From the NCBI GenBank assembly GCA_013407085.1, contig JACCGJ010018192.1, positions 94,045 through 158,044 of the forward strand: DNA of 64,000 nucleotides, given 5' to 3'. Below, one piece after another: positions 1-64,000 of this stretch (position 1 is the first letter of the stretch; the number at the start of each line of letters is the position of its first letter). Position numbers and translations under genes: made by a program. Below the pieces are notes generated by a model that saw only the letters and a program-made list of their open reading frames with translations, searched no databases and was not told the origin of the DNA. This DNA comes from Atriophallophorus winterbourni (lineage: Eukaryota > Platyhelminthes > Trematoda > Plagiorchiida > Microphallidae).

Positions 1-103
1 AGTCCATTTCAACGAAAAACTTAGACAAGAAACACTTTTAATTCAAAAGGTTTTCACTATATTTTTGTTTTTTTTCTAATAAAAAAGAGAGGGATTTATT
101 CCT

Positions 104-1885
104 ATGGGAAATGCTCCGGGAAGAGATCGAGACTGCCCTCATGAATCCCGACTTGCCAAAAAAGCAAAGATTAACTTGAAAGCTTTTTATGGCTATGTTC
201 AGTCCAAGCGATCATTAAGAGAAGAAATAGGTACGTTAGTGCTGGACGATGGCAATACGGCTTTGACTGCACCGGAAAAAGCCGATGCGTTGCATTCATT
301 CTTCTGCAGTGTTTATCGGCGCGATTCAGGTAACTGTTTAGAAACTCACGAGTGCAGAGCACCTCCCTTTAGCTCGGTGGAGGTTAATCAGGAAATGGTC
401 ACCACAGTTCTGTCGCAGCTGGACAAAACTAAGTCGGCTGGCCCCGACGGCATACATCCGGCTATTCTTCAACCGCTCGCGAATATAGTTAGCCTTGCAA
501 TCAGAAATCTTTTCGAAGCTACCTTACTCCAGGGTATACTACCGGATGATTGGAAACGAGCGGCGGTAATAGCCATATACAAAAAGGGTCCCATTTCGGA
601 TGTACGCAACTACAGGCCAGTAAGCCTGACAAGCATTCTTTGCAAGTGCTTGGAAAAAATCATTCGGCACCAGGTATGTAAACATTTGGTAGCCAATTCC
701 TTACTATCCGATGCCCAGCACGGATTCTGGAAAGGAAGGTCCTGCCTAACCAATCTTCTAAGCTTTCTGGACGAAGTGACATTACGCCTCGATGAAGGGA
801 GAGTAGTCGAAGTCTGCTATCTTGATTTTCAAAAGGCATTTGACTCGGTGAACCATAGGTACCTTCTGCACAAACTAAGTATGTGTGGCGTCACAGGTGA
901 CCTACATCGATGGTTAGACAGCTTCTTAACTAATCGCACTAACTATGTTAGAATTGCAGGGGAGTGCTCGCAGGAATCACTGATTCTCAGTGGAGTGCCT
1001 CAAGGCTCGGTGCTTGGTCCATTACTTTTTCTTATTTTTGTAAACGACCTGGCAGCGTGCTTGAGTTCACGCTGCTTCCTGTTTGCTGATGATGTTAAGA
1101 TCCTAGGAACCGACAGTAGAGATACGCTTATCTCTGATTTAGAAAAAGTAATCGAGTGGACAAAGACCTGGGACTTGCCACTAAACCTGGGGAAGAGCTG
1201 TCTTCTGACGACTGATTTAGCGACAACCCAACTAGAAGTTGGTGAAGGAACTATCAGAATAGCGGCTGCTCAGAAAGTGAAGGATCTTGGCATTACTATA
1301 ACAGGCGATTTTAAATGGGCTACTCAATGTGCCGAAGCTGCAAACAAGGCTCGCAGAGAATTGTTCAGACTTCGCTCAGCGTTATCTTGCCGAAAACCTT
1401 CAATCTTCATTCCCTTATACAAAGTAGTCGTGCGGCCTCACTTGGAGTACTGCGTTCAATCCTGGGCACCGTACTTAAAAAAGGATATAGCATGTCTCGA
1501 AAGGGTCCAGCGCCTTGCGACTAGGATGGTTGAGGGTCAGGCAGGTAAAACTTATGAGGCTAGACTCAAGGACCTCGGTTTGTTCTCACTAAAGAGACGG
1601 CGGCTGCGAGGTGACCTAATAGAAGCCTTCAAGATTCTAAAGGGTCTTACAGGTGATAATATTACTGAAATCCTTAAACTTGCACCTAAAGCAGCTACAA
1701 GGGGTAATTCCATGAAACTTCTTAAGAGTAGGCCCAGGTTGCTGGCACGTGAGCACTTTTTCAGCAACCGTGTGGTCAACTTCTGGAACAAGCTCCCAGA
1801 TTGTATAGTAAGCCTCCCAAATGTGTTGAGCTTTAAAAGGGAATTAGACGTTAAATGGTCTATCATATTTCCGCATATTGTCTAA
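104..1885 (+). CDS. CR1/Jockey-type non-LTR retrotransposon ORF2, reverse transcriptase part (5'-truncated copy)
   Basis: The 593-residue open frame is the reverse transcriptase and C-terminal part of a non-LTR ORF2, which copies element RNA at a nicked chromosomal target. Visible landmarks are PDGIHPAIL near residue 112, NYRPVSL near 168, the catalytic block LDFQKAFDSV near 239, SGVPQGSVLGPLLF near 295 and the active-site FADD near 326. The C-terminal region (RPHLEYCVQSW, then FFSNRVVNFWNKLP) is typical of CR1-like elements. The APE endonuclease that should precede it is absent, so this is a 5'-truncated insertion; homology begins within the first 50 codons and the printed start Met is probably host-derived. 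The frame is unbroken over 1.78 kb, which suggests a young copy. An A-rich tail follows the stop (about 1883-1915). It differs in sequence from the CR1 pair downstream, so it is a different family. Confidence 0.9.
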   Translation: MGNAPGRDRDCPHESRLAKKAKINLKAFYGYVQSKRSLREEIGTLVLDDGNTALTAPEKADALHSFFCSVYRRDSGNCLETHECRAPPFSSVEVNQEMVTTVLSQLDKTKSAGPDGIHPAILQPLANIVSLAIRNLFEATLLQGILPDDWKRAAVIAIYKKGPISDVRNYRPVSLTSILCKCLEKIIRHQVCKHLVANSLLSDAQHGFWKGRSCLTNLLSFLDEVTLRLDEGRVVEVCYLDFQKAFDSVNHRYLLHKLSMCGVTGDLHRWLDSFLTNRTNYVRIAGECSQESLILSGVPQGSVLGPLLFLIFVNDLAACLSSRCFLFADDVKILGTDSRDTLISDLEKVIEWTKTWDLPLNLGKSCLLTTDLATTQLEVGEGTIRIAAAQKVKDLGITITGDFKWATQCAEAANKARRELFRLRSALSCRKPSIFIPLYKVVVRPHLEYCVQSWAPYLKKDIACLERVQRLATRMVEGQAGKTYEARLKDLGLFSLKRRRLRGDLIEAFKILKGLTGDNITEILKLAPKAATRGNSMKLLKSRPRLLAREHFFSNRVVNFWNKLPDCIVSLPNVLSFKRELDVKWSIIFPHIV

Positions 1886-1915
1886 TAAAAAAAATTTTAA
1901 AAAAACAAAAAAACG

Positions 1916-2600
1916 TATTTTTACATTTTTATCATATCTGTCTAGGCCTGGACAACCTGACAGTAAATTAGCCCACATGCAGTCTATGACTGTGTTTCAC
2001 TTTACCTCAACTAGGCTAGTGATTTCATACACCACACATTGTTCACGCATATTATTGCATTGTTTCCTGAATAGCTGACCTCTCACCGTGCTGGTGAAGA
2101 GAAACCCTACCTTACTTTCCAGATATTCGGAAACAAGAACGTGTGAAAAGTACGAACTGTATACTCGATATCGAAGTGCCGGGTGCTCAAACGCATACCG
2201 TCGAAGGAAATCTGGGCGCGTGATTGGCTTTTAGCCACCTTCAGCCCTGTGCAACTTGAAATTGAACTTGAAAACCCGAAGGATCAACAAAAGAAAATAA
2301 AATTTCGTTCAGACACTAATATAGTCTACGCTGATGTTGTTTTGATAAATATTTCCGAGTGCTGTAAGTTTTAGAGACTGCATTAGTAGCTTCGATGCTA
2401 TTAAGTACTGAAAGTAGTAGTTCGCTTCGTTCATTAACAAGGCATGGCTATGTAGGTCGCGGTTAAATCCCGTTGCCTTTCAAGGTCAAGTTCAAATTTA
2501 AGTCGCACACGGATCAAAAATAAGCATCAATCACTAGCACTAGTATTTTTAGGTTGCAGTGTCGATTTTTATTTGAGATTGCGAAAATTAACACCTAATC
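1916..2600. other. Spacer between two retrotransposon copies
   Basis: No convincing gene, RNA or repeat unit is recognised here. Short open frames have no family-like residues. Confidence 0.5.
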
Positions 2601-2626
2601 GCAACACGCTCAAAATAATTTTATTC

Positions 2627-3949
2627 AGATTCATTGACCCTGTAAATTACCGTACTGTTACACTTACGTCTGTCGTAAGCAAATTGCTGGAACGGATTGT
2701 AAAGGATAAGATAGAACAGTATTTGCGCGAGACCCAACAATGCTCGAATGCCCAACACGGCTTCACGGAAGGCCGCTCATGTATCTCCAATCTACTGACC
2801 GCCCGAGAACATTGGTGCAGAAGCCTTGACGCTGGTTTGCCAGTTGATGTAGTCTTCATCGAATTCAGTAAAGCATTCGACCGTGTTCCACATCAGAGGC
2901 TTATTTGGAAACTAAGAATGTCTGGTATAGAGGCTTCGTTGCTTGCTTGGATTGAGGATTTTCTTATCGAAAGGCGAAGCCTCGTTGAAGTCAATGGGGC
3001 CAGATCTGCATCCTTTATCCCAACTTCTGGTGTACCACAAGGATCCGTTCTGGGTCCAACCCTGTTCAAACTCTATGTGAGTGACCTTCCCGGTATTCTG
3101 AACAGTGGTTGTCTCTTATTTGCAGATGATCTGAAGGTGTGGGCTTCTGTCACGACGGCCGCTGACGCTTCCCACTTGCAAGATGATTTGAATGCACTTC
3201 GGAGTTGGACTGACAGATGGATACTCCCGATTAATGAAAAGAAGTGTGCTATCATGCACATCGGGAGCAACAACATGCGACATGCATATCAGTTGGAGGG
3301 CCATGGTCTCAGGATAGTTGATGTAGAGCGAGATTTGGGGGTGATGGTAACTTCATCCCTCAAAACTGCGGAGGATACTGCGAGAAAGGTCGGTTCTGCC
3401 AGCCGCATGTGGTGGGCATTGAGACGATCCTTCTTAGAGATAAATCCCAAAGTTTTTCAAGTTCTGTATAGCTCTCACGTCAGACCAATATTAGAATTTG
3501 GGCTTCCTGTGAACTATCCGTTAACCAAAGGGGAGAAGGATCGTCTGGAGAAAGTCCAAAGGAGGGCTACCAAGTGCGTGAGGGGTATGTTTCGTATTCC
3601 CTATGACGACCGATTGCGGGAACTCAAACTTTTCCCACTGGAATATCGAAGAATGTGATATGATTTGCTGGTCACGCGGAGAATCCTACTTGGATATTAC
3701 GGAACGGAACTTCAACAATTCTTTTCGGTATCCACGGACTCCAGAACTAGAGGTCATTCGCTGAAGTTGCAGAAGAGCCGAACGGAACACCTGAAGCCAT
3801 CGTTTACTCTGTCGACCAGAGTGGTCAATATTTGGAATGCACTCTCCGCTGATGCAATTGGAGCAGTCACCGAAGAGCAGTTTAAACGCATATTGGACGG
3901 TGAACTTCCCGCTATCCTGCGCGATTCGCCTACTCTTTCAGCTCAGTAA
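2627..3949 (+). pseudogene. CR1-like ORF2 fragment, reverse transcriptase to C-terminus (family 'CR1-b')
   Basis: The frame starts abruptly inside the reverse transcriptase at the NYR(T/P)VTLTS block. It continues through FIEFSKAFDRV, SGVPQGSVLGPTLF, the active-site FADDLKVW, and the C-terminal domain RPILEFGLPVNY, then ends in TRVVNIWNALS. One in-frame TGA near 3657, where the sister copy at 4.5 kb has Arg, splits the reading frame. The 5' boundary near 2627 falls at the same coding position where the sister copy has a nonsense codon, but that copy continues upstream while this one does not, so this is a 5' truncation. The 3' UTR runs to a GAA microsatellite near 4055. Near-identity to the 4.4-6.3 kb copy indicates recent activity of the family. 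Confidence 0.88.
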
Positions 3950-4033
3950 CTCCTCGTGAGGAATCTACGCTGAGATCGCAGAGACCCGGGAGGTGAAGCG
4001 GCTTTCACGGACTGTAGTCCTCCTACCGTCTAT

Positions 4034-4055
4034 TCAGAAGAAGAAGAAGAAGAAT
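4034..4055 (+). repeat. (GAA)n microsatellite tail of CR1-b copy
   Basis: AGAAGAAGAAGAAGAA directly follows the conserved 3' UTR of the upstream CR1-like copy. CR1-clade elements end in short tandem repeats rather than poly-A, so this marks the element's 3' end. The inverted partner (TTC)n sits at 4443-4456. Confidence 0.8.
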
Positions 4056-4541
4056 CCTTGTGATTTGCTGGTTTCAATTTGATCACATACGAAATGCCTC
4101 CTCTTTAGTGGAAAGAGAACAAAATTATACATGCATTCCATATAAAACTTTCCTTGTCAATCGGTTTTACGAGTAGTTGAGCAGTGTGTATGTCCGAGCT
4201 TGGAATTTTCATTTTCAGATAGGGCAATTAATTTTGAACGCAATAGTTTCGATGAGGTTTCGCGAAGGCTTCATAAAGCGTAATAAGACCCGCGAGTTTA
4301 GAACGCATTCAATGGCTTAATATCTTTTTTCAAGTTAGTGTCATCACTTCGAAACTTTGATTAACGAAATTAGAGCTGGCTGTACCCAGATTACCTAATG
4401 GGTAAAAATTGATACCAATTAGTCTCAACCACTTACCTGCTTTTCTTCTTCTTCTGAATAGACGGCAGGAGGACTACAGTCCGTGAAAGCCGCTTCACCT
4501 CCCGGGTCTCTGCTATCTCAGCGTAGATTCCTCACGAGGAG

Positions 4542-7500
4542 TTACTGAGCTGAAAGAGTAGGCGAATCGCGCAGGATAGCGGGAAGTTCACCGTCCAATA
4601 TGCGTTTAAACTGCTCTTCGGTGACTGCTCCAATTGCATCAGCGGAGAGTGCATTCCAAATATTGACCACTCTGGTCGACAGAGTAAACGATGGTTTCAG
4701 GTGTTCCGTTCGGCGCTTCTGCAACTTCAGTGAATGACCTCTAGTTCTGGAGTCCGTGGATACCGAAAAGAATTGTTGAAGTTCCGTTCCGTAATATCCA
4801 AGCAGGATTCTCCGCGTGACCAGCAAATCATATCGCATTCTTCGATATTCCAGTGGGAGAAGTTTGAGTTCCCGCAATCGGTCGTCATAGGGAATACGAA
4901 ACATACCCCTCACGCACTTGGTAGCCCTCCTTTAGACTTTCTCCATACGATCCTTCTCCCCTTTGGTTAACGGATAGTTCACGGGAAGCCCAAATTCTAA
5001 TATTGGTCTGACATGAGAGCTATACAGAACTTGAAAAACTTTGGGATTTATCTGTAAAAAGGGTCGTTTCAATGCCCACCACATGCGGCTGGCAGAACCG
5101 ACCTTTCTGGCAGTATCCTCCGCAGTTTTTTCAGGGATAAAGTTACCATCACCCCCAAATCTCGCTCTACATCAACTGTAAAAGGCAGAATTCCAATTAT
5201 TTTTATTGAAAATCAAACGTTCGAATCTCCTGCATTTTGTTCATTATTATCGTTTCGTTTTACTGAACCATTTGAAGTTATTGGATTTTGGGTCAACTTT
5301 TTTGTATCTTTATTTGGCCGTTCGCGCGCAGTTGAAATTGTGACATTTAGCTGTATTTGTTGCTATTGAATATTCGTTGTTTTTGGATTCAGTACGAAGC
5401 GGAATAATTGAGGTTTGCTATTTTATTGAATAATTATTTCGTTTCAACAGTACCGTATTGTCCCACGTATTGTCTTGTCAATAATTTGGTGGGCTTAGAC
5501 GCGTCACTCAACCGCTGGATAAACACATTGGTGTCTATATCGCGACTGAAATCTTTGACGTTGAACTCGATTTTCCCCGGACCGAATTGTCGGTTACATC
5601 AAATATCCTGAGACCATGGCCCTCCAACTGATATGCATGTCGCATGTTGTTGCTCCCGATGTGCATGATAGCACACTTCATTTCATTAATCGGGAGCATC
5701 CATCTGTCAGTCCAACTCCGAAGTGCATTCAAATCATCTAGCAAGTGGGATGCGTCAGCGGCCGTCGTGACAGAAGCCCACACCTTCAGATCATCTGCAA
5801 ATAGGAGACAACCACTGTTCAGAATACCGGGGAGGTCACTCACATAGAGTTTGAACAAGGTTGGCCCCAGAACGGATCCTTGTGGTACGCCAGAAGTTGG
5901 GATGAAGGATGCAGATCTGGCCCCATTGACTTCAACGAGGCTTTGCCTTCCGATAAGAAAATCCTCAATCCAAGCAAGCAACGAAGCCTCTATTCCAGAC
6001 ATTCTTAGTTTCCAAATAAGCCTCTGATGTGGAACACGGTCGAATGCTTTACTGAAGTCAATGAAGACTACATCAACTGGCACACCAGCGTCAAGGCTTC
6101 TGCACCAATGTTCTCGGGCGGTCAGTAGATTGGAGATACATGAGCGGCGTTCCGTGAAGCCGTGTTGGACATTCGAGCATTGATGGGTCTCGCGCAAATA
6201 CTGTTCTATCTTATCCTTTACAATCCGTTCGAGCAATTTGCCTACGACAGACGTAAGTGTAACAGGACGTTAATTTACAGGGTCTGATAAGCTCCCACCT
6301 TTGAACATCGGCTTTACTATACCCATTTTCCAATCCTCTGGTAGACGTCCCGAATTGATTGAAATTTGGAATAAAGAGGCTAAAGGTGTACTGATGATCC
6401 TTGATAAAGGTTTTAATATGGCAGGGTGAATACCATCAGGACCTGGAGATGTCTGTTCATCTAGATGTTCGATGAGGATTCGCAACATGTCAGCCGTGAT
6501 CTCATAATTGCCCATTACTTCCGTCGGCGATATTTGTTTGCAGGATATGGTAGGCTCTATTGCGTAAACTGATTGGTATTGCGATGCAAACACCTCAGCT
6601 TTCCCAGTGTCAGTCTCTATAACCTCCCGTTCCAAATTTTTGAGAGAAGGTACGGGGTTCGATGATTTGACCCGGCGCCGAATGTACGCAAATAATCGTT
6701 TAGGATTATATTTTGAAGAATTTGCTAATTGAAGCTCGAATCGACTTCTTTTATCTTTCTTCAATTTTGAGCAAAGATTCCGTACGGCCCGATATTCTTC
6801 GTAATGGGCGTCCGATCGGCTCGTTCTGAATTTAATCCAAAGACGCTTTCTTTGCCGCAGGCAGGTACGAAGTTCTCTATGAAACCAAGGAGGGCCACAG
6901 GAGCCGGGACGATCTCTGGTTAATGGAGCAACATCCTCTAAGCGACGGATATTATTCAGGAACCATTTCCAACAGTCATCAACAGTGGGATCAACGGGTA
7001 ACGTCCAGTCAACTGAGGCTGCTTGTTCAACCAACAATTTCAAGTCCATGTTCCAGAAGTTTCTCCGTGGAAGCCGCGACGGCTGGGCCGGTTTACCCCG
7101 AGTCCATTGGAACCGAATAGCACAATGGTCGCTTGTATCGATGGGCTGTTCCACGGATAAGTCCACCACATCTGACTCTCTGGGTGACAAGACCAGATCA
7201 AGAGTAGATAGAGTCTGGCCATGCCCATAGCGAGTAGAACGAGAACGTGCTGCACGAGGTTCAAATCCAGAATCAGATTTAGAAACTCCCGTTGGTACTC
7301 ATCCCCATTTGTAACGATGTCCAACCAGTTGATATCCGGAGCATTCAGGTCACCGAGTATCATACAATCGTTCCTCGTCCCATGGCGGCGGAGCTGGTCA
7401 AATAATGCCATGATACGGGCGCAGGGTGAACGGTAGATGACACCGATCATTGCTGATCCATTACTGGACTTGATCTGACACCAAATGCTTTCAGCAAAAC

Positions 7501-7840
7501 CATCATCATCTCGAAAACTATCAACAACCTCCACGGATAAATGTTCTTTGACGTATATCGCCACCCCACCACCATGTCGAGATTCAATTCGATCACTTCT
7601 GAGTAGGCGGTAATTCGGAATGAATAGCTCTGCATCAGTAATGTCGAGTGTCAGCCAGGTTTCCGTTATTCCAACGATATCTGGCTGTAGTGCCAAGACA
7701 TGATGGCTTACTTCGTCAAATTTGTTCCTCAAACTCCGCGCGTTGAAACAGAGCACTTCGAAATACTTTAATGGAGAGCAGTTGGATGCTCGATCAGTAT
7801 GGGCCTCCAGCGAACTTTGGATGGCCTCTCCACTACGCAA
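4542..7840 (-). pseudogene. CR1-b ORF2: APE endonuclease + reverse transcriptase, broken
   Basis: Reading down from 7840, the endonuclease shows FNARSLRNK, the catalytic ETWL, SDR...RHGGGVAIYV, IYRSP, GDLNAPDINW, LDLVLS and SDHCAI. The reverse transcriptase follows with SPGPDGIHPAIL, SKAFDRV, SGVPQGSVLGP and FADDLKVW, then the C-terminal domain ending TRVVNIWNALS. Breaks visible by comparison with the 2.63 kb copy are a frameshift near 7250 inside the endonuclease, Tyr-to-TAA at 6270-6272, an inserted segment at 5176-5595, a +2 shift near 5130 (an A run), and Gln-to-TAA at 4932-4934. The first Met (7840) lies inside ORF1's 3' end, so the two frames overlap by about 70 bp. The protein would nick target DNA and reverse-transcribe the element RNA; this copy cannot make it. 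Confidence 0.88.
5176..5595. mobile_element. 420 bp insertion in CR1-b ORF2, flanked by 7 bp duplication
   Basis: The ORF2 sequence is interrupted here relative to the sister copy. ACATCAA lies at both edges (5169-5175 and 5596-5602), so it looks like a target-site duplication. The insert shows no obvious terminal inverted repeat and no poly-A or microsatellite end. On the element's coding strand it ends in a pyrimidine-rich stretch and ACAG, resembling a splice acceptor, but GT-AG removal would not restore the frame exactly. No internal frame is family-like. It could be a short nonautonomous transposon or SINE not recognised here. Confidence 0.6.
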
Positions 7841-8864
7841 AAATCCACAATACGAAGGTCCTTCTCACCCTCCGATAATCTTTTCTTAAGCTCCATCGTA
7901 GCAGTCTTCATCTTAATTCTATCGTCAGGCGACAAATCTCGTAATATTTTATACGGTAGACCCTTCAGTCGATAAACGCGCTTTAGGATCTTTTGGGCCT
8001 GATCGTCGGAATCCAGTACTGTTTTCAGAACCCTGGGCTTTTTACACTCCAGATTTCTGCGTCCAAGTCGGAACGCTGATACAATTGTGATACTAGCCTC
8101 CCCTTGGTCAACCATTTTCCCGAAAACTGATTGAATGAACTCGCTATCCTGTTCAAATCTGGCAGCAGATGTTTCTCCATCTGGTTCCGGTGCATTTACA
8201 ATAATGAGACAGCATTTGCGTGCGTCTGGTGAATTGTCAGCTTTACTGCTCGGAAGTGAGATCTTACTCTCCTTCACCACATTCCCAGAAAACTGTTGTG
8301 GTAATCGGCATTCCAATTTGTCGACTCTGTTCGAAATATTGGACCAGGTTGCAGTATCGGCATCTGTATTTATGGCGGCTACAGAGGCTTATGTGGCACT
8401 AGCATTTGGGTCTAATTCATTAGACGTGACCACATGTTCCGCAATATCTAAAGAGGCAGATTCCACTTGCACGTTCGATGGCAGTGCAACAATTTTATTC
8501 CTTCTAGTTTTCGATCGGCGTCCGGATGAAACAGCTTTGCTCTTTTTCGGTGTGCTACCGAGTGGAGGCGTTTTGCTATCAGCCGGAACACTTGTGCCTT
8601 GTAAATCATTAACCAGCATGGAGCCACTTACAGGTAGATATTCCTTATTCGGCAAATAAGAGGACTGCAAGGCTTTCAGACGGGGATGCACACTTCACAG
8701 ATAAAATGAAGGTACGGCTCATGGTAGGTCCTCAACGCCTGATAAGTGGTGTCCTCCATTCTACAGCATCGGGTGTGAATCCAGCAGCTGCATATTGAAC
8801 ATTGCATGGCTTTGGATGAGGAAATAACTTTCTTGGCGCACTTGAAGCACGGCGAAGAAGTCAT
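7768..8864 (-). pseudogene. CR1-b ORF1 with N-terminal PHD-type zinc finger, broken
   Basis: The first 60 residues hold a C4HC3-like pattern: CFKC, then CSIC, HTRC and ICEVC, with a Trp before the His pair. This is the PHD finger known from CR1-clade ORF1 proteins. A Lys/Ser/Arg-rich linker follows (PKKSK, RRSKTRRNK), then a domain with CLIIVNAPEP, FRLGRR and KPRVLKTVLDS, resembling the nucleic-acid-binding part of ORF1 proteins. The frame shifts near 8685, just after the finger, and an in-frame stop lies at 8389-8391. It ends at 7768 overlapping ORF2. The role is inferred to be RNA binding in the retrotransposition particle. Confidence 0.78.
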
Positions 8865-8879
8865 TGTAACGTAGCCAGC

Positions 8880-9366
8880 AGTGAATCGTTATTGGAGCAG
8901 CAGATTGCAAAAACAATTAACCAGAATTCACGGGGAATACTTCTCAGTAAATCCCCAGACACGTATTTGGTTTCTAATAAAAATTTCAATTGAATCAGAG
9001 AAGGAATCTGATTCGATATTCAGCCACAAGACTTGTATTGAAAGATACTTGGAACCTCAGAAATTCACTCCACTCGCGACCTTGAAATTCAAAACAAAAT
9101 CCAAAAAATTTGAGTGCACCCTAAATTTGTATGATTTCACCTTATTCAAGTTAACTAGTAAATGACTAATAGGAGACAACTTGATGACGTTTCTATATGT
9201 TAGATATATTGTAGTTTGTTGATTTGTCGATGCAAACAACTCAAAACGACGAACTCCAAAGGCATGCTAAGAGGTTATCTTGGAAAATCGAAGAAATACG
9301 ATTAAAGTCTGAAAAAAGAAAAAATTCAGTCCGATCGTTGTCTCTGAGAAGATACGAAAACTTAGT
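8880..9366. other. Unassigned spacer
   Basis: AT-rich sequence after the CR1-b 5' end; nothing recognisable. Confidence 0.45.
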
Positions 9367-9985
9367 TCAGTTGATATAAATTTTCTCATCATTGTGAATA
9401 TATGCCGGCTTCCGAAAAAGTCGCAGAACGCAAGTGACCATATTGTGGTCGCAACCGGGCAGCGGAGCTAAAATTTCAACGTTGCTGGGATCAGTACCTA
9501 GAGTGAAGATCAAGTCTAAAATGCTGGACAGTCTTGTAGGCTTACTCACAGATTGTGTGAAACCTAGAAGATTAATCGTTTTAGAGAATGCTGAAAATCT
9601 ATTCGAAATGCGGGGGTATTTTCAGCTGATGCATGGCATGTTGAAATCCCCAGCAATAATTTTATTGCTGAGAGGGACAATGGATGCCTCAGTGAACACA
9701 TTTATAAGCTTATCAATAGTGAGTGTGGAAGGAGATGGTGGGTTATAGATGCACCCTATGAGAGCATCAAGAGAGGGTATGGTGATCCAAATTGAGTCAT
9801 CTAGATCTTCTAACATATGAGAACTGTATATTTCTGCCGGAAAATCTGTATTAACATAAATGAGAATACCACCACCACGGGTGTGGGTGCGGTCCTTACG
9901 AAACATGAAATAGTTGGCTAGTTGAAGTGAAACGTTGGGAGAGAGATATAGCGCTCGTCTAGAGTCAAAATAAGACAGTTGAAAT
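9367..9985 (-). pseudogene. CR1-like APE endonuclease fragment
   Basis: On the minus strand one frame gives FRKDRTHTRGGGILIYVN, GCIYNPPSPST, IIAGDFNMP and further on LDLIFT and CDHNMVTC, matching in order the endonuclease blocks of CR1-type ORF2. A TGG-to-TGA nonsense change lies at 9622-9624, right after the GDFNxPxIxW motif. Upstream homology fades near 9985 before the ETW block, and nothing downstream of the SDH/CDH block belongs to it, so only the endonuclease survives. The sequence differs from the CR1-b endonuclease and represents another family. Confidence 0.8.
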
Positions 9986-10166
9986 CGAAAAAAGATTTAA
10001 AAATTCGATATAACAAGAGTGTACGTAGGTATAGTCAATATTGTTCATAAGCATATTGTAGAATAACGGTACTCCCGTTGCACCGTGGTCTGAAATCGAT
10101 GGTGTTAATTTAAGTAAGGGTTTTGGTAATGAAAAGGAAAATTTTGCTGAGGAAAATTTTGCATCG

Positions 10167-10181
10167 GTACATACACACACA

Positions 10182-10210
<29 letters not shown>
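10167..10210. repeat. (ACAT)n / (ATAC)n microsatellite
   Basis: Ten or so units of ATAC/CATA preceded by a short CA run. Confidence 0.95.
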
Positions 10211-10212
<2 letters not shown>

Positions 10213-10219
10213 TTTATCG

Positions 10220-10490
10220 GCAACTTATTACTAATAGCCAGTTCTTTAAACCAGAACATGCATAAAATTCCGTTTGCCCTATATCTATTCTCCAGATCCT
10301 TCCACTTTTTGGGGTAACATTCATTTGAACAAGCTGAGTCCTTCATATCCCGTGCACACTCACAGCAGCGGCATTGTCCGCTTAACCAGCTTGACGGCGG
10401 AACAACACCAGGAGGCTCTGGCGCGCGACGAATGAAAACTTCACGCAGTTCCAGTTGTGCTAGATTTGTGCAACGATTCCTACTGGCCAT
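10220..10490 (-). CDS. Cysteine-rich open frame, unidentified exon candidate
   Basis: An open frame on the minus strand contains a proline-rich stretch (RRAPEPPGVVPPSSW) followed by a cysteine cluster (QCRCCEC, then ACSNEC) and CMFW. It then runs into the microsatellite. The cluster is vaguely like intracellular cysteine-rich domains such as the P2X7 C-terminus, but no diagnostic motif is present. The region is less AT-rich than its surroundings (10350-10450). It may be a host exon, a captured fragment or chance. Confidence 0.25.
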
Positions 10491-11036
10491 TCACACCACA
10501 CTTTGAAAAACCGCGCTGGCATCGCTATTTATTTTCTCTCAAACCCATGTGTTTGTCGTCCATGTTGAGTAACGTTCATTTTCACAAAGTTGCTCAAGCC
10601 CGACAGGCAATTTTCAATCATTTGATGAAACATAGCAAGATTCCAGACGCTAATAATTGCTTTTCCGATTGTTGTGCTCTGTTATCTTCTTGTTTATGCT
10701 TCTTTTCAAGCAAATTGGATTCACCGCGACAGTTATGAAGGATTTCCGTCCGGCCATGTGCATCGGAATTTATCAAAATGGTCTGGATCCCACAAACGCT
10801 TCGTCTATCCGAACGTCGCAATCTGACGTGAACAACGTAGAGGCGATCGTGACCACCAGGCGGTTAGTTCTTCAAACACAAACGCCGGTCTTAGTGCGCG
10901 GCTTATTTATTTCACCATATTGTTTTATTATGGATTTCGCGAATGTGGTAATTACTTGAGGGATACTTCATTGCCGATGACTCTAGTGAATTGCACGTCA
11001 ATACATTCATACATTCGTCACCCTCATGGAAATCAT
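10491..11036. other. Unassigned stretch
   Basis: Open frames exist on both strands, but none shows family motifs or clear splice-bounded coding signal. Confidence 0.35.
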
Positions 11037-11920
11037 TTAATTAGCGTCTGATAACACATTCTTCAGTGATAGGTTGAGTAACATAGTTTCGAATTGTTTG
11101 ACAGGCATCCCATGTGGTTTTATTGGTTTATCGACGATAGATTCACCAAGCCATATTTTGCATTTCAATCGATTTCCGAGGGCGAATTCGAACACATTTC
11201 CACACTGTGTGGTCAAAATGCTGGAAAGTATTCTTTTACTTTGATGCATTAAAAATTCCAATCGTTAATCAAACTTAGTTAATTTAATAATTCTGATAGA
11301 CATAAATTTCTGTTGATTTTTATTGTATCGCTCCTTTGCTCTGCTCGACATAGTTAGTCAAAATTCAAGATCACATGGTATCTTAAACCTAGCGGACAAT
11401 CGTATGTTATATCTTTGACATGGTCTTTTTGAGTTTTCACGATCAGATACAGCATTGATTCCATATCTCTGCTCCTATATCTTGTATTGCTTTTCACGTG
11501 ATTATAAAAGGGAATTTGTTTAAAGTACTCCTGGAAGATTGCAGCAGGGGAGGTCTAAATAGTTTTGTTAGACTTCAGTAGGTTATGCAGATTAAAGTCT
11601 CTCATGATCAAGATTCTGGTATAATATCTCGAGGTATTAAAGCTTAGCTCGTCGAGTAATGGCGTATCATAGACTTTCATGGCTGCTGGTGGATGATACA
11701 TTACGCCGATTGTGCAATCATTGTCTGTATTCGTTGTCAAAGTGCACCATAGCGTGTTCTGAAGCACCAATTTGGAAACCATGAGTTATCTGCATTTGAG
11801 TCTCTTATCATAATGCAGTGCCACACATCATCCATGTGTCGCACCGTCTCGTCAGAGAAGTGACAGGCCAGCAATCGTGGATTTCGGGTTAAGCCAAATT
11901 TAGAGTAATCCTAGAACAGA
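11037..11920 (-). pseudogene. Old CR1-like element fragment: endonuclease plus linker
   Basis: Minus-strand translation gives IGVMYHPPAA and RILIMRDFNLHNL, the endonuclease blocks corresponding to IYRPP and GDFN, with G-to-R in the latter. Further down are KCKIWLGESIVDKPIKPH and a Cys-Gly linker. The same arrangement, with matching DNA, is found at 56.7-57.64 kb, so both are diverged copies of one family. Stops and frameshifts are frequent. Confidence 0.7.
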
Positions 11921-11936
11921 GCGATTAACCCCTCAA

Positions 11937-12127
11937 CTAGAGGACATACATTGAAGCTCGCAAAAAACCACAGCCGTCTGAATCTTAAGCAACACTTTTT
12001 CAGTGAAAAAGTGGTAAGCTTCTGGAACAAGCCGCCTAAAGAACTTATAGCTTGCACATCATTAGGTGCATTCAAAAGGGGTTCAGATGCCTTGTGGCTT
12101 GGGATTTTCCCAAATGTTTTATCGTGA
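11937..12127 (+). pseudogene. CR1-like ORF2 C-terminal fragment
   Basis: One short frame reads RGHTLKLAKNHSRLNLKQ, FFSEKVVSFWNKPP and LGAFKRGSDALW, then stops at TGA. This is the typical end of CR1-type ORF2 (TRGH..KL, F..RVV..WN.LP, FK..LD). It abuts, in opposite orientation, the endonuclease fragment just upstream. Confidence 0.75.
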
Positions 12128-13635
12128 ATATACAGGTTGTCTGTCGTCAGAATTGTCCATTTTTTTGGAAATGCATGAAGACCACTCTAAAGGCTTTAAA
12201 CCAACCTCGTGATAAAAGTACAGATCGATAGCTTTATAAACCCTTTAGTAAATGTGATAAATTCCGTCAAGTAAAGTATCGCGACGAAATTGTACCACCA
12301 GAGCTGTTTTACAGTTGAATTGTTATCTTATGAAGAGGTAGCATCTGCTAAAATGGTAATAGCTAGTTTTTCATATTAACCTGACCAGTCTAACATAACG
12401 CATCACTGAAGAGGAAACTGCTATTAAATGCAGGCATAAATCTATGACTCAACTGCCGTTGTGTCGGCATATAGGGCTGTATTTGAAAGCAGTAGCGATA
12501 TTGAGATTTCAATGCCAACGCAATGAGATTCGCTCTGAAACAGAATATCTAGTACTTCAGTTCATTATCCGTGGATTTTGTAAATCAAAAATATCAAACT
12601 GCACTAATCATAAAAATCCAACTAAAACAATCAAGGGGATGTGCCTGCTTTGAAACTGACACGGATACCAGAGAGCACCATGTTAGATAGAAACAGATTA
12701 CACATTTATCGGTATGGTAAGGTGTCTAATAGGCCTCGACTGCATGGATTAAGGTTTGTCTTGGAAAGCAACCTACTCAACTGAGCGAAACAAACTAGCA
12801 GCAAGATTCATTATAATGCCGTGACACTACTTATAAGCGTTCCGCTGGAAAACTAACAACAGATTTGCGTAAATTCATACTGAATTTGGTACTGACAATG
12901 ATAAACACTTTTACGATCACCATCAGGTCTTCGTCATCAACATCTAAATCGGAACCAAACAACAGCAAAATGCTAACCATAGGATTAAAAATTATTGAAA
13001 AGCTAAAAGTCAGAATCAAGATGAACCATCATTCTTCTTCTTCTTGATGTGTTGTCGTTTGTTGTTTATTTTATTCATAATTATACTAACACAAATCGAT
13101 TACCTTACTGTAATTCTTTCAGAGATAGTATAGTTCATATGGACAATGGCTTCTAAAATTATAGATTTAATATTTTCTGAATTATTTGCAGTTGAGTAAA
13201 ATCAGCATTTCTGTGTCCGATAAAACATGTATCAATTACTAATTACTTGAATCTTATATTCCACTAACGTGAACAATGGAAAAACAACAACTCTAATGTA
13301 TAATCCAGAAAACAAATGTGAGAAATGAAGCAACCCTGAACATTTACTGAATATGTGGCTTAGTTCGCCATTACGTGTTCGTCTTGGAACTGTTCTACAA
13401 TCAATTGTGTGCGATGTATCGCAACAACTCATCTTATCCAGGATGAGATCATGTCATATAGTTTGATTGAACGCTAAGGGATTCCATTGAATATTTTTCA
13501 TTTCAACGCACCAACGAGCACCGATTTGTTGTATGGGGTTTCCTGCAGAACAAGGGCTAATTTATGAAAACTCCCATGCAGTCGCTGAATCAAAGAAACT
13601 GTTGACATTTAACGTCATAAAATAGATGAGAGATT
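12128..13635. other. Low-information AT-rich DNA
   Basis: No gene recognised. A short (TTC)n at about 13030-13045 resembles the CR1-b tail in minus orientation but lacks a supporting 3' UTR. Confidence 0.4.
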
Positions 13636-13639
13636 GTGT

Positions 13640-13995
13640 TTTGCGACTACTCATCAGTACCAAGTCCTTCGAAATATTCACAAAGTTTATCACAACGGTC
13701 CATATTGGAAGCACTGGACTCGAGTTTCGATCTTATTTGAGCTCATCAGCAGTGCATGTTCTCCGCTTCGGGTGGGATTCGAACCCCGGCCCATCACCAT
13801 TATAGATCCACGCCTTACGGCCTGAGCTACCGTCCACCGTTTGACCAATCGCGATTAAGCCTTCATGAATGTTTCTCCAGACAGGCACATTTGAGTAGCG
13901 TCATATGCCCGACCAGCGGAGAAGGAGCCAGCAACATCTGTTGTGGTCGTGCAACCGATCAGATCTCCTTGTCAGGTAATGAACGAATTCTCCAA
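13640..13995 (-). repeat. tRNA-derived SINE with hammerhead ribozyme (SM-alpha-like), antisense copy
   Basis: The minus strand carries a tRNA-like head: an A-box-like TAGCTCAGG (13821-13829) and a perfect B box GGTTCGAATCC (13775-13785). These are the internal RNA polymerase III promoter elements. Twenty bases downstream is a hammerhead fold (13711-13755). The second copy at 28.6-28.95 kb has the same order on the plus strand, which sets the approximate limits of about 340 bp. This promoter-plus-ribozyme layout is that of the schistosome SM-alpha family. Confidence 0.8.
13711..13755 (-). ncRNA. Hammerhead ribozyme (SINE type)
   Basis: Stem I pairs GCACUG with CAGUGC (6 bp). The core CUGAUGA is intact, stem II is GCUC/GAUC around loop AAAUAA (one mismatch), then GAA, a palindromic stem III ACUCGAGU and cleavage-site C before stem I closes. 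All conserved core bases are present. The 28.83 kb copy has the paired version of stem II (GCUC/GAGC), supporting the fold. Confidence 0.82.
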
Positions 13996-13999
13996 ACAC

Positions 14000-15045
14000 T
14001 CTGGAATTGATTGTGTGTTTGCGTGATTCAATCGCATTACGTTATAATTATCTTCCGGATCCGATTTGACGCCAATCCGAATAAAAACATTGAAAAAATC
14101 TATTTGTAACTATCTAGACTTTTCAATACAATTAAATAAAAAACATCATTTTCATTATTATTCAAAATCCACAAACATTTATATGAATAATCTATTCCAA
14201 TTTTCGAATTTTCACTATTATTATTTGAAAGCGATCTTTTATGATTTTTACCGTTAATCTTAAAAGGTAACCAAAATCATCACGCCATTTCAGTTGACCC
14301 TCAAGCTTGAAAAATGCAAAGCATTCATATTGTCGAGGCGAACAGACAAATTTCGTGCGTTAAGATTTATCGCTGAGTTGAGTAAATATTTTAGCTGTAT
14401 GTGATGAATTTAATCGAAATATCCAATCATACGATCCACGAAAATTGTCCTCCATTTTATTTTGTGCTTTCCATAACATTGTTCCGAAACCCCTAAAAAT
14501 TAGAGCGTAATACACGAGGCAAGTAGACGATCAATCTGGGTTTCAGTAAGTTGGAATTAATTGTAACTGAAATCATTTTGGTGCATTCTCTAAGTTTAGA
14601 TGAATTTCCCGGTTATTAAAGATAATAATCAACATTGCATCTTTTTAACTTATTTTCGACGTATTCAATTAGTCGAAATCCGAGGAAATCTCTCAGATTA
14701 TGACAATGGGATTTGCACTGACGGTCGGAGAGCTATTGCTGTGCACATCAGTTTCAGTAGCCACATTATCAGAATTGATCAGAAAATGTCCAATGACTCA
14801 CTCTAGATGACGACGAAAAAGAAGACGAAAAGAGAGATATCTGTTTGAACAAATTTTCAACAAATAATAATAAATATTATCACTATGGTTGCTCTCCATT
14901 GACCTTGTAGGAAATTGACGAAATCGCAATATATCACAGGCACCAGATTCAACTGCTTGTGAGTGGCAAGCTTTTCAATAACAGCTTGAATCGCAGTGGG
15001 AGAATTGTTTTAATCTACTACGAAATCCATAGTATCTGAATACTT
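14000..15045. other. Low-information AT-rich DNA
   Basis: No gene or repeat recognised. Confidence 0.4.
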
Positions 15046-15049
15046 GTTG

Positions 15050-15480
15050 ATCAATCACGCCCCTCATGCGTCTTTTGGACATCTTGTACCGTTATTATCG
15101 GCCTCTTCGGTCGATGTCGACATGGATATACATCATAAGGGCCTGAGATTTTTATGCCCCACAGTATCTTAAATGACAAAACAGTCCGATTCGATAGGAA
15201 CGGTCGCTCTCACAACGCTCACAGCGATAGGTATTGCTCGGACGAGCTATATCAATTGCACGCTGAGAGTAGTACCGACACCACCCCGGCTTGCAGACGA
15301 CGCTTTACACAGTGCTTTCAAATTGAGCGGTCAAGAGCAAGTTCTTCATTAATTTTAAAGTCAATAACGAGGGCTTCCGTATATCTTTTGTAAACGACTT
15401 TGTGCATCAAGTGCTACTTGCCCTAAAGTCGAGTTTCTAATTTCAACTCACCATATATTTTCGAATACGAACATTTTCCA
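15050..15480 (-). mobile_element. RTE-clade retrotransposon 3' end
   Basis: Aligns by eye, on the minus strand, with the 25.74-26.18 kb fragment, which translates to the RTE-type ORF2 C-terminus and C2H2-like finger. Shared landmarks include the CAGACGACG stretch (15293-15301) and ACAGTCCGATTCG near 15180. Only the last few hundred bases of the element are present. Confidence 0.6.
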
Positions 15481-15754
15481 TTCTGTATACATGACCCAGC
15501 ACACGTAGTCGGAACATACTCCGTAAACTAACTTTAGATAACATTTGAGCATTCGTTAATTTATCTATCCACGACACGTTCAAGATATGGCTGATTGTTT
15601 CCATTTCGTACTGTACTTTCAGGAAATAAGAGCAACATTGGTAAGTGAAGGCGTTTTTGAGCTTTCAATAACTGATTTTGTACATCCTAAAATGCTGAAA
15701 ATATTTTACCTGTGAAACATTCCAAAATCCATATGTTTGTTGTAAATAATTAAG

Positions 15755-16040
15755 TGTAAGTGAAGAACGACATTCGAGGCCAACTCTCGTTCCATGGTCA
15801 AACGCGTGTATTGCGCACAAGACAAAACAAAACACGCCTATCATACATGGGCAAATCGAGGGCCAACAACACTGACCCTAAAAATGTCTGTCCCGGTTGT
15901 CACTTCGGTTTGACTCGTGAATTAACTTCGTGCCAACCGGTAAGATTTAGGCCCTCACCAGACAGGGCTCGTTTGAGCGACATTAACGAATTGCATCTCG
16001 TCGGATAGCGGATGACCATTTTCATCTAATCTAAGGATGG
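15755..16040 (+). repeat. Unclassified dispersed repeat 'R3', copy 1
   Basis: Shares a series of blocks with 46.05-46.58, 47.72-48.11 and 51.92-52.36 kb, notably CTGTCC(C/T)GGTTGTCAC, CGTGCCAA-C-GGTA, GGGCTCGT-TGA and TTAACGAATTGCAT. No coding domain identified. Confidence 0.5.
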
Positions 16041-16676
16041 TGATGATCATTAAGATTAATCGCTAATGCACTCCACAACTACACATTACTTACTCTCTTC
16101 AATGGTGTACCGTTTTTATATAAAAGTTTTCGTTGACAATTTCGCACATTTGATTCTGACATTTTTGTATTGATGCCCCCAGTGTGATTCTCGAAACCCT
16201 GCACGAAATTTCTTTAACAAAGATAAACTTCAAATATTTTCCCATTATTTCGTAGTGCAATTTGAGCAACAATGTCAATTACCTGACGTTCTGATGTATA
16301 TCTAGAGCACATAAATATGAACTAAGTTTTAATGGATATGTTATTCTAAAAAGCATTATAATTTCAAGGAGTTATAATAAGTTATTCTAAACGTCATGTT
16401 TATTAATGAAAACCTGAATTTATATTTTGTCACAAATTTTTGCTATTGACACCAAGTATACAATATCACACTTAACTAAAATTGATCAATCGATAGCTTG
16501 AAATTATCAATCGGTCAAATACTACACAATTTTTCAAGCACGTAATAGTTAGTCAAGCGTATTTGGGATTCTAACGTTTGGACAGGACTGAAGACATAAA
16601 TCAGGGTGAGAAAATACATTCAAACGAAGCAAAGTTCAAGGTCAATTTATCGTGGTGCTCACATCTCTCACTTACA

Positions 16677-16718
16677 CGCCACAGCCGGTTTCTAGCTGTT
16701 TGCCGTCATCAGGTGAAG
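16677..16718 (-). ncRNA. Hammerhead-like motif, HH-B, partly decayed
   Basis: Core CUGAUGA and GAAA are intact, but stem III reads ACCGGC, so the A15.1-U16.1 pair is lost, and stem II is weak. Probably inactive. Confidence 0.5.
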
Positions 16719-16885
16719 ACAGTAAACATTAGGGTCACTAAGCGTACTTTTGTACGCTTGAAAGGCAATGCTAATAAGGTTCTTACAAAGAAAAGATATT
16801 CGAACATAGGATCACAAAGATTCCTAAGTCGAATCGCTTATAATCGACCAATATTTTGTTGTGCTCACATCTCCTCTCACTTACA

Positions 16886-16927
16886 CACCACTACCGGTTT
16901 CTGACTGTTTGTCGTCATCAGGTGGAG
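16886..16927 (-). ncRNA. Hammerhead ribozyme candidate, family HH-B
   Basis: Stem I is CUCCAC/GUGGUG (five of six paired), the core CUGAUGA is intact, and stem II has GAC/GUC around AAACA with a C-A opening mismatch. GAA is followed by palindromic stem III ACCGGU and cleavage-site A. Stem I differs in sequence from HH-A yet still pairs, which argues for a conserved fold. Confidence 0.65.
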
Positions 16928-17205
16928 ACAGTAAGATTAGGTTCAGTGAGCCATGAAACAGTGGCATAGTGGTAAACAAAAAGTATACATGTATGCCACT
17001 GTTAAATACGCTTCTTACAAAGAACCACGATGTTCAAATAAAGAATCACAAAGTGATACTTGGTCAAGCATTCAAGACGCTTATAAACGACCAATATATT
17101 TTGGCGCTCACATCCCCATCCCTTACAAAACAACAATCGGTTTCTGGAAGTTTGCCATCATCTGATATTGACGGCACGCTTTGAAACGCGAAACGTCGAA
17201 GAAAT

Positions 17206-18025
17206 TTGTAAAAAAACGTCATATTATTCCAGAACACCATCATTCAAAGGAAAAATCTAGGCTGCCTAATTCATGCACGTATTTATGCAGAAATTTGATG
17301 CCTCATAAATATTTCCTATCAACTATTAGAAATACTGCAACGTAACGATTTAGAATTTCAAAATCAAATTGTTCTCTTCTCAATATAAATGGTGGATGTT
17401 TTATTTGATAAAATTCTACGGTTTCGTGACGCGTTTTGGGAGACCAAATCACGGTCAACTAAAGATATCACTGAAGTTCCATGATTTTACTCCATACAAC
17501 GTTAACGCAACTCTACTTAGTCACATGTTCACAGAGGTATATATGACCTGTATCGGCATTTTGTTTATGAACAAATATGTTACCCTCACAAATACCGTTG
17601 GTTTACAGATAACTGATTTAGTCAAGTGAAAAGAATAATTACTAATGTTAGGTCCACAATAACAGATGTGAATACTTTATCATTGTTTCTATGCATCCAA
17701 ATTACTCCGTAACATTATATTTCAGTTCCGATCCTCAGTAAAGAAAGGATGTCGTCGAGGAATCGTCATTTTTCTCAACCCAGTCAATATTTGGGAAAAC
17801 AGTCGAAAATAGTAAACGATGAAGTGAGTTTAGTCGGTTGAGCCAATTCGAAAAATGTCCGAAGAAAATTTTTATTGAAACAAATAATTATTAAAAGAAG
17901 TGTAAAAATCAGTCGCATTGGAGCCAATTGCATATCCAGCTCAATATTTGCTCATATATCGTGATAGTAACCAGGTAAATCATGAAGCAATTTGCTCAAA
18001 TAACAATTAATCCCTCGTTTTGACT
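17206..18025. other. Low-information AT-rich DNA
   Basis: Nothing recognised. An open frame at 17369-17629 (+) has no family-like motif. Confidence 0.35.
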
Positions 18026-18029
18026 GGAA

Positions 18030-18310
18030 TGTGGAGGTTGTTGTTGGCTTCTTCTGATGCACACATCATAAGCGCATGATGTTTTCATGTTCACATAGTG
18101 TTTTGAGTGACTAAACAGTCGGATTAGAAAGGAACAGTCTCTCACGCTGCACTCATAGCGCTAAGCAGAACTCATTCGTTGCATGTTGGTGGCGTGATCT
18201 ACGAGTAGCGTCCAAGAGCAATAGCTGCTCTTACTCAACTTGCAAATGACACTTTAAACACAAATTTCCGAATCGCTTCATTTGCAATCACTATCGGCTT
18301 CGATTTGTTT
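18030..18310 (-). mobile_element. RTE-clade 3' end fragment
   Basis: Starts with TTGTTGTTGGCTTCTTC, the complement of the (CAA)n-type RTE tail, and carries ACAGTCGGATTAG and the finger region shared with the 15 kb and 25.8 kb fragments. Heavily diverged. Confidence 0.55.
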
Positions 18311-18394
18311 CATATTCTACGCAGATTGAGACACCAGATAACCAATTCACAGTGTGAAACCGAGTCAAATGATTGAACAGATTAAAATTGGCAA

Positions 18395-18725
18395 GGTATG
18401 TGGATCCTGATCCTACTGTCCTTACCTAATAAGTGCAAACAGCACGAAAGCGGACGTGGGGTGTGTGTGTGACGTAAATGCATGAAAACGGGGATGTTTT
18501 GTTTAATCCCGTTGGTTTAACCCCATCGACATGTTGATGGACACATATGATTGATCAGCTTGGTGTGCTAACCCTATTACATTGTTAATTACAAGTTTAA
18601 GCATCCTTTACCTTTTCTCCACTGTTTCGACGCATGCGGATTCTGACATCGCTGTGCATCATTTATGAGTGTCAACGGCATGAATCCATTTGTGGCGGGT
18701 GCGTGTAAGTGCTCGATCAATTGAT
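18395..18725 (+). repeat. HH-A repeat, two degenerate units
   Basis: GTGGATCCTGATCCTACTGT followed by a hammerhead-like block (18420-18461), then a second unit from TTTCTCCACTGTTTCGACGC (about 18616). The first has stem I CCUUAC/GUGGGG and stem II GUGC/GCAC, but the core is CUAAUAA, so two essential G are lost. Non-functional as a ribozyme. Confidence 0.6.
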
Positions 18726-20320
18726 GACAGAAAATTTAACTACAATTAGGTTTGCATTATCGGTCGCGAAATATATGCTTACAGTTGGAAAATTAGTCAC
18801 AATCAGTATTTGATTGATTGCTCGACTCGTACAATCCAATCAAAATTGTAGGAAAGTATATTCTAGGAATATCTTCAATTTCACAAGCACCCTACTGACA
18901 TTTTCGCAATGCTGTTATTCATGAGGTGGCTGAAGTGCGATTTTTGTGGTGATATTCGCTTGCAGAGTGTAGGATAAACAATGAAGTTCAAACTCGTTAT
19001 CCTTACCAGAAGTAATCAAGAAAAGCGAAAATCGTCATGCGAACTGAAAGAAAGGCATGGTGGCACGAAAAATATCGTTGAGCCATATAGCATACGTTCG
19101 GACAGATAATCTTTGCGAATTTACAGTTTCCAAAATTGTTAACAAAATGTAGCGGCAGTATTACCGCTTTGACGCTCATTGCATCGCTCAAACGAATTTA
19201 GTGAGATACGACATTTTGGATATAGCGACGCGACACCGTTAAGAACAAATTTCTCCTTAGGATTAACCATTTGATGGGTAAAACACCTCCGAACCATGTT
19301 GTTGCTCGTATGGTAAGATAGCAATATATCAGAGATAATGATCGATCGAGAGGCTATCGATTCTCATATCACGTGGTGTATGGATTCATTCGATGGTTTA
19401 GGCGTTACGTAAACAAATAAGACATTTGCTTCTATTCATACAACATAAAAGCATCCATTGGAGTCGGAGCGTTTTTCCGTAAAGTTCATCCCACGAGTGA
19501 AACATTGTATCTTTAATTTGCGAGCGTCCTATTGCAGCATTATCGGAGCGTTCTGAAAAATGGACCATTTTGTCAATTAGCAATCACTGAGAGGTTGAAA
19601 CATATGGCAGGGCTAATTTTCCGAATATATTTTTGTTTCTCAAAGACAAATTGGGTCATTTGAATCTTGAAATAGTTTTTCAAAATGTAGCAGAACCCGA
19701 TTTCACTGTTAGCCACCATGGATTATTTCATCCTTCAATTAAATACACCCGTTTTAGACACCATGAACTCAATATTACGACTAAATTATTTTTGTATTGG
19801 GCGCTTGTTTGAAACGGTAATCTCAGCGCAGCATACAGATGGCTCATCGACGAATTATCCAATAGTATTATTAGCCATTCGACTATAATTATTTTAATGT
19901 TGATAAAATAACAATATCCTAACAAGTATTTATTGCAACTTCCATTCTACAAATCGTTGAACACTTTGGAAACGTTATTATTCGACCTGATCGTTCAATT
20001 TGTATGAATTGTAGACTAATCGTAATCGTGAATGCAATGCATTGTGTACAAATAGGCTTCAATTGATAATATGTTCTTTATAATCCTTGGCTTATTAAAT
20101 TCTACCTATCGATTTGAATGAAATAGTTGATCATATTGGGCGTGTTATTGGCAATCAGAAAGAAAGTGCACTTGTTTTTGTTGGTAGAAATATTTCAAAA
20201 TTTGGCTTTGTGGTAAAACGATTAATAAAGCCAAATATTTAAAATCAAGCCGTTAAACTGACAAACAAATAATATGGGCTGAAACTTTGCGATTATTTAT
20301 ATATACCAGATTTCTGGTAC
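18726..20320. other. Low-information AT-rich DNA
   Basis: No gene or repeat recognised on either strand. Confidence 0.4.
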
Positions 20321-20324
20321 AGTT

Positions 20325-20480
20325 ATTATAATATGATACAAGTCGTTGCGAGCGCTGCGGGAGAGATTGTTTCTCCCGAATCAGACTGTTTAGACTGTGT
20401 AACATGAAAAACAAAAATGCGATTGTGATGTACATCCATCGTCGACATCCATCGAAGGAGGCCAACAACATTAACCAGTC
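20325..20480 (+). mobile_element. RTE-clade 3' end fragment
   Basis: Translates to TSRCERCGRDCFSRIRLF, the C2H2-like finger at the end of RTE-type ORF2, then HRRHPSKEANN and the start of a CAA tail near 20463-20470. Confidence 0.65.
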
Positions 20481-20489
20481 AAGCAAGCA

Positions 20490-22190
20490 TTACTTGTCAG
20501 CGAAATATTAGGACAATTCTAGAGTGTATTATTGTATACCGTGTATAAACATCTCTGATTGATTAAAAAACAAATACTGGTTAATAGTTTATCTCCGACG
20601 GTACTGTCAGGTAAGGTTGTACAAATAAAATCACAGAATCCACATGTGAATGCGGTGGAATCCGCGAGTTTGAGGTCAACATGCACTTGTGTGTAAGAAA
20701 AGGCTCAACTTCAGATATTTGTGCTCAAATAGGGCGGGATAATTTGGCCATTCGAAGCAGAAATTAGCAAAGCGAATGTCTGAGCATCACTCAACTTGGC
20801 TAAACAAAAGTTATTTTCGAATGGTGAGTTAAGTTGACACGGTCAACAAACTTAAACCCATATCTCAGTCGCTTACATTCTTTAGTGTAATGTGACTCGA
20901 AGCGGGAGCATCTCCGGTACAGCTTAGGCAATACTCCTAAAATGAATGAGATCAAACTTACGTGTGTTTTATATGCGATTTCCAACAGCAATACCTGCTG
21001 GCTTAATTTAAGCAAAATCGCGTGAGATTAATTTTGTTTGCTGACATTTTAGTTAACATTATGTTTGTGAATTTGGATAATTTAAAGTAATATAACTCCT
21101 TGAGATTATCGTTTTCAATAGATGATATCGGGTGTGTTTATATGAACTATACTAGGTATTACACAAAGGCATGAAAAACACCACAAAGTATGATGTTTGA
21201 TCTTTCACTATTTTATTTTGGCAATTGTATCTTCCTTTCAAAACAATAATCTACTATACCTAACGTAGCATGCACATCATAGTGCCATTATTTTTTGTTT
21301 GCGTTTGTGATTGAATTGCAAAAACAAGGGTTTCATCAGGATATGTTTACCATCGTCTATTTCAAAATCGATACAGTTAATGAAATTGAAAAGAAGGGAG
21401 AAATGGTAAATTATGCCGCACTGAAAACAATGCTTCAACTTAATCATACACCAAATGTCCCGAAAATGTGTCTGATTTAGTTGTGAAATTAGCACTTGAT
21501 ACATTGTCCAAACGCCTCATAAAACCGGAGCAATGATGATGAGCTTGAGACATCCACGGGCACGCGATGTTGAAAAGGTTCAATAAAATCAAGTTTACAA
21601 TATCGTTTTTGAATGATAAAATATCCGTTTATTTAAATGCTACAAAATGTTACATTATTTTGACAGCATCAAATTCGAGGAAGTCCGGAGGGATATCCTG
21701 GTGATTTTGAACAGTGTTTATCAACCGTCGGGGACATAAGGAAATATGCTGCAAGCAAAAACGGTGATTATATATATATATATATTCTATCGGTGTTTGG
21801 TATTTCCCAAACCAATGTCACAATAATTATCACATGATGCACACTATAAAAAAATCCCATGATATGTTTGAGTAAATCTATGTTTTGAATTTGAAATAAT
21901 CCAGTTAACTGCTCACAACAAAACTTAAATTCTCGCTGGTTGAATCTTACATTGCATGTTATTTTTGAAATGAGCGTTGAAGTACAATCGTTTTTTTATT
22001 AGATTGTCACTAACGCCTTAGACGACAGTCTTGGCAGGTCGAACAGATTTTGTAGGCGTGCATTCTTAACATTACTCATCCACTTTAAGTAATCATGGTA
22101 AAATGTTTCGAAAAAATGGATGCATACGGCTCCCGTTTTCTGCGCACAAACTGTATACGATTATAAACCAGTTGCGCTTCTACGTTGCTG
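20490..22190. other. Low-information AT-rich DNA with short (TA)n
   Basis: A (TA)n run lies at about 21770-21785. No gene recognised. Confidence 0.4.
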
Positions 22191-22325
22191 TTAGGTAAGG
22201 TTGGTACGACCAACCTTTTCAATCAAATGAGCACACGTTTATGTAAACTGGGTTTGAACCCACGACCATGAACAAAATAGCTCAGTTGCACGCATTTTCA
22301 TCACACAAAGACCCCACGATACAAT
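22190..22325 (-). repeat. HH-A repeat, truncated before the ribozyme core
   Basis: Contains the palindrome GGTTGGTACGACCAACC and the B-box-like GGGTTTGAACCC (22250-22261). It ends at CCCCACGA, the first strand of stem I plus a few bases, so the ribozyme core is missing. Confidence 0.6.
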
Positions 22326-22949
22326 TATGTTTTTTTATTTACAAAACGTTTACGGTTGATTTAGTCAACAAAAGTAAGTGAAAGTTGCTCAACTACTACG
22401 CATGTTTTCTATTAAAATTTGATCCGTAGTATTTGAACTGAGACAGGCTAAGTAAAGTGAGGATATGAACCTGAAGATTTTAGTAATCCTGCTGTGAACT
22501 GAGAGAGGCAATCAGCTGAGTAAATCAAGCTCGCTGAAACAGCTTTCCAGAACGACCTCTCTTTAGGTCGATAAGAAGCGGCTAAATAGGTATTGAAGCT
22601 GAGTTTGTTAGTGATCAACAGACAATCTTTTAGTGAGTAACACACGTCTTTTCGGAAGTTTAATCAAGGTAAATGGAAAACTTACCATCACCCCGCTTGC
22701 GTAGGCAAATAAATTCTATCTCTGTTTTTAAATCCTTATTCTGCACCCCAGATATAAACTTTCAGAAGCTTCTTGACTGTTTCTTGAATGGCATTATATA
22801 CCTACCATATTTTTTCAAGTAACCATATCCACTCCAATTATCTAATTTTTAGTAATAGGAAATTGATGCCTAGTGTCTTTCTAAGCCTACGTTGAAGATG
22901 CTTATCAGGATTGGTTTATATTAACATTAGAAAATTTGATCATGATCAA

Positions 22950-23215
22950 CCAAATTAATGAAGGCCTTGAAGGGCCAAACGTAAGCGTTTGACCAAAGAA
23001 TTTGCTTATAAGCTTCATATCTGGACATGCCAAAACTTTCGATCGTGTTGATGAACGTCGATTATTGCGAAAACTGTAGCAGGTCGGCGTCAGCTGACAG
23101 CTCATAATACGGTGAGGAAGTCATCATTCTGACCTGAAGTCAAATATGCAAAAAAGAGTACATTCCACTAGTGGAGTCCCGTAAGGTTCCTTATATACTT
23201 TGGCTCTCAACATTA
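22950..23215 (+). pseudogene. Non-LTR reverse transcriptase remnant
   Basis: With stops and shifts, the plus strand reads AKTFDRVDERRLLRKL near 23027-23075 and SGVP-GSLYTLALNIIH near 23170-23215. These match the KAFDxV and SGVPQGS(V)LGPLLF blocks of non-LTR reverse transcriptase. The active-site FADD block is not found. Confidence 0.6.
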
Positions 23216-23429
23216 TTCATATATAAACCTACCACGAAGGTTTTTATGAAAGTGGTTCTTATTGATAAAAATTTGAGGCTTTATAACTGGATAGAATAAA
23301 CTGCTCAATCTTCACACGGTATTCAAAAACCGATCAAAATCACGTGTTATCGACCTAAATATTCGGGCGGAATTAAAAACAAATGAGAGTGTAAACCATG
23401 TTATGCTTGTAACGCTAATGTTGAATTGC

Positions 23430-23545
23430 CTTCTCACAAAAAACCACAATGCTCACATACCAAATCACAACGTGATTCCAGGACAAGCCCGCAAGCTGCT
23501 TATAATTTTTAAAAAATAATATGATGCGCACATGCGTTCACTTGT
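23430..23545 (-). repeat. HH-B repeat fragment without ribozyme
   Basis: Shares ACAAAAAACCACAATGCTCA and AAATCACAA-GTGAT with the 17 kb array. The copy ends before the hammerhead block. Confidence 0.45.
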
Positions 23546-23795
23546 TTAAGTGAAGGGGATGTTGAACACCACCAATAGATTTGAAGGGAGTGTGTAATAT
23601 ATCTATCTAAGGAACGTGAAGCTAGCTACTAGTTGAGGAACCACAGAGACCAAACCTGAGATATTAATGATGTTATCATGTTTTATTAGACAATTTAAGA
23701 GGCTTTCGATAACATGACCAAAAACCCCGCATCACAAATAAAATGAAATGAAAAATGTTTTTTGTAATAAATAATATGTGTTACAATTTCTACAG

Positions 23796-23863
23796 CAACG
23801 GAAGCATGCTTCGGTCATCGAGAAGATTTTGAATCCAACGCATCGTGGATTTCTTACAAAGAG
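23796..23863 (+). CDS. ACSL: ACSL exon a
   Basis: Preceded by TTCTACAG and followed by GTAGGC. After two leading bases it encodes TEACFGHREDFESNASWIS then YKE, matching the ACSL block 'ClG-R...y-W-sYke'. It ends in phase 0. The preceding exon, which should end in phase 1, was not identified. Confidence 0.8.
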
Positions 23864-24231
23864 GTAGGCTGAATAGAACCAATAAACCGTTCATGTTGAA
23901 TCGTAACTACATTGGTTAGCTTATAGCTGATAATGTGAACACACATTTTGTGTTTATATGTTTAAAATAGTTTTTTAATATTGACTACTCATTAGTAAAT
24001 TATCAACGGAATTATTCTTGTTGTTGGATTCGTTAACTCATTGACGATTACGAATAAACGTCGTCAGTGTGCAGTGATCTTATGCTACACAACATTTCAT
24101 CTGGCTAAACAATCCGATTAGGAAAAACCAATCTTATCGACGGCTTCCCACGCAATGAGCCATACTAGTCAGTTCGGGGGCCTTGACGAGACCAATGCAA
24201 GGAAATTTGAGTGCAATTGGTTAGAGTAGTT

Positions 24232-24277
24232 TTTGGGTAACGTTTCACTTCTGACACAGAAGCTTCGTCAGACCAAA
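24232..24277 (-). ncRNA. Hammerhead-type motif of Penelope-like element
   Basis: On the minus strand: stem I UUUGGU pairs with ACCCAAA (one bulge), core CUGACGA, stem II CUUCU/AGAAG within a longer arm, GAA, minimal stem III ACGU and cleavage-site U. N7 of the core is variable in hammerheads, so CUGACGA is acceptable. It lies about 300 bp downstream of the Penelope ORF on the same strand, where such elements are known to carry hammerheads. Confidence 0.68.
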
Positions 24278-24580
24278 GGTGATAATCAGGACAGAGAACA
24301 TGATGAAGTAGTAGTCAACCCACCACCATTTATTTGACCTTTCTGCTAAACAGCCTATTGTACGCCTACAATGTGTTACGTCTCGTGGGAATGACTAGGA
24401 TCAGTGGTCCATTTTCCTCTTAGTGTGTATCTACGTCAATCTGATACAAGTGAACACGGTCAAGTTCAGTTGACACAGCGGTCCACATACGTAAAAGTAC
24501 ATAACTAACGGGGCTAAGGGTATTTTTAAAGAAAAACAAAAATCTAATTAACTAGTAGGTATAAGGTGAATAAAAACTAT

Positions 24581-25700
24581 TTACTTTCGCAGCAGTGCCG
24601 AGCGCCAGATTGTGGAGATTTCAGCCCCATCCACCTTATTGACCGCCAGTCGACCTGCCTTGGCAATTTCGACCGCCTCCGCATGTAAGTGTTCGCTATA
24701 CGGTTTATTATCGCGTCTCAATATTGCCACATTTTCTAGATTCACGCTCCGCCAAGGCGGAATCACGAATAAGGGATTGATATTCCTTCGCATCCTGGGG
24801 ATGTCTCTGGACACGCTTTTGGTGTTCTTCGATTCTAGTGCGAATTTCCTAGGAAGGCTGCCATATGTGAACACCCAAACAGTCCTTACAGTTGATTCTG
24901 TAGATGCTGTTCGTAACGCTAGATAAAGGTGTCTTATGCTTGAGGTGCATCAGAACTGAACGGATAGTTTTCCCTTTCTTATAAGTTACGCGTATGGCCG
25001 CCTGGTTGAAGATTCTACGTATCTTTTCAGATGTACATTTTACATAATGTATACAAACTGTATCCCGCCAATTTTTCTCCGATTTTTTTGATGGGTATTT
25101 TACCTTCATCAATTCGCGTTTTACAAAACCTTTTGGATAACCGTGGCCTATGATCCTTTGGCTCGCTTCACGGTGCGCCTGTTTTCGTTCTCTTTCGTCG
25201 CTGCACAAGTTTTCTATCTTATGGAAAATGGACCAAGATATGGAATTGAAGACCTGTCTTAGATGAGGGGAAGTGTATCGTAGTACAGCATCTGTATCGA
25301 TTGGTTTTCGATAGATAAAAGTTTTTATTTTCCCGTCTACATTTTGTGATAAACAGTCCAAAAATGGAAGTGTGCCTGTGTATGATTCCACTTCCTTTGT
25401 GACAGTAATACATGGGTCTATTTCATTTAAGTATTTGAAGAAGGCCTCTAACTGATCTCGCTTGATAACAAATGTGACATCAACATAGCAACACCAAAAT
25501 TGTGGCTTTAGCCCTTCATTGTTAATGGATTTGTTCTCGAAATGCTCCATATACATGTTCGCAAGTACTGGAGATATCGGATTATAAATACACAATCGTT
25601 CTCAAACATATTCCAATCGATTGCTGACAAGATCAAGATTCCAGATTGAAAAACTGAAAGCAACATCTGCTGTTTTTCAGCTTGAGGATTACTCTTCACG
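24581..25700 (-). pseudogene. Penelope-like reverse transcriptase / GIY-YIG ORF, broken
   Basis: The longest piece (25595-24849) shows PISPVLANMYMEHFE, CYVDVTFVI, DQLEAFFKYLNEIDP, LPFLDC and FIYRKPTD-type motifs typical of Penelope RT. The catalytic Y-x-D-D reads YVDV, so one catalytic Asp is lost. A shift then leads to RINCKDCLGVHIW, the start of the GIY-YIG domain, a stop, IRTRIEEHQKRVQRH, another shift, and ENVAILRRDNKPYSEHLHAE. The C-terminus AVNKVDGAEISTIW ends at 24581. At least three reading-frame breaks make it inactive. Upstream, residues SIDWNMFENDC and related blocks continue to about 25700. Confidence 0.82.
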
Positions 25701-25739
25701 TCGTGACCATACATTGAGCTGTCTATGACACTTCTTCGA

Positions 25740-26185
25740 AACACGTTGTTTTTGTTGTTGGCCTCCTTCGGTCGATGTTGACCATGGATGTAGACCACGA
25801 AAGCATGGATGTTTATATTCTACAGCTTTTCGAATGACTGAACAGTCCGATTCGGGAGGAACAATCTCTACCGCAGCTCTGGCAACGATAGTCAGAACTC
25901 GTTTGAATTGCATCAATCACACGCCGGCGGCGTGATCTGCATTTAGCAGCCAAGAGCTGTATCTGCTTCTCCCCAGCTTGCAGACGACGCTTTATACAAT
26001 GCCTCCAAAGTGAGCGGTTAAAAGCAAGTTCTTCCCAACTCGCCGGGCCAATGCCAAGAGCTTTCTTATCTCTTTTTCAAACAACTTTGTACCGCAAGTG
26101 CGGTCTGCCCAATGTTCGACTTCCTAATTGCAACTTACCATAGAGTAGATCTTTAGGATTACGACCATTTTCCATTTCGATTCGA
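25740..26185 (-). mobile_element. RTE-clade retrotransposon 3' end
   Basis: Minus-strand translation gives DLLYGKLQLGSRTLGRPHLR, RSLWRHCIKRRLQ, and the C2H2-like finger CGRDCSSRIGLFSHSKSC, then HRPKEANN and the CAA-type tail. GxLxxGxRxxGRPxLR and the terminal finger are hallmarks of the RTE-type ORF2 end. Stops interrupt the frame. This is the best-preserved of five such 3' ends in the window. Confidence 0.75.
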
Positions 26186-27272
26186 TTTAATTAACTTCAT
26201 GCTCAAATAACATGCTCACCACATTGCTCAACGCTCTTGTGGGTCTTATCTCATATAAATTTCTAAAATAGGGACAATTTACATAAACCTCGGCAATCAG
26301 AACAAAGCCAACCTAGGTAGAATAATTAAACTTATCAATTTCCAATCACAATAATATTTGAAAATATTTAAAAGTAAATAATATCTGAGAATCTTTTTGA
26401 TAAACACGTTAATGTAAAATTTATGCCACCATTGAAAACGAAACAAAATTTATATGACCAGGGTTTTTAAAAGATTAGGAATTAAGACATTGAATCTAAC
26501 AATTATTCAAAGCGAATCAATGATTGACACAGTAAAAATGACTTCGACAGCATGATGACATAAATAAGCCTTTGGATTTCGATTTATTACACTACAATTA
26601 ACGCCTGAAAATACAAAAGTCCGTGCGCGGTTTATTTCAAATCGAGACGAGTGAATATTTACGAATGATGCGAACGCTGAAATTGAATACAGGTATTCCA
26701 GAAAGGTTTATCCTAACATTTTATAGTAGTGTTATTTGTATGTTGTTAAATTTCTTACAGTTGTTGGGTTAAATTGTTTTCAATCAATCCCATTACAAAT
26801 TAAAACCTAGTAGATAGCATTTTCAAAATCATAGTTCTGGCAAAATGAAAAGAGAATAAAACGAACCTGATCAATTACTTAGATCTCTATTTTTCAGCTT
26901 CATAAACTCTAATTTTCTGCGTACCGTATCTCGACGCAATACTTAAGTTAACCACATCGAGGTATCTCTTAGTTCATTATGATGATTTCAAAAACACCTG
27001 AAGGGTAACGTCAATTAAGTAACAGCGCAGTTAAAAAATAAGCATTCGTTGAAATCCGGCCCAGTTGAACAGTAAGACGGTTCAATCCAGTTAATAAAAG
27101 GCAAGCAGATCTCTCCAAGTCGTCTCAGGGAATCAGCATTTTATTCACAAATCTTAGTGCTTAACTTCATTTCATTCAAGTAATTTGAAAAATTACGATA
27201 AAATATCATATATATATAAAAGAAATAAAGGAAAAAATTGATAAGAATATTCTTCAAAACATTGAACAACAG
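26186..27272. other. ACSL intron, no features recognised
   Basis: AT-rich intron sequence before the next exon; nothing identifiable. Confidence 0.45.
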
Positions 27273-27377
27273 GCCTTGCAAAACGCCACACGAATCGGAA
27301 GCGCATTGGCACTACTTCATGGTGACCTCGGTTGTGAGAATAAAAATGTCGGTATTTGTTGTCGAAATTGTCCAGAG
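27273..27377 (+). CDS. ACSL: ACSL exon b
   Basis: Acceptor AACAACAG, donor GTATAT; 105 nt, phase 0 to 0. Encodes ATRIGSALALLHG and VGICCRNCPE, matching the ACSL block 'lGS-L...G...vGIy..NrpE'. Joins exon a (…SYKE|ALQN) and exon c (…NCPE|FVYV) without loss. Confidence 0.9.
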
Positions 27378-27669
27378 GTATATGAAAAATATTCTTTCAA
27401 TCCACAAGTATTCAACTAAAAAGAATGAGTAGTATGACTTGTGAATGACTGCTTGAATTTCTCATCAAACTCTGTTCGCGCTAGTGCATTTAACACCCGG
27501 TTTGTATTTCACGACACACAACCTGCACATGCAAACCAAACAATAACTAGCCAAATAAACACTCCATTGTTTCCACTTACCACGCATTTCAGAACATAGC
27601 ACACTCAAAACCAGTTCACTGATTTCCGAGAAAGATGAAAATAGTTTTAAACAAAAAACCTTCGAAATC

Positions 27670-27765
27670 ACTGTTTAATAATGGTCGTAGAGCAAACCAC
27701 GATGTTTAAATAGAGAATTACAGAGTGATTACTGGCCAAGCGCTGGAGGTGCTCACGGATAACGA
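27670..27765 (-). repeat. HH-B repeat fragment in ACSL intron
   Basis: Shares GAGCAAACCACGATGTTTAA, GAATTACAGAGTGATTACTG and GGCCAAGCGCT with the 17 kb and 53 kb HH-B units; the ribozyme part is absent. Confidence 0.5.
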
Positions 27766-28106
27766 AATTAATGTGTCGATCACATTAAGTTATACTCCCT
27801 GGATTAGGTCGACATAGAAATGGCACTTGGAAAACTTTAACTGTAGCCATTTCGCTTGGAAGTTTTGCAAATTATTAAAATAAACTACAAAATCTGCTAG
27901 ATAAAGTAATGATCAAAAAATGAATTGTGTGAATTTCAACGATTTGTTTTTCCGATTAATAAACACAATTGTTTGGATTTTATAAGCAAAATATAAATTT
28001 CACTTCTAGTTCACAATTCAAAAATAAAGTTTTATTTTCATTTCTGTTCTGAAAGACTTAGAAATTATTTTATTTCCGTTACCAAAGTTTTGGTGTCAAT
28101 TTTTAG

Positions 28107-28206
28107 TTTGTCTATGTTCATCTTGGATGCGCTTCGCATGGATTTACGATGGTTCCATTCTACAGTAATTTCGGAGCAGATACGATAGAACATATATTCG
28201 AAAAGA
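28107..28206 (+). CDS. ACSL: ACSL exon c
   Basis: Acceptor ATTTTTAG, donor GTAAGT; 100 nt, phase 0 to 1. Encodes GCASHGFTMVPFYSNFG then ADTIEHIFEK, matching 'GC.aysmv.VPlYdtlG.eai.yi...' of ACSL. Confidence 0.92.
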
Positions 28207-28604
28207 GTAAGTATAAAACTCTATTTCTCATCTAAATATAATGAACTTTTTGAAACAACACATCAACAATAAAGGATTACTCATTGAATAATCACAAAAA
28301 ACCCACGGTTTCACGAACAACCTTCAAATTTTTTTTCGTTTGGTCTTCGTCGTTCAAGATCGATCAAAGATGTGTATTTTCGAAAAACGGTGATTTCATA
28401 TTCTACAATGTTTAATATTACTAGTGATTGTGATTTCAAAGTAACCATTTCTCGAAAAATACAATCACAGCGATGGACAATATCCGGTAGTTTAACAAGT
28501 TTGGCCGAGTTTCCAAGTGCTTTCATTTCAACATCTAACACCAGCATGCATATTTCATTATCACGAAGTTGATCATTGAATGTTTATATCCGAAACAACC
28601 TGTT

Positions 28605-28945
28605 CAAAGACCTGACACGGATATCTGTTCCGTCGGATGACCACAACGGATTTTGCTGGCTCCTTCTGGACTGGTCGGGCAAACAAAGCTACCCAAATGT
28701 GCCAGTCTGGAGAACAGTTCATAAACGCTAAATTGCGATCGGTAACACGATGGACGGTAGTACAGGTCGTTAATGCTTGGGACTACAAAGGTGGTGGTCG
28801 GGGATTCGAATCCCACCCCGAGCGAAAGGATATGCACTGCTGATGAGCTCAAATAAGAGCCAAACTCGAGTCCAGTGCTTCCATTATGGACCGTCGTGAT
28901 CAACTTTGTGAATAGTTCGATGGGCTTGGCACGGATGAGTAGTCA
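28605..28945 (+). repeat. tRNA-derived SINE with hammerhead (SM-alpha-like), sense copy in ACSL intron
   Basis: Same organisation as the 13.64 kb copy. A tRNA-like head has GGTAGTACAGGTCGTTAA (A-box region, from 28756) and GGATTCGAATCC (B box, 28802-28813), then the hammerhead 20 bp downstream and a conserved 3' part ending near GATGAGTAGTCAC. Confidence 0.8.
28834..28878 (+). ncRNA. Hammerhead ribozyme (SINE type), core mutated
   Basis: Stem I GCACUG/CAGUGC is perfect and extends over an internal loop to GGA/UCC. Stem II GCUC/GAGC, CUGAUGA and stem III ACUCGAGU are intact, but GAAA reads CAAA, so the essential G12 is lost. Probably inactive. It lies on the sense strand of the ACSL pre-mRNA. 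Confidence 0.78.
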
Positions 28946-30084
28946 CAAATATAAACAATATATTCCCTAAAATATCCCTTAGAGCTAGTTATTCTTAAGC
29001 CGTATTGTCAAAACAAAAATCACGTAAACGAATGTGAATAAGCGGATTTTATCCAAGCGCAAGAGTGCAAGTTCACATAGTTTGCCGGGTGCACCCATCT
29101 TCCAATCATTTTTATGGTAAATGGACCCGGTTTCGCTGCCTGAATTAAAGCATTTATTAGTCATATACAGTGAAACATCACGTCTTATAACAATCGTCCA
29201 TGCTATAAATGTAGACATTTAATATGCACGAGATTGACATCGTAATTTTTTTTCGAGATTTTGAGATTCAATATTCAAAAATTTATGGTCACAAAAAGCA
29301 CATAGCTTCACAGTTACCATATCATAGTAAATATTCGTTCAAAAAATAGGTATAAAATAAACATGTAATGTCCAGTTGTATAGTTACCATGAGTCAATAC
29401 GCAGGTGCGGTTGAATCGTTATGCAACAAATAAGTATCCAAATTTCAAATAAACGTTTCGATGTGATCACGATGGCCTCAAACACGGAAGTTTAAATGAA
29501 ACGAGATAAGAATTACTCTGCAGATCCGCTTGTCAATCTCGCTGTCTGGTGAACGACTAAGTGCATCATTTGACGCAAGCGTGTTAATGAATTTTATTGA
29601 ATTTTCATCCACCTTAAACATTCCAAAAAGATACTTAAATTAAATTTAACTATCGCTGTCACAGTTATATGTATATAATAATCGGATTATTAAAACACAA
29701 CAAAAGAAATGATTCCCATGAAAAATATCATCGACCCATTCAGCTCTTCAATTTAAAAATTTATAATGATTGCTGGTGTGTGCAAACTTCCATTAAATTA
29801 TCACAAAATGCCATAAATGGTGGACTAAGCTTGGTATATTCTCAATTTTTCTCGGATCCCATTAATGAGCGTCAATGATACAATAATGGCATACATGCAC
29901 GTTTGCTAGATGCAAGATTTCAACAAGAAAATTCACTAACCTTTCCTAATTCTGATTGGTTTCGTCAAAAACTGAAATTCATGTGTGCTGTTTTAATTTT
30001 TTTCAGTTAAAAATGTTATTATACCTTAACATTATTGTATTATTTAAAGCGACTTTGGCAAATCGTCGGACATTCATTTTACAG

Positions 30085-30257
30085 CTCGACTCCACATTCT
30101 GTTTTGTGATACTACACACACAGCTGAACGTTATCTAAACAAATTCAGGCAACAAATCAAACATATAATTGTCATCAAAGCGTCAGGAGAAGAATTTGAA
30201 CGATTTTCCGCAGAAAACTCAGGAAATGTGAAAATAAATTCCTTTGCTGAATTGGAA
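30085..30257 (+). CDS. ACSL: ACSL exon d
   Basis: Acceptor TTTTACAG, donor GTATGT; 173 nt, phase 1 to 0. Encodes LHILFCDTTHTAERYLNKF, IKHIIVIKASGEEFE and VKINSFAELE, matching the ACSL stretch 'l..vfvd...ka..ll.......lk.iiv.d....e......v.i.sf.ele'. Joining the A at the end of exon c with CT here gives Thr. Confidence 0.9.
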
Positions 30258-30663
30258 GTATGTTGCAACTTATTTTACCATTTTGCTATAGTATGGCAAT
30301 CGCTAATTTCGATAAGAATGGATTTGAGAAGCTGTTTTAAGTTTCTATTTATATATACCAAGTCCATAATCAAAACGTTTAATCCATAATCAATATAATG
30401 ACGTCGGGTTCTAAAATATTGCACAATTATCGCTGTGAGAATTAAATGTGCTCTTGATTTTAATTAGTTCTAAATTTTTAACTGAAAAAATTTCGGAAAT
30501 GTTCTAATTCGATCACACGGTTAATTGTAGTAAAATGTGTATAAATATTGGATAAGGTTGGTACGACCAACATCTTGAATCATATGAGCTCATAATCATG
30601 TAAACGGGGTTTGAACCCATGATCATGAACAATAACGCTTATTGCATGCATTTCCATCACACA

Positions 30664-30705
30664 CCCCACGACTGGTTTCGTGCTGTTTGCACTCATTAGG
30701 TAGGG
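30664..30705 (-). ncRNA. Hammerhead motif HH-A, core mutated
   Basis: CCCUAC/GUGGGG stem I, GUGC/GCAC stem II, GAAA and stem III ACCAGU are present, but the core reads CUAAUGA (G5 lost). Confidence 0.65.
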
Positions 30706-30824
30706 ACAGTAGGATCAGGATCAAATGCGCTGAAAACAAACAACCTTATCCAACAGTAGTATACAAGAGCAACTTGTTTATCATTCTTCCACTGTTTCAA
30801 GCTTATGCGGATCCTGATCTTACC

Positions 30825-30866
30825 GTCACTACCTGATGAGTGCAAACAGCACCAAATCGGTGTGTG
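30825..30866 (+). ncRNA. Hammerhead motif HH-A, core mutated
   Basis: CUGAUGA and stem II are intact, but GAAA reads CAAA (G12 lost), and stem III and stem I are weakened. On the ACSL sense strand. Confidence 0.55.
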
Positions 30867-31164
30867 TGATTGAAATGCGTGCAAATAAGCTTTTTGTGTA
30901 TAATTATTTTTATTATAATTTAAGCCATTGTTAGATAAATGTTAAATTTAGAGTTGTATATTGAACCCATGCCGAGCGCTCAAGATGCAAGTGCTACCAA
31001 ATGAACATGCTAAGATTTTTAATCAAGCCTGCATTGTTTTGTTTTCATCAAATGAATTCCAGAAGTTCAAATCACGCCCTATTGGAGTTGCCTGTGATCC
31101 ACAGTACAGTTTTTAGAAAAGTAACATTTGAATAGAGCCTTTTAGATTTATGTACACAGTTCAG

Positions 31165-32262
31165 TCTTTGTGTAAGTAACACCTTCTTTCAAACGAATCT
31201 ACAGCATAAGGTCTCTTGGAAACATCCTCGCTCTAAGCACTGGCACCAGCTTGATCTTATTCTTGTTAGGCGCACTAATATAGGAAGCGTACTTCTCAAC
31301 AGATCATATCAAAGCGCAGACTGTGACACTGATCATTCACTGGTCTGTGCAAAACTGAAGCTTTCCCACACACGAGATTTCACCGCACCAAATTGTCTGG
31401 TTAGCCCAGGATTGACGTCACCCGCATGTGCGAACCTAATCTAGCTGCGCGATTTGCAGAAGCCCTCACAGCCGAGTTCAGCAAGACAAACCCACTTGAA
31501 TCGGCTTCAGAAAACTGGAATCGATAAAAAGCTGCATATGCCGAGTCGCACTTTCCACTTTCGGTCCGAAGAAAGCTCGAACGAGCGACTGGTTCGAAGC
31601 AAAAGCTTCTGAGATGACTGCTGTGTTGGATGAGAAAGGGTCAGCATTCTTGAGGTTCAAAGGTATGCCAACAGATGAAAACTTACGACTTTTAAGAGCA
31701 GCTAGAAATAAGGTCCAACAGACTGCGAAGCGATATGCAAATGACTACTGAACAGAAATTAGCCTTAGTGTCCAAAAAACTGCGGATACTGGAAATTTTC
31801 ACGGCATGTGTGATGGGATCAAGAGAGCCATTGGTCCAAACAAACTTAAGACGGCTCTCATTAAGTCTGCATCTGGGGACCCGATTGTCGACAGAACTCA
31901 GTAGATGGAAAGATGGGTAGAACACTTCTCCTCTCTCTACTCTAGTGACAGTACAGTTTTACCACATGTTTTTGAAAATGTCAAGCGGTTGCCGACTATT
32001 GAATATCTAGATAATCATCCTACTCTTGATGAGCTCAATAGAGCAATTGACCACTTAGCGAATGGGGAGGCCCCTGGTGACGACGAAATTCCACCTGAGC
32101 TCATCACATGCGGTAGAGCAGCATTATTACAACCGCTTCACCGTTTGCTTCTTCGAAGGCGTTCGACTACGTCAGCAGGACTGCTAAAGCTCGTTATTTC
32201 AATCCACTCAGGCATAAAGGGCTCAGTCCATTTTAACGGTTTCAGCTCAGACGCCTTTGAAA

Positions 32263-32265
<3 letters not shown>
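31165..32265 (+). pseudogene. RTE-clade retrotransposon fragment (endonuclease end to early RT)
   Basis: Translating with shifts gives NTFFQTNLQHKVSWKHPRSK then HWHQLDLILVRRTNIG and SADCDTDHSLVCAKLKLS, the last endonuclease blocks of RTE-type ORF2. Next come ERWVEHFSSLYSSDS, TLDELNRAIDHLANGEAPGD and DEIPPELI at the start of the RT, and finally IKGSVHFNGFSSDAFEI. Stops occur in the linker region. The copy is cut off at an (AT)n tract before the RT catalytic motif. It lies in the ACSL intron in sense orientation. Confidence 0.82.

Positions 32266-32308
<43 letters not shown>
32266..32308. repeat. (AT)n microsatellite
   Basis: About twenty AT units at the end of the RTE fragment. Confidence 0.95.
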
Positions 32309-32310
<2 letters not shown>

Positions 32311-32864
32311 AAGCGGTAGGGAGTGCAAGGCATTACGTCACGTCAATCGAACGCAAATAGTTTCAATAGTTTCAACGTTTATGACATTGTTTGCATTGTT
32401 TCAGGCCACTCGAGCCATCATTAACCACGTGAACTCTCCGTGTTTCGCATCTACTTGTGTTATTGCGTACCTGATAATCTCCGAGGTCGACTTATTCAAC
32501 GCCGATCGCAAACCCACGAATCCCCAAATGTGATATCTATTATAATGATTACCTTCACAAATAGGAAATCGCATGCTTTCTAATGTATCTTTTCTCCTAC
32601 GAATAAACGTTTTTAATCCAAAAGGCAATAACATTGTTGCATGTTTACTTTTCAGATCTATGGAACACAGCAACCGCAAACCGAACCGGTACTTATTTCA
32701 CATAGATTTCTGCTTCATGCCGTGGCATTATAGAATTACACAAATTAATTTCCGCTCGAAATTCGAACAATGTAAAACATACAGCGATATTGCGATTTAT
32801 TACCCATAGTTAAATCTATTCACAATTCAGGAATGATACCTTAATGTAATATTGTACTAGCAGA
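32309..32864. other. ACSL intron, unassigned
   Basis: An open frame on the minus strand (32679-32401) reads GFVGLRSALNKSTSEIIRY and ends ARVA. It may be part of a retroelement C-terminus but lacks a diagnostic motif. Confidence 0.3.
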
Positions 32865-33760
32865 TCAATTTTTATTGCTATCAGTTCCACAATCATCCCA
32901 TTTTTCCATTTTTTGCTTGTCCATAGCAATGTATGAGATTTTTACTTCGTCTATAAGTTCCAAATTTTTGAATGTATTATTATTGATATTAGTATAGAAT
33001 ATTATTATAGCATAGTCTAGTAGCGGCTGTATATACGTGTTCATCAATAAATGAAACATGCTTGGGGCTAAACGTTTATAACATGCCTAGCAGCCGAGAG
33101 GTGCGTTTGTAAACAGACATGTATAATTATTTCTGTACTAATTATTCGTTAGAGAGGAGGATATTGATAGGAGTCTAAACAGTCGCTGCCCAAAGGGTAG
33201 GTTATACAATCTGTTCACCATATCGGCTGCCTAATTATACATCCTATCGCCTGTCGCGAAATTGTATTTCAACAATAATGCCCAAGCTTGTGCTGCATAG
33301 CTCAAGAATGAGTTTATGTATGTATCGAGTATCTTCATCAATTCATGCCGTAAGGAAAGTCGAATCCACAGTCCGATTGATTACACTTCCCAGGTAAACA
33401 ACTGTAGGTTGCGCCAAGTGGTCTTCTTGCGGTTGCAAAGATCGCAATGATCTCTCTACATAAATGCTTGTCCTAGGGAAGTTCATATGTTTAGGCTATC
33501 CATGCGGCTGCGTGTAAGATTAGGATATAATGAATACATAAGAACTGTTTGGTGATTTCATACAAACATACCATATTCTATAATTTACTTCAAAGAGATT
33601 CTTCAGATCAACCTTGTAAATAATCTGACACAACGAATCTTGGTGTATAATTTGTATGAAACCAAATTTGCTTCGAGTTATTCCATAGTGATGCAACGAA
33701 TTTAAATATATCAACGCTGTCGAAGAATTTTCCGAAGGTCGAGTACAGCGATGATACATA
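32865..33760 (-). pseudogene. Non-LTR reverse transcriptase C-terminal remnants
   Basis: Minus-strand pieces read MKILDTYINSFLSYAAQAWA, LLLKYNFATGDRM, RLYNLPFGQRL (about 33350-33180) and NTYIQPLLDYAIIIFY (33040-32990). These resemble the 'l..yv.p.LeYa.q.W.p....di..le.vQr' region of non-LTR ORF2. Two similar blocks suggest two overlapping or nested old copies. Confidence 0.5.
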
Positions 33761-34549
33761 GTGCAGCAGGAGCGTGCATAAGTGTGGCTTGACTGAGCTT
33801 ATTCTAAGTCCAATAATTCTATCAATGTCCCGTGTATGAATCTGGTAGGCACTTTACTATAGATGGACAGCAAAATAAGCGCTCGTTATTTTCTCCAGTG
33901 AGGAGCATTTTATTTATGACAGCTCAAGAAGGGATCAATGCGTCTGGTCAGCAAACAACTGCTACTAATCGCTACAATTTCAGTGATTGAATGTAGAACA
34001 ATCTACGCTCATACGGATTTGAGTTGAAAGTCTCCGAAGATTCCGATACGGACCTACTGTTTTGTAAGTGCGGTAATGCGAAAATAGCCTCAAATTGTCC
34101 AGGTATAGTCAACAAGAGGGCGCTTAAATCGGTATCATTTTTTGATGTTGTAGTTGAACACCGGGATTTCTGTAAGAACTTTATTTAACAGTAGCTTTAC
34201 ATCACAACTTTGATTACGGATCGCAGTTATTCTATGAGTAAAACCCTCGACAGGCTGATTTTCAAAGCGAATTCGCTTGGAATTAATTCTCACTACCTGT
34301 AAAAGACAAGCTACTTATAAGTGTAACTTTTAGGTATACGATCGGGTTTGAGACGTGGCAGGGCCAAACACAAACACATATATTTTTTGAATGAATTATT
34401 AGGTTTTTACCAACATTAGTTATTTTCCACCACTCAACAGCACTATATTTTTGTGAAATATTTGTATACAATTTTGAGTATATTGTAAACGATCTAATTA
34501 ATTGTTTTATGCTGCCATGTTGAGATAATCCGCATCATACCATTTACAG

Positions 34550-34601
34550 AAATTGAATCCGGAGTGTCCAATGGTGATTTTCTTCACAAGCGGAACAACT
34601 G
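34550..34601 (+). CDS. ACSL: ACSL exon e (start of P-loop)
   Basis: Acceptor TTTACAG, donor GTATAT; 52 nt, phase 0 to 1. Encodes NPECPMVIFFTSGTTG, the first half of the AMP-binding P-loop (TSGTTG-x-PKG) that holds ATP phosphates. The glycine codon is split with exon f. Confidence 0.93.
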
Positions 34602-34739
34602 GTATATCGTTACTTTTCTGAATAAATTTCATTTAAAATTGCTTTTAAACATAGCATAATTAACCTCATTTTTTCATAGTAGATTATATTTTCATTTTTG
34701 TTGATATTAAATCCATTTGCACTTGCTAACATGCAAGTG

Positions 34740-35095
34740 TTATGGCAGGGTGTAAAACATTATAAGGAGAGACTTTTCGCTTAGTCGGTTGAAATTAAAA
34801 AAAAGCTGGTGTGAATGCAGTCAACAAGGTAGATGAGGCGGATATCTCCAACATCTGGACTCCGGTTTCTCAGTGGTTGAGTATTTATGTGCCTAGCCAG
34901 AATGCAAACCCGGCTTAGGCAAGCGGGCTTATCGGTCAGTGGACATTGTTTACACCTGCACCGAAAAGGCAAGAAGTTGATTAGAATGCATGCAGCCGAC
35001 ATTGATGAATGCACATAACCTCTAATGTGCACACGGGTTACATAAGCAGTCGTACAGCGGACGTTGTTTGCACTCACACATTGGATAATCAATCA
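34740..35095 (+). mobile_element. Penelope-like 3' end fragment followed by short tandem repeats
   Basis: The plus strand reads AVNKVDEADISNIWTPVSQW, almost the C-terminus AVNKVDGAEISTIW of the 24.6 kb Penelope-like copy. After it two diverged direct repeats of about 110 bp follow (CAGTGGACATTGTTTACAC near 34936 versus CAGCGGACGTTGTTTGCAC near 35054). Confidence 0.55.
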
Positions 35096-35099
35096 AGGT

Positions 35100-36225
35100 A
35101 ATAACACAACATGACAAGTAAGGTCCAAAAAATATCACAGCGCAAAATTATGCATCCGTAGATTAACAATTTCGAGGATACTTGAATCTTGTATGAAAAC
35201 TCTTGTAACGATCGCTTTGAAATGAGTATATCTCACGTAATTTTTGTGACATATGGTTCTGTAAATGAAGCTAAACTACATGCAAATCAAGTTAAATAAC
35301 CGAATTTTGGACTGCTATGGGTAAAAATAATCGATGCCATATTTATAACAATAGCACGAACGGGGTTGATACAAAAGACTATTAGCGATTTTAATGAAAC
35401 TTAAGCAGCATTTTTTGAATCAGAAACTTCTGATTGATACAAACATGTTGTATTTTGCATTTTTCGTGTACTAGCAAAAAAGCAAAATCAAAACGGCATC
35501 AATATTGTATTTCAACGAAAGTAACGATACTCATCCAATCAAAATTTCTCTCAAACGTTTTCATTTAAAAGAGAGATTAACCAGATAGTATAATGAAACA
35601 TGTATGACAAAATTCGAGCCGCTTAAAAGTCAAATTATTAATCGATAGCACAAATGGTCAGTAATCAGTAAATAAAACAGAAATACAGCGGGCTTAAATA
35701 ACCCCTCAGTCTCACTACTTTTATCGCGTATTTAATATTATATGCGAATCGGATCAGTTTATTGACCTGAAATCCATTTATATATCCATACATTGACTGG
35801 CGACTCAGGTTACCAATTCAGTATAACACGTCATACGACTGGAACTCTATATAAATAAAGGCTACCGTGATTTCAAGTTTAACAGTGGTCATATCTTCAT
35901 TGATAAAGCAATGGTAGATTCGATCTAAAAATTCCTATATTCATCTGACGATCAGTTACAGCGCAGTGAAGATTACGACGTGAAGAACCAATTAATCTTT
36001 GACCTATATTCAAGATTTACAACACAATTTAAACAAACAATCAGGGTTCTCGATCATATTAATCAACTTCAAACGTAGACACGAGGGTAATTCAAATTTG
36101 AATATTTACTCAACTATTATTTTGGAAAATATTCCCGAAATGTTAAATACAGTCTCCTACATTTTATGATTCCGGTAAAGCACGCGTATATTAAAAATAT
36201 TAATTTATTTCCTCGACATCTACAG
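35100..36225. other. ACSL intron, no features recognised
   Basis: AT-rich intron DNA without recognisable repeats or coding signal. Confidence 0.45.
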
Positions 36226-36305
36226 GTACTCCAAAAGGAGTGGTCCATACGCATCGTTCGTTTATCATGGGAGTGCTAACAGCGTATCATTCACTCGCGA
36301 AAAAT
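36226..36305 (+). CDS. ACSL: ACSL exon f (end of P-loop)
   Basis: Acceptor CATCTACAG, donor GTAAGT; 80 nt, phase 1 to 0. Encodes TPKGVVHTHRSFIMGVLTAY, completing TSGTTGTPKG. The next 20 or so residues expected in the family (LPLAH-ER) are not contiguous with the following detected exon. Confidence 0.93.
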
Positions 36306-39300
36306 GTAAGTTGTTAGCAGAATCTAAAAAAATATTTCTGCTGAATGATTAACGCTTGGTACAACCTAACTTATTGATTCCCAACAACGCAAGTGGTATT
36401 TGTTTGGGTGTTGGATAATGATAATTGTGTGTCATAAGTGGGAATTTAAACTAATTTCAATTGAACGACACGAAATAAGCATGTTTTGTGAGTAAAATTT
36501 AATTAGCCGCTCAATTTTTATCATCGATAGAACCGATATGCATTCTGAATAGTTGAGTGTTTATCCACGGGATTCTAAGCAAACTGCTCACTTTTTGATT
36601 TTTTCAAAACAAAAAAATTGTTAAAATATCGGAGTTCGTTTACATTGGAAGCTCATAGTATTTACACACAATAGCGATAACGAGAGTATAATTTTAGAAT
36701 ACACAGATTTTCGTATTTGTATCGAGATTAGTGTGCAAATATTCCGTTCATAACTTTATATCTTCTTCATCATACAAATCTAGTCATGTGAGATAAAGTG
36801 GATTGAATTCAGATAGCATTTAAGGTCCGAACGTAGACACTACTCTCCAATCTGAGGGTACTCGCTTGTACAGAAATCACATCACCGTCAAATGATTTAT
36901 TATATCAACGAGTAACAACATAAGGACAATTAGTCACCCATTATTGGAGCTATTATTTGAGTGCCACATGGCAAGTGTTCATAGCAAATGCGACGAATAA
37001 TAAAACGCAAGCTTTTCTTTTATAAGTGGATCTTCCAAATGCAAAAGGAATCTTCGGTTTGTCTCTGTCGTTTATCAATTCGAACTACTTTTTCGAATGA
37101 TTTCGTGTGGAATTGTTCCGTTCGATGCCTAGCGAATTTGTTTTCGTTAGACTGATCTTGAATAACTGCATATCGTTCATTTGCTAATGTACACTTCTGC
37201 TCGATTCATTTTCAGACGAACTGACTTACGGACGATTCACATAGCGTTTTTCTATAACCTAAAATTCTTGTTGATTTCGAATATTTATGTCGGTATTTTC
37301 GGCATTTCCTACTCTTGTGTTGGCCTAGAAAGTGGGGTATTCAAATTCATTCAAGAGTTCTTGTTTAACACTGTTTCCACTCTCAACTAGAGCCGCTTTT
37401 AACTTCTACATTGAGAGCTATTTTATGCACATTTCAATTATCAAAGCTTAATTAAATTTTTTTTAATTTGAATACTCGGCTATACAAGCTTTGTCCGAAG
37501 AGAGACCGAGTGCAGATGGAGAATCCCTTGGTTTCCAACAGGATGTGTAGTGGTAAGACTAATTATAGGTGATGGATGGTGTGCCATCACCGTCGGACTG
37601 ACGAAGCTTCTGCGTGATAGGCGAAACGTTAACAAAAATTGCTTTAAAACTTTATTTTCATGGTGATGACTAATCGATTTGTCCTAAAAATATTCCATTT
37701 AATTTCTCAATGTAGTGTTAAATAAATTTGAGAATTTACTTTGAGCAATAATATCGTCGACATTTCGCGTAAAATATTTGTCCAGAATGGTTGAATTAAT
37801 TATTAAGTGCTCTTTGTTCTAATTTAATTTTTTGCCAATTAAATGCTATTGTTGACTTGTGATGCAAAACTATTTTTCGCTTTTTTTCTTTTTTAAGCGA
37901 TTAACATTAAACGAACACTTGCACTTGTCATTCCTTCCAATGGCACAAATCATGGAATTGATCGCTTTGGTAAGTCCGCCAGAATACAGCATGTTGGCTG
38001 AATTTTCGTGATGTCTACTCCATTGTCTGTTAGCATGATTTCTCGTTTTCAAAGCGAATCGTTTTTACCAAATAATGCCAAACTGACTGCCAGCATAAGA
38101 ACTGGACTACGATTAGTACCGTAAACATATTGAAAATTTGTATTCATTAATATATACAAAGCTGTTATTTCATTAAACTTCGCTAACTGATTTACCACTG
38201 CGTGAAATGATTAATTGTGTAGAGAAAATGAAAACATTTATTGATGTGTCTTTAATAAAAGTTTCCAATGTCAGAAGGAAATGTGCAGAATGTTGTTTAT
38301 TTTAAACACAGGGCATTGCGGTTATTTTTATGTCCAAAATTTCTAACGAATGTTAAATAACTATCGTTTGGCTTTTTGCGAAACAATACTTTTAACTCCA
38401 GAATCATGCAATAAACAAGAAATTTTTAAAGTTAATCTGATTCCACATTAGACGGTTTAAACACAACTAATATGGATTTTCTGAACCTCTATGATAACCA
38501 ATCAAAACAAAAGCAAAATGATTTATTTCATTCAGTTTATTTTTTATATGAATCACGCTTCGCCTAGCTAACGATTCCATGTAAATATAATTTAAATTCT
38601 CCTCAAATGTTCAGCAAAGTGGGGATGGATTTCAATTCCTAACATGGTTGTTAATTTCGGCATAATTAAAGAAAACTTTCAGTCTTGTATTGAAAAATAC
38701 ATTCTATCTCATTTGAGCATACGAAATTTCGAACATGCAATCGTCTACAAACGAATATATTCTACGCATATAGCAAGCCTAACACATTTTTGTGCAACAC
38801 CTGATTACAACATTTTTGAACTTAAGCATCCTACAAACTCAAAAGTCTGACTGAGAATATTCGCGTATTTCTCTCTGGATACGACTTACTGAAAACTAAC
38901 AGATGAACTCGAGAATTTTAAAAATCCTCGAGTCGCAAACAGATTAAATATGTAGCTAAAGTAACCTGGTTTATGCAAACAGGATACTGTTCAGCGACTG
39001 AAACATTTGTGCACATATTAATCCATCCGATCGTTTTCCAGTATGTATGCACAGTTTGTGGCACAGTATTGACTTTCGCTTAACACAAAATGGAGAGATG
39101 GGGTACCTTACGATGATTGATCACATGAAAGGTCCAAATGTATTTTGAAGTATCTATCGCCATACATACTTTATCAGTTACAGATTCTTTCGTTTATTCG
39201 ATTATAATAAAACGGTTACCTAAGATGCGAAATGATGATAGTAAATGGTCTAATAATATCAGACTCTCACAAGAAAACAAAGCTAGCTTTGTGTATCGGA

Positions 39301-40236
39301 AGATTCAAGAGGCTACAATAAATGCGAAAATGTTAAAGAAAAAATGATCTTTTAAGGAATATGAACGTTTCTCCCTACTGAACATTTTGTATATTGGCAT
39401 CATGTAAGTAGTTGATACTGGTGACTCAAAATTACAAACTTATTTGCCGTTCCTAAAGAATTGATGATAGTGGTTATCACATTTTACTATCAACAATATC
39501 GTTCGTTCTTTTATAGTTGTAAGCAAATTTGATCTATAATGGTGTGATAGATTTAGATCGTTGACAAGATTTGTTTAACAGTTCGCGCGAATTAATTTTC
39601 CTTGTGCGAATTATGACTTGATCGACAGAACCGGTTCATTGAGTATTCTGTGCGTCCAGCAAATTGAGGTCAATGAGACACTTGTGGCATCCGGCTTCAT
39701 CGAATTCCTAGACAGCTCTAGGCAATTGTCAGGGTCGTGTTAAGCCGCAAACAATTCATTCCTGTCTACGTAACGTCACTAACAGTTTTGGGTTCAGTCT
39801 GTTTGTCTGAAAACTGCGAATTTATCTTAGTTCCGAACATAAACAGCATCCATTGATTTTTCTATGAGCGTTTGAGATATTATGGTTACTGTACGACTGT
39901 TAAAGCTCACAGTAATAATGAAAATACCTCCAATACTGGCGCCAGATTCATTGGTTGAATATTTGCCTAATACTCAACATATTTGAAGTATTTAAAAGAT
40001 ATTTTTGTCAAAAATATGTGATCTAATTATGAAGCTCCTATGAAGATCGACAGGTTTCGTTCACCTCTTTCTTAAAACCTATCATCGGTGCCATATTCGA
40101 CATCGATTTTTCTTCATCTTCGACAATTTCACCGCATGTGTTTTTTTCCACGTTCCAGAAATGAGATTGTCAGTAGATTATAACGAAACATTTTGCAGTG
40201 TCGAACAAAATATATAATACATTAATCTAATAACAG
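36306..40236. other. ACSL intron(s) with one expected exon not found
   Basis: A short phase 0-0 exon with an LPLAHxxER-type motif should lie here. No convincing candidate with splice sites was found. The only repeat feature seen is a Penelope-type hammerhead-like motif near 37.6 kb. An open frame at 38644-38850 (+) has no family motif. Confidence 0.45.
37590..37640 (+). ncRNA. Penelope-type hammerhead-like motif, decayed
   Basis: CUGACGAAGCUUCU then GGCGAAACGUU matches the 24.25 kb Penelope-linked motif. Core and GAAA are present, but stem I flanks do not pair. A short inverted repeat (GGTGATGG...CCATCACC, 37568-37591) precedes it. Confidence 0.5.
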
Positions 40237-40454
40237 TTCGCCAGCTTACTGCATGGATATCGCATCGCATTCATCACCAAAGACCCAACAGAACTTTTGA
40301 AGGACTTATCTTACTACAAGCCAACTTTTATGTTCACCGTACCCCGACTGCTTGAACGATTCTATGAAGAAGCACAAAAGAGAGTTGGGAGAAATTTTCT
40401 CGCACGCTGGATGTTGAACAAGACAATTCATAAGAAGGTTAAGCAACAAGAACG
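40237..40454 (+). CDS. ACSL: ACSL exon g
   Basis: Acceptor TAACAG, donor GTAACT; 218 nt, phase 0 to 2. Encodes GYRIAFITKDPTELLKDLS, YYKPTFMFTVPRLLERFYEE and an Arg/Lys-rich end. This matches the ACSL region 'G..igF..gd...l..Dl..l.Pt....VPRll.r.y..i'. Confidence 0.95.
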
Positions 40455-41903
40455 GTAACTAGTCGATATTTGTGCATTTAAATGCTCGGTTTCATTTCGT
40501 TTGAACCTTTTGAGGATCATTAAAAACAATGATCACAGCTTGACACGGTAGTAGTTCGTGATGATTTTCTCTCGCAAGTATAAAGGACAAAGATAAACGT
40601 TTGCTAACTATAGCTTGCAAATGTGAAAGGTGAATTGTTAGGAAGTACAACTCCTAACGTATAAAACAGTCCGAATCGTTAATTGGCCGGAAATTAGACC
40701 CTACTATCGTTCAGTGAGAACATTCCAAATCAGTTTTGAGTTTGATTAATGTTCAATGCGTCTGTGAGCTTGCGCAAGTTTGCTGCTCCGCTGGATTAAT
40801 GATGGAAATCTCGAATAATAATTCGAATCCTTCTCAACGCCACTTTAAAATAAATAATTGAGGATTTGTACTGAAACCAATTTCTGATGACTTACATTGC
40901 ATTGCTAGGTTAATCGTTCCAATTCATTTTCCGATAAAGTTATATTGCGTCGGTAAACTTTGATGACGGGCTAAAATGTAGCGGTTAACCATCAACACAA
41001 ATTGTTCAAACCAGTTAGCGCAAAACCGAACAAAGTGCGCAGATAAATGTGTGTCAAATGGACTAATCTGCACACTATACCATGCTACATTAGGCAGTGC
41101 ATTTGTCGCAGAGTACACATGCTTAATAGGTTAGCTTTAGAAAACAATTCTGCATTTACTATTCAAGATGCGATGGATGATCCATGAACAGTATGTAGCC
41201 AGATCCCGTTCGTATCTCGCATGACTATGCCAAATAGTCAAAAATTTAGTAAGCACGGTAGGTCACGGTTGTACAAGACAAAATAGTTTCAAAAACTAAC
41301 TCGGTCAATTATCTATTCAGATTACAAATAATTCGGAACTGCATAACTGTATCAGTACAACCGTTTGTTAAGAAAACTTTCGCAAGCTAGCTGAAGGCAC
41401 CAGTCAATCACTTCACGGTGGTTGATATAATTAAAGGTGCGACTTTGGCTATCATGGATTGTAATATTACTTCTTTTCAAAAAAACAAATTGTTGCTAAC
41501 TCTAAGTTCAACAACACAAACTCGGGTGAATCCATTCGTCTGTTCATCGCCCACGCCGTTGAAAAATTTGCTCTAGTTTGCGCTAACAACAAAGGCACAA
41601 GCACCTCTGGTAGTCTTAAGTTTGATAAGAGGAAAACGGCTAAAGAACACTAATGCGAAAATAGTTGCATTATCATCTACAGCAACTTATAATCAACAAA
41701 ACACCCATAGCGTTTAGAGCCATTCCTCAGATAGCCGTGCTGTTGCTCTTACAAGATAATGGAAAACGACACCAGAAACAATTAAAATGTTGGCTTTTCT
41801 AACAACGACTTTAAAACCGATTGTGGTATATAAGTGCGAGGAATGTGAGCAACACGTTACTGTAGTGTTTATTGGATTCCAGTTTTAACTTTTCCCGTTT
41901 TAG
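40455..41903. other. ACSL intron, no features recognised
   Basis: No repeat or coding signal identified. Confidence 0.45.
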
Positions 41904-42054
41904 TGGTATCTACAGGAAAGATTCCTTATGCGACAGACTTATTTTCAACCAATTTCGCGATAAATTTGGAGGTCGTTTGCAAAATATTCTCTGTGGAGGA
42001 GCGCCTTTGCCTGTGGAAGTGTTGCATTTCACGAAAGCTGCATTTTCTTGTCCA
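41904..42054 (+). CDS. ACSL: ACSL exon h
   Basis: Acceptor CCGTTTTAG, donor GTATGT; 151 nt, phase 2 to 0. Encodes DRLIFNQFRDKFGGRLQN, ILCGGAPLPVEVLHF and ends SCP. This is the family's 'D.lvF.k....lGGr.r.i.tGaAPl...v..Fl' block. Confidence 0.95.
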
Positions 42055-42389
42055 GTATGTCAAAGTAGTGTTATAATTTAGCGATTTTAAACACAAGGTT
42101 CATTTTCCAATTATTCAACTTCAATAGATAGAAAACAGTCGGTAAATATCAATAAATTATTACAGCACTTTAGGCGTGTGAAACAACTTTGATGAGTAAG
42201 AATAATCATATTTAGACTTTTAATTACCGGGAATAAGGTTCACAGTTTCAAGAGCTCCTTTTTTAAAATGTTGATTAAATTATTTTATGGCTTTATTTCT
42301 GTGGGCACATCATTCATAAAGTCGCCACATCGATTGCATCAGCTGCATGTGTCAATGTATACCTGGTAAAAAAATGGAGCATCACCGTA

Positions 42390-42765
42390 ATCCAAAACAT
42401 ATAGCCTATGGTGAGTTGAAATCAGGAAGTCGAACATTAGACAAAACGATCTGGACATTGACCCTACGAGCTGGGAATAACTTCCTCTTGATCGCTTACT
42501 TCGGAGGTACTGTGTAACGTGTCATCTCTAAGTCAGAAAGGGCTTCCGGCTACTGACCGTAGATCACGTAGATCACGTCATCAGCGTGCAACTAGCATTG
42601 ATCAACTGCGTACTACCTATCGCTATGAGCGCTGGAAGAGGGATGATCACTCCTGAATCGGAATGTTTAGTCTTTCTAAACGCTGTTGAACCTAAAACCA
42701 ACATGCAATTGTGATGTACATTAATGGTAACATCAGCCGAATGAGACCAACAACAACAACAATAG
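42390..42765 (+). mobile_element. RTE-clade 3' end with (CAA)n tail, in ACSL intron
   Basis: Starts with the 'GELKSGSRTLD'-like block, continues through the finger region (GCTATGAGCGCTGG, GATCACTCCTGAATCGGAAT) and ends in ACCAACAACAACAACAA (42750-42766), a clear RTE-type microsatellite tail. Frames are decayed. Confidence 0.68.
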
Positions 42766-43267
42766 TCGCGTTATCCAATTTATTTTATCCGAGAAGTAAT
42801 TTGGTAAAACATAAGAGAGTAAAAAACTTTTTGTTTAGATATAAACCTCAGTATTCCTAGAAAGTATGTGCTGATCAAAGCGAATTTTAATGAAATATTT
42901 TAGCACTACGTTTTCAGGACGGTATGCCAAAAATATATATATCTTAACGCAATAAAGAGGTCATATGCAAATCTTAAAACAACTCCTTCGCAGCAATGTG
43001 CACATCAAGGATTCAAGGATTCAACAAGTATCCATTTGTAACTGTCATTTGTTAAATGTGCTTACGACAAAATCAACGACAGCAGGTGAAAACACTTATA
43101 GTGTTGAAGCTTTGCGAAGTGCAAACAGTTTGCGCTTGCATGCCACTATTGGATTAAGGTTGTACGACCAACCTATTCAAACACATGTGTCCATACACAT
43201 GTTTAATGGGGTTAAACGCATAACCATGAACCAAAATATTTATTTGCATGCATTTCCATCACACACA

Positions 43268-43309
43268 CCCCACGACCGGTTTCGTGCTGTTTGCACTCAT
43301 CAGGTAGGG
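43268..43309 (-). ncRNA. Hammerhead ribozyme, family HH-A, intact
   Basis: Read on the minus strand: stem I CCCUAC pairs with GUGGGG (one G-U), core CUGAUGA, stem II GUGC/GCAC with loop AAACA, GAA, stem III ACCGGU (palindromic; two pairs with a two-base loop, or six pairs in a dimer), cleavage-site C. All conserved core positions are met. Confidence 0.85.
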
Positions 43310-43499
43310 ATAGTAAGATCAGGATCCGCATGCGCTTGAAACAGTGGAGGAATGGTGAACAAGGAGCGCTTGCGCGCCACTGTTGGATTAGGGCTGTAAG
43401 ACCAAGCTATTCAAACACATGTGTCCATACACATGTTTAATGGGGTTAAACGCATAACCATGAACCAAAATATTCATTTGCATGCATTTTCATCACACA

Positions 43500-43541
43500 C
43501 CCGACGACCGTTTCCGTGCTGTTTGCACTCATCAGGTAGGG
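43500..43541 (-). ncRNA. Hammerhead motif HH-A, damaged
   Basis: CUGAUGA and GUGC/GCAC are present, but an extra G precedes GAAA, stem III is shortened to ACGGU and stem I has an A-C mismatch. Probably weak or inactive. Confidence 0.6.
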
Positions 43542-43685
43542 ATAGTAAGATCAGGATCAGCATGCGCTTGAAACAGTGGAGGAATGGTAAACAAGGAGCG
43601 CTACTGCTTGTATTTCAAACACATGTGTCCATGTTTAATGGGGTTAAATGCATAACCATGAACCAAAATATACATTTGCATGCAT

Positions 43686-43717
43686 GATTTCGTGCTGTTT
43701 GCACTCATCAGGTAGGG
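43686..43717 (-). ncRNA. Hammerhead motif HH-A, truncated
   Basis: Stem I first strand, CUGAUGA, stem II and GAAA are present; sequence after GAAA has been replaced, so stem III and the cleavage site are missing. Confidence 0.6.
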
Positions 43718-43874
43718 ATAGTAAGATCAGGATCATGCATGAAACAGTGGAGGAATGGTAAACAAGATACGCTTGTATGCCACTGTAGACCGTTCACACA
43801 TGAACACCAACTCATTGTTTAGACCCATTACCAAGAACAATAACGCTCATTTGCACGCATTTTCATCACACACA

Positions 43875-43916
43875 ACATGCGACCGGTTTCGTGCTGTTTG
43901 CACTCATCAGGTAGGG
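43875..43916 (-). ncRNA. Hammerhead ribozyme HH-A, core intact
   Basis: CUGAUGA, GUGC/GCAC, GAA, ACCGGU and cleavage-site C are all present. The 3' strand of stem I reads GCAUGU, so stem I is largely unpaired. Confidence 0.68.
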
Positions 43917-44554
43917 ACAGTAATATCAGAATCCGCATGCGCTTGAAACAGTGGAGGAATCGTAAACAAGTTACGCTTGTATGCCACTGTTGGATAAGTT
44001 TGGTACGATCTAACTGTTTAATCGCATGTGCCATAACACATGTAGTGTTCATACTAATGATTATGAACGAAAATACTCATTGGCATGCCGGATTTAGCCT
44101 CCTATTAATGAAACACTGCTCTCTCATCAAATTGATGAATCAGTGTGATTAAAAACTAGTGTATTTGTGTCAATCGATAAAGTTGGCTAAACTTTTGCAT
44201 CAACAAATGGAAACATATGATTGTTGAAATTAGGTGCATGATTATAGTTCGTATGCAGTTGAGCTTGTTGTTACGATTATGTATAAAAGCATAAGATTAA
44301 TCCAGGCAAAGTGCAGGACAGTTGAAGACTCTTTACGAGTTAAGACAACAGCTGTCATTGCGACTTCATGCGGTTGTGATCTGACACACTCCAATTTCGA
44401 GAAAACATCTGAACTATAGGTTAGACTGTAGCTACGTTAGTCGACTTTACGATGGTTTTCATCATATACATGCCTGAAACACACGTGCATGATTGAAAGC
44501 TGAATTCCGAGAAAATGCTTGTGAATGGGTTTCTATAACACATGAAGAACTTTA

Positions 44555-44660
44555 AAGAATGCGGATTGTGATCGTAATGTCCCTACCTGATGAGTGCAAA
44601 CGGTACGAAACCGATCGTAGGGTGCACGTGTGATGGAATTATATGCAAGTGATGGTCTTC
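44555..44660 (+). repeat. HH-A repeat, sense copy in ACSL intron
   Basis: A partial unit with GCGGATTGTGATCGTAATGT before and GGTGCACGTGTGATGGAA after a hammerhead block. Confidence 0.65.
44581..44622 (+). ncRNA. Hammerhead ribozyme, family HH-A, stem I fully Watson-Crick
   Basis: Stem I CCCUAC pairs perfectly with GUAGGG, where other copies have a U-G pair. CUGAUGA and GAAA are intact, stem II is GUGC/GUAC with one G-U. Stem III reads ACCGAU, so its second pair is a C-A mismatch that probably weakens it. Confidence 0.75.
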
Positions 44661-45058
44661 ATTTATTATGTACATTAGTTTGAGGCTTTTTGAAACCACA
44701 GCTGAAATATTCCATGAGGACGCTCATACTTTACTGACGGTCTATATATAGTTAAACTGGCGGAGTCCCTTGAATGTATACACACGAGGAGCTAACAATA
44801 CATTCTGTCTGTTTGCAAACTGTAAACGGAAATAAGGGTTATATTTTGATGACCAAACTTGAAAGTAGTATATTGCATAATGTTTTACGCTACAAAAATT
44901 GCTACAACACAAATCACACGTGGCTACATCGTTGGCTTTCATGAACTGGCGTATGCAGAGCTTCGATACTTAACGAACTCACGAAACTCACATACTTGGC
45001 TTTTTTCATAAATGATAAGCACTGTATGGAGTTATCTCATTTTATTTCATCAATACAG

Positions 45059-45223
45059 GTGCTCCAAGCATACGGTTGCACGGAAGCTGGAGGTGCCGTC
45101 AGTTCAACTTTTCAGTGTGACAGCAGCTCTGGTCATGTTGGATCTATTCTGCCAGGAATAAAAGTCAAGATAGTCGATGTACCATCGCTTGGCTATGTGG
45201 TGAAAGAATGTGGTCTTGGTGAG
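45059..45223 (+). CDS. ACSL: ACSL exon i
   Basis: Acceptor AATACAG, donor GTGAGT; 165 nt, phase 0 to 0. Encodes LQAYGCTEAGGAVSSTF, GHVGSILPGIKVKIVDVPS and ends CGLGE. Contains the adenylate-forming YGxTE motif that contacts the adenylate. Confidence 0.95.
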
Positions 45224-46045
45224 GTGAGTTAATTCCTTTCATATACACTGAACCAGTAATTTAGAACCATCAAACACTCCAATATCTGCGATAAATAACG
45301 AGATACGAAATTTGAGATCTTTTGGCTGATGAAACGAAGTGATTAAAACATAACAATTTTGACAACCGGTGGAGACAATTTTTATATATTGATCATGGAT
45401 TAGCCAGTGAACCGACTAGCGTAAGAGTTTCATATCGAATTAAGTAATATATGTAGAGACATTATTGTAAGCTACATCTGTGAGGCATCCAACAAATACA
45501 CGCGAAACCAATGTCAATCGACTACATTGCTCAGTCAGTAAATTTATAAAGTCTAACACGAGAGACCATGCGTACGACCACGTTTTATCACCATAAAAAT
45601 GAACAAAGCAAATTAATCTACTGATTATGCTACGATTAAGTAACAGCCTCCATATATTGATTTTCGAAAAGTACAATTTTTCGACCAGGATAAACATTCG
45701 TGTTCCCATGAAATTTAAGATTATTAGAGATTTCAATTCAATATTAAACAAATGTATAATATATATAATACTCTACTCTATAATAAATCGTTTTCTTGTT
45801 TGTAATAAGGAAAGTTTATTTCTTCACTTTGTGCGCATTCCGTTTCGCTGACCAAGTTAATATACTCATCTCACAGAAACAATTCGCTGGATAAATCCAG
45901 TATTCTTAGATTTTATTTTGAAACTAATAATGTAGGTAACATCTCCTTTAAACATTGGGTCGTATTTTGTAATTGTTTTGATTAGCCGAATTGTAGTGAA
46001 TGAGAGAAGTTAACAGGTTTACGGATAGAACGTTTATGACGCTAC
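45224..46045. other. ACSL intron, no features recognised
   Basis: AT-rich, no coding or repeat signal identified. Confidence 0.4.
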
Positions 46046-46049
46046 TTGA

Positions 46050-46580
46050 ATCACACAACCCCTTTGGATTTTCGACCCATTTCCGGTTTATCATTCAAAC
46101 TTCTCATTTCATCGGTTAATGTGTGGTAGATGGCCAACATTTGGACTGTTATCACAAATTCCCGGGTCTTCAATCTAGCATCAATACCCTCATTCTCTTA
46201 TGTACCTAGACATTTGAAGATTGTGTCCCGGTTCTTCTCTGAGGTCAAACGCTAATCCAAACGCTTCCAACGCTAATTATGTTCACCCATGGAACCTACA
46301 ACATAGGCGAAAGCCAAATGGTCAAACGTATCTATTAAACGCATGACAAATAACAAATCACACGAAAATATATAATCGGCAAACCAAGTAACCACAACAT
46401 CCATCCGAAACACGTCTGTCCTGGTTATTACTTCGATGTGATTTGTCGATCGCTTTGGCGCCAATCGGTACGCTTCACCCCTCACCACGCTGGGCTCGTC
46501 TGACTGACACTAACAACTTGCATCTTTTTTAAATGAATGATGACTATTTCCATCTCCTCTAAGGAGGTTTTCTATCGAAC
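46050..46580 (+). repeat. Unclassified dispersed repeat R3, copy 2
   Basis: Contains CTGTCCTGGTTATTACTTCG, GGCGCCAATCGGTA, GCTGGGCTCGTCTGA and ACTTGCATC in the same order as the 15.8 kb copy, with a longer 5' extension (TCTGAGGTCAAACGCT) shared with 47.8 kb. Confidence 0.5.
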
Positions 46581-46853
46581 CGCTCGCATGCATTCCTTGA
46601 AACCCGAAGTTTTACGAGTTCGCAATTGTCGTCATCAGTATTTTGACGCTTTCTGCCATTGTGCTGTGTCGGATGAGGATAATCTACATGTTATCTGAAA
46701 GCTCGTGATTCGCACTTATCATTATTACAATTTGACCCCCACAATATGTTTCTCTTTATGTTGAATTTTACCGGTTTCATTTGACATGGCATAGCTTGAT
46801 GACTGCTTCAGACCCGAAATTATGGTGTATATTCCATCCCAATCCACTCTTAG

Positions 46854-46970
46854 ATATGTGTTTCATCACCGTCGTGTGCCATCGGTTATTATGAGAACGA
46901 TGAATTAACTGGAGAGCAATTTGATTCTGACGGTTTCTTCCACACAGGCGACATCGGAATGTGGGCCAAA
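46854..46970 (+). CDS. ACSL: ACSL exon j
   Basis: Acceptor ACTCTTAG, donor GTGAGT; 117 nt, phase 0 to 0. Encodes GYYENDELTGEQFDSDGFFH then TGDIGMWAK. The TGD motif contributes the Asp that binds the ribose hydroxyls; DGFFHTGDIG opens the FACS signature. Confidence 0.95.
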
Positions 46971-47719
46971 GTGAGTAATACTGCTCGACGTTTGTCGAAA
47001 TTTTAAAATTTAATCATCGACGAATTCGCATCAAGAATATCAGTCGGTTGAGCTTTCGAATATATTCGGACATGAAGGTCGTTCAAATAAAGATCTTTTA
47101 TTGAATAAACGTTTCATTTTATTTTTTTACTACATCACATTAAAACTGTCTATTAGAAACGAAACTTTGTCAAACCGTCACATACAGCAAGTTGGTGGTG
47201 TTTTTTAATGAAAATGAAATTTCACAATTCATGGTCACTAATGTGTAAGTTTACGGTGATTAACGACAGAATGGCAGGGTGAAAATTTATAAAGCGTTAA
47301 AATTCCTCATAAACACAAACTGCATGGACACGGGGGTGATAACTGAACACAACCAGTGGTATCTTTATTGTTTGCAAGACACAGCTGTCCTTCTAATTTC
47401 TTAACTATCATCTACAATTCAAATAATTAGCAGCGTTAGATATTCAAGTTCGTCTGATTTAGTTGAAAGTTGAAACGTGCTGGTGTAAAATTTAGATTTC
47501 CATATGAATGTTGTCTGCATTTGACGAGCAATATATTTTCGGCCAGTTTTTTTGTGCTGCTCACACGTCTCATCACATGCCCATACTGGATTTCGTCTGT
47601 GTGGATTTACTACGTGGAGAAAGAAAAGTTGGGTTTCGTAAGCCGATTTATATTTCGTGAGAGTGGGACCTTGACATAATGCAAACAGATTAAGTTAGGT
47701 CAATCTTGAAAAGATGGCG

Positions 47720-48110
47720 TTCTCAGTCATGAAGTCTATTACGTTGTCGACCTCCCTCCTCTAGGACAGAAGATCAATTATTAACCAAGTCAGGTGATAT
47801 TCTTGTCCAGATCTGGATTGCATCCCGATTCAACTCTGAGGTCAATCTTTCCAACGTTGATCACATTTACTCCCGATTCCGACACATACAAGAGGACATA
47901 AATCAGCCATGCGTTTATCTCGCAAATGATAATAATGAACCACATGATCATCTCTTATAAGAAAGACGAGCTATTTCTGTGGATGTCTTCATTGTGTCTA
48001 TCCTGGTTGACCCTCGATCGGCTTTATCGGTCTATTTCGTGCAGACTGGTTTCGTTTGATTCTCCGTCAAATATGACCACTTATACCAAAATTTTATAGT
48101 TGACATCGTT
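47720..48110 (+). repeat. Unclassified dispersed repeat R3, copy 3
   Basis: Shares CAACTCTGAGGTCAA, TTCCAACGTTGATCA and CTATCCTGGTTGACC with copy 2. Strongly diverged at the 3' side. Confidence 0.42.
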
Positions 48111-48399
48111 CTATATGTGATATGTTCATCCATTTACGTTTGTTTCAAGCATGCAGACATTTTAATCAATCTTATCCAGTTATTCCGTAACTAAAACCTC
48201 CGTGAGCTTGCCATAGTTTTTAATTTTGGCGTTTTCTCCTCTTGCTTTTTTGTCGAATTGTGACATCCTATAAGTCTCCGGAACCGCTTGATTAGCACTT
48301 ATATCTAAAGGCCGCTAATGCTCAACGAAAAAAAGAGTTCGTATGACATTTGTATCTAGATGAAATTGATGGTTATAAGAAAAATGTCGCAGAGCACTC

Positions 48400-48530
48400 T
48401 CATTTTACTTAAATACACTTTCGTTAAAAAACCCATATTTGCATGAATTTTCATCACTCAAGCCTAGCACGGTTTCGTGCTGTTTACTGCCATCAGGTGA
48501 TGACGCGCTCAAGCTAAGTCGCTCTGACGC
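48400..48530 (-). repeat. HH-A repeat with decayed hammerhead
   Basis: Contains TTTGCATGAATTTTCATCAC and a minus-strand block CUGAUGG...CAGCACGAAACCGUG (about 48463-48500). The core has A9 changed and stem pairing is lost. Confidence 0.5.
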
Positions 48531-51018
48531 GATGTTGGCAACCTTGTAGACCACAGAGAATGCATCCTGAGGTTTCACAAAGTAGTATGTGTCATTATGA
48601 TGGGCTGGAATCGAACTATTCACCTTTCTGGAACCATTTTCCTACAAACAATTTGAATGATTTAAGATTCGAGATTCAAATTCCAATGGTGTCTGGACAT
48701 TCGCATTTTATGGTTTTTCTCGTCGTACCTACGCATCACAGTAGCTAGTGATTTGAGAAATTTACATTGAGTCTGCCAGACGAGGTAGCCGGTCTTCAAT
48801 TTGCATTCTGGTCACCGGTTAGATGTTGAAAGTTATTAGACCTTTTTGAGGTAAATGCACATGCGACTATTTGTTCTCGCTTCGGGTCAGAGATTTGCTG
48901 AATGCGTCGTCTTTAAATTGGGGTTGAACTTTTAAAGACTTCATTGGTAGTGCATGAACGGGTATATTTTCAGGCGGTGTGCAGAAGTTTCTTTAAAGGA
49001 AACATATGCTATGACCGTTTTCAATCAAGAAACTAGGTATTCTCGCAAGTACATCCGCATAACGCAATTCAGAGCATATCCAAGTTGTTCGGGCGAACAA
49101 GTTATATACCAAATATCTTTTAATGTTCACTGGAACTGAGCTCATGAATTGCGTGTATCGTCCAGCCCAAAATAATTTCCGAAAATTCCATCGACTCAAC
49201 CATTTATTTGGTTTTCATCGTGGTAAAATATTAAAGAATGTCATTCGTCCTTTATCTTCTATTATCATCTTTGATTTATTTGTGCGAAGGTCAAATAATG
49301 GGGAACTCAATGTCCAAATTTTCAAAGATTTCCTGAATTTGTTTTTCTCTATAAAAAGGACATTTTAAGAAGTTATAACGAGGTTAGTCGGTAGTGTGTA
49401 GAATTGATATAATATGAGAGAAACTCTTGTGATGATGGCAAATGTCGTAATGTGAATGTTTCAGATAAACTTAATGTGCTAAAAAAAATCACTAGTCTCA
49501 CACAAGTCTCAACATTTTGAGGACTAAGGCATTTAAACTGAATATTTTACCACTAATTTTTATATTTTAAAGGCAAATCAAGATATTAAGATACGAATTT
49601 ATCAAAAACTCCACAACAACGAAATTGGCCGCTGCAAAGTGATGAGGAAAAAATCATTAATTTCCTAACTTTAATCGAACCTGACACATTTTATGCGTGG
49701 CCAACAAACGTTAAGAAAGCAAAGATGCTGTGGTTTTCCAATTGCTTTCTAATCTGAAAATTAACCAGTGAAAAATCGGCCTTTTTGGCGTGTTTACTTT
49801 GTGTATTTTTGATAAACCATAGTGCCGATTCGGATGAACGTTTATTGGCCTTAATGTCTAAACATCAACACATTTGGTTGCAAAAAAATATTTCCAGAAA
49901 CGTGAATAGTTTGATCCTTCGCACATAATCGACACACCACCGAATGAAACCTGAGGATGCGTTCTCTGTAGTTTACACGGTTCCTTACAATGTGTCGTGA
50001 CTACTTAGCTAGGGTATTTTGAGGACGGATGAAGCAAATTACGTCAGAATATTTAGACCAAGCTTGTGCGTTTGAAAACTATTGGTTCGTAATCACCTAT
50101 TACCATAACCAACATTGACCGGACACCATTTAATTAATACCATGTGACGTTGATTTCCATTTACTGCTTGATATTTATAACATTCATTGTCCATCTTCCA
50201 CGATTCTTATGCGTGTATTGTAGAGCTTGATGTGATCTACCTGAAAAGATTTCCTCCGCTATAGTTATGTCTTTCACTTACAGAAATGGAAATTTTCACA
50301 CACATTCAAACAAGTGAAACGCTTCAAAATTAGAGCATTCTTTAGAAATATAGGCAAACATCGAGGTGATTAGCAACCCGACTATTTGACAAATTGCGTT
50401 TCCAAGACTATTTGTTTTGCAATCCATCGATAAGCTTGATATGTTAGCACATTAAACGTCAATTTAGAGTTAAACTTTAATGTAATAAACAAAACGTCTA
50501 GGTCGAACCTGATAATCATCAATTCATTTCCAAGATTCGTCTCACTTGACATTTAAAAGGATTTACCTAATTGCTCAAGCGCCTAGGAAGCAATTCATGT
50601 TTCATTTATTCCGTCTGTGGTAAAAAGGCTACATGAATATTTACAATCACAATAAAACAATAATTTAATACTCGAATGCACCTATAATATTTGGCTAAGT
50701 CACCGATTCCCATTTTGGCTCTCATACACTATAATACAAATCTGAATTCCGTAAATTGTTAAGTTTGTTGAATCATTCATATTGAGTAATTTATCACTGA
50801 TTGCTGACGTAAACAGCGCGAATTCGACCATAAACAGTTCAGTGACGAATTTTCACAACTTCAAATACTTTAGCTTTAATGAAATTTTGTCCGATAGCTT
50901 TATACATTTTTAGGTAAATAGACAGATAATTAGCAGTTCAATGTTGCATTGTTCAACATAGAAAACAAATTATTTGAAAAATATATTGGAATTATCAAAC
51001 AATGCGGTTTTATTTTAG
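48531..51018. other. ACSL intron, no features recognised
   Basis: AT-rich intron DNA; no coding or repeat family seen. Confidence 0.4.
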
Positions 51019-51372
51019 AATGGTTGTTTGCGAATCGTGGGCCGATGTAAAAGCATGTTCAAACTTTCACAAGGGGAATATATCTCCCCAGAAGAGCTTG
51101 AACGTATCTATCGTCAGAGTCCATTAATCATGCATATTTTCATCGATGGAAACCCAAAGTGTAAACAACCTGTGGCAATTGTGGTGCCAAATACCGAAGA
51201 AATTTTAAAATTGTACGGATCGTCATTGGTCGAGGAAATCGGTGAATCGGCTTTTCAAGGTCGCGTTTCAGTGTCGATACAAGCAATGTGCGACAGCGAT
51301 CGAGTGAAAAAGTTACTCATTGCGGAGCTTACCAAAATCAGTAAAAACAATAAATTGAAATTATGTGAAACG
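51019..51372 (+). CDS. ACSL: ACSL exon k
   Basis: Acceptor TTATTTTAG, donor GTGAGT; 354 nt, phase 0 to 0. Encodes GCLRIVGRCKSMFKLSQGE then YISPEELERIYRQSP, QPVAIVVPNTEE and SDRVKKLLIAELTKISK. This is the hinge and start of the small C-terminal domain. The usual (I/V)DRKK at the hinge is VGRCK here: the Arg is kept but the Asp and one Lys are replaced, which is unusual for an active enzyme. Confidence 0.96.
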
Positions 51373-51924
51373 GTGAGTTTGATTATTTTAAAGATTTAAA
51401 CGAGCTTCAAATTGCATTGCAATTTTCCTATTCGTCTCTGCAAACGGAAGTGCGGAGCAATAATCAATTAACTATCATTGAAATTAAATTGTTCTTTTAT
51501 GCCATTGGCCTGTAATATTTATATATCTATGAGGTATTATCGAAAACAGGACAAGATGTAACGCACTGATGATGATTAAAATAGATTAAAACAGGTTGCA
51601 TTGACCTTACTATAGTGTATTTGTAATAATTAAAAAAATAGTCAGTCGTTAGCTTATAATTAACAATTATTTTCATCCGAATGAAATTCGAGCGAATATA
51701 GATATCATGGTAATTGTTGGTGCTACCAAACAAAGTTTACTTTGCGAAATAGCGGTAATCGCAAGCTTTACCATCAAGTATTATCTGACAATTGTTTTTC
51801 GCTGCTTACACTCACGGATTGCGACAGCCTAATCACGATTCCTGTTATTTGAGGTAGTGATGTGATGAAAGCCACAGTGTGAAATTCGAATAAGCTGTTA
51901 AAAAGTAGTGTACAAATAATGATT

Positions 51925-52360
51925 TCAATCACATAATGGTTGTGGATATGTATGTCTGGTTGTTCGAGGTTGAATCTGTCGCATCCTTACCTCCACCAAA
52001 CTCCGAAGACATTTAACCCTGTGGCAAACAGATTTGAACTCGTATTCGATCAAACCTGTTATTCCCTTATGATTTAAGCGCCCAGCAGCAATATCGATTC
52101 CCGAATCACATAGGAACATCAATTGGTCAAAACGTTTATCAAGCCCATGAGGAAACCAAGACATGCCTATCTTTTATGGTCGAATCTCTTTACCCCAAAT
52201 AACCAATTAGCCTGGCTGTGCAGGTTGTCAGTTCGACCTGATTTTCAATCGATTTCGTGCCACCGATATCCACTTAGGCTCTCGGAACTTTAAGGACGTT
52301 TGACCGATCTTAGCGAATTGCATGTCGTTGACCAGCTGATAATGATATTCAACTGCTCCT
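51925..52360 (+). repeat. Unclassified dispersed repeat R3, copy 4
   Basis: Contains ACATGCCTATC, GTTGTCAGTTCGACCTGATT, ATTTCGTGCCACCGATATCC and TTAGCGAATTGCATGTCGTT, matching the block order of the 15.8 kb copy. Lies in the last ACSL intron. Confidence 0.5.
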
Positions 52361-52874
52361 GATTACAGAATAAATGTAATCAATCTGTTTTGATGCAACT
52401 TTTAGAAAATTCGGTTCTTGAGTCACTGTTAAATTGTCACGGGTCCTTTAGCTATTTTCTATTCATACGATGTGTCGAGGTGTGGTGTTCTGCATGCCAT
52501 CTGTGAACCCATGATTGTCATTTTTCGTAGTTCTACGTTACCCTTTTTTCCAATGAGGTTTCGGTGAACGGTATTGCTTTGCAAACGTTTCCTGTATTTT
52601 CACAATCATTTCTTTCCATACTTCACTTTAATTACGAGGAAATTCATTGTGAAACTGAATAATTTATTCATTTTCATAATATCTTTCAGATGAATGCTCT
52701 TTAGATTCCGTTGACGTTAGACTACACGTTTAGACTTTGATGGGTTTAATCAAATATCGTTCATTTTCTGTTTACGAGCGAAAAACTTTTGCTAACCGAA
52801 TATTCGTCGTTAATATAAAAAAAACTTGTAGATCAATTTTGCAACCGATTCACCGTAGCATAATTTACTTTCAG

Positions 52875-53015
52875 ATTGCTGCGATTCACCTCTATAATGA
52901 ACCGTTCTCAGTTGAAACCGGACTCCTCACTCCCACAACCAAACTTGCTCGACACAAAGCAAGACATTGTTTTGCCCCAATCATAAAGAAATTATGCATG
53001 GAAGTTGGAAAGTGA
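52875..53015 (+). CDS. ACSL: ACSL terminal exon l
   Basis: Acceptor CTTTCAG; 141 nt from phase 0 to a TGA stop. Encodes IHLYNEPFSVETGLLTPTTK then LARHKARHCF. The Lys in TPTTK corresponds to the conserved C-terminal (A10) lysine needed for adenylation. The length after it matches the family. Confidence 0.95.
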   Translation: MAAIHLYNEPFSVETGLLTPTTKLARHKARHCFAPIIKKLCMEVGK

Positions 53016-53091
53016 CATACCGTTGACAGCAATAATTTATTTATCCGACTTATACATCGGCTGCTATCGTGTGAAATAATAATTGGTGTGT

Positions 53092-53101
53092 AATAAATAA
53101 A
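53092..53101 (+). promoter_or_regulatory. Polyadenylation signal candidate for ACSL
   Basis: Two overlapping AATAAA hexamers about 80 bp after the stop codon. Confidence 0.6.
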
Positions 53102-53264
53102 ATTGATCTACAGCTGATGCTAATTTTATATTATTTGCAATCTGTAACATATAAAATGAAAAGCAATGTCTGGCATATTCAATAACAGTCACAGCTACCG
53201 AACCAATTCTATCCTGGTATTGTTCGCTAGAGTTATCAATGTAAAGTTCTGATTATCCTTGTAT

Positions 53265-53570
53265 TGTGGTGCCCACATTCCCATCTCTTACACACCACTA
53301 CTGGTTTCTGAATGTTTACCGTCGTCAAGAGGACATAGTAAGATCAGTTTCAGTGAGCCTTGAAACAGTGGTAAAGTGGCAAACAAAATTATACATTTCT
53401 GCCGCTGATAAATAGGGTTGTTACAAAGAACAATGATAACCAAATACAGAACCACAAGTGATTTCTGATCAAGCGCTTGAGGAGCTTAAAAATGTATTGT
53501 GGTGCTCACATCCCCATCCCTTACACACCACTACCGGTTTCTTGTTCTTTGTAAGAACCCCATATATCAG
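53265..53570 (-). repeat. HH-B repeats, two partial units
   Basis: Shares CACATTCCCATCTCTTACAC, CACCACTACTGGTTTC, GAAACAGTGGTAAAGTGGCA and ACAAAGAACAATGATAACCA with the 17 kb array. The hammerhead block near 53293-53332 has a decayed core (CUUGACGA); the second unit ends at ACCGGTTTC. Confidence 0.6.
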
Positions 53571-53749
53571 TAGCGATACAATTATAACTTTGTTTAACGA
53601 TCCATGTTCGAACGCGGTATTGTAAACTTATGTATTGGCTTGCACGCAAAAGTGCTCATTTGTGAACTAACAATTTAACTCATGCTGATCTCATACTCAT
53701 AACTCATACCCATAACTGATCTTGTTGCGAAACGTATATAAATTTCATG

Positions 53750-54150
53750 CTAATTTGCAGGCATTCCATCACACACATTCCATTTTTACAATATTTCACG
53801 GCATGCAGATCCTACTACTACTGTTCCAACCACAAGATTGCAAACAGCACGTAACCGCTCGTGGGCTTCACAATATTGAAATACAATCAAAGCATGCAAA
53901 TGAATATTTTGTTTCAAATGAGTATCTGTTTTCATGACCATAAGTTTAATCTCATTTACATATGGTTTGCACTTGTGATCGAACATGTTGTTCGTGTCAA
54001 CCTTATCTATCAATGGTTTACAAACGCAACTTGTTTTGTGTTCTTACACTGTTTCAAAGCATTTAGATTCTGATTGTTCTGTCCCTACCTTCGAATTACA
54101 ATCTATACGTAACCGGTCATGTAGTGTGTAATAAAAAGGCATATATCTGA
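53750..54150 (+). repeat. HH-A repeats, decayed
   Basis: Two plus-strand units, from GCATGCAGATCCTACTACTA (about 53802) and TTACACTGTTTCAAAGCATT (about 54044), each with stem II/GAAA-like remains but no intact core. Just upstream an inverted scrap GGCATTCCATCACACACA occurs. Confidence 0.5.
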
Positions 54151-55435
54151 AATATGAAATATGAACTGTGTGAAAGATCAACTTCAATAAACTGGTCCGA
54201 TGAACAATCAAAGACGATTTAAAGTACTACAAATTCGATTGCTTTTTTTCGTCATAGCAAGCTAATAAAGAAACACGTTGTTTTCAACAAGAGGCATTTT
54301 AGCTCTCAACTGCTCTAATGAACGCGATCTAGCGACTTAAATTCGATAGACTCAATTTTCACAGGATGTGCATATACAATTTTCAAAGCACACAGATTTT
54401 TGACGACATGATGTTGACGTGGCGATTTGAAAATTTATACGAAATCAGATCAATCTACTTCAGATATGAACTTCTCGAATGAAAATAACAAAACTCTTTG
54501 CAATTTTTCACGAACCAAATCAATGATTCATTTGACTATGATCTTTAATGTTTTAGTCAATATAACCTGCAAGCATCAATGTACGCCAATGATTTCAGTA
54601 CTATTGCCTAACAAAAATTTCTATATATCTATTTGAGATTAAGCTACGGGCTTCTTATATCGTTCGTTGTTCCAGATTTCCAATTTTTACCGGTAACCTT
54701 ACAAAGCATAGCATAGTTGGGCCACCTCCAACGAAATATGGAATACCCAGTTATAAAAATGTAGCCTTCAATCCACGAGAACTGTTACCCCAATTATACT
54801 TCTAAATTACTCAAAACTAAAAACTAATGCAAACTTAAGTTCAACATTTTGAGCACCAATTTATCTGTCAGCTTTTTCTGATAAACGTAGCCAGGACAGT
54901 TCATTCAAGAATTTGGTATTTAAACGGTCAGATTGTATTTGCGAATCGAATGCCTGGAACCATTTTCAAACAGATGTCTGGATGGGTTCGAAGCCATATA
55001 GAATAATCGTTAATTCAGAGTTAGTTCAGCTACGATGTCTTGAGCTCAAAAGTGCACAATCCGTCGAGCTAGAGGCTGCACAAAAGGAGACCATACAATC
55101 CGATAACTATTTTACTTGCTGTGTTATAAATCCTTCCCAGTAGAGTAATATATTTTTCAAACCATTTTGACTAATCTTGTGCTGTATAATCTACAACTGA
55201 GTGTGTATGTAATGAGTACATTTCGTCAATGAGTGCGGTGTAAAGCGCCCGAAAGTTCGCCTTAGTGAGCGTAGTACGCTACATGTACACCTATAGAGAG
55301 CCAAGCAACGCAGATTGTTTTCCAAATTTCAGCACACGCAGATATGGAGATCTGTTTTTCCTATGAACTCAACTCAAGCGCATTACTACCTTTAGTATAA
55401 GAACAGGCGTTCAATTCTATACAATTTTAATGGTC
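54151..55435. other. Low-information AT-rich DNA
   Basis: No gene or repeat recognised; an open frame at 54913-55143 (+) is without family motifs. Confidence 0.35.
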
Positions 55436-55439
55436 TAAA

Positions 55440-57640
55440 TAGCATATAGCTTTATGTGAAACCACATGATAATATGGTAACTACGAATAATACAACAAGC
55501 AAAATGGGGTTTGGTTGCTTACTTAGCAGTTCAAAATCAGGTAAATATCCAAAGGGCGAAAATTGTTTTCGCTTGGTGCGATGACAAATGTTGTTGAACG
55601 ATGTTAAGATGTATATTTCTTTTCGATGCACGGATAAAAAGGCATCCAGACGTCGCTTGAACATCTGCTGATTTGTTGAGTTTATGAAATATACGGGAAT
55701 ATTGTTCTAAGTAAAACAAACTCGAACGGAAAAAATCTTCAACAGTTGAATCGCTAATGAGGGACAGTTAGAATAAATGTGTGTGCTCTTATCTTACTCG
55801 AGCCCCGTAGATTTAAAAATTATTGTAGTGGGAGTATTTGCGGTATTCAAAATATTGTAAACTGAAATCGAAACCCCTAGGAGACCACGACGTAGATAAT
55901 CAAATAAATTTTGGGTTTAGTTCGCTCATTGTATGGTTTTAGATATAGTTAGACGACAAGTTTGATAGCTCGATGGATTAAACATTTCAAAGTCGCGAAA
56001 TCTTTTTCAAGCACTTGCGGTCATGCTTGGACTGCATATTCCATCTTGGGTCGTACGTATTTATAATGCGGAAAATTATCTTCTTTGAGAACTCTTCGAA
56101 AATTCTCTTCAGGAGTGACAATGTATGTTATGTTCAGCAATAGACAGAGTTGCAGTGGCTCGACATCCGTATGGTGTTTCTTAGGTAAACACATATATCC
56201 TTTTGTTTCTTTTTCCACAAAAGGCTGAACGCGCTCCGCCTAGGAAAATCCGGGAGATTATACCTGATTTTCAGTCCTTCGAATGGGCTCTTTATGGCAG
56301 CGATTTGCAAAATAACTAAGTCAGAGATATGCATAAAAAAGGTGCACAATGCAGGAGTATATTTGGGGTAATTTTATCAAAACCAGGGGATTTTCTTGGA
56401 TTCAACGATAGTAAAGTTCCCAGCACTTCTTCTTTGTTAATGGTCATTGTGTCCAATAGTACACGATACGTTATTCCTATATCATGTTTCTATCGGAAAA
56501 ATACCGTAGCTTGATAATTTACGAGATCATCCGTGGTGTCATTCCATTGGTGGACATTCCATTGTGCGTTCGTAAGGCGACAACTCCTGATATCATAGAA
56601 CAATGGTTGTTCACAACCTGGTAAAAGTGCTTGGATTTCACTACATTTTAGACATTAGATCAGTTTGATACTGTATTATGTCCTCAGTAATAAGTTTTGT
56701 CCTCAGTAATAAGTTTGAAGGCCTCCTATGTGATTTAATTGGTGAATCGGCGATAGTTTCTTCAAGCCATATTTCGCATTTCAATCAATTTTCGAGGGTG
56801 ACAGTGGATTTTGAATTCGATCGCATTTCCACACTGTGTGTTCACGAATGCTGGGTTAGAGTTTACTAGCCGGTTAAGCTTGGTCAAAATGCTAGACAAG
56901 TATTCTTTTACTTCGATGCATTCAATATGCTAATCGGTAATGAAACTTACGATATTTGATATTTCAGATAGGCATAACTTTCTGATGTTTTGTTGTATCG
57001 GTTGTTTGCTCTGCTCGATATAGGTAGTAGAAATTCAAGACCACGCGGTTGCTCAAAACTAGTGGACAATCGTATGTAATTTTATCGACATAGTCTTTTT
57101 CAGTTGTCAAGATTAGATACAGCATTGATTCCATATCTCTTCCTATGTATCTTGGAATGCTTTTTAAGTGATTATAGAAGGGAATTTTTTTAAAAAATTG
57201 CATCAGTGGTGGTCTAAGAACTTTTGCTTGTCTTCATTAGGTTAGGCAGATTAAAGTCTCTCATGATCAAGATTCTGATATAATATCTCGAGTCAATAAA
57301 CCGTAGCTTGTCAAGTAATGTCGTATCATAAACTTCCGGGGCTGCTTGTGGATGATAAATTACGCTGATTGTGCAATCTTTGCCTTTGGTCGTCGTCGAC
57401 GAGCACGATAGCGTGTCCTGAAGCACCAAGTTTGAATATATGAGTTCTCTGCGTTTAAGTCTCGTATCATAATATAGTGCCACACCTACTTTATGTGCGA
57501 CACCATCTCGGGGGAGCAGCGGCAGGCCAGCAACCTCTAACTAACAATAGTGGGTTCCGGGTTAGGCCAAATTTCGGTAATGGCAATTAACTGAGGTTGT
57601 TTGGTCTGACACCCAGCGACAAGTTCGGTTTGTTAATCAG
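55440..57640 (-). pseudogene. Old CR1-like element, endonuclease to 3' end
   Basis: Minus-strand blocks appear in element order. The endonuclease gives AITEIW, GVALYYDTRL, ISVIYHPQAAPE and RILIMRDFNLPNL (57600-57214), and the linker matches that of the 11 kb copy (56900-56700). RT C-terminal part: RPKMEYAVQA (about 56045-56021), then NNIPVYFINSTNQQ and MFKRRLDAFLS at the 3' end (55710-55630). The central RT catalytic motifs are lost. The DNA is colinear with 11.04-11.92 kb, so both are the same old family. Confidence 0.72.
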
Positions 57641-57649
57641 CATCCGGCA

Positions 57650-58158
57650 TTTATATAAAAGCATTCTAGAACAGAACTTATAAGCAAATATGTATTGCGT
57701 TTTGTGAGCACATAATATGAGGAAAACTGTTATTGTCGCGCTGACTCCAGAAAAGTCTGCACTTCAATTTTTGTTTGACGAGTTCAGTAGCATACCGATC
57801 ATACCAGTCTTTCCAGGTGTAGCGGTGCAAATCAAATTATCTGTTTGGTTAATATGGATTGCTCCATCTAGTTTCAGTCTCACTCGGGAATCATTTGTAG
57901 TGGCTATGTGCTCGGCTGCTGATTGTGTGTCAAAGATACAGAATCATGTTTTGGTACAGATGATACATCTCCATCAATCTGGACAGTTTTTGATGCACAG
58001 TATGCGATATGTATATCACTATTTCTGTAATTGCTAATCGACACGAATAGTATCAGCCAGAAAATTTCATTGTTTGTAGTCATAATAGCTTGTTAGTTGG
58101 CTTCACGATTGGATGCGAGCTCTGAAACTCCGAGTGTGATAAGACGACAGTTTGATGT
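57650..58158. other. Spacer before MULE element
   Basis: An open frame at 57717-58037 (+) contains no recognisable domain and may be an antisense part of the old CR1 element's 5' region. Confidence 0.3.
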
Positions 58159-58167
58159 CTTTCTGAT

Positions 58168-58336
58168 GGGTCCACGACAGTTGCTCCTTGACAATTGCTC
58201 CCCGACAATTACTCCGCGACAATAGCTCTTCGACAATAGCTCCTTGGTATATTTGCTCCTTGCCCATTTGCTCCTTGCCCAATTGCTCCTTGTCTAATTG
58301 CTTTTCGCCCTATTGCTCCCTGACCAATTGCTAATG
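58168..58336. repeat. Left terminal inverted repeat of MULE
   Basis: Made of about eleven imperfect copies of a 13-16 bp unit built on (A/C)AATTGCTCCTTG(A/C)C. Inverted relative to 61961-62117. Confidence 0.85.
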
Positions 58337-58617
58337 ACTTTTAGATCACGATCAGATTGATTAACATTGCGACGAAAATAATTCATACAAGTGAAGACAA
58401 GTATTTTTTCTTCGTTTAACATTTTAATAAAAATTGATTAAAATACTATAGATCACTGTAATAACAATACTAATAACTAAATCATGTGTTTTTCAGTGTT
58501 TTGCACAAAATCCTGGTCTCATGTCTGATAACTGCACACAAAAAAATACTACTGTTATAAAATATCTTCCAAACTACTGTCTTGATTGTCTTCCCCTTCT
58601 TCCTCTGCAACAGAAGC

Positions 58618-60194
58618 CTACAAATTGTAGCAAAAGGCAATGTTCTTGAGTACACTCACGGTGTCCCGACCCTGTTGAACTTCAACAACTCTTTTAATTC
58701 TTTCTGCCAGTTTGATGTGTTTCTTCCTTTTTGGTGGTGAGGGCTGACCACTCAACAGCTAGGTAATTGTGTTTTTGTTTAACATATGTTCTTTTTTGAT
58801 GCTGTCAATGAATCTGAACACATGAGGGAAGAACGCTCACACAAGAGACTGCATTCTGTTGTGCCAGGCCTCGATACTGTTGTTGGTTCGTGGCATGTCT
58901 GACATGGTGCGTTCGTACTGGTTCCACAGTTCGATGGGAAACATGGGGGCACGGCGTTCAGCTCCTTGCCGTCTTGGTGGCCTCCCGATCCAGGTGTCTT
59001 CAAAATAGTCAACAAATGCCTCGCCTCCCTTCTCTGCCATGCATGTGACGAAACCTTGATTTTCTGTCAGAGTTTCAAATGCCCCAACAACTTGGTCACG
59101 GGGAAGAAATGCAAGCGCAGAAAGACACCGAATCCAACATGCAAAAAGACCATCCTCTTCAGCATAGGTGGTCGCTAATCCAAGTTGCTGACACTTCCTC
59201 CAGCAGCACTGACCCAGATGAAAGAAGCAGCCTGTCACTACAAGGCCAGGAAACTCCTGTTCAAAAGCACGGATGGCAGCATTTTCAAAGTCACACATCA
59301 AGGTCGTCGGTGCAAGGTTTGGCTGCAGCTCTCTGAGAGCCTGTTTAAAAAAAGAAAGAAAAAAGATAAAAGCATAAAAACGCATATGTGTCAGTAAGGG
59401 GTGGAAAATGTCATGAAAATAATGAAAATGATGAAAATAACCCTAACGCTTATCATGCTGAATAAGATAATGGTATTGTGTACCTGTAGAACCCGACGAT
59501 ATACTGCCGTTGTTTTTCCAGGCAGCAGTGCAAACACCACCGGCATCATGAGTCCTTGGCAGAAACAGTGTATTGTGTACAATTGATGGAATGAGCTGGG
59601 CGCCATTTGAAATGTTCCATCGGCAAACCAGTGTTGACTTTCAGACAATAACATCAGATTTTCGTGGGTTGAGAAAATTAGAATGCGCTGAGAGCCAGGT
59701 CCAGAGTCGTGCAGAAGAAAGAGCTCACCATCATAAAAGGTCTTGTAGTCATCAGGAATATTCAGATCTTCCAGACTTGCAGGCAGTGGTGGGACCCCAC
59801 CATTGCGGTTTCGCGTTCTTTGTATTTGTCTCTTAAGTGCCCGTTCTTTTGGCAAAGAAGCTGCTATGACTTCAGAAACGCCTGTACACTGACTGGCAAT
59901 GATCATCATTGTGGTTTCTTCTGTTGTAGACGCTTGTCTTTTGATGGAATCAACTACCTTCAGAACATTCTGGCGACACGCGTCGGGGGCATGGTTGTGC
60001 TCTGAAGACTTCAAGATTGTATTTACACGGAGATGGAGTCGCCCGGAACAGTGGTCTTTACGCTTTCGTTCACACACATAAAATTCAACAGTGGGGTCAC
60101 TCTTGCTGGTTTCCTTTTTGTTGTACACGAAACCTTCGTAGCAAGCCTTAGGTTTCCCTTTTTCAGACAAATACCAAGTAACGTGTCTGTCCAT
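58618..60194 (-). pseudogene. MULE transposase with FLYWCH zinc finger, two exons, nonsense mutations
   Basis: Exon 1 (60194-59484) has an N-terminal FLYWCH-like finger (CYEGFVYN, FYVCERKRKDHCSGRLH, HNHAPD) and FADGTFQMAP with the first catalytic Asp. A 143 bp intron (GTACAC...TTAAACAG, 59483-59341) separates exon 2, which carries CDFENAAIRAF (second catalytic Asp), GCFFHLGQCCWRKCQ, LAFLP and TNNSIEAWHN. The frame meets TGA at 58837-58839 and TAG at 58759-58761 before a probable natural stop at 58618-58620. Downstream residues (FPHVFRFIDSIKKEH, LLSGQPSPPKRKKHI) are still family-like, so these are recent inactivating mutations. The protein would cut and paste the element. Confidence 0.88.
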
Positions 60195-60235
60195 TTTAAA
60201 AGGTAGCCTTCAACTGAACTATTTAACTATTTATG

Positions 60236-61850
60236 ACAATCAAACAAATTCAAATTCAAATTCAAAGAGTTATGAGTAAAAAGTTAATACTTTACAACAC
60301 CACAGAATAACGGTATTAATATAACATGAAAATACAATAGTATAAAAGCAATGGAGAATATCAAATGTAATGCTTACGAATGTTATTCTTTTGCATATGT
60401 AAGTCCAATTTCACTTTGAACGCCGCCAGGCAAAGAGAGTTCACCACATGTTGGGGTAGGGAATTCCAAAGAAATATAGCACGTATGGCGAAAAAATGGC
60501 GCCGACAGTCAATACGGGAACTTGGAACGTAAAGGGATAAGGTATGTCCGCGTGTCACTTTCCCATCACACACATCAAGCAAGTGTTTTAGTGGATGTCC
60601 TTCGGTAGACACAATTCTATAAGTCAGAATAATACGCGTAGTATCCTCCTTTGGGCAAAGTCGCATAGACCCAGACGTCGCAATCTTTCGGCGTACGGAA
60701 CATTGCGAAGACCCATCACTAACTTTGTTGCTCTATGATAGATTTTATCGAAGAGAGCAATATCCTTTCGCAGCCAATGAGCCCAGACCTCTACCGCATA
60801 CTCCATCACTAGGCGTTTGTGGGTCAGTAGCATCCGTTAACTTGCTTCCGGCTATTACCTTGGGCAAGCTCAACACGACGTTTTGTGGTAGGTTTTTTCT
60901 ATTAGCTTTCCATTCACGTTTGATAGTATCCGTCATTTCGGTTGTGAAGAAGGTTAGCTTTAAACGGCTAGGACTTTGCCCTTTATAGTTGGCAGACCGC
61001 GATATCCTAAAAGCATCCACAAGTATGGCAATTTTAATACCAATTGTTTCGTCCAGATATTTCCATTGTTTGTGGTCGTGCTCAGACTTTCCTTGAAATG
61101 TACGTCAGCAGCATCTTCCGAAACACCTAGAATTATAATACTTCTCGGATTACATTCTCCACGAGATTTCTGCGACGATTTTTGCTCCCACCATGGTAAG
61201 TCTGCATGGATACGACATGTAGTCTCTTGAACACCTCTAAGAATGTAAGCATTTAAGAGAACGTTTTCTACGTCCTCCGCAGATTGCGGCGTTATTCCCA
61301 AAAGGCGAGGATCATCCTTGTGAGGAGAATTCAGGTGGCGGTTTAATCGAACTATCGATGAAGTAGTAACTGCGGCCAAGCTCATCTGACTGCAGAGTTT
61401 ACACCACTCAGCTAAGTCATGTTTTTGCTTAGCTTCAAACAGCGTTTCCTGCGACTCGGTCACGTTTGTACATATAACGCTAAGGTTTACAACCGCGGAT
61501 TTTGTTGTATAATGTGAGTCAGTCATTTTAGTAGCAGTGGTTTTTTGAGTCCTTTTTCGTTTCCGTTAAGTCGAGGAGTCACTGATCTCAACGAACGCCT
61601 CCCCGTTTTAGTCACCATCTGCGCGGTTATCTGGGCAAATGTTGGCCTGCTCGAGTATAATGGATTATCTCCCGGCTCTTCGGCAGTAACGACGGGTAAC
61701 GACAGTGTCTTCATGACATTTATTATCAGTTCATTTAGTTTTTGTATACTGGATTCCATTCCATTTAGACGCGTCTCAATATCATATTCAGGGATCTTCG
61801 TTGCCGAGTAAACAAGTAAACAAGTGAACTGAGTTTAATCTCAAACCAGC
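60236..61850 (-). pseudogene. CR1-like retrotransposon with internal deletion, nested in MULE
   Basis: From 61759 down, ORF1 pieces read SSRPTFAQITAQMV, RSIIILGVSEDAADVHF and RLKLTFFTTEMTDTIKREWK, with frame breaks near 61523 and 61020. Near 60830 the sequence passes directly into the last part of ORF2: MEYAVEVWAHWLRKDI, TRGHTLSLYVPSSRIDCRR, FFAIRAIFLWNSLPQHVV. The endonuclease and RT core, about 2.5 kb, are missing. The 3' end is an (AATTTG)n-like repeat at 60246-60266. It sits upstream of the transposase start inside the MULE. Confidence 0.8.
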
Positions 61851-61930
61851 TAGAGTGACCCTACTGTTGATTTTTATGCGTGTGAACGAAAGCGCAAAGA
61901 CCACTGTTCTAGGCGACTCCATCTCCGTGG

Positions 61931-61954
61931 AACTGAGTTCAAGTGAACTCAGTT
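61931..61954. repeat. Perfect short palindrome next to right TIR
   Basis: AACTGAGTTC and GAACTCAGTT separated by AAGT; a related AACTGAGTTTAATCTCA lies at about 61828. Confidence 0.8.
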
Positions 61955-61960
61955 CACTTG

Positions 61961-62117
61961 TACAAGGAGCAATTGGTCGAGGAGCAATTGGGCAAGGATC
62001 AAATGTCCAAGGAGCAACTGTCCGAGGAGTAATTTGTCAAGGAGCAATTGTCAGAGGAGCAATTGTCAAGGATCAACTGTCGGGGAGCAATTGTCAAGGA
62101 GCAACTGTCGGTACCCC
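61961..62117. repeat. Right terminal inverted repeat of MULE
   Basis: Tandem CAAGGAGCAATTG-type units, the inverse of the left end; the outer 40 bp match best. Confidence 0.85.
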
Positions 62118-62126
62118 CTTTCTTAT

Positions 62127-64000
62127 ATTGCCTGTATTGGGGAATATTAGCATGAATACGAATATTCAGTGAATTGTTAGACCGAAGTAGGTGAGGATGT
62201 AGTTGAACGTTTTCCACGGCTACCTGCATTTTCTAAGTTAAACCTCAACAATCTTGGTTTAACCAGATGACGTGATTCATGCTGTCCAGTTAAAGGAGTC
62301 AAAGCTAACGGTACTATAGTTCACAAGATTTATAATTCCAAACTTTTAATTCCATTTTTCTTCATCGTCTTCGAAGAGGTTGCATTCAGGTTCAGGAATA
62401 TCAGTACACATGACAATAAAAGATTATGGCTAAAGATTGGTGACATGTTATTTTGTTTCTCTAATGCATTGTCACTTTTGGAAATACTTGGTTGTTTAAC
62501 GGCTTGCTTTTTACTTGCGGATTGTTTTAAATTTGGTTTCGACCTTTCCAAGGTATGTGGCTCATGTGAAAATCTCTGTTGTTCAGAATTGCTAGTTCGA
62601 ATGTCTCTATGTTGATGATCGCATTTTTGACATGTTGCCCCCCCAGAACCGGAGATGAAACACGAGCTTCACGCTCAATTTTACTCTTCATGTTGTCGAT
62701 CAATTTTCTGCATGCTCTCCTGTTAATTTAACATTCCCATATTAGGCTCATTCTGTGAGCTCGCAGTCGTCATTATAAAGTTTCTATGTTCAAATCTGCA
62801 TCAATGAAAGATATAGCATATTTCTGCCATTCAGTGTTTTTTGACAATTGCAATAGCATTAATAGTAATGGTAACGTCACACTTCAAGTAAATTATATCG
62901 TGAAAAATATAACGGCTAGCGTGTCGTGCTTCGTGACTTACCGAATTCTGAAAACTTTGGCACACGTGACCGCCATCGCAGAACTTAGCTAGTAAGATCA
63001 TGACGCCAGGTTAAAAAGATTATGGGTCGATCTGATTGGAAAATGTGTATACGCGCGTCAGATCGTATGAAGCAAAGTCGAGTTACAAGAGGAATAAAGG
63101 TTTCTAGAAGTGGGTTAGTGAATAATCTTAGCTTAGGAAAGGTTTATAACAAAATTCGTCGTAGCTTAAGCGTAGTGGGATGTATTCGAATGGTGTTAAA
63201 TTTAATCCAATAATCACTGTTGCACTCAAACCTACCACCGTAGGTATAGTTTGGTAAAAGATGATTTTTTTCTATAATTGCATGTCTGCCCGCAGGAATA
63301 TATTTTCACAATGGTTGTATTAAGAGGAAACCAGATAAAACGAGTTGAGATTTAAGTAGATCCAACAACGCAGGAGCACAGAAGAATGCGCCCGAAAATG
63401 GCTCGTAGTTTGTGTTGCACAGCGCGCGATACGTTTAACTTGGTTGTATTTCACATGCTCTTCTTACCACTCCATTTTCAAATCGCATTTCCTGATTTTG
63501 ATGTATATTGGTAATCAATTTATCGGATTACACACAAATCATAAATAGAATCAATCAACTCTTGTAGTTTTTTTTGGAAAACACATTATATATATATACA
63601 TTCAAATCTCAGTACTATGCCACCTGTTGGGACCGAGCAAGAGTGGCATATATATATATATATATATATAAGATGTAAAAACGTAGTTGAAGGCATAGCT
63701 TGTTATGTGTGCCAAAGATAAGCTTATTAAAAATGCTCCAGCATTCTGGTCAAGCATTACGAATCCCGTTACAAAAATTGTTTCCTTGATTGGATGTGTG
63801 TGAATTGTAAGCGGAAGGCAAGGGAAGCACTCATGAGGACCTCTGCCATAGTATGAACAACGACGTTGTATCAGAAGGTAGAAATTCGCCGTTGTCATAC
63901 GCCAAAGTGGTTCGAAAGATGACACCACCATCAATAAAACCGGGTCCTATCGGAAGTACCATCGGTAGAGATCAAAAAGCACCACAGGGAGATAAAAATA
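62127..64000. other. Unassigned end of window with (TA)n tracts
   Basis: Minus-strand open frame at 62551-62330 and sequence above it (RRACRKLIDNMKSKIEREAR) could be a retroelement ORF1 remnant but is not diagnostic. (TA)n tracts lie at 63588-63600 and 63648-63671. No gene identified. Confidence 0.35.

Follow-up and report, generated by a model that had tools for sequence, protein, structure and literature searches.

Hammerhead-like sequences recur on the minus strand between 43 and 44 kb of the window, i.e., the whole 64,000-nucleotide stretch of Atriophallophorus winterbourni DNA that was analysed. The question raised by this locus is whether it is a self-processing array of ribozymes or the trace of an element with another history. 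An earlier note had described four units of a 245 bp repeat at 43130..44085, each with the hammerhead elements, and had proposed that tandem transcripts could process themselves to unit-length RNAs. A genuine hammerhead is present; the array, here called HH-A together with its relatives, is less intact than described and is mostly decayed.

Repeats are indeed present, and their homology extends over ca. 43115-44089, near the ends claimed for them (nhmmer rows 43685-43116 and 44089-43614; in a second set, 43685-43115 and 44088-43687). Direct repeats D1-D6 also mark the units. The conserved hammerhead segments are spaced 232, 176 and 199 bp apart, an irregular order that does not bear out a 245 bp unit, and the array is missing from the Tandem Repeats Finder listing of the window. 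Its GC content is 0.429. Downstream of it lies a plus-strand ORF (44945-45232) with a match to an AMP-binding enzyme; the array is perhaps within an intron of that gene, with the hammerhead strand antisense to it. The positions of all features are collected in Table 1.

Table 1. Features of HH-A and its relatives, in order of position in the window
Feature	Position	Strand	Remarks
Subfamily B copies	16657..17166	-	hammerheads 16688 (broken) and 16897 (core intact, stem I 5/6, stem II 3/4)
HH-A copy, two decayed hammerheads	18395..18711	+	
Single HH-A copy	22165..22318	-	sense 5′ end 1 nt from predicted cleavage site
Left target-site duplication TGTGTATAAATATT	30536..30549		flanks 30550-30894; right copy TGTGTATAATTATT at 30895-30908
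Head-to-head HH-A pair	30550..30894	minus, then plus	minus row 30737-30547, plus row 30744-30896 (nhmmer); taken as a single insertion
Weak candidate left duplication TTGAAGCTTT	43104..43113		composite insert 43114-44679; partner TTGAGGCTTT at 44680-44689
HH-A tandem array	43115..44089	-	four hammerhead-bearing units and partial ends; hammerhead sense is the minus strand
Extended hairpin around hammerhead	43240..43345	-	closed by GCAUGCG/UGCAUGC
Intact hammerhead	43268..43309	-	core complete; 6/6 pairs in stem I, 4/4 in stem II; ACCGGU; cleavage predicted after C
Degenerate hammerhead	43497..43541	-	GAAA changed to GGAA, ACCGGU to AACGGU, stem I 5/6; 20.5 bits
Degenerate hammerhead	43680..43717	-	stem III and cleavage site gone, stem I 2/6; 18.4 bits
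Core-intact hammerhead	43875..43916	-	ACCGGU-C kept, stem I 3/6; 22.5 bits
Inverted HH-A copy	44558..44679	+	contains hammerhead 44581-44622
HH-A fragment over hammerhead	48436..48500	-	core broken
Subfamily B (minus) with short HH-A stretch, then HH-A (plus)	53266..54151	minus, then plus	second probable head-to-head locus

Read on the minus strand, the best copy (43268-43309) is composed of CCCUAC, CUGAUGA, GUGC-AAACA-GCAC, GAA, ACCGGU, C and GUGGGG, that is, a complete type I hammerhead, and a residue-by-residue reading confirmed that every core position and stem I are in order. The motif can be recognised in each of the four units, but the full set of elements is not found in each: GAA, ACCGGU and C occur together in two of the four, and a fully pairing stem I in addition in one. 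The inverted copy to the right of the array, whose right end lies at 44659 or 44654 by homology (an end at 44679 would require the candidate duplication to be genuine), has a hammerhead with intact core, stem I pairing 6/6, ACCGAU in stem III and an Rfam score of 23.6 bits. Both 43268 and 44581 possess the conserved core (CUGANGA, GAA-A, U-H) and stems I and II of a type I hammerhead, open at stem I, the latter with a mismatch in the inner part of stem III. In 15 aligned copies, the core is kept in 4 and broken in 11.

The Rfam model Hammerhead_1 (RF00163) matches all four array units, with 32.9, 22.5, 20.5 and 18.4 bits; for the best of them, 43268, E is 2.5e-4 over the window and 5.1e-6 over 43000-44300. 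The gathering score of the model being 34, no array unit comes above threshold in the covariance-model check that had been suggested for this locus, the best one failing narrowly. The sole match in the window that reaches the gathering threshold is a different hammerhead at 13711-13755. A strict descriptor retrieved two hammerheads from the window, 43268 on the minus and 44581 on the plus strand, against a single hit in 400 dinucleotide-shuffled windows altogether (0.0025 per window). It thus follows that the motif is not due to chance.

Other hammerhead-bearing sequences were seen in the window. Two repeat copies at 13640-13977 (-) and 28610-28949 (+), 82% identical and with a hammerhead, are presumably an SM-alpha-like element; by eye, the repeat also has a tRNA-like box, which reads GGGATTCGAATCCC in the second copy. 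The segment 28822-28895 scores 36.8 bits with HH9, whose cut-off is 52. The sequences at 24242-24271 (-) and 37598-37627 (+), CTGACGAAGCTTCTG...GAAACGTT, are 79% identical over 63 bases and read as a minimal hammerhead with palindromic ACGU; neither has an Rfam match up to E 10.

When the 42-mer of the 43268 ribozyme was folded by itself, the optimum (-14.1 kcal/mol) was not a hammerhead. The optimum of two strands, on the other hand, was exactly a double hammerhead in which stems I and III form between the strands, at -32.3 vs 2 x -14.1 kcal/mol. The dimer that the earlier note had derived from the self-complementarity of ACCGGU is therefore favoured in silico, and a type I hammerhead with a weak stem III of newt type is supported as well, but the two-pair stem with a two-base loop that it had drawn is hardly possible. 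On this folding model, the 43268 ribozyme is predicted to act as a dimer. For 44581, with ACCGAU in stem III, two strands fold best into a different structure (-25.7 vs -21.9 kcal/mol for the hammerhead). The extended hairpin around 43268 has an energy of -34.0 kcal/mol, and 5 of 200 shuffles were equally stable; within its optimal single-strand structure, the inner part does not form the hammerhead, and consensus folding recovered stem II alone. A linear unit of 232 nt (43310-43541, with a broken ribozyme) is not unusually self-paired (z -1.09; 29/200 shuffles equally stable). Since two working ribozymes in tandem are needed for the release of unit-length RNAs and only one of four is intact, such release is not expected here. 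Unit-length self-processing from the array, as originally proposed, is thus unsupported and was ruled out.

By blastn, the array has relatives in eight further places of the window. Two subfamilies can be distinguished, subfamily B being found at 16657-17166 and 53259-53556 and, more weakly, at 23400-23535, 27614-27785, 34042-34209 and 47532-47645. Because copies are dispersed and one of them has a strong target-site duplication (see below), HH-A is a mobile element and not only a local satellite. A covariance model built from 15 copies gave 16 matches in the window, namely the 15 training copies and a new one at 17114-17187; exact-motif scans of viral and of genome contig collections gave 0 matches each. 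Mean identity over the 15 copies is 0.88 for the core, 0.87 for the loops and 0.85 for the 5′ flank, compared to 0.76 and 0.77 for the stems and 0.64 for the 3′ flank. The core being conserved no more than the loops and the 5′ flank, the copies look like decaying sequences rather than genes under selection, and no clear sign of selection was found among the 15 copies, though the core surpasses the stems and the 3′ flank. Two pairs of stem II are changed on both sides among copies; in total, pair covariation is not above shuffled expectation. Another dispersed repeat, with ca. 64-76% identity between copies, was seen at 15092-15482, 18063-18260, 20343-20470, 25746-26177 and 42372-42762, and two of its five copies sit less than 400 bases from HH-A copies (18395 and 43115).

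Target-site duplications were analysed at 14 placements, 12 of HH-A and two of the SM-alpha-like repeat. One of the 12 HH-A placements is strong: the head-to-head pair 30550-30894 is flanked by a duplication of 14 bp, 13/14 identical, and none of 300 and none of 400 random placements was as good. Three candidates are weak: the composite insert 43114-44679 (10 bp, 9/10 identical, 17/400; before end adjustment, 64/300), the copy 22165-22318 (ATACGATTAT/ATACAATTAT, 10 bp, 17/400; before end adjustment, 64/300) and the pair 16651-18716 (9 bp, 27/400; before end adjustment, 189/300). They prove little, because their ends were adjusted after a first test in which they were unremarkable; among 12 HH-A placements, about one at this level is expected by chance. 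The remaining ten of the 14 placements showed nothing notable for duplications.

The ends of ten copies were then placed on a 240-nt circle. The two rows of the array were counted as one copy, and for the copy of subfamily B near 53.3 kb the 5′ end was that of the second alignment set; the four weaker subfamily B places and a plus-strand row (43140-43462) overlying the array on the opposite strand were left out. As can be seen from these counts, the sense 3′ ends of seven copies lie in a 28-nt interval directly after the hammerhead (p 0.00135 by simulation; for 20 nt, 0.042 with 5/10 copies; for 32 nt, 0.0036; for 40 nt, 0.010), a clustering that may be inflated, as local alignments of decayed copies stop where the best-conserved part ends, the two subfamily B ends mark where similarity to the HH-A consensus stops, and every end comes from one window. 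The sense 5′ ends of the ten copies did not cluster (p 0.17 to 0.51). Clustered 3′ ends together with spread 5′ ends are the pattern left by target-primed reverse transcription. Two abutting minus-then-plus pairs are present among the ten copies, which did not occur in any of 40000 random layouts (at least one pair occurred in 0.4%); the match behind the second of them, at 53.78 kb, is short. The sense 5′ end of the copy 22165-22318 is at 22318, one base off the predicted cleavage site; it would fit a cleaved RNA as template, but is a single case whose duplication is weak.

We consider it probable that HH-A belongs to the metazoan retrozymes, as a dispersed retroelement that is neither coding nor autonomous, copied via target-primed reverse transcription that starts just past the hammerhead. 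It occurs singly, in short direct tandems and in head-to-head pairs, and its transcripts would bear a type I hammerhead with ACCGGU, the stem III of which has one pair. Since ACCGGU is self-complementary and stem III has one pair only, we propose that two units join into a double hammerhead in which each cuts the other, as the folding suggests. The motif, its dispersal, the strong duplication, the clustered 3′ ends and the head-to-head pairing are seen in the sequence; cleavage, RNA circles and the enzyme are inferred. The RNA would then reach new sites by target-primed reverse transcription, to which the copy ends and the strong duplication point. The likeliest enzyme would be a Penelope-like reverse transcriptase, which taken by itself we put forward tentatively. 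The array is best read as an old insertion which, with one of four ribozymes intact, is a relic and not a present source of unit-length RNAs.

The insertion pattern points to a Penelope-like enzyme without proving it. The apparent signatures, as far as the analogy carries, are an internal start past the ribozyme, head-to-head arms and an AT-rich duplicated target, and they suggest that a Penelope-like reverse transcriptase moves this retrozyme, with insertions that keep the marks of that enzyme; we regard this fuller reading as conceivable, with the balance somewhat against it.

The same copies could also be those of a SINE-like element that relies on an enzyme of LINE type (CR1 or RTE) for its movement and whose pairs are formed by twin priming, a reading that we hold to be unlikely and yet worth serious attention. 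Twin priming, long duplications and inverted 5′ parts are habits of LINE enzymes, and 14-bp duplications occur too. ORFs for a LINE-type reverse transcriptase and endonuclease are present in the window, and GGGTTCAAACCC, which fits the pol III B-box consensus, is found at the same place in two of ten HH-A copies (22251-22259 and 30608-30616 (-), in copies 22164-22307 and 30547-30737). However, the other eight copies have no B-box on the sense strand, the array units having GTTTAACCC or an altered sequence at this place, and 34 B-box-like matches across both strands of the window are near chance expectation. A poly(A) or LINE-like 3′ tail was not noticed either, though without a systematic search.

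For one reverse transcriptase ORF of the window, the best 120 of 7862 matches include two clusters named Dicrocoelium dendriticum (52% and 51% identical) next to many proteins that are unnamed or come from birds and other animals; together with the SM-alpha-like repeats, the two clusters suggest a flatworm. Large inverted duplications, 96.5-97% identical, occupy 2636-6284 (2636-3325/5595-6284 and 3316-4048/4443-5177) and cover ORFs reading as a non-LTR reverse transcriptase. At 58171-62110, inverted arrays of a ca. 15-bp repeat (58175-58330 vs 62110-61955) flank ORFs of a MULE transposase and a FLYWCH protein (58837-60209), as if this were a DNA transposon with tandem-repeat ends.

Two further readings are, in our judgement, quite improbable, each to a similar degree. 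HH-A could be a satellite-like repeat akin to W-elements, spread by recombination or DNA circles, with the hammerhead as a passenger. The tandem order and decay of the array fit this, and W-element families of S. mansoni are described as including hammerhead-like sequences (PMC8490949), but dispersal with a 14-bp target-site duplication and the clustering of 3′ ends point to retrotransposition. Alternatively, HH-A could come from a larger, autonomous Penelope-like element, either as a fragment or through internal deletion, and the hammerhead repeat would be the pseudo-LTR of that element. The head-to-head layout and short tandems are traits given for Penelope pLTRs (PMC11167929, PMC3846280), and a Penelope-like stretch with a hammerhead-like motif does exist at 23900-26700. 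This stretch and its 24242 motif nevertheless share no sequence with HH-A by blastn; the 468-nt spacer 44090-44557, between the array and the inverted copy, matches nothing else in the window at E 1e-4, and none of the three ORFs of at least 90 aa that overlap the array has a Pfam match. Finally, a chance or convergent look-alike in an unrelated repeat, for which only the scores of all four array units under the Rfam gathering score would speak, is hardly credible given the two strict hits against 0.0025 per shuffled window and an intact core in the subfamily B copy 16897 as well.

Descent of HH-A from the stretch at 23900-26700 was accordingly ruled out by sequence. The stretch contains broken ORFs (24581-25819, minus strand) that resemble a reverse transcriptase and an endonuclease and that we take to be a Penelope-like element; the 24242-24271 motif lies downstream of the Penelope-like ORF. 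Two pieces of 24581-25819 scanned against Pfam gave no match, and one piece has four homologues, the best of them 50% identical and with a reverse transcriptase domain.

Returning to HH-A as a probable retrozyme, elements of its kind are already known, as animal retrozymes and as schistosome W-elements with a very short stem III (PMC7229834, PMC8490949). The marks given for metazoan non-LTR retrozymes are tandem repeats of 150-450 bp, a type I hammerhead and low GC, and target-site duplications, if present, of more than 4 bp; platyhelminths are named among the carriers (PMC7229834). HH-A agrees with them in repeat size and GC content (spacing 176-232, GC 0.429) and, through one strong case of 14 bp, in its duplication. 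The stem III of axolotl Amex1 is described as one pair capped by a palindromic tetraloop (PMC7229834), and ACCGGU of HH-A would fold in the same way. HH-A is an example from nature of a hammerhead that, by prediction, requires a dimer. It differs from retrozymes, as they are described, by its head-to-head pairs and by a unit that is not highly self-paired (29/200 shuffles); also, retrozymes yield abundant circular and linear unit-length RNA, whereas HH-A is known here from its sequence.

Among flatworm repeats, three of five S. mansoni candidates are reported to cleave in vitro, the other two having defects in the core or cleavage site (PMC8490949). W25.2, W26.2 and W27.2 resemble HH-A, by their description, as flatworm repeats with hammerhead-like sequences; unlike HH-A, they are described as satellite-like families of the W chromosome and autosomes (PMC8490949). 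SM-alpha, a SINE-like repeat named in the same paper, is likewise a flatworm repeat with a type I hammerhead. HH-A does not match the SM-alpha-like copies of the window by blastn, and a B-box-like sequence is present in two of ten HH-A copies.

Which enzyme inserts animal retrozymes was left open in a 2020 review, where Penelope-like elements are named, without proof, as likely movers (PMC7761336). Were HH-A moved by such an enzyme, it would join the non-autonomous retrozymes to autonomous elements that were so far likely candidates in that account, and Penelope-like insertion scars would open the question to a test, namely a count of copy ends over a single genome. Penelope has head-to-head inverted pLTRs and duplications of 8-10 bp (PMC3846280), and its reverse transcription is reported to start internally, downstream of the hammerhead, at AT-rich targets (PMC11167929). 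In vitro, ribozyme-dead RNA of the anole element was inserted just like wild-type RNA (PMC11167929), from which it follows that a hammerhead need not serve insertion. Penelope-like elements encode a reverse transcriptase and a GIY-YIG endonuclease, whereas HH-A encodes no recognised protein. An optional 3′ tail of 30-40 bp is described for Penelope; the 3′ ends of HH-A cluster past the hammerhead, though two discrete start sites 30-40 bp apart could not be told from them. The head-to-head repeats with a short target-site duplication have their counterpart in HH-A at 30550-30894, and, as far as these sources describe them, Penelope-like elements and HH-A share the hammerhead, partial tandems, the AT-rich target and, judging by the copy ends of HH-A, the internal start (PMC11167929, PMC3846280).
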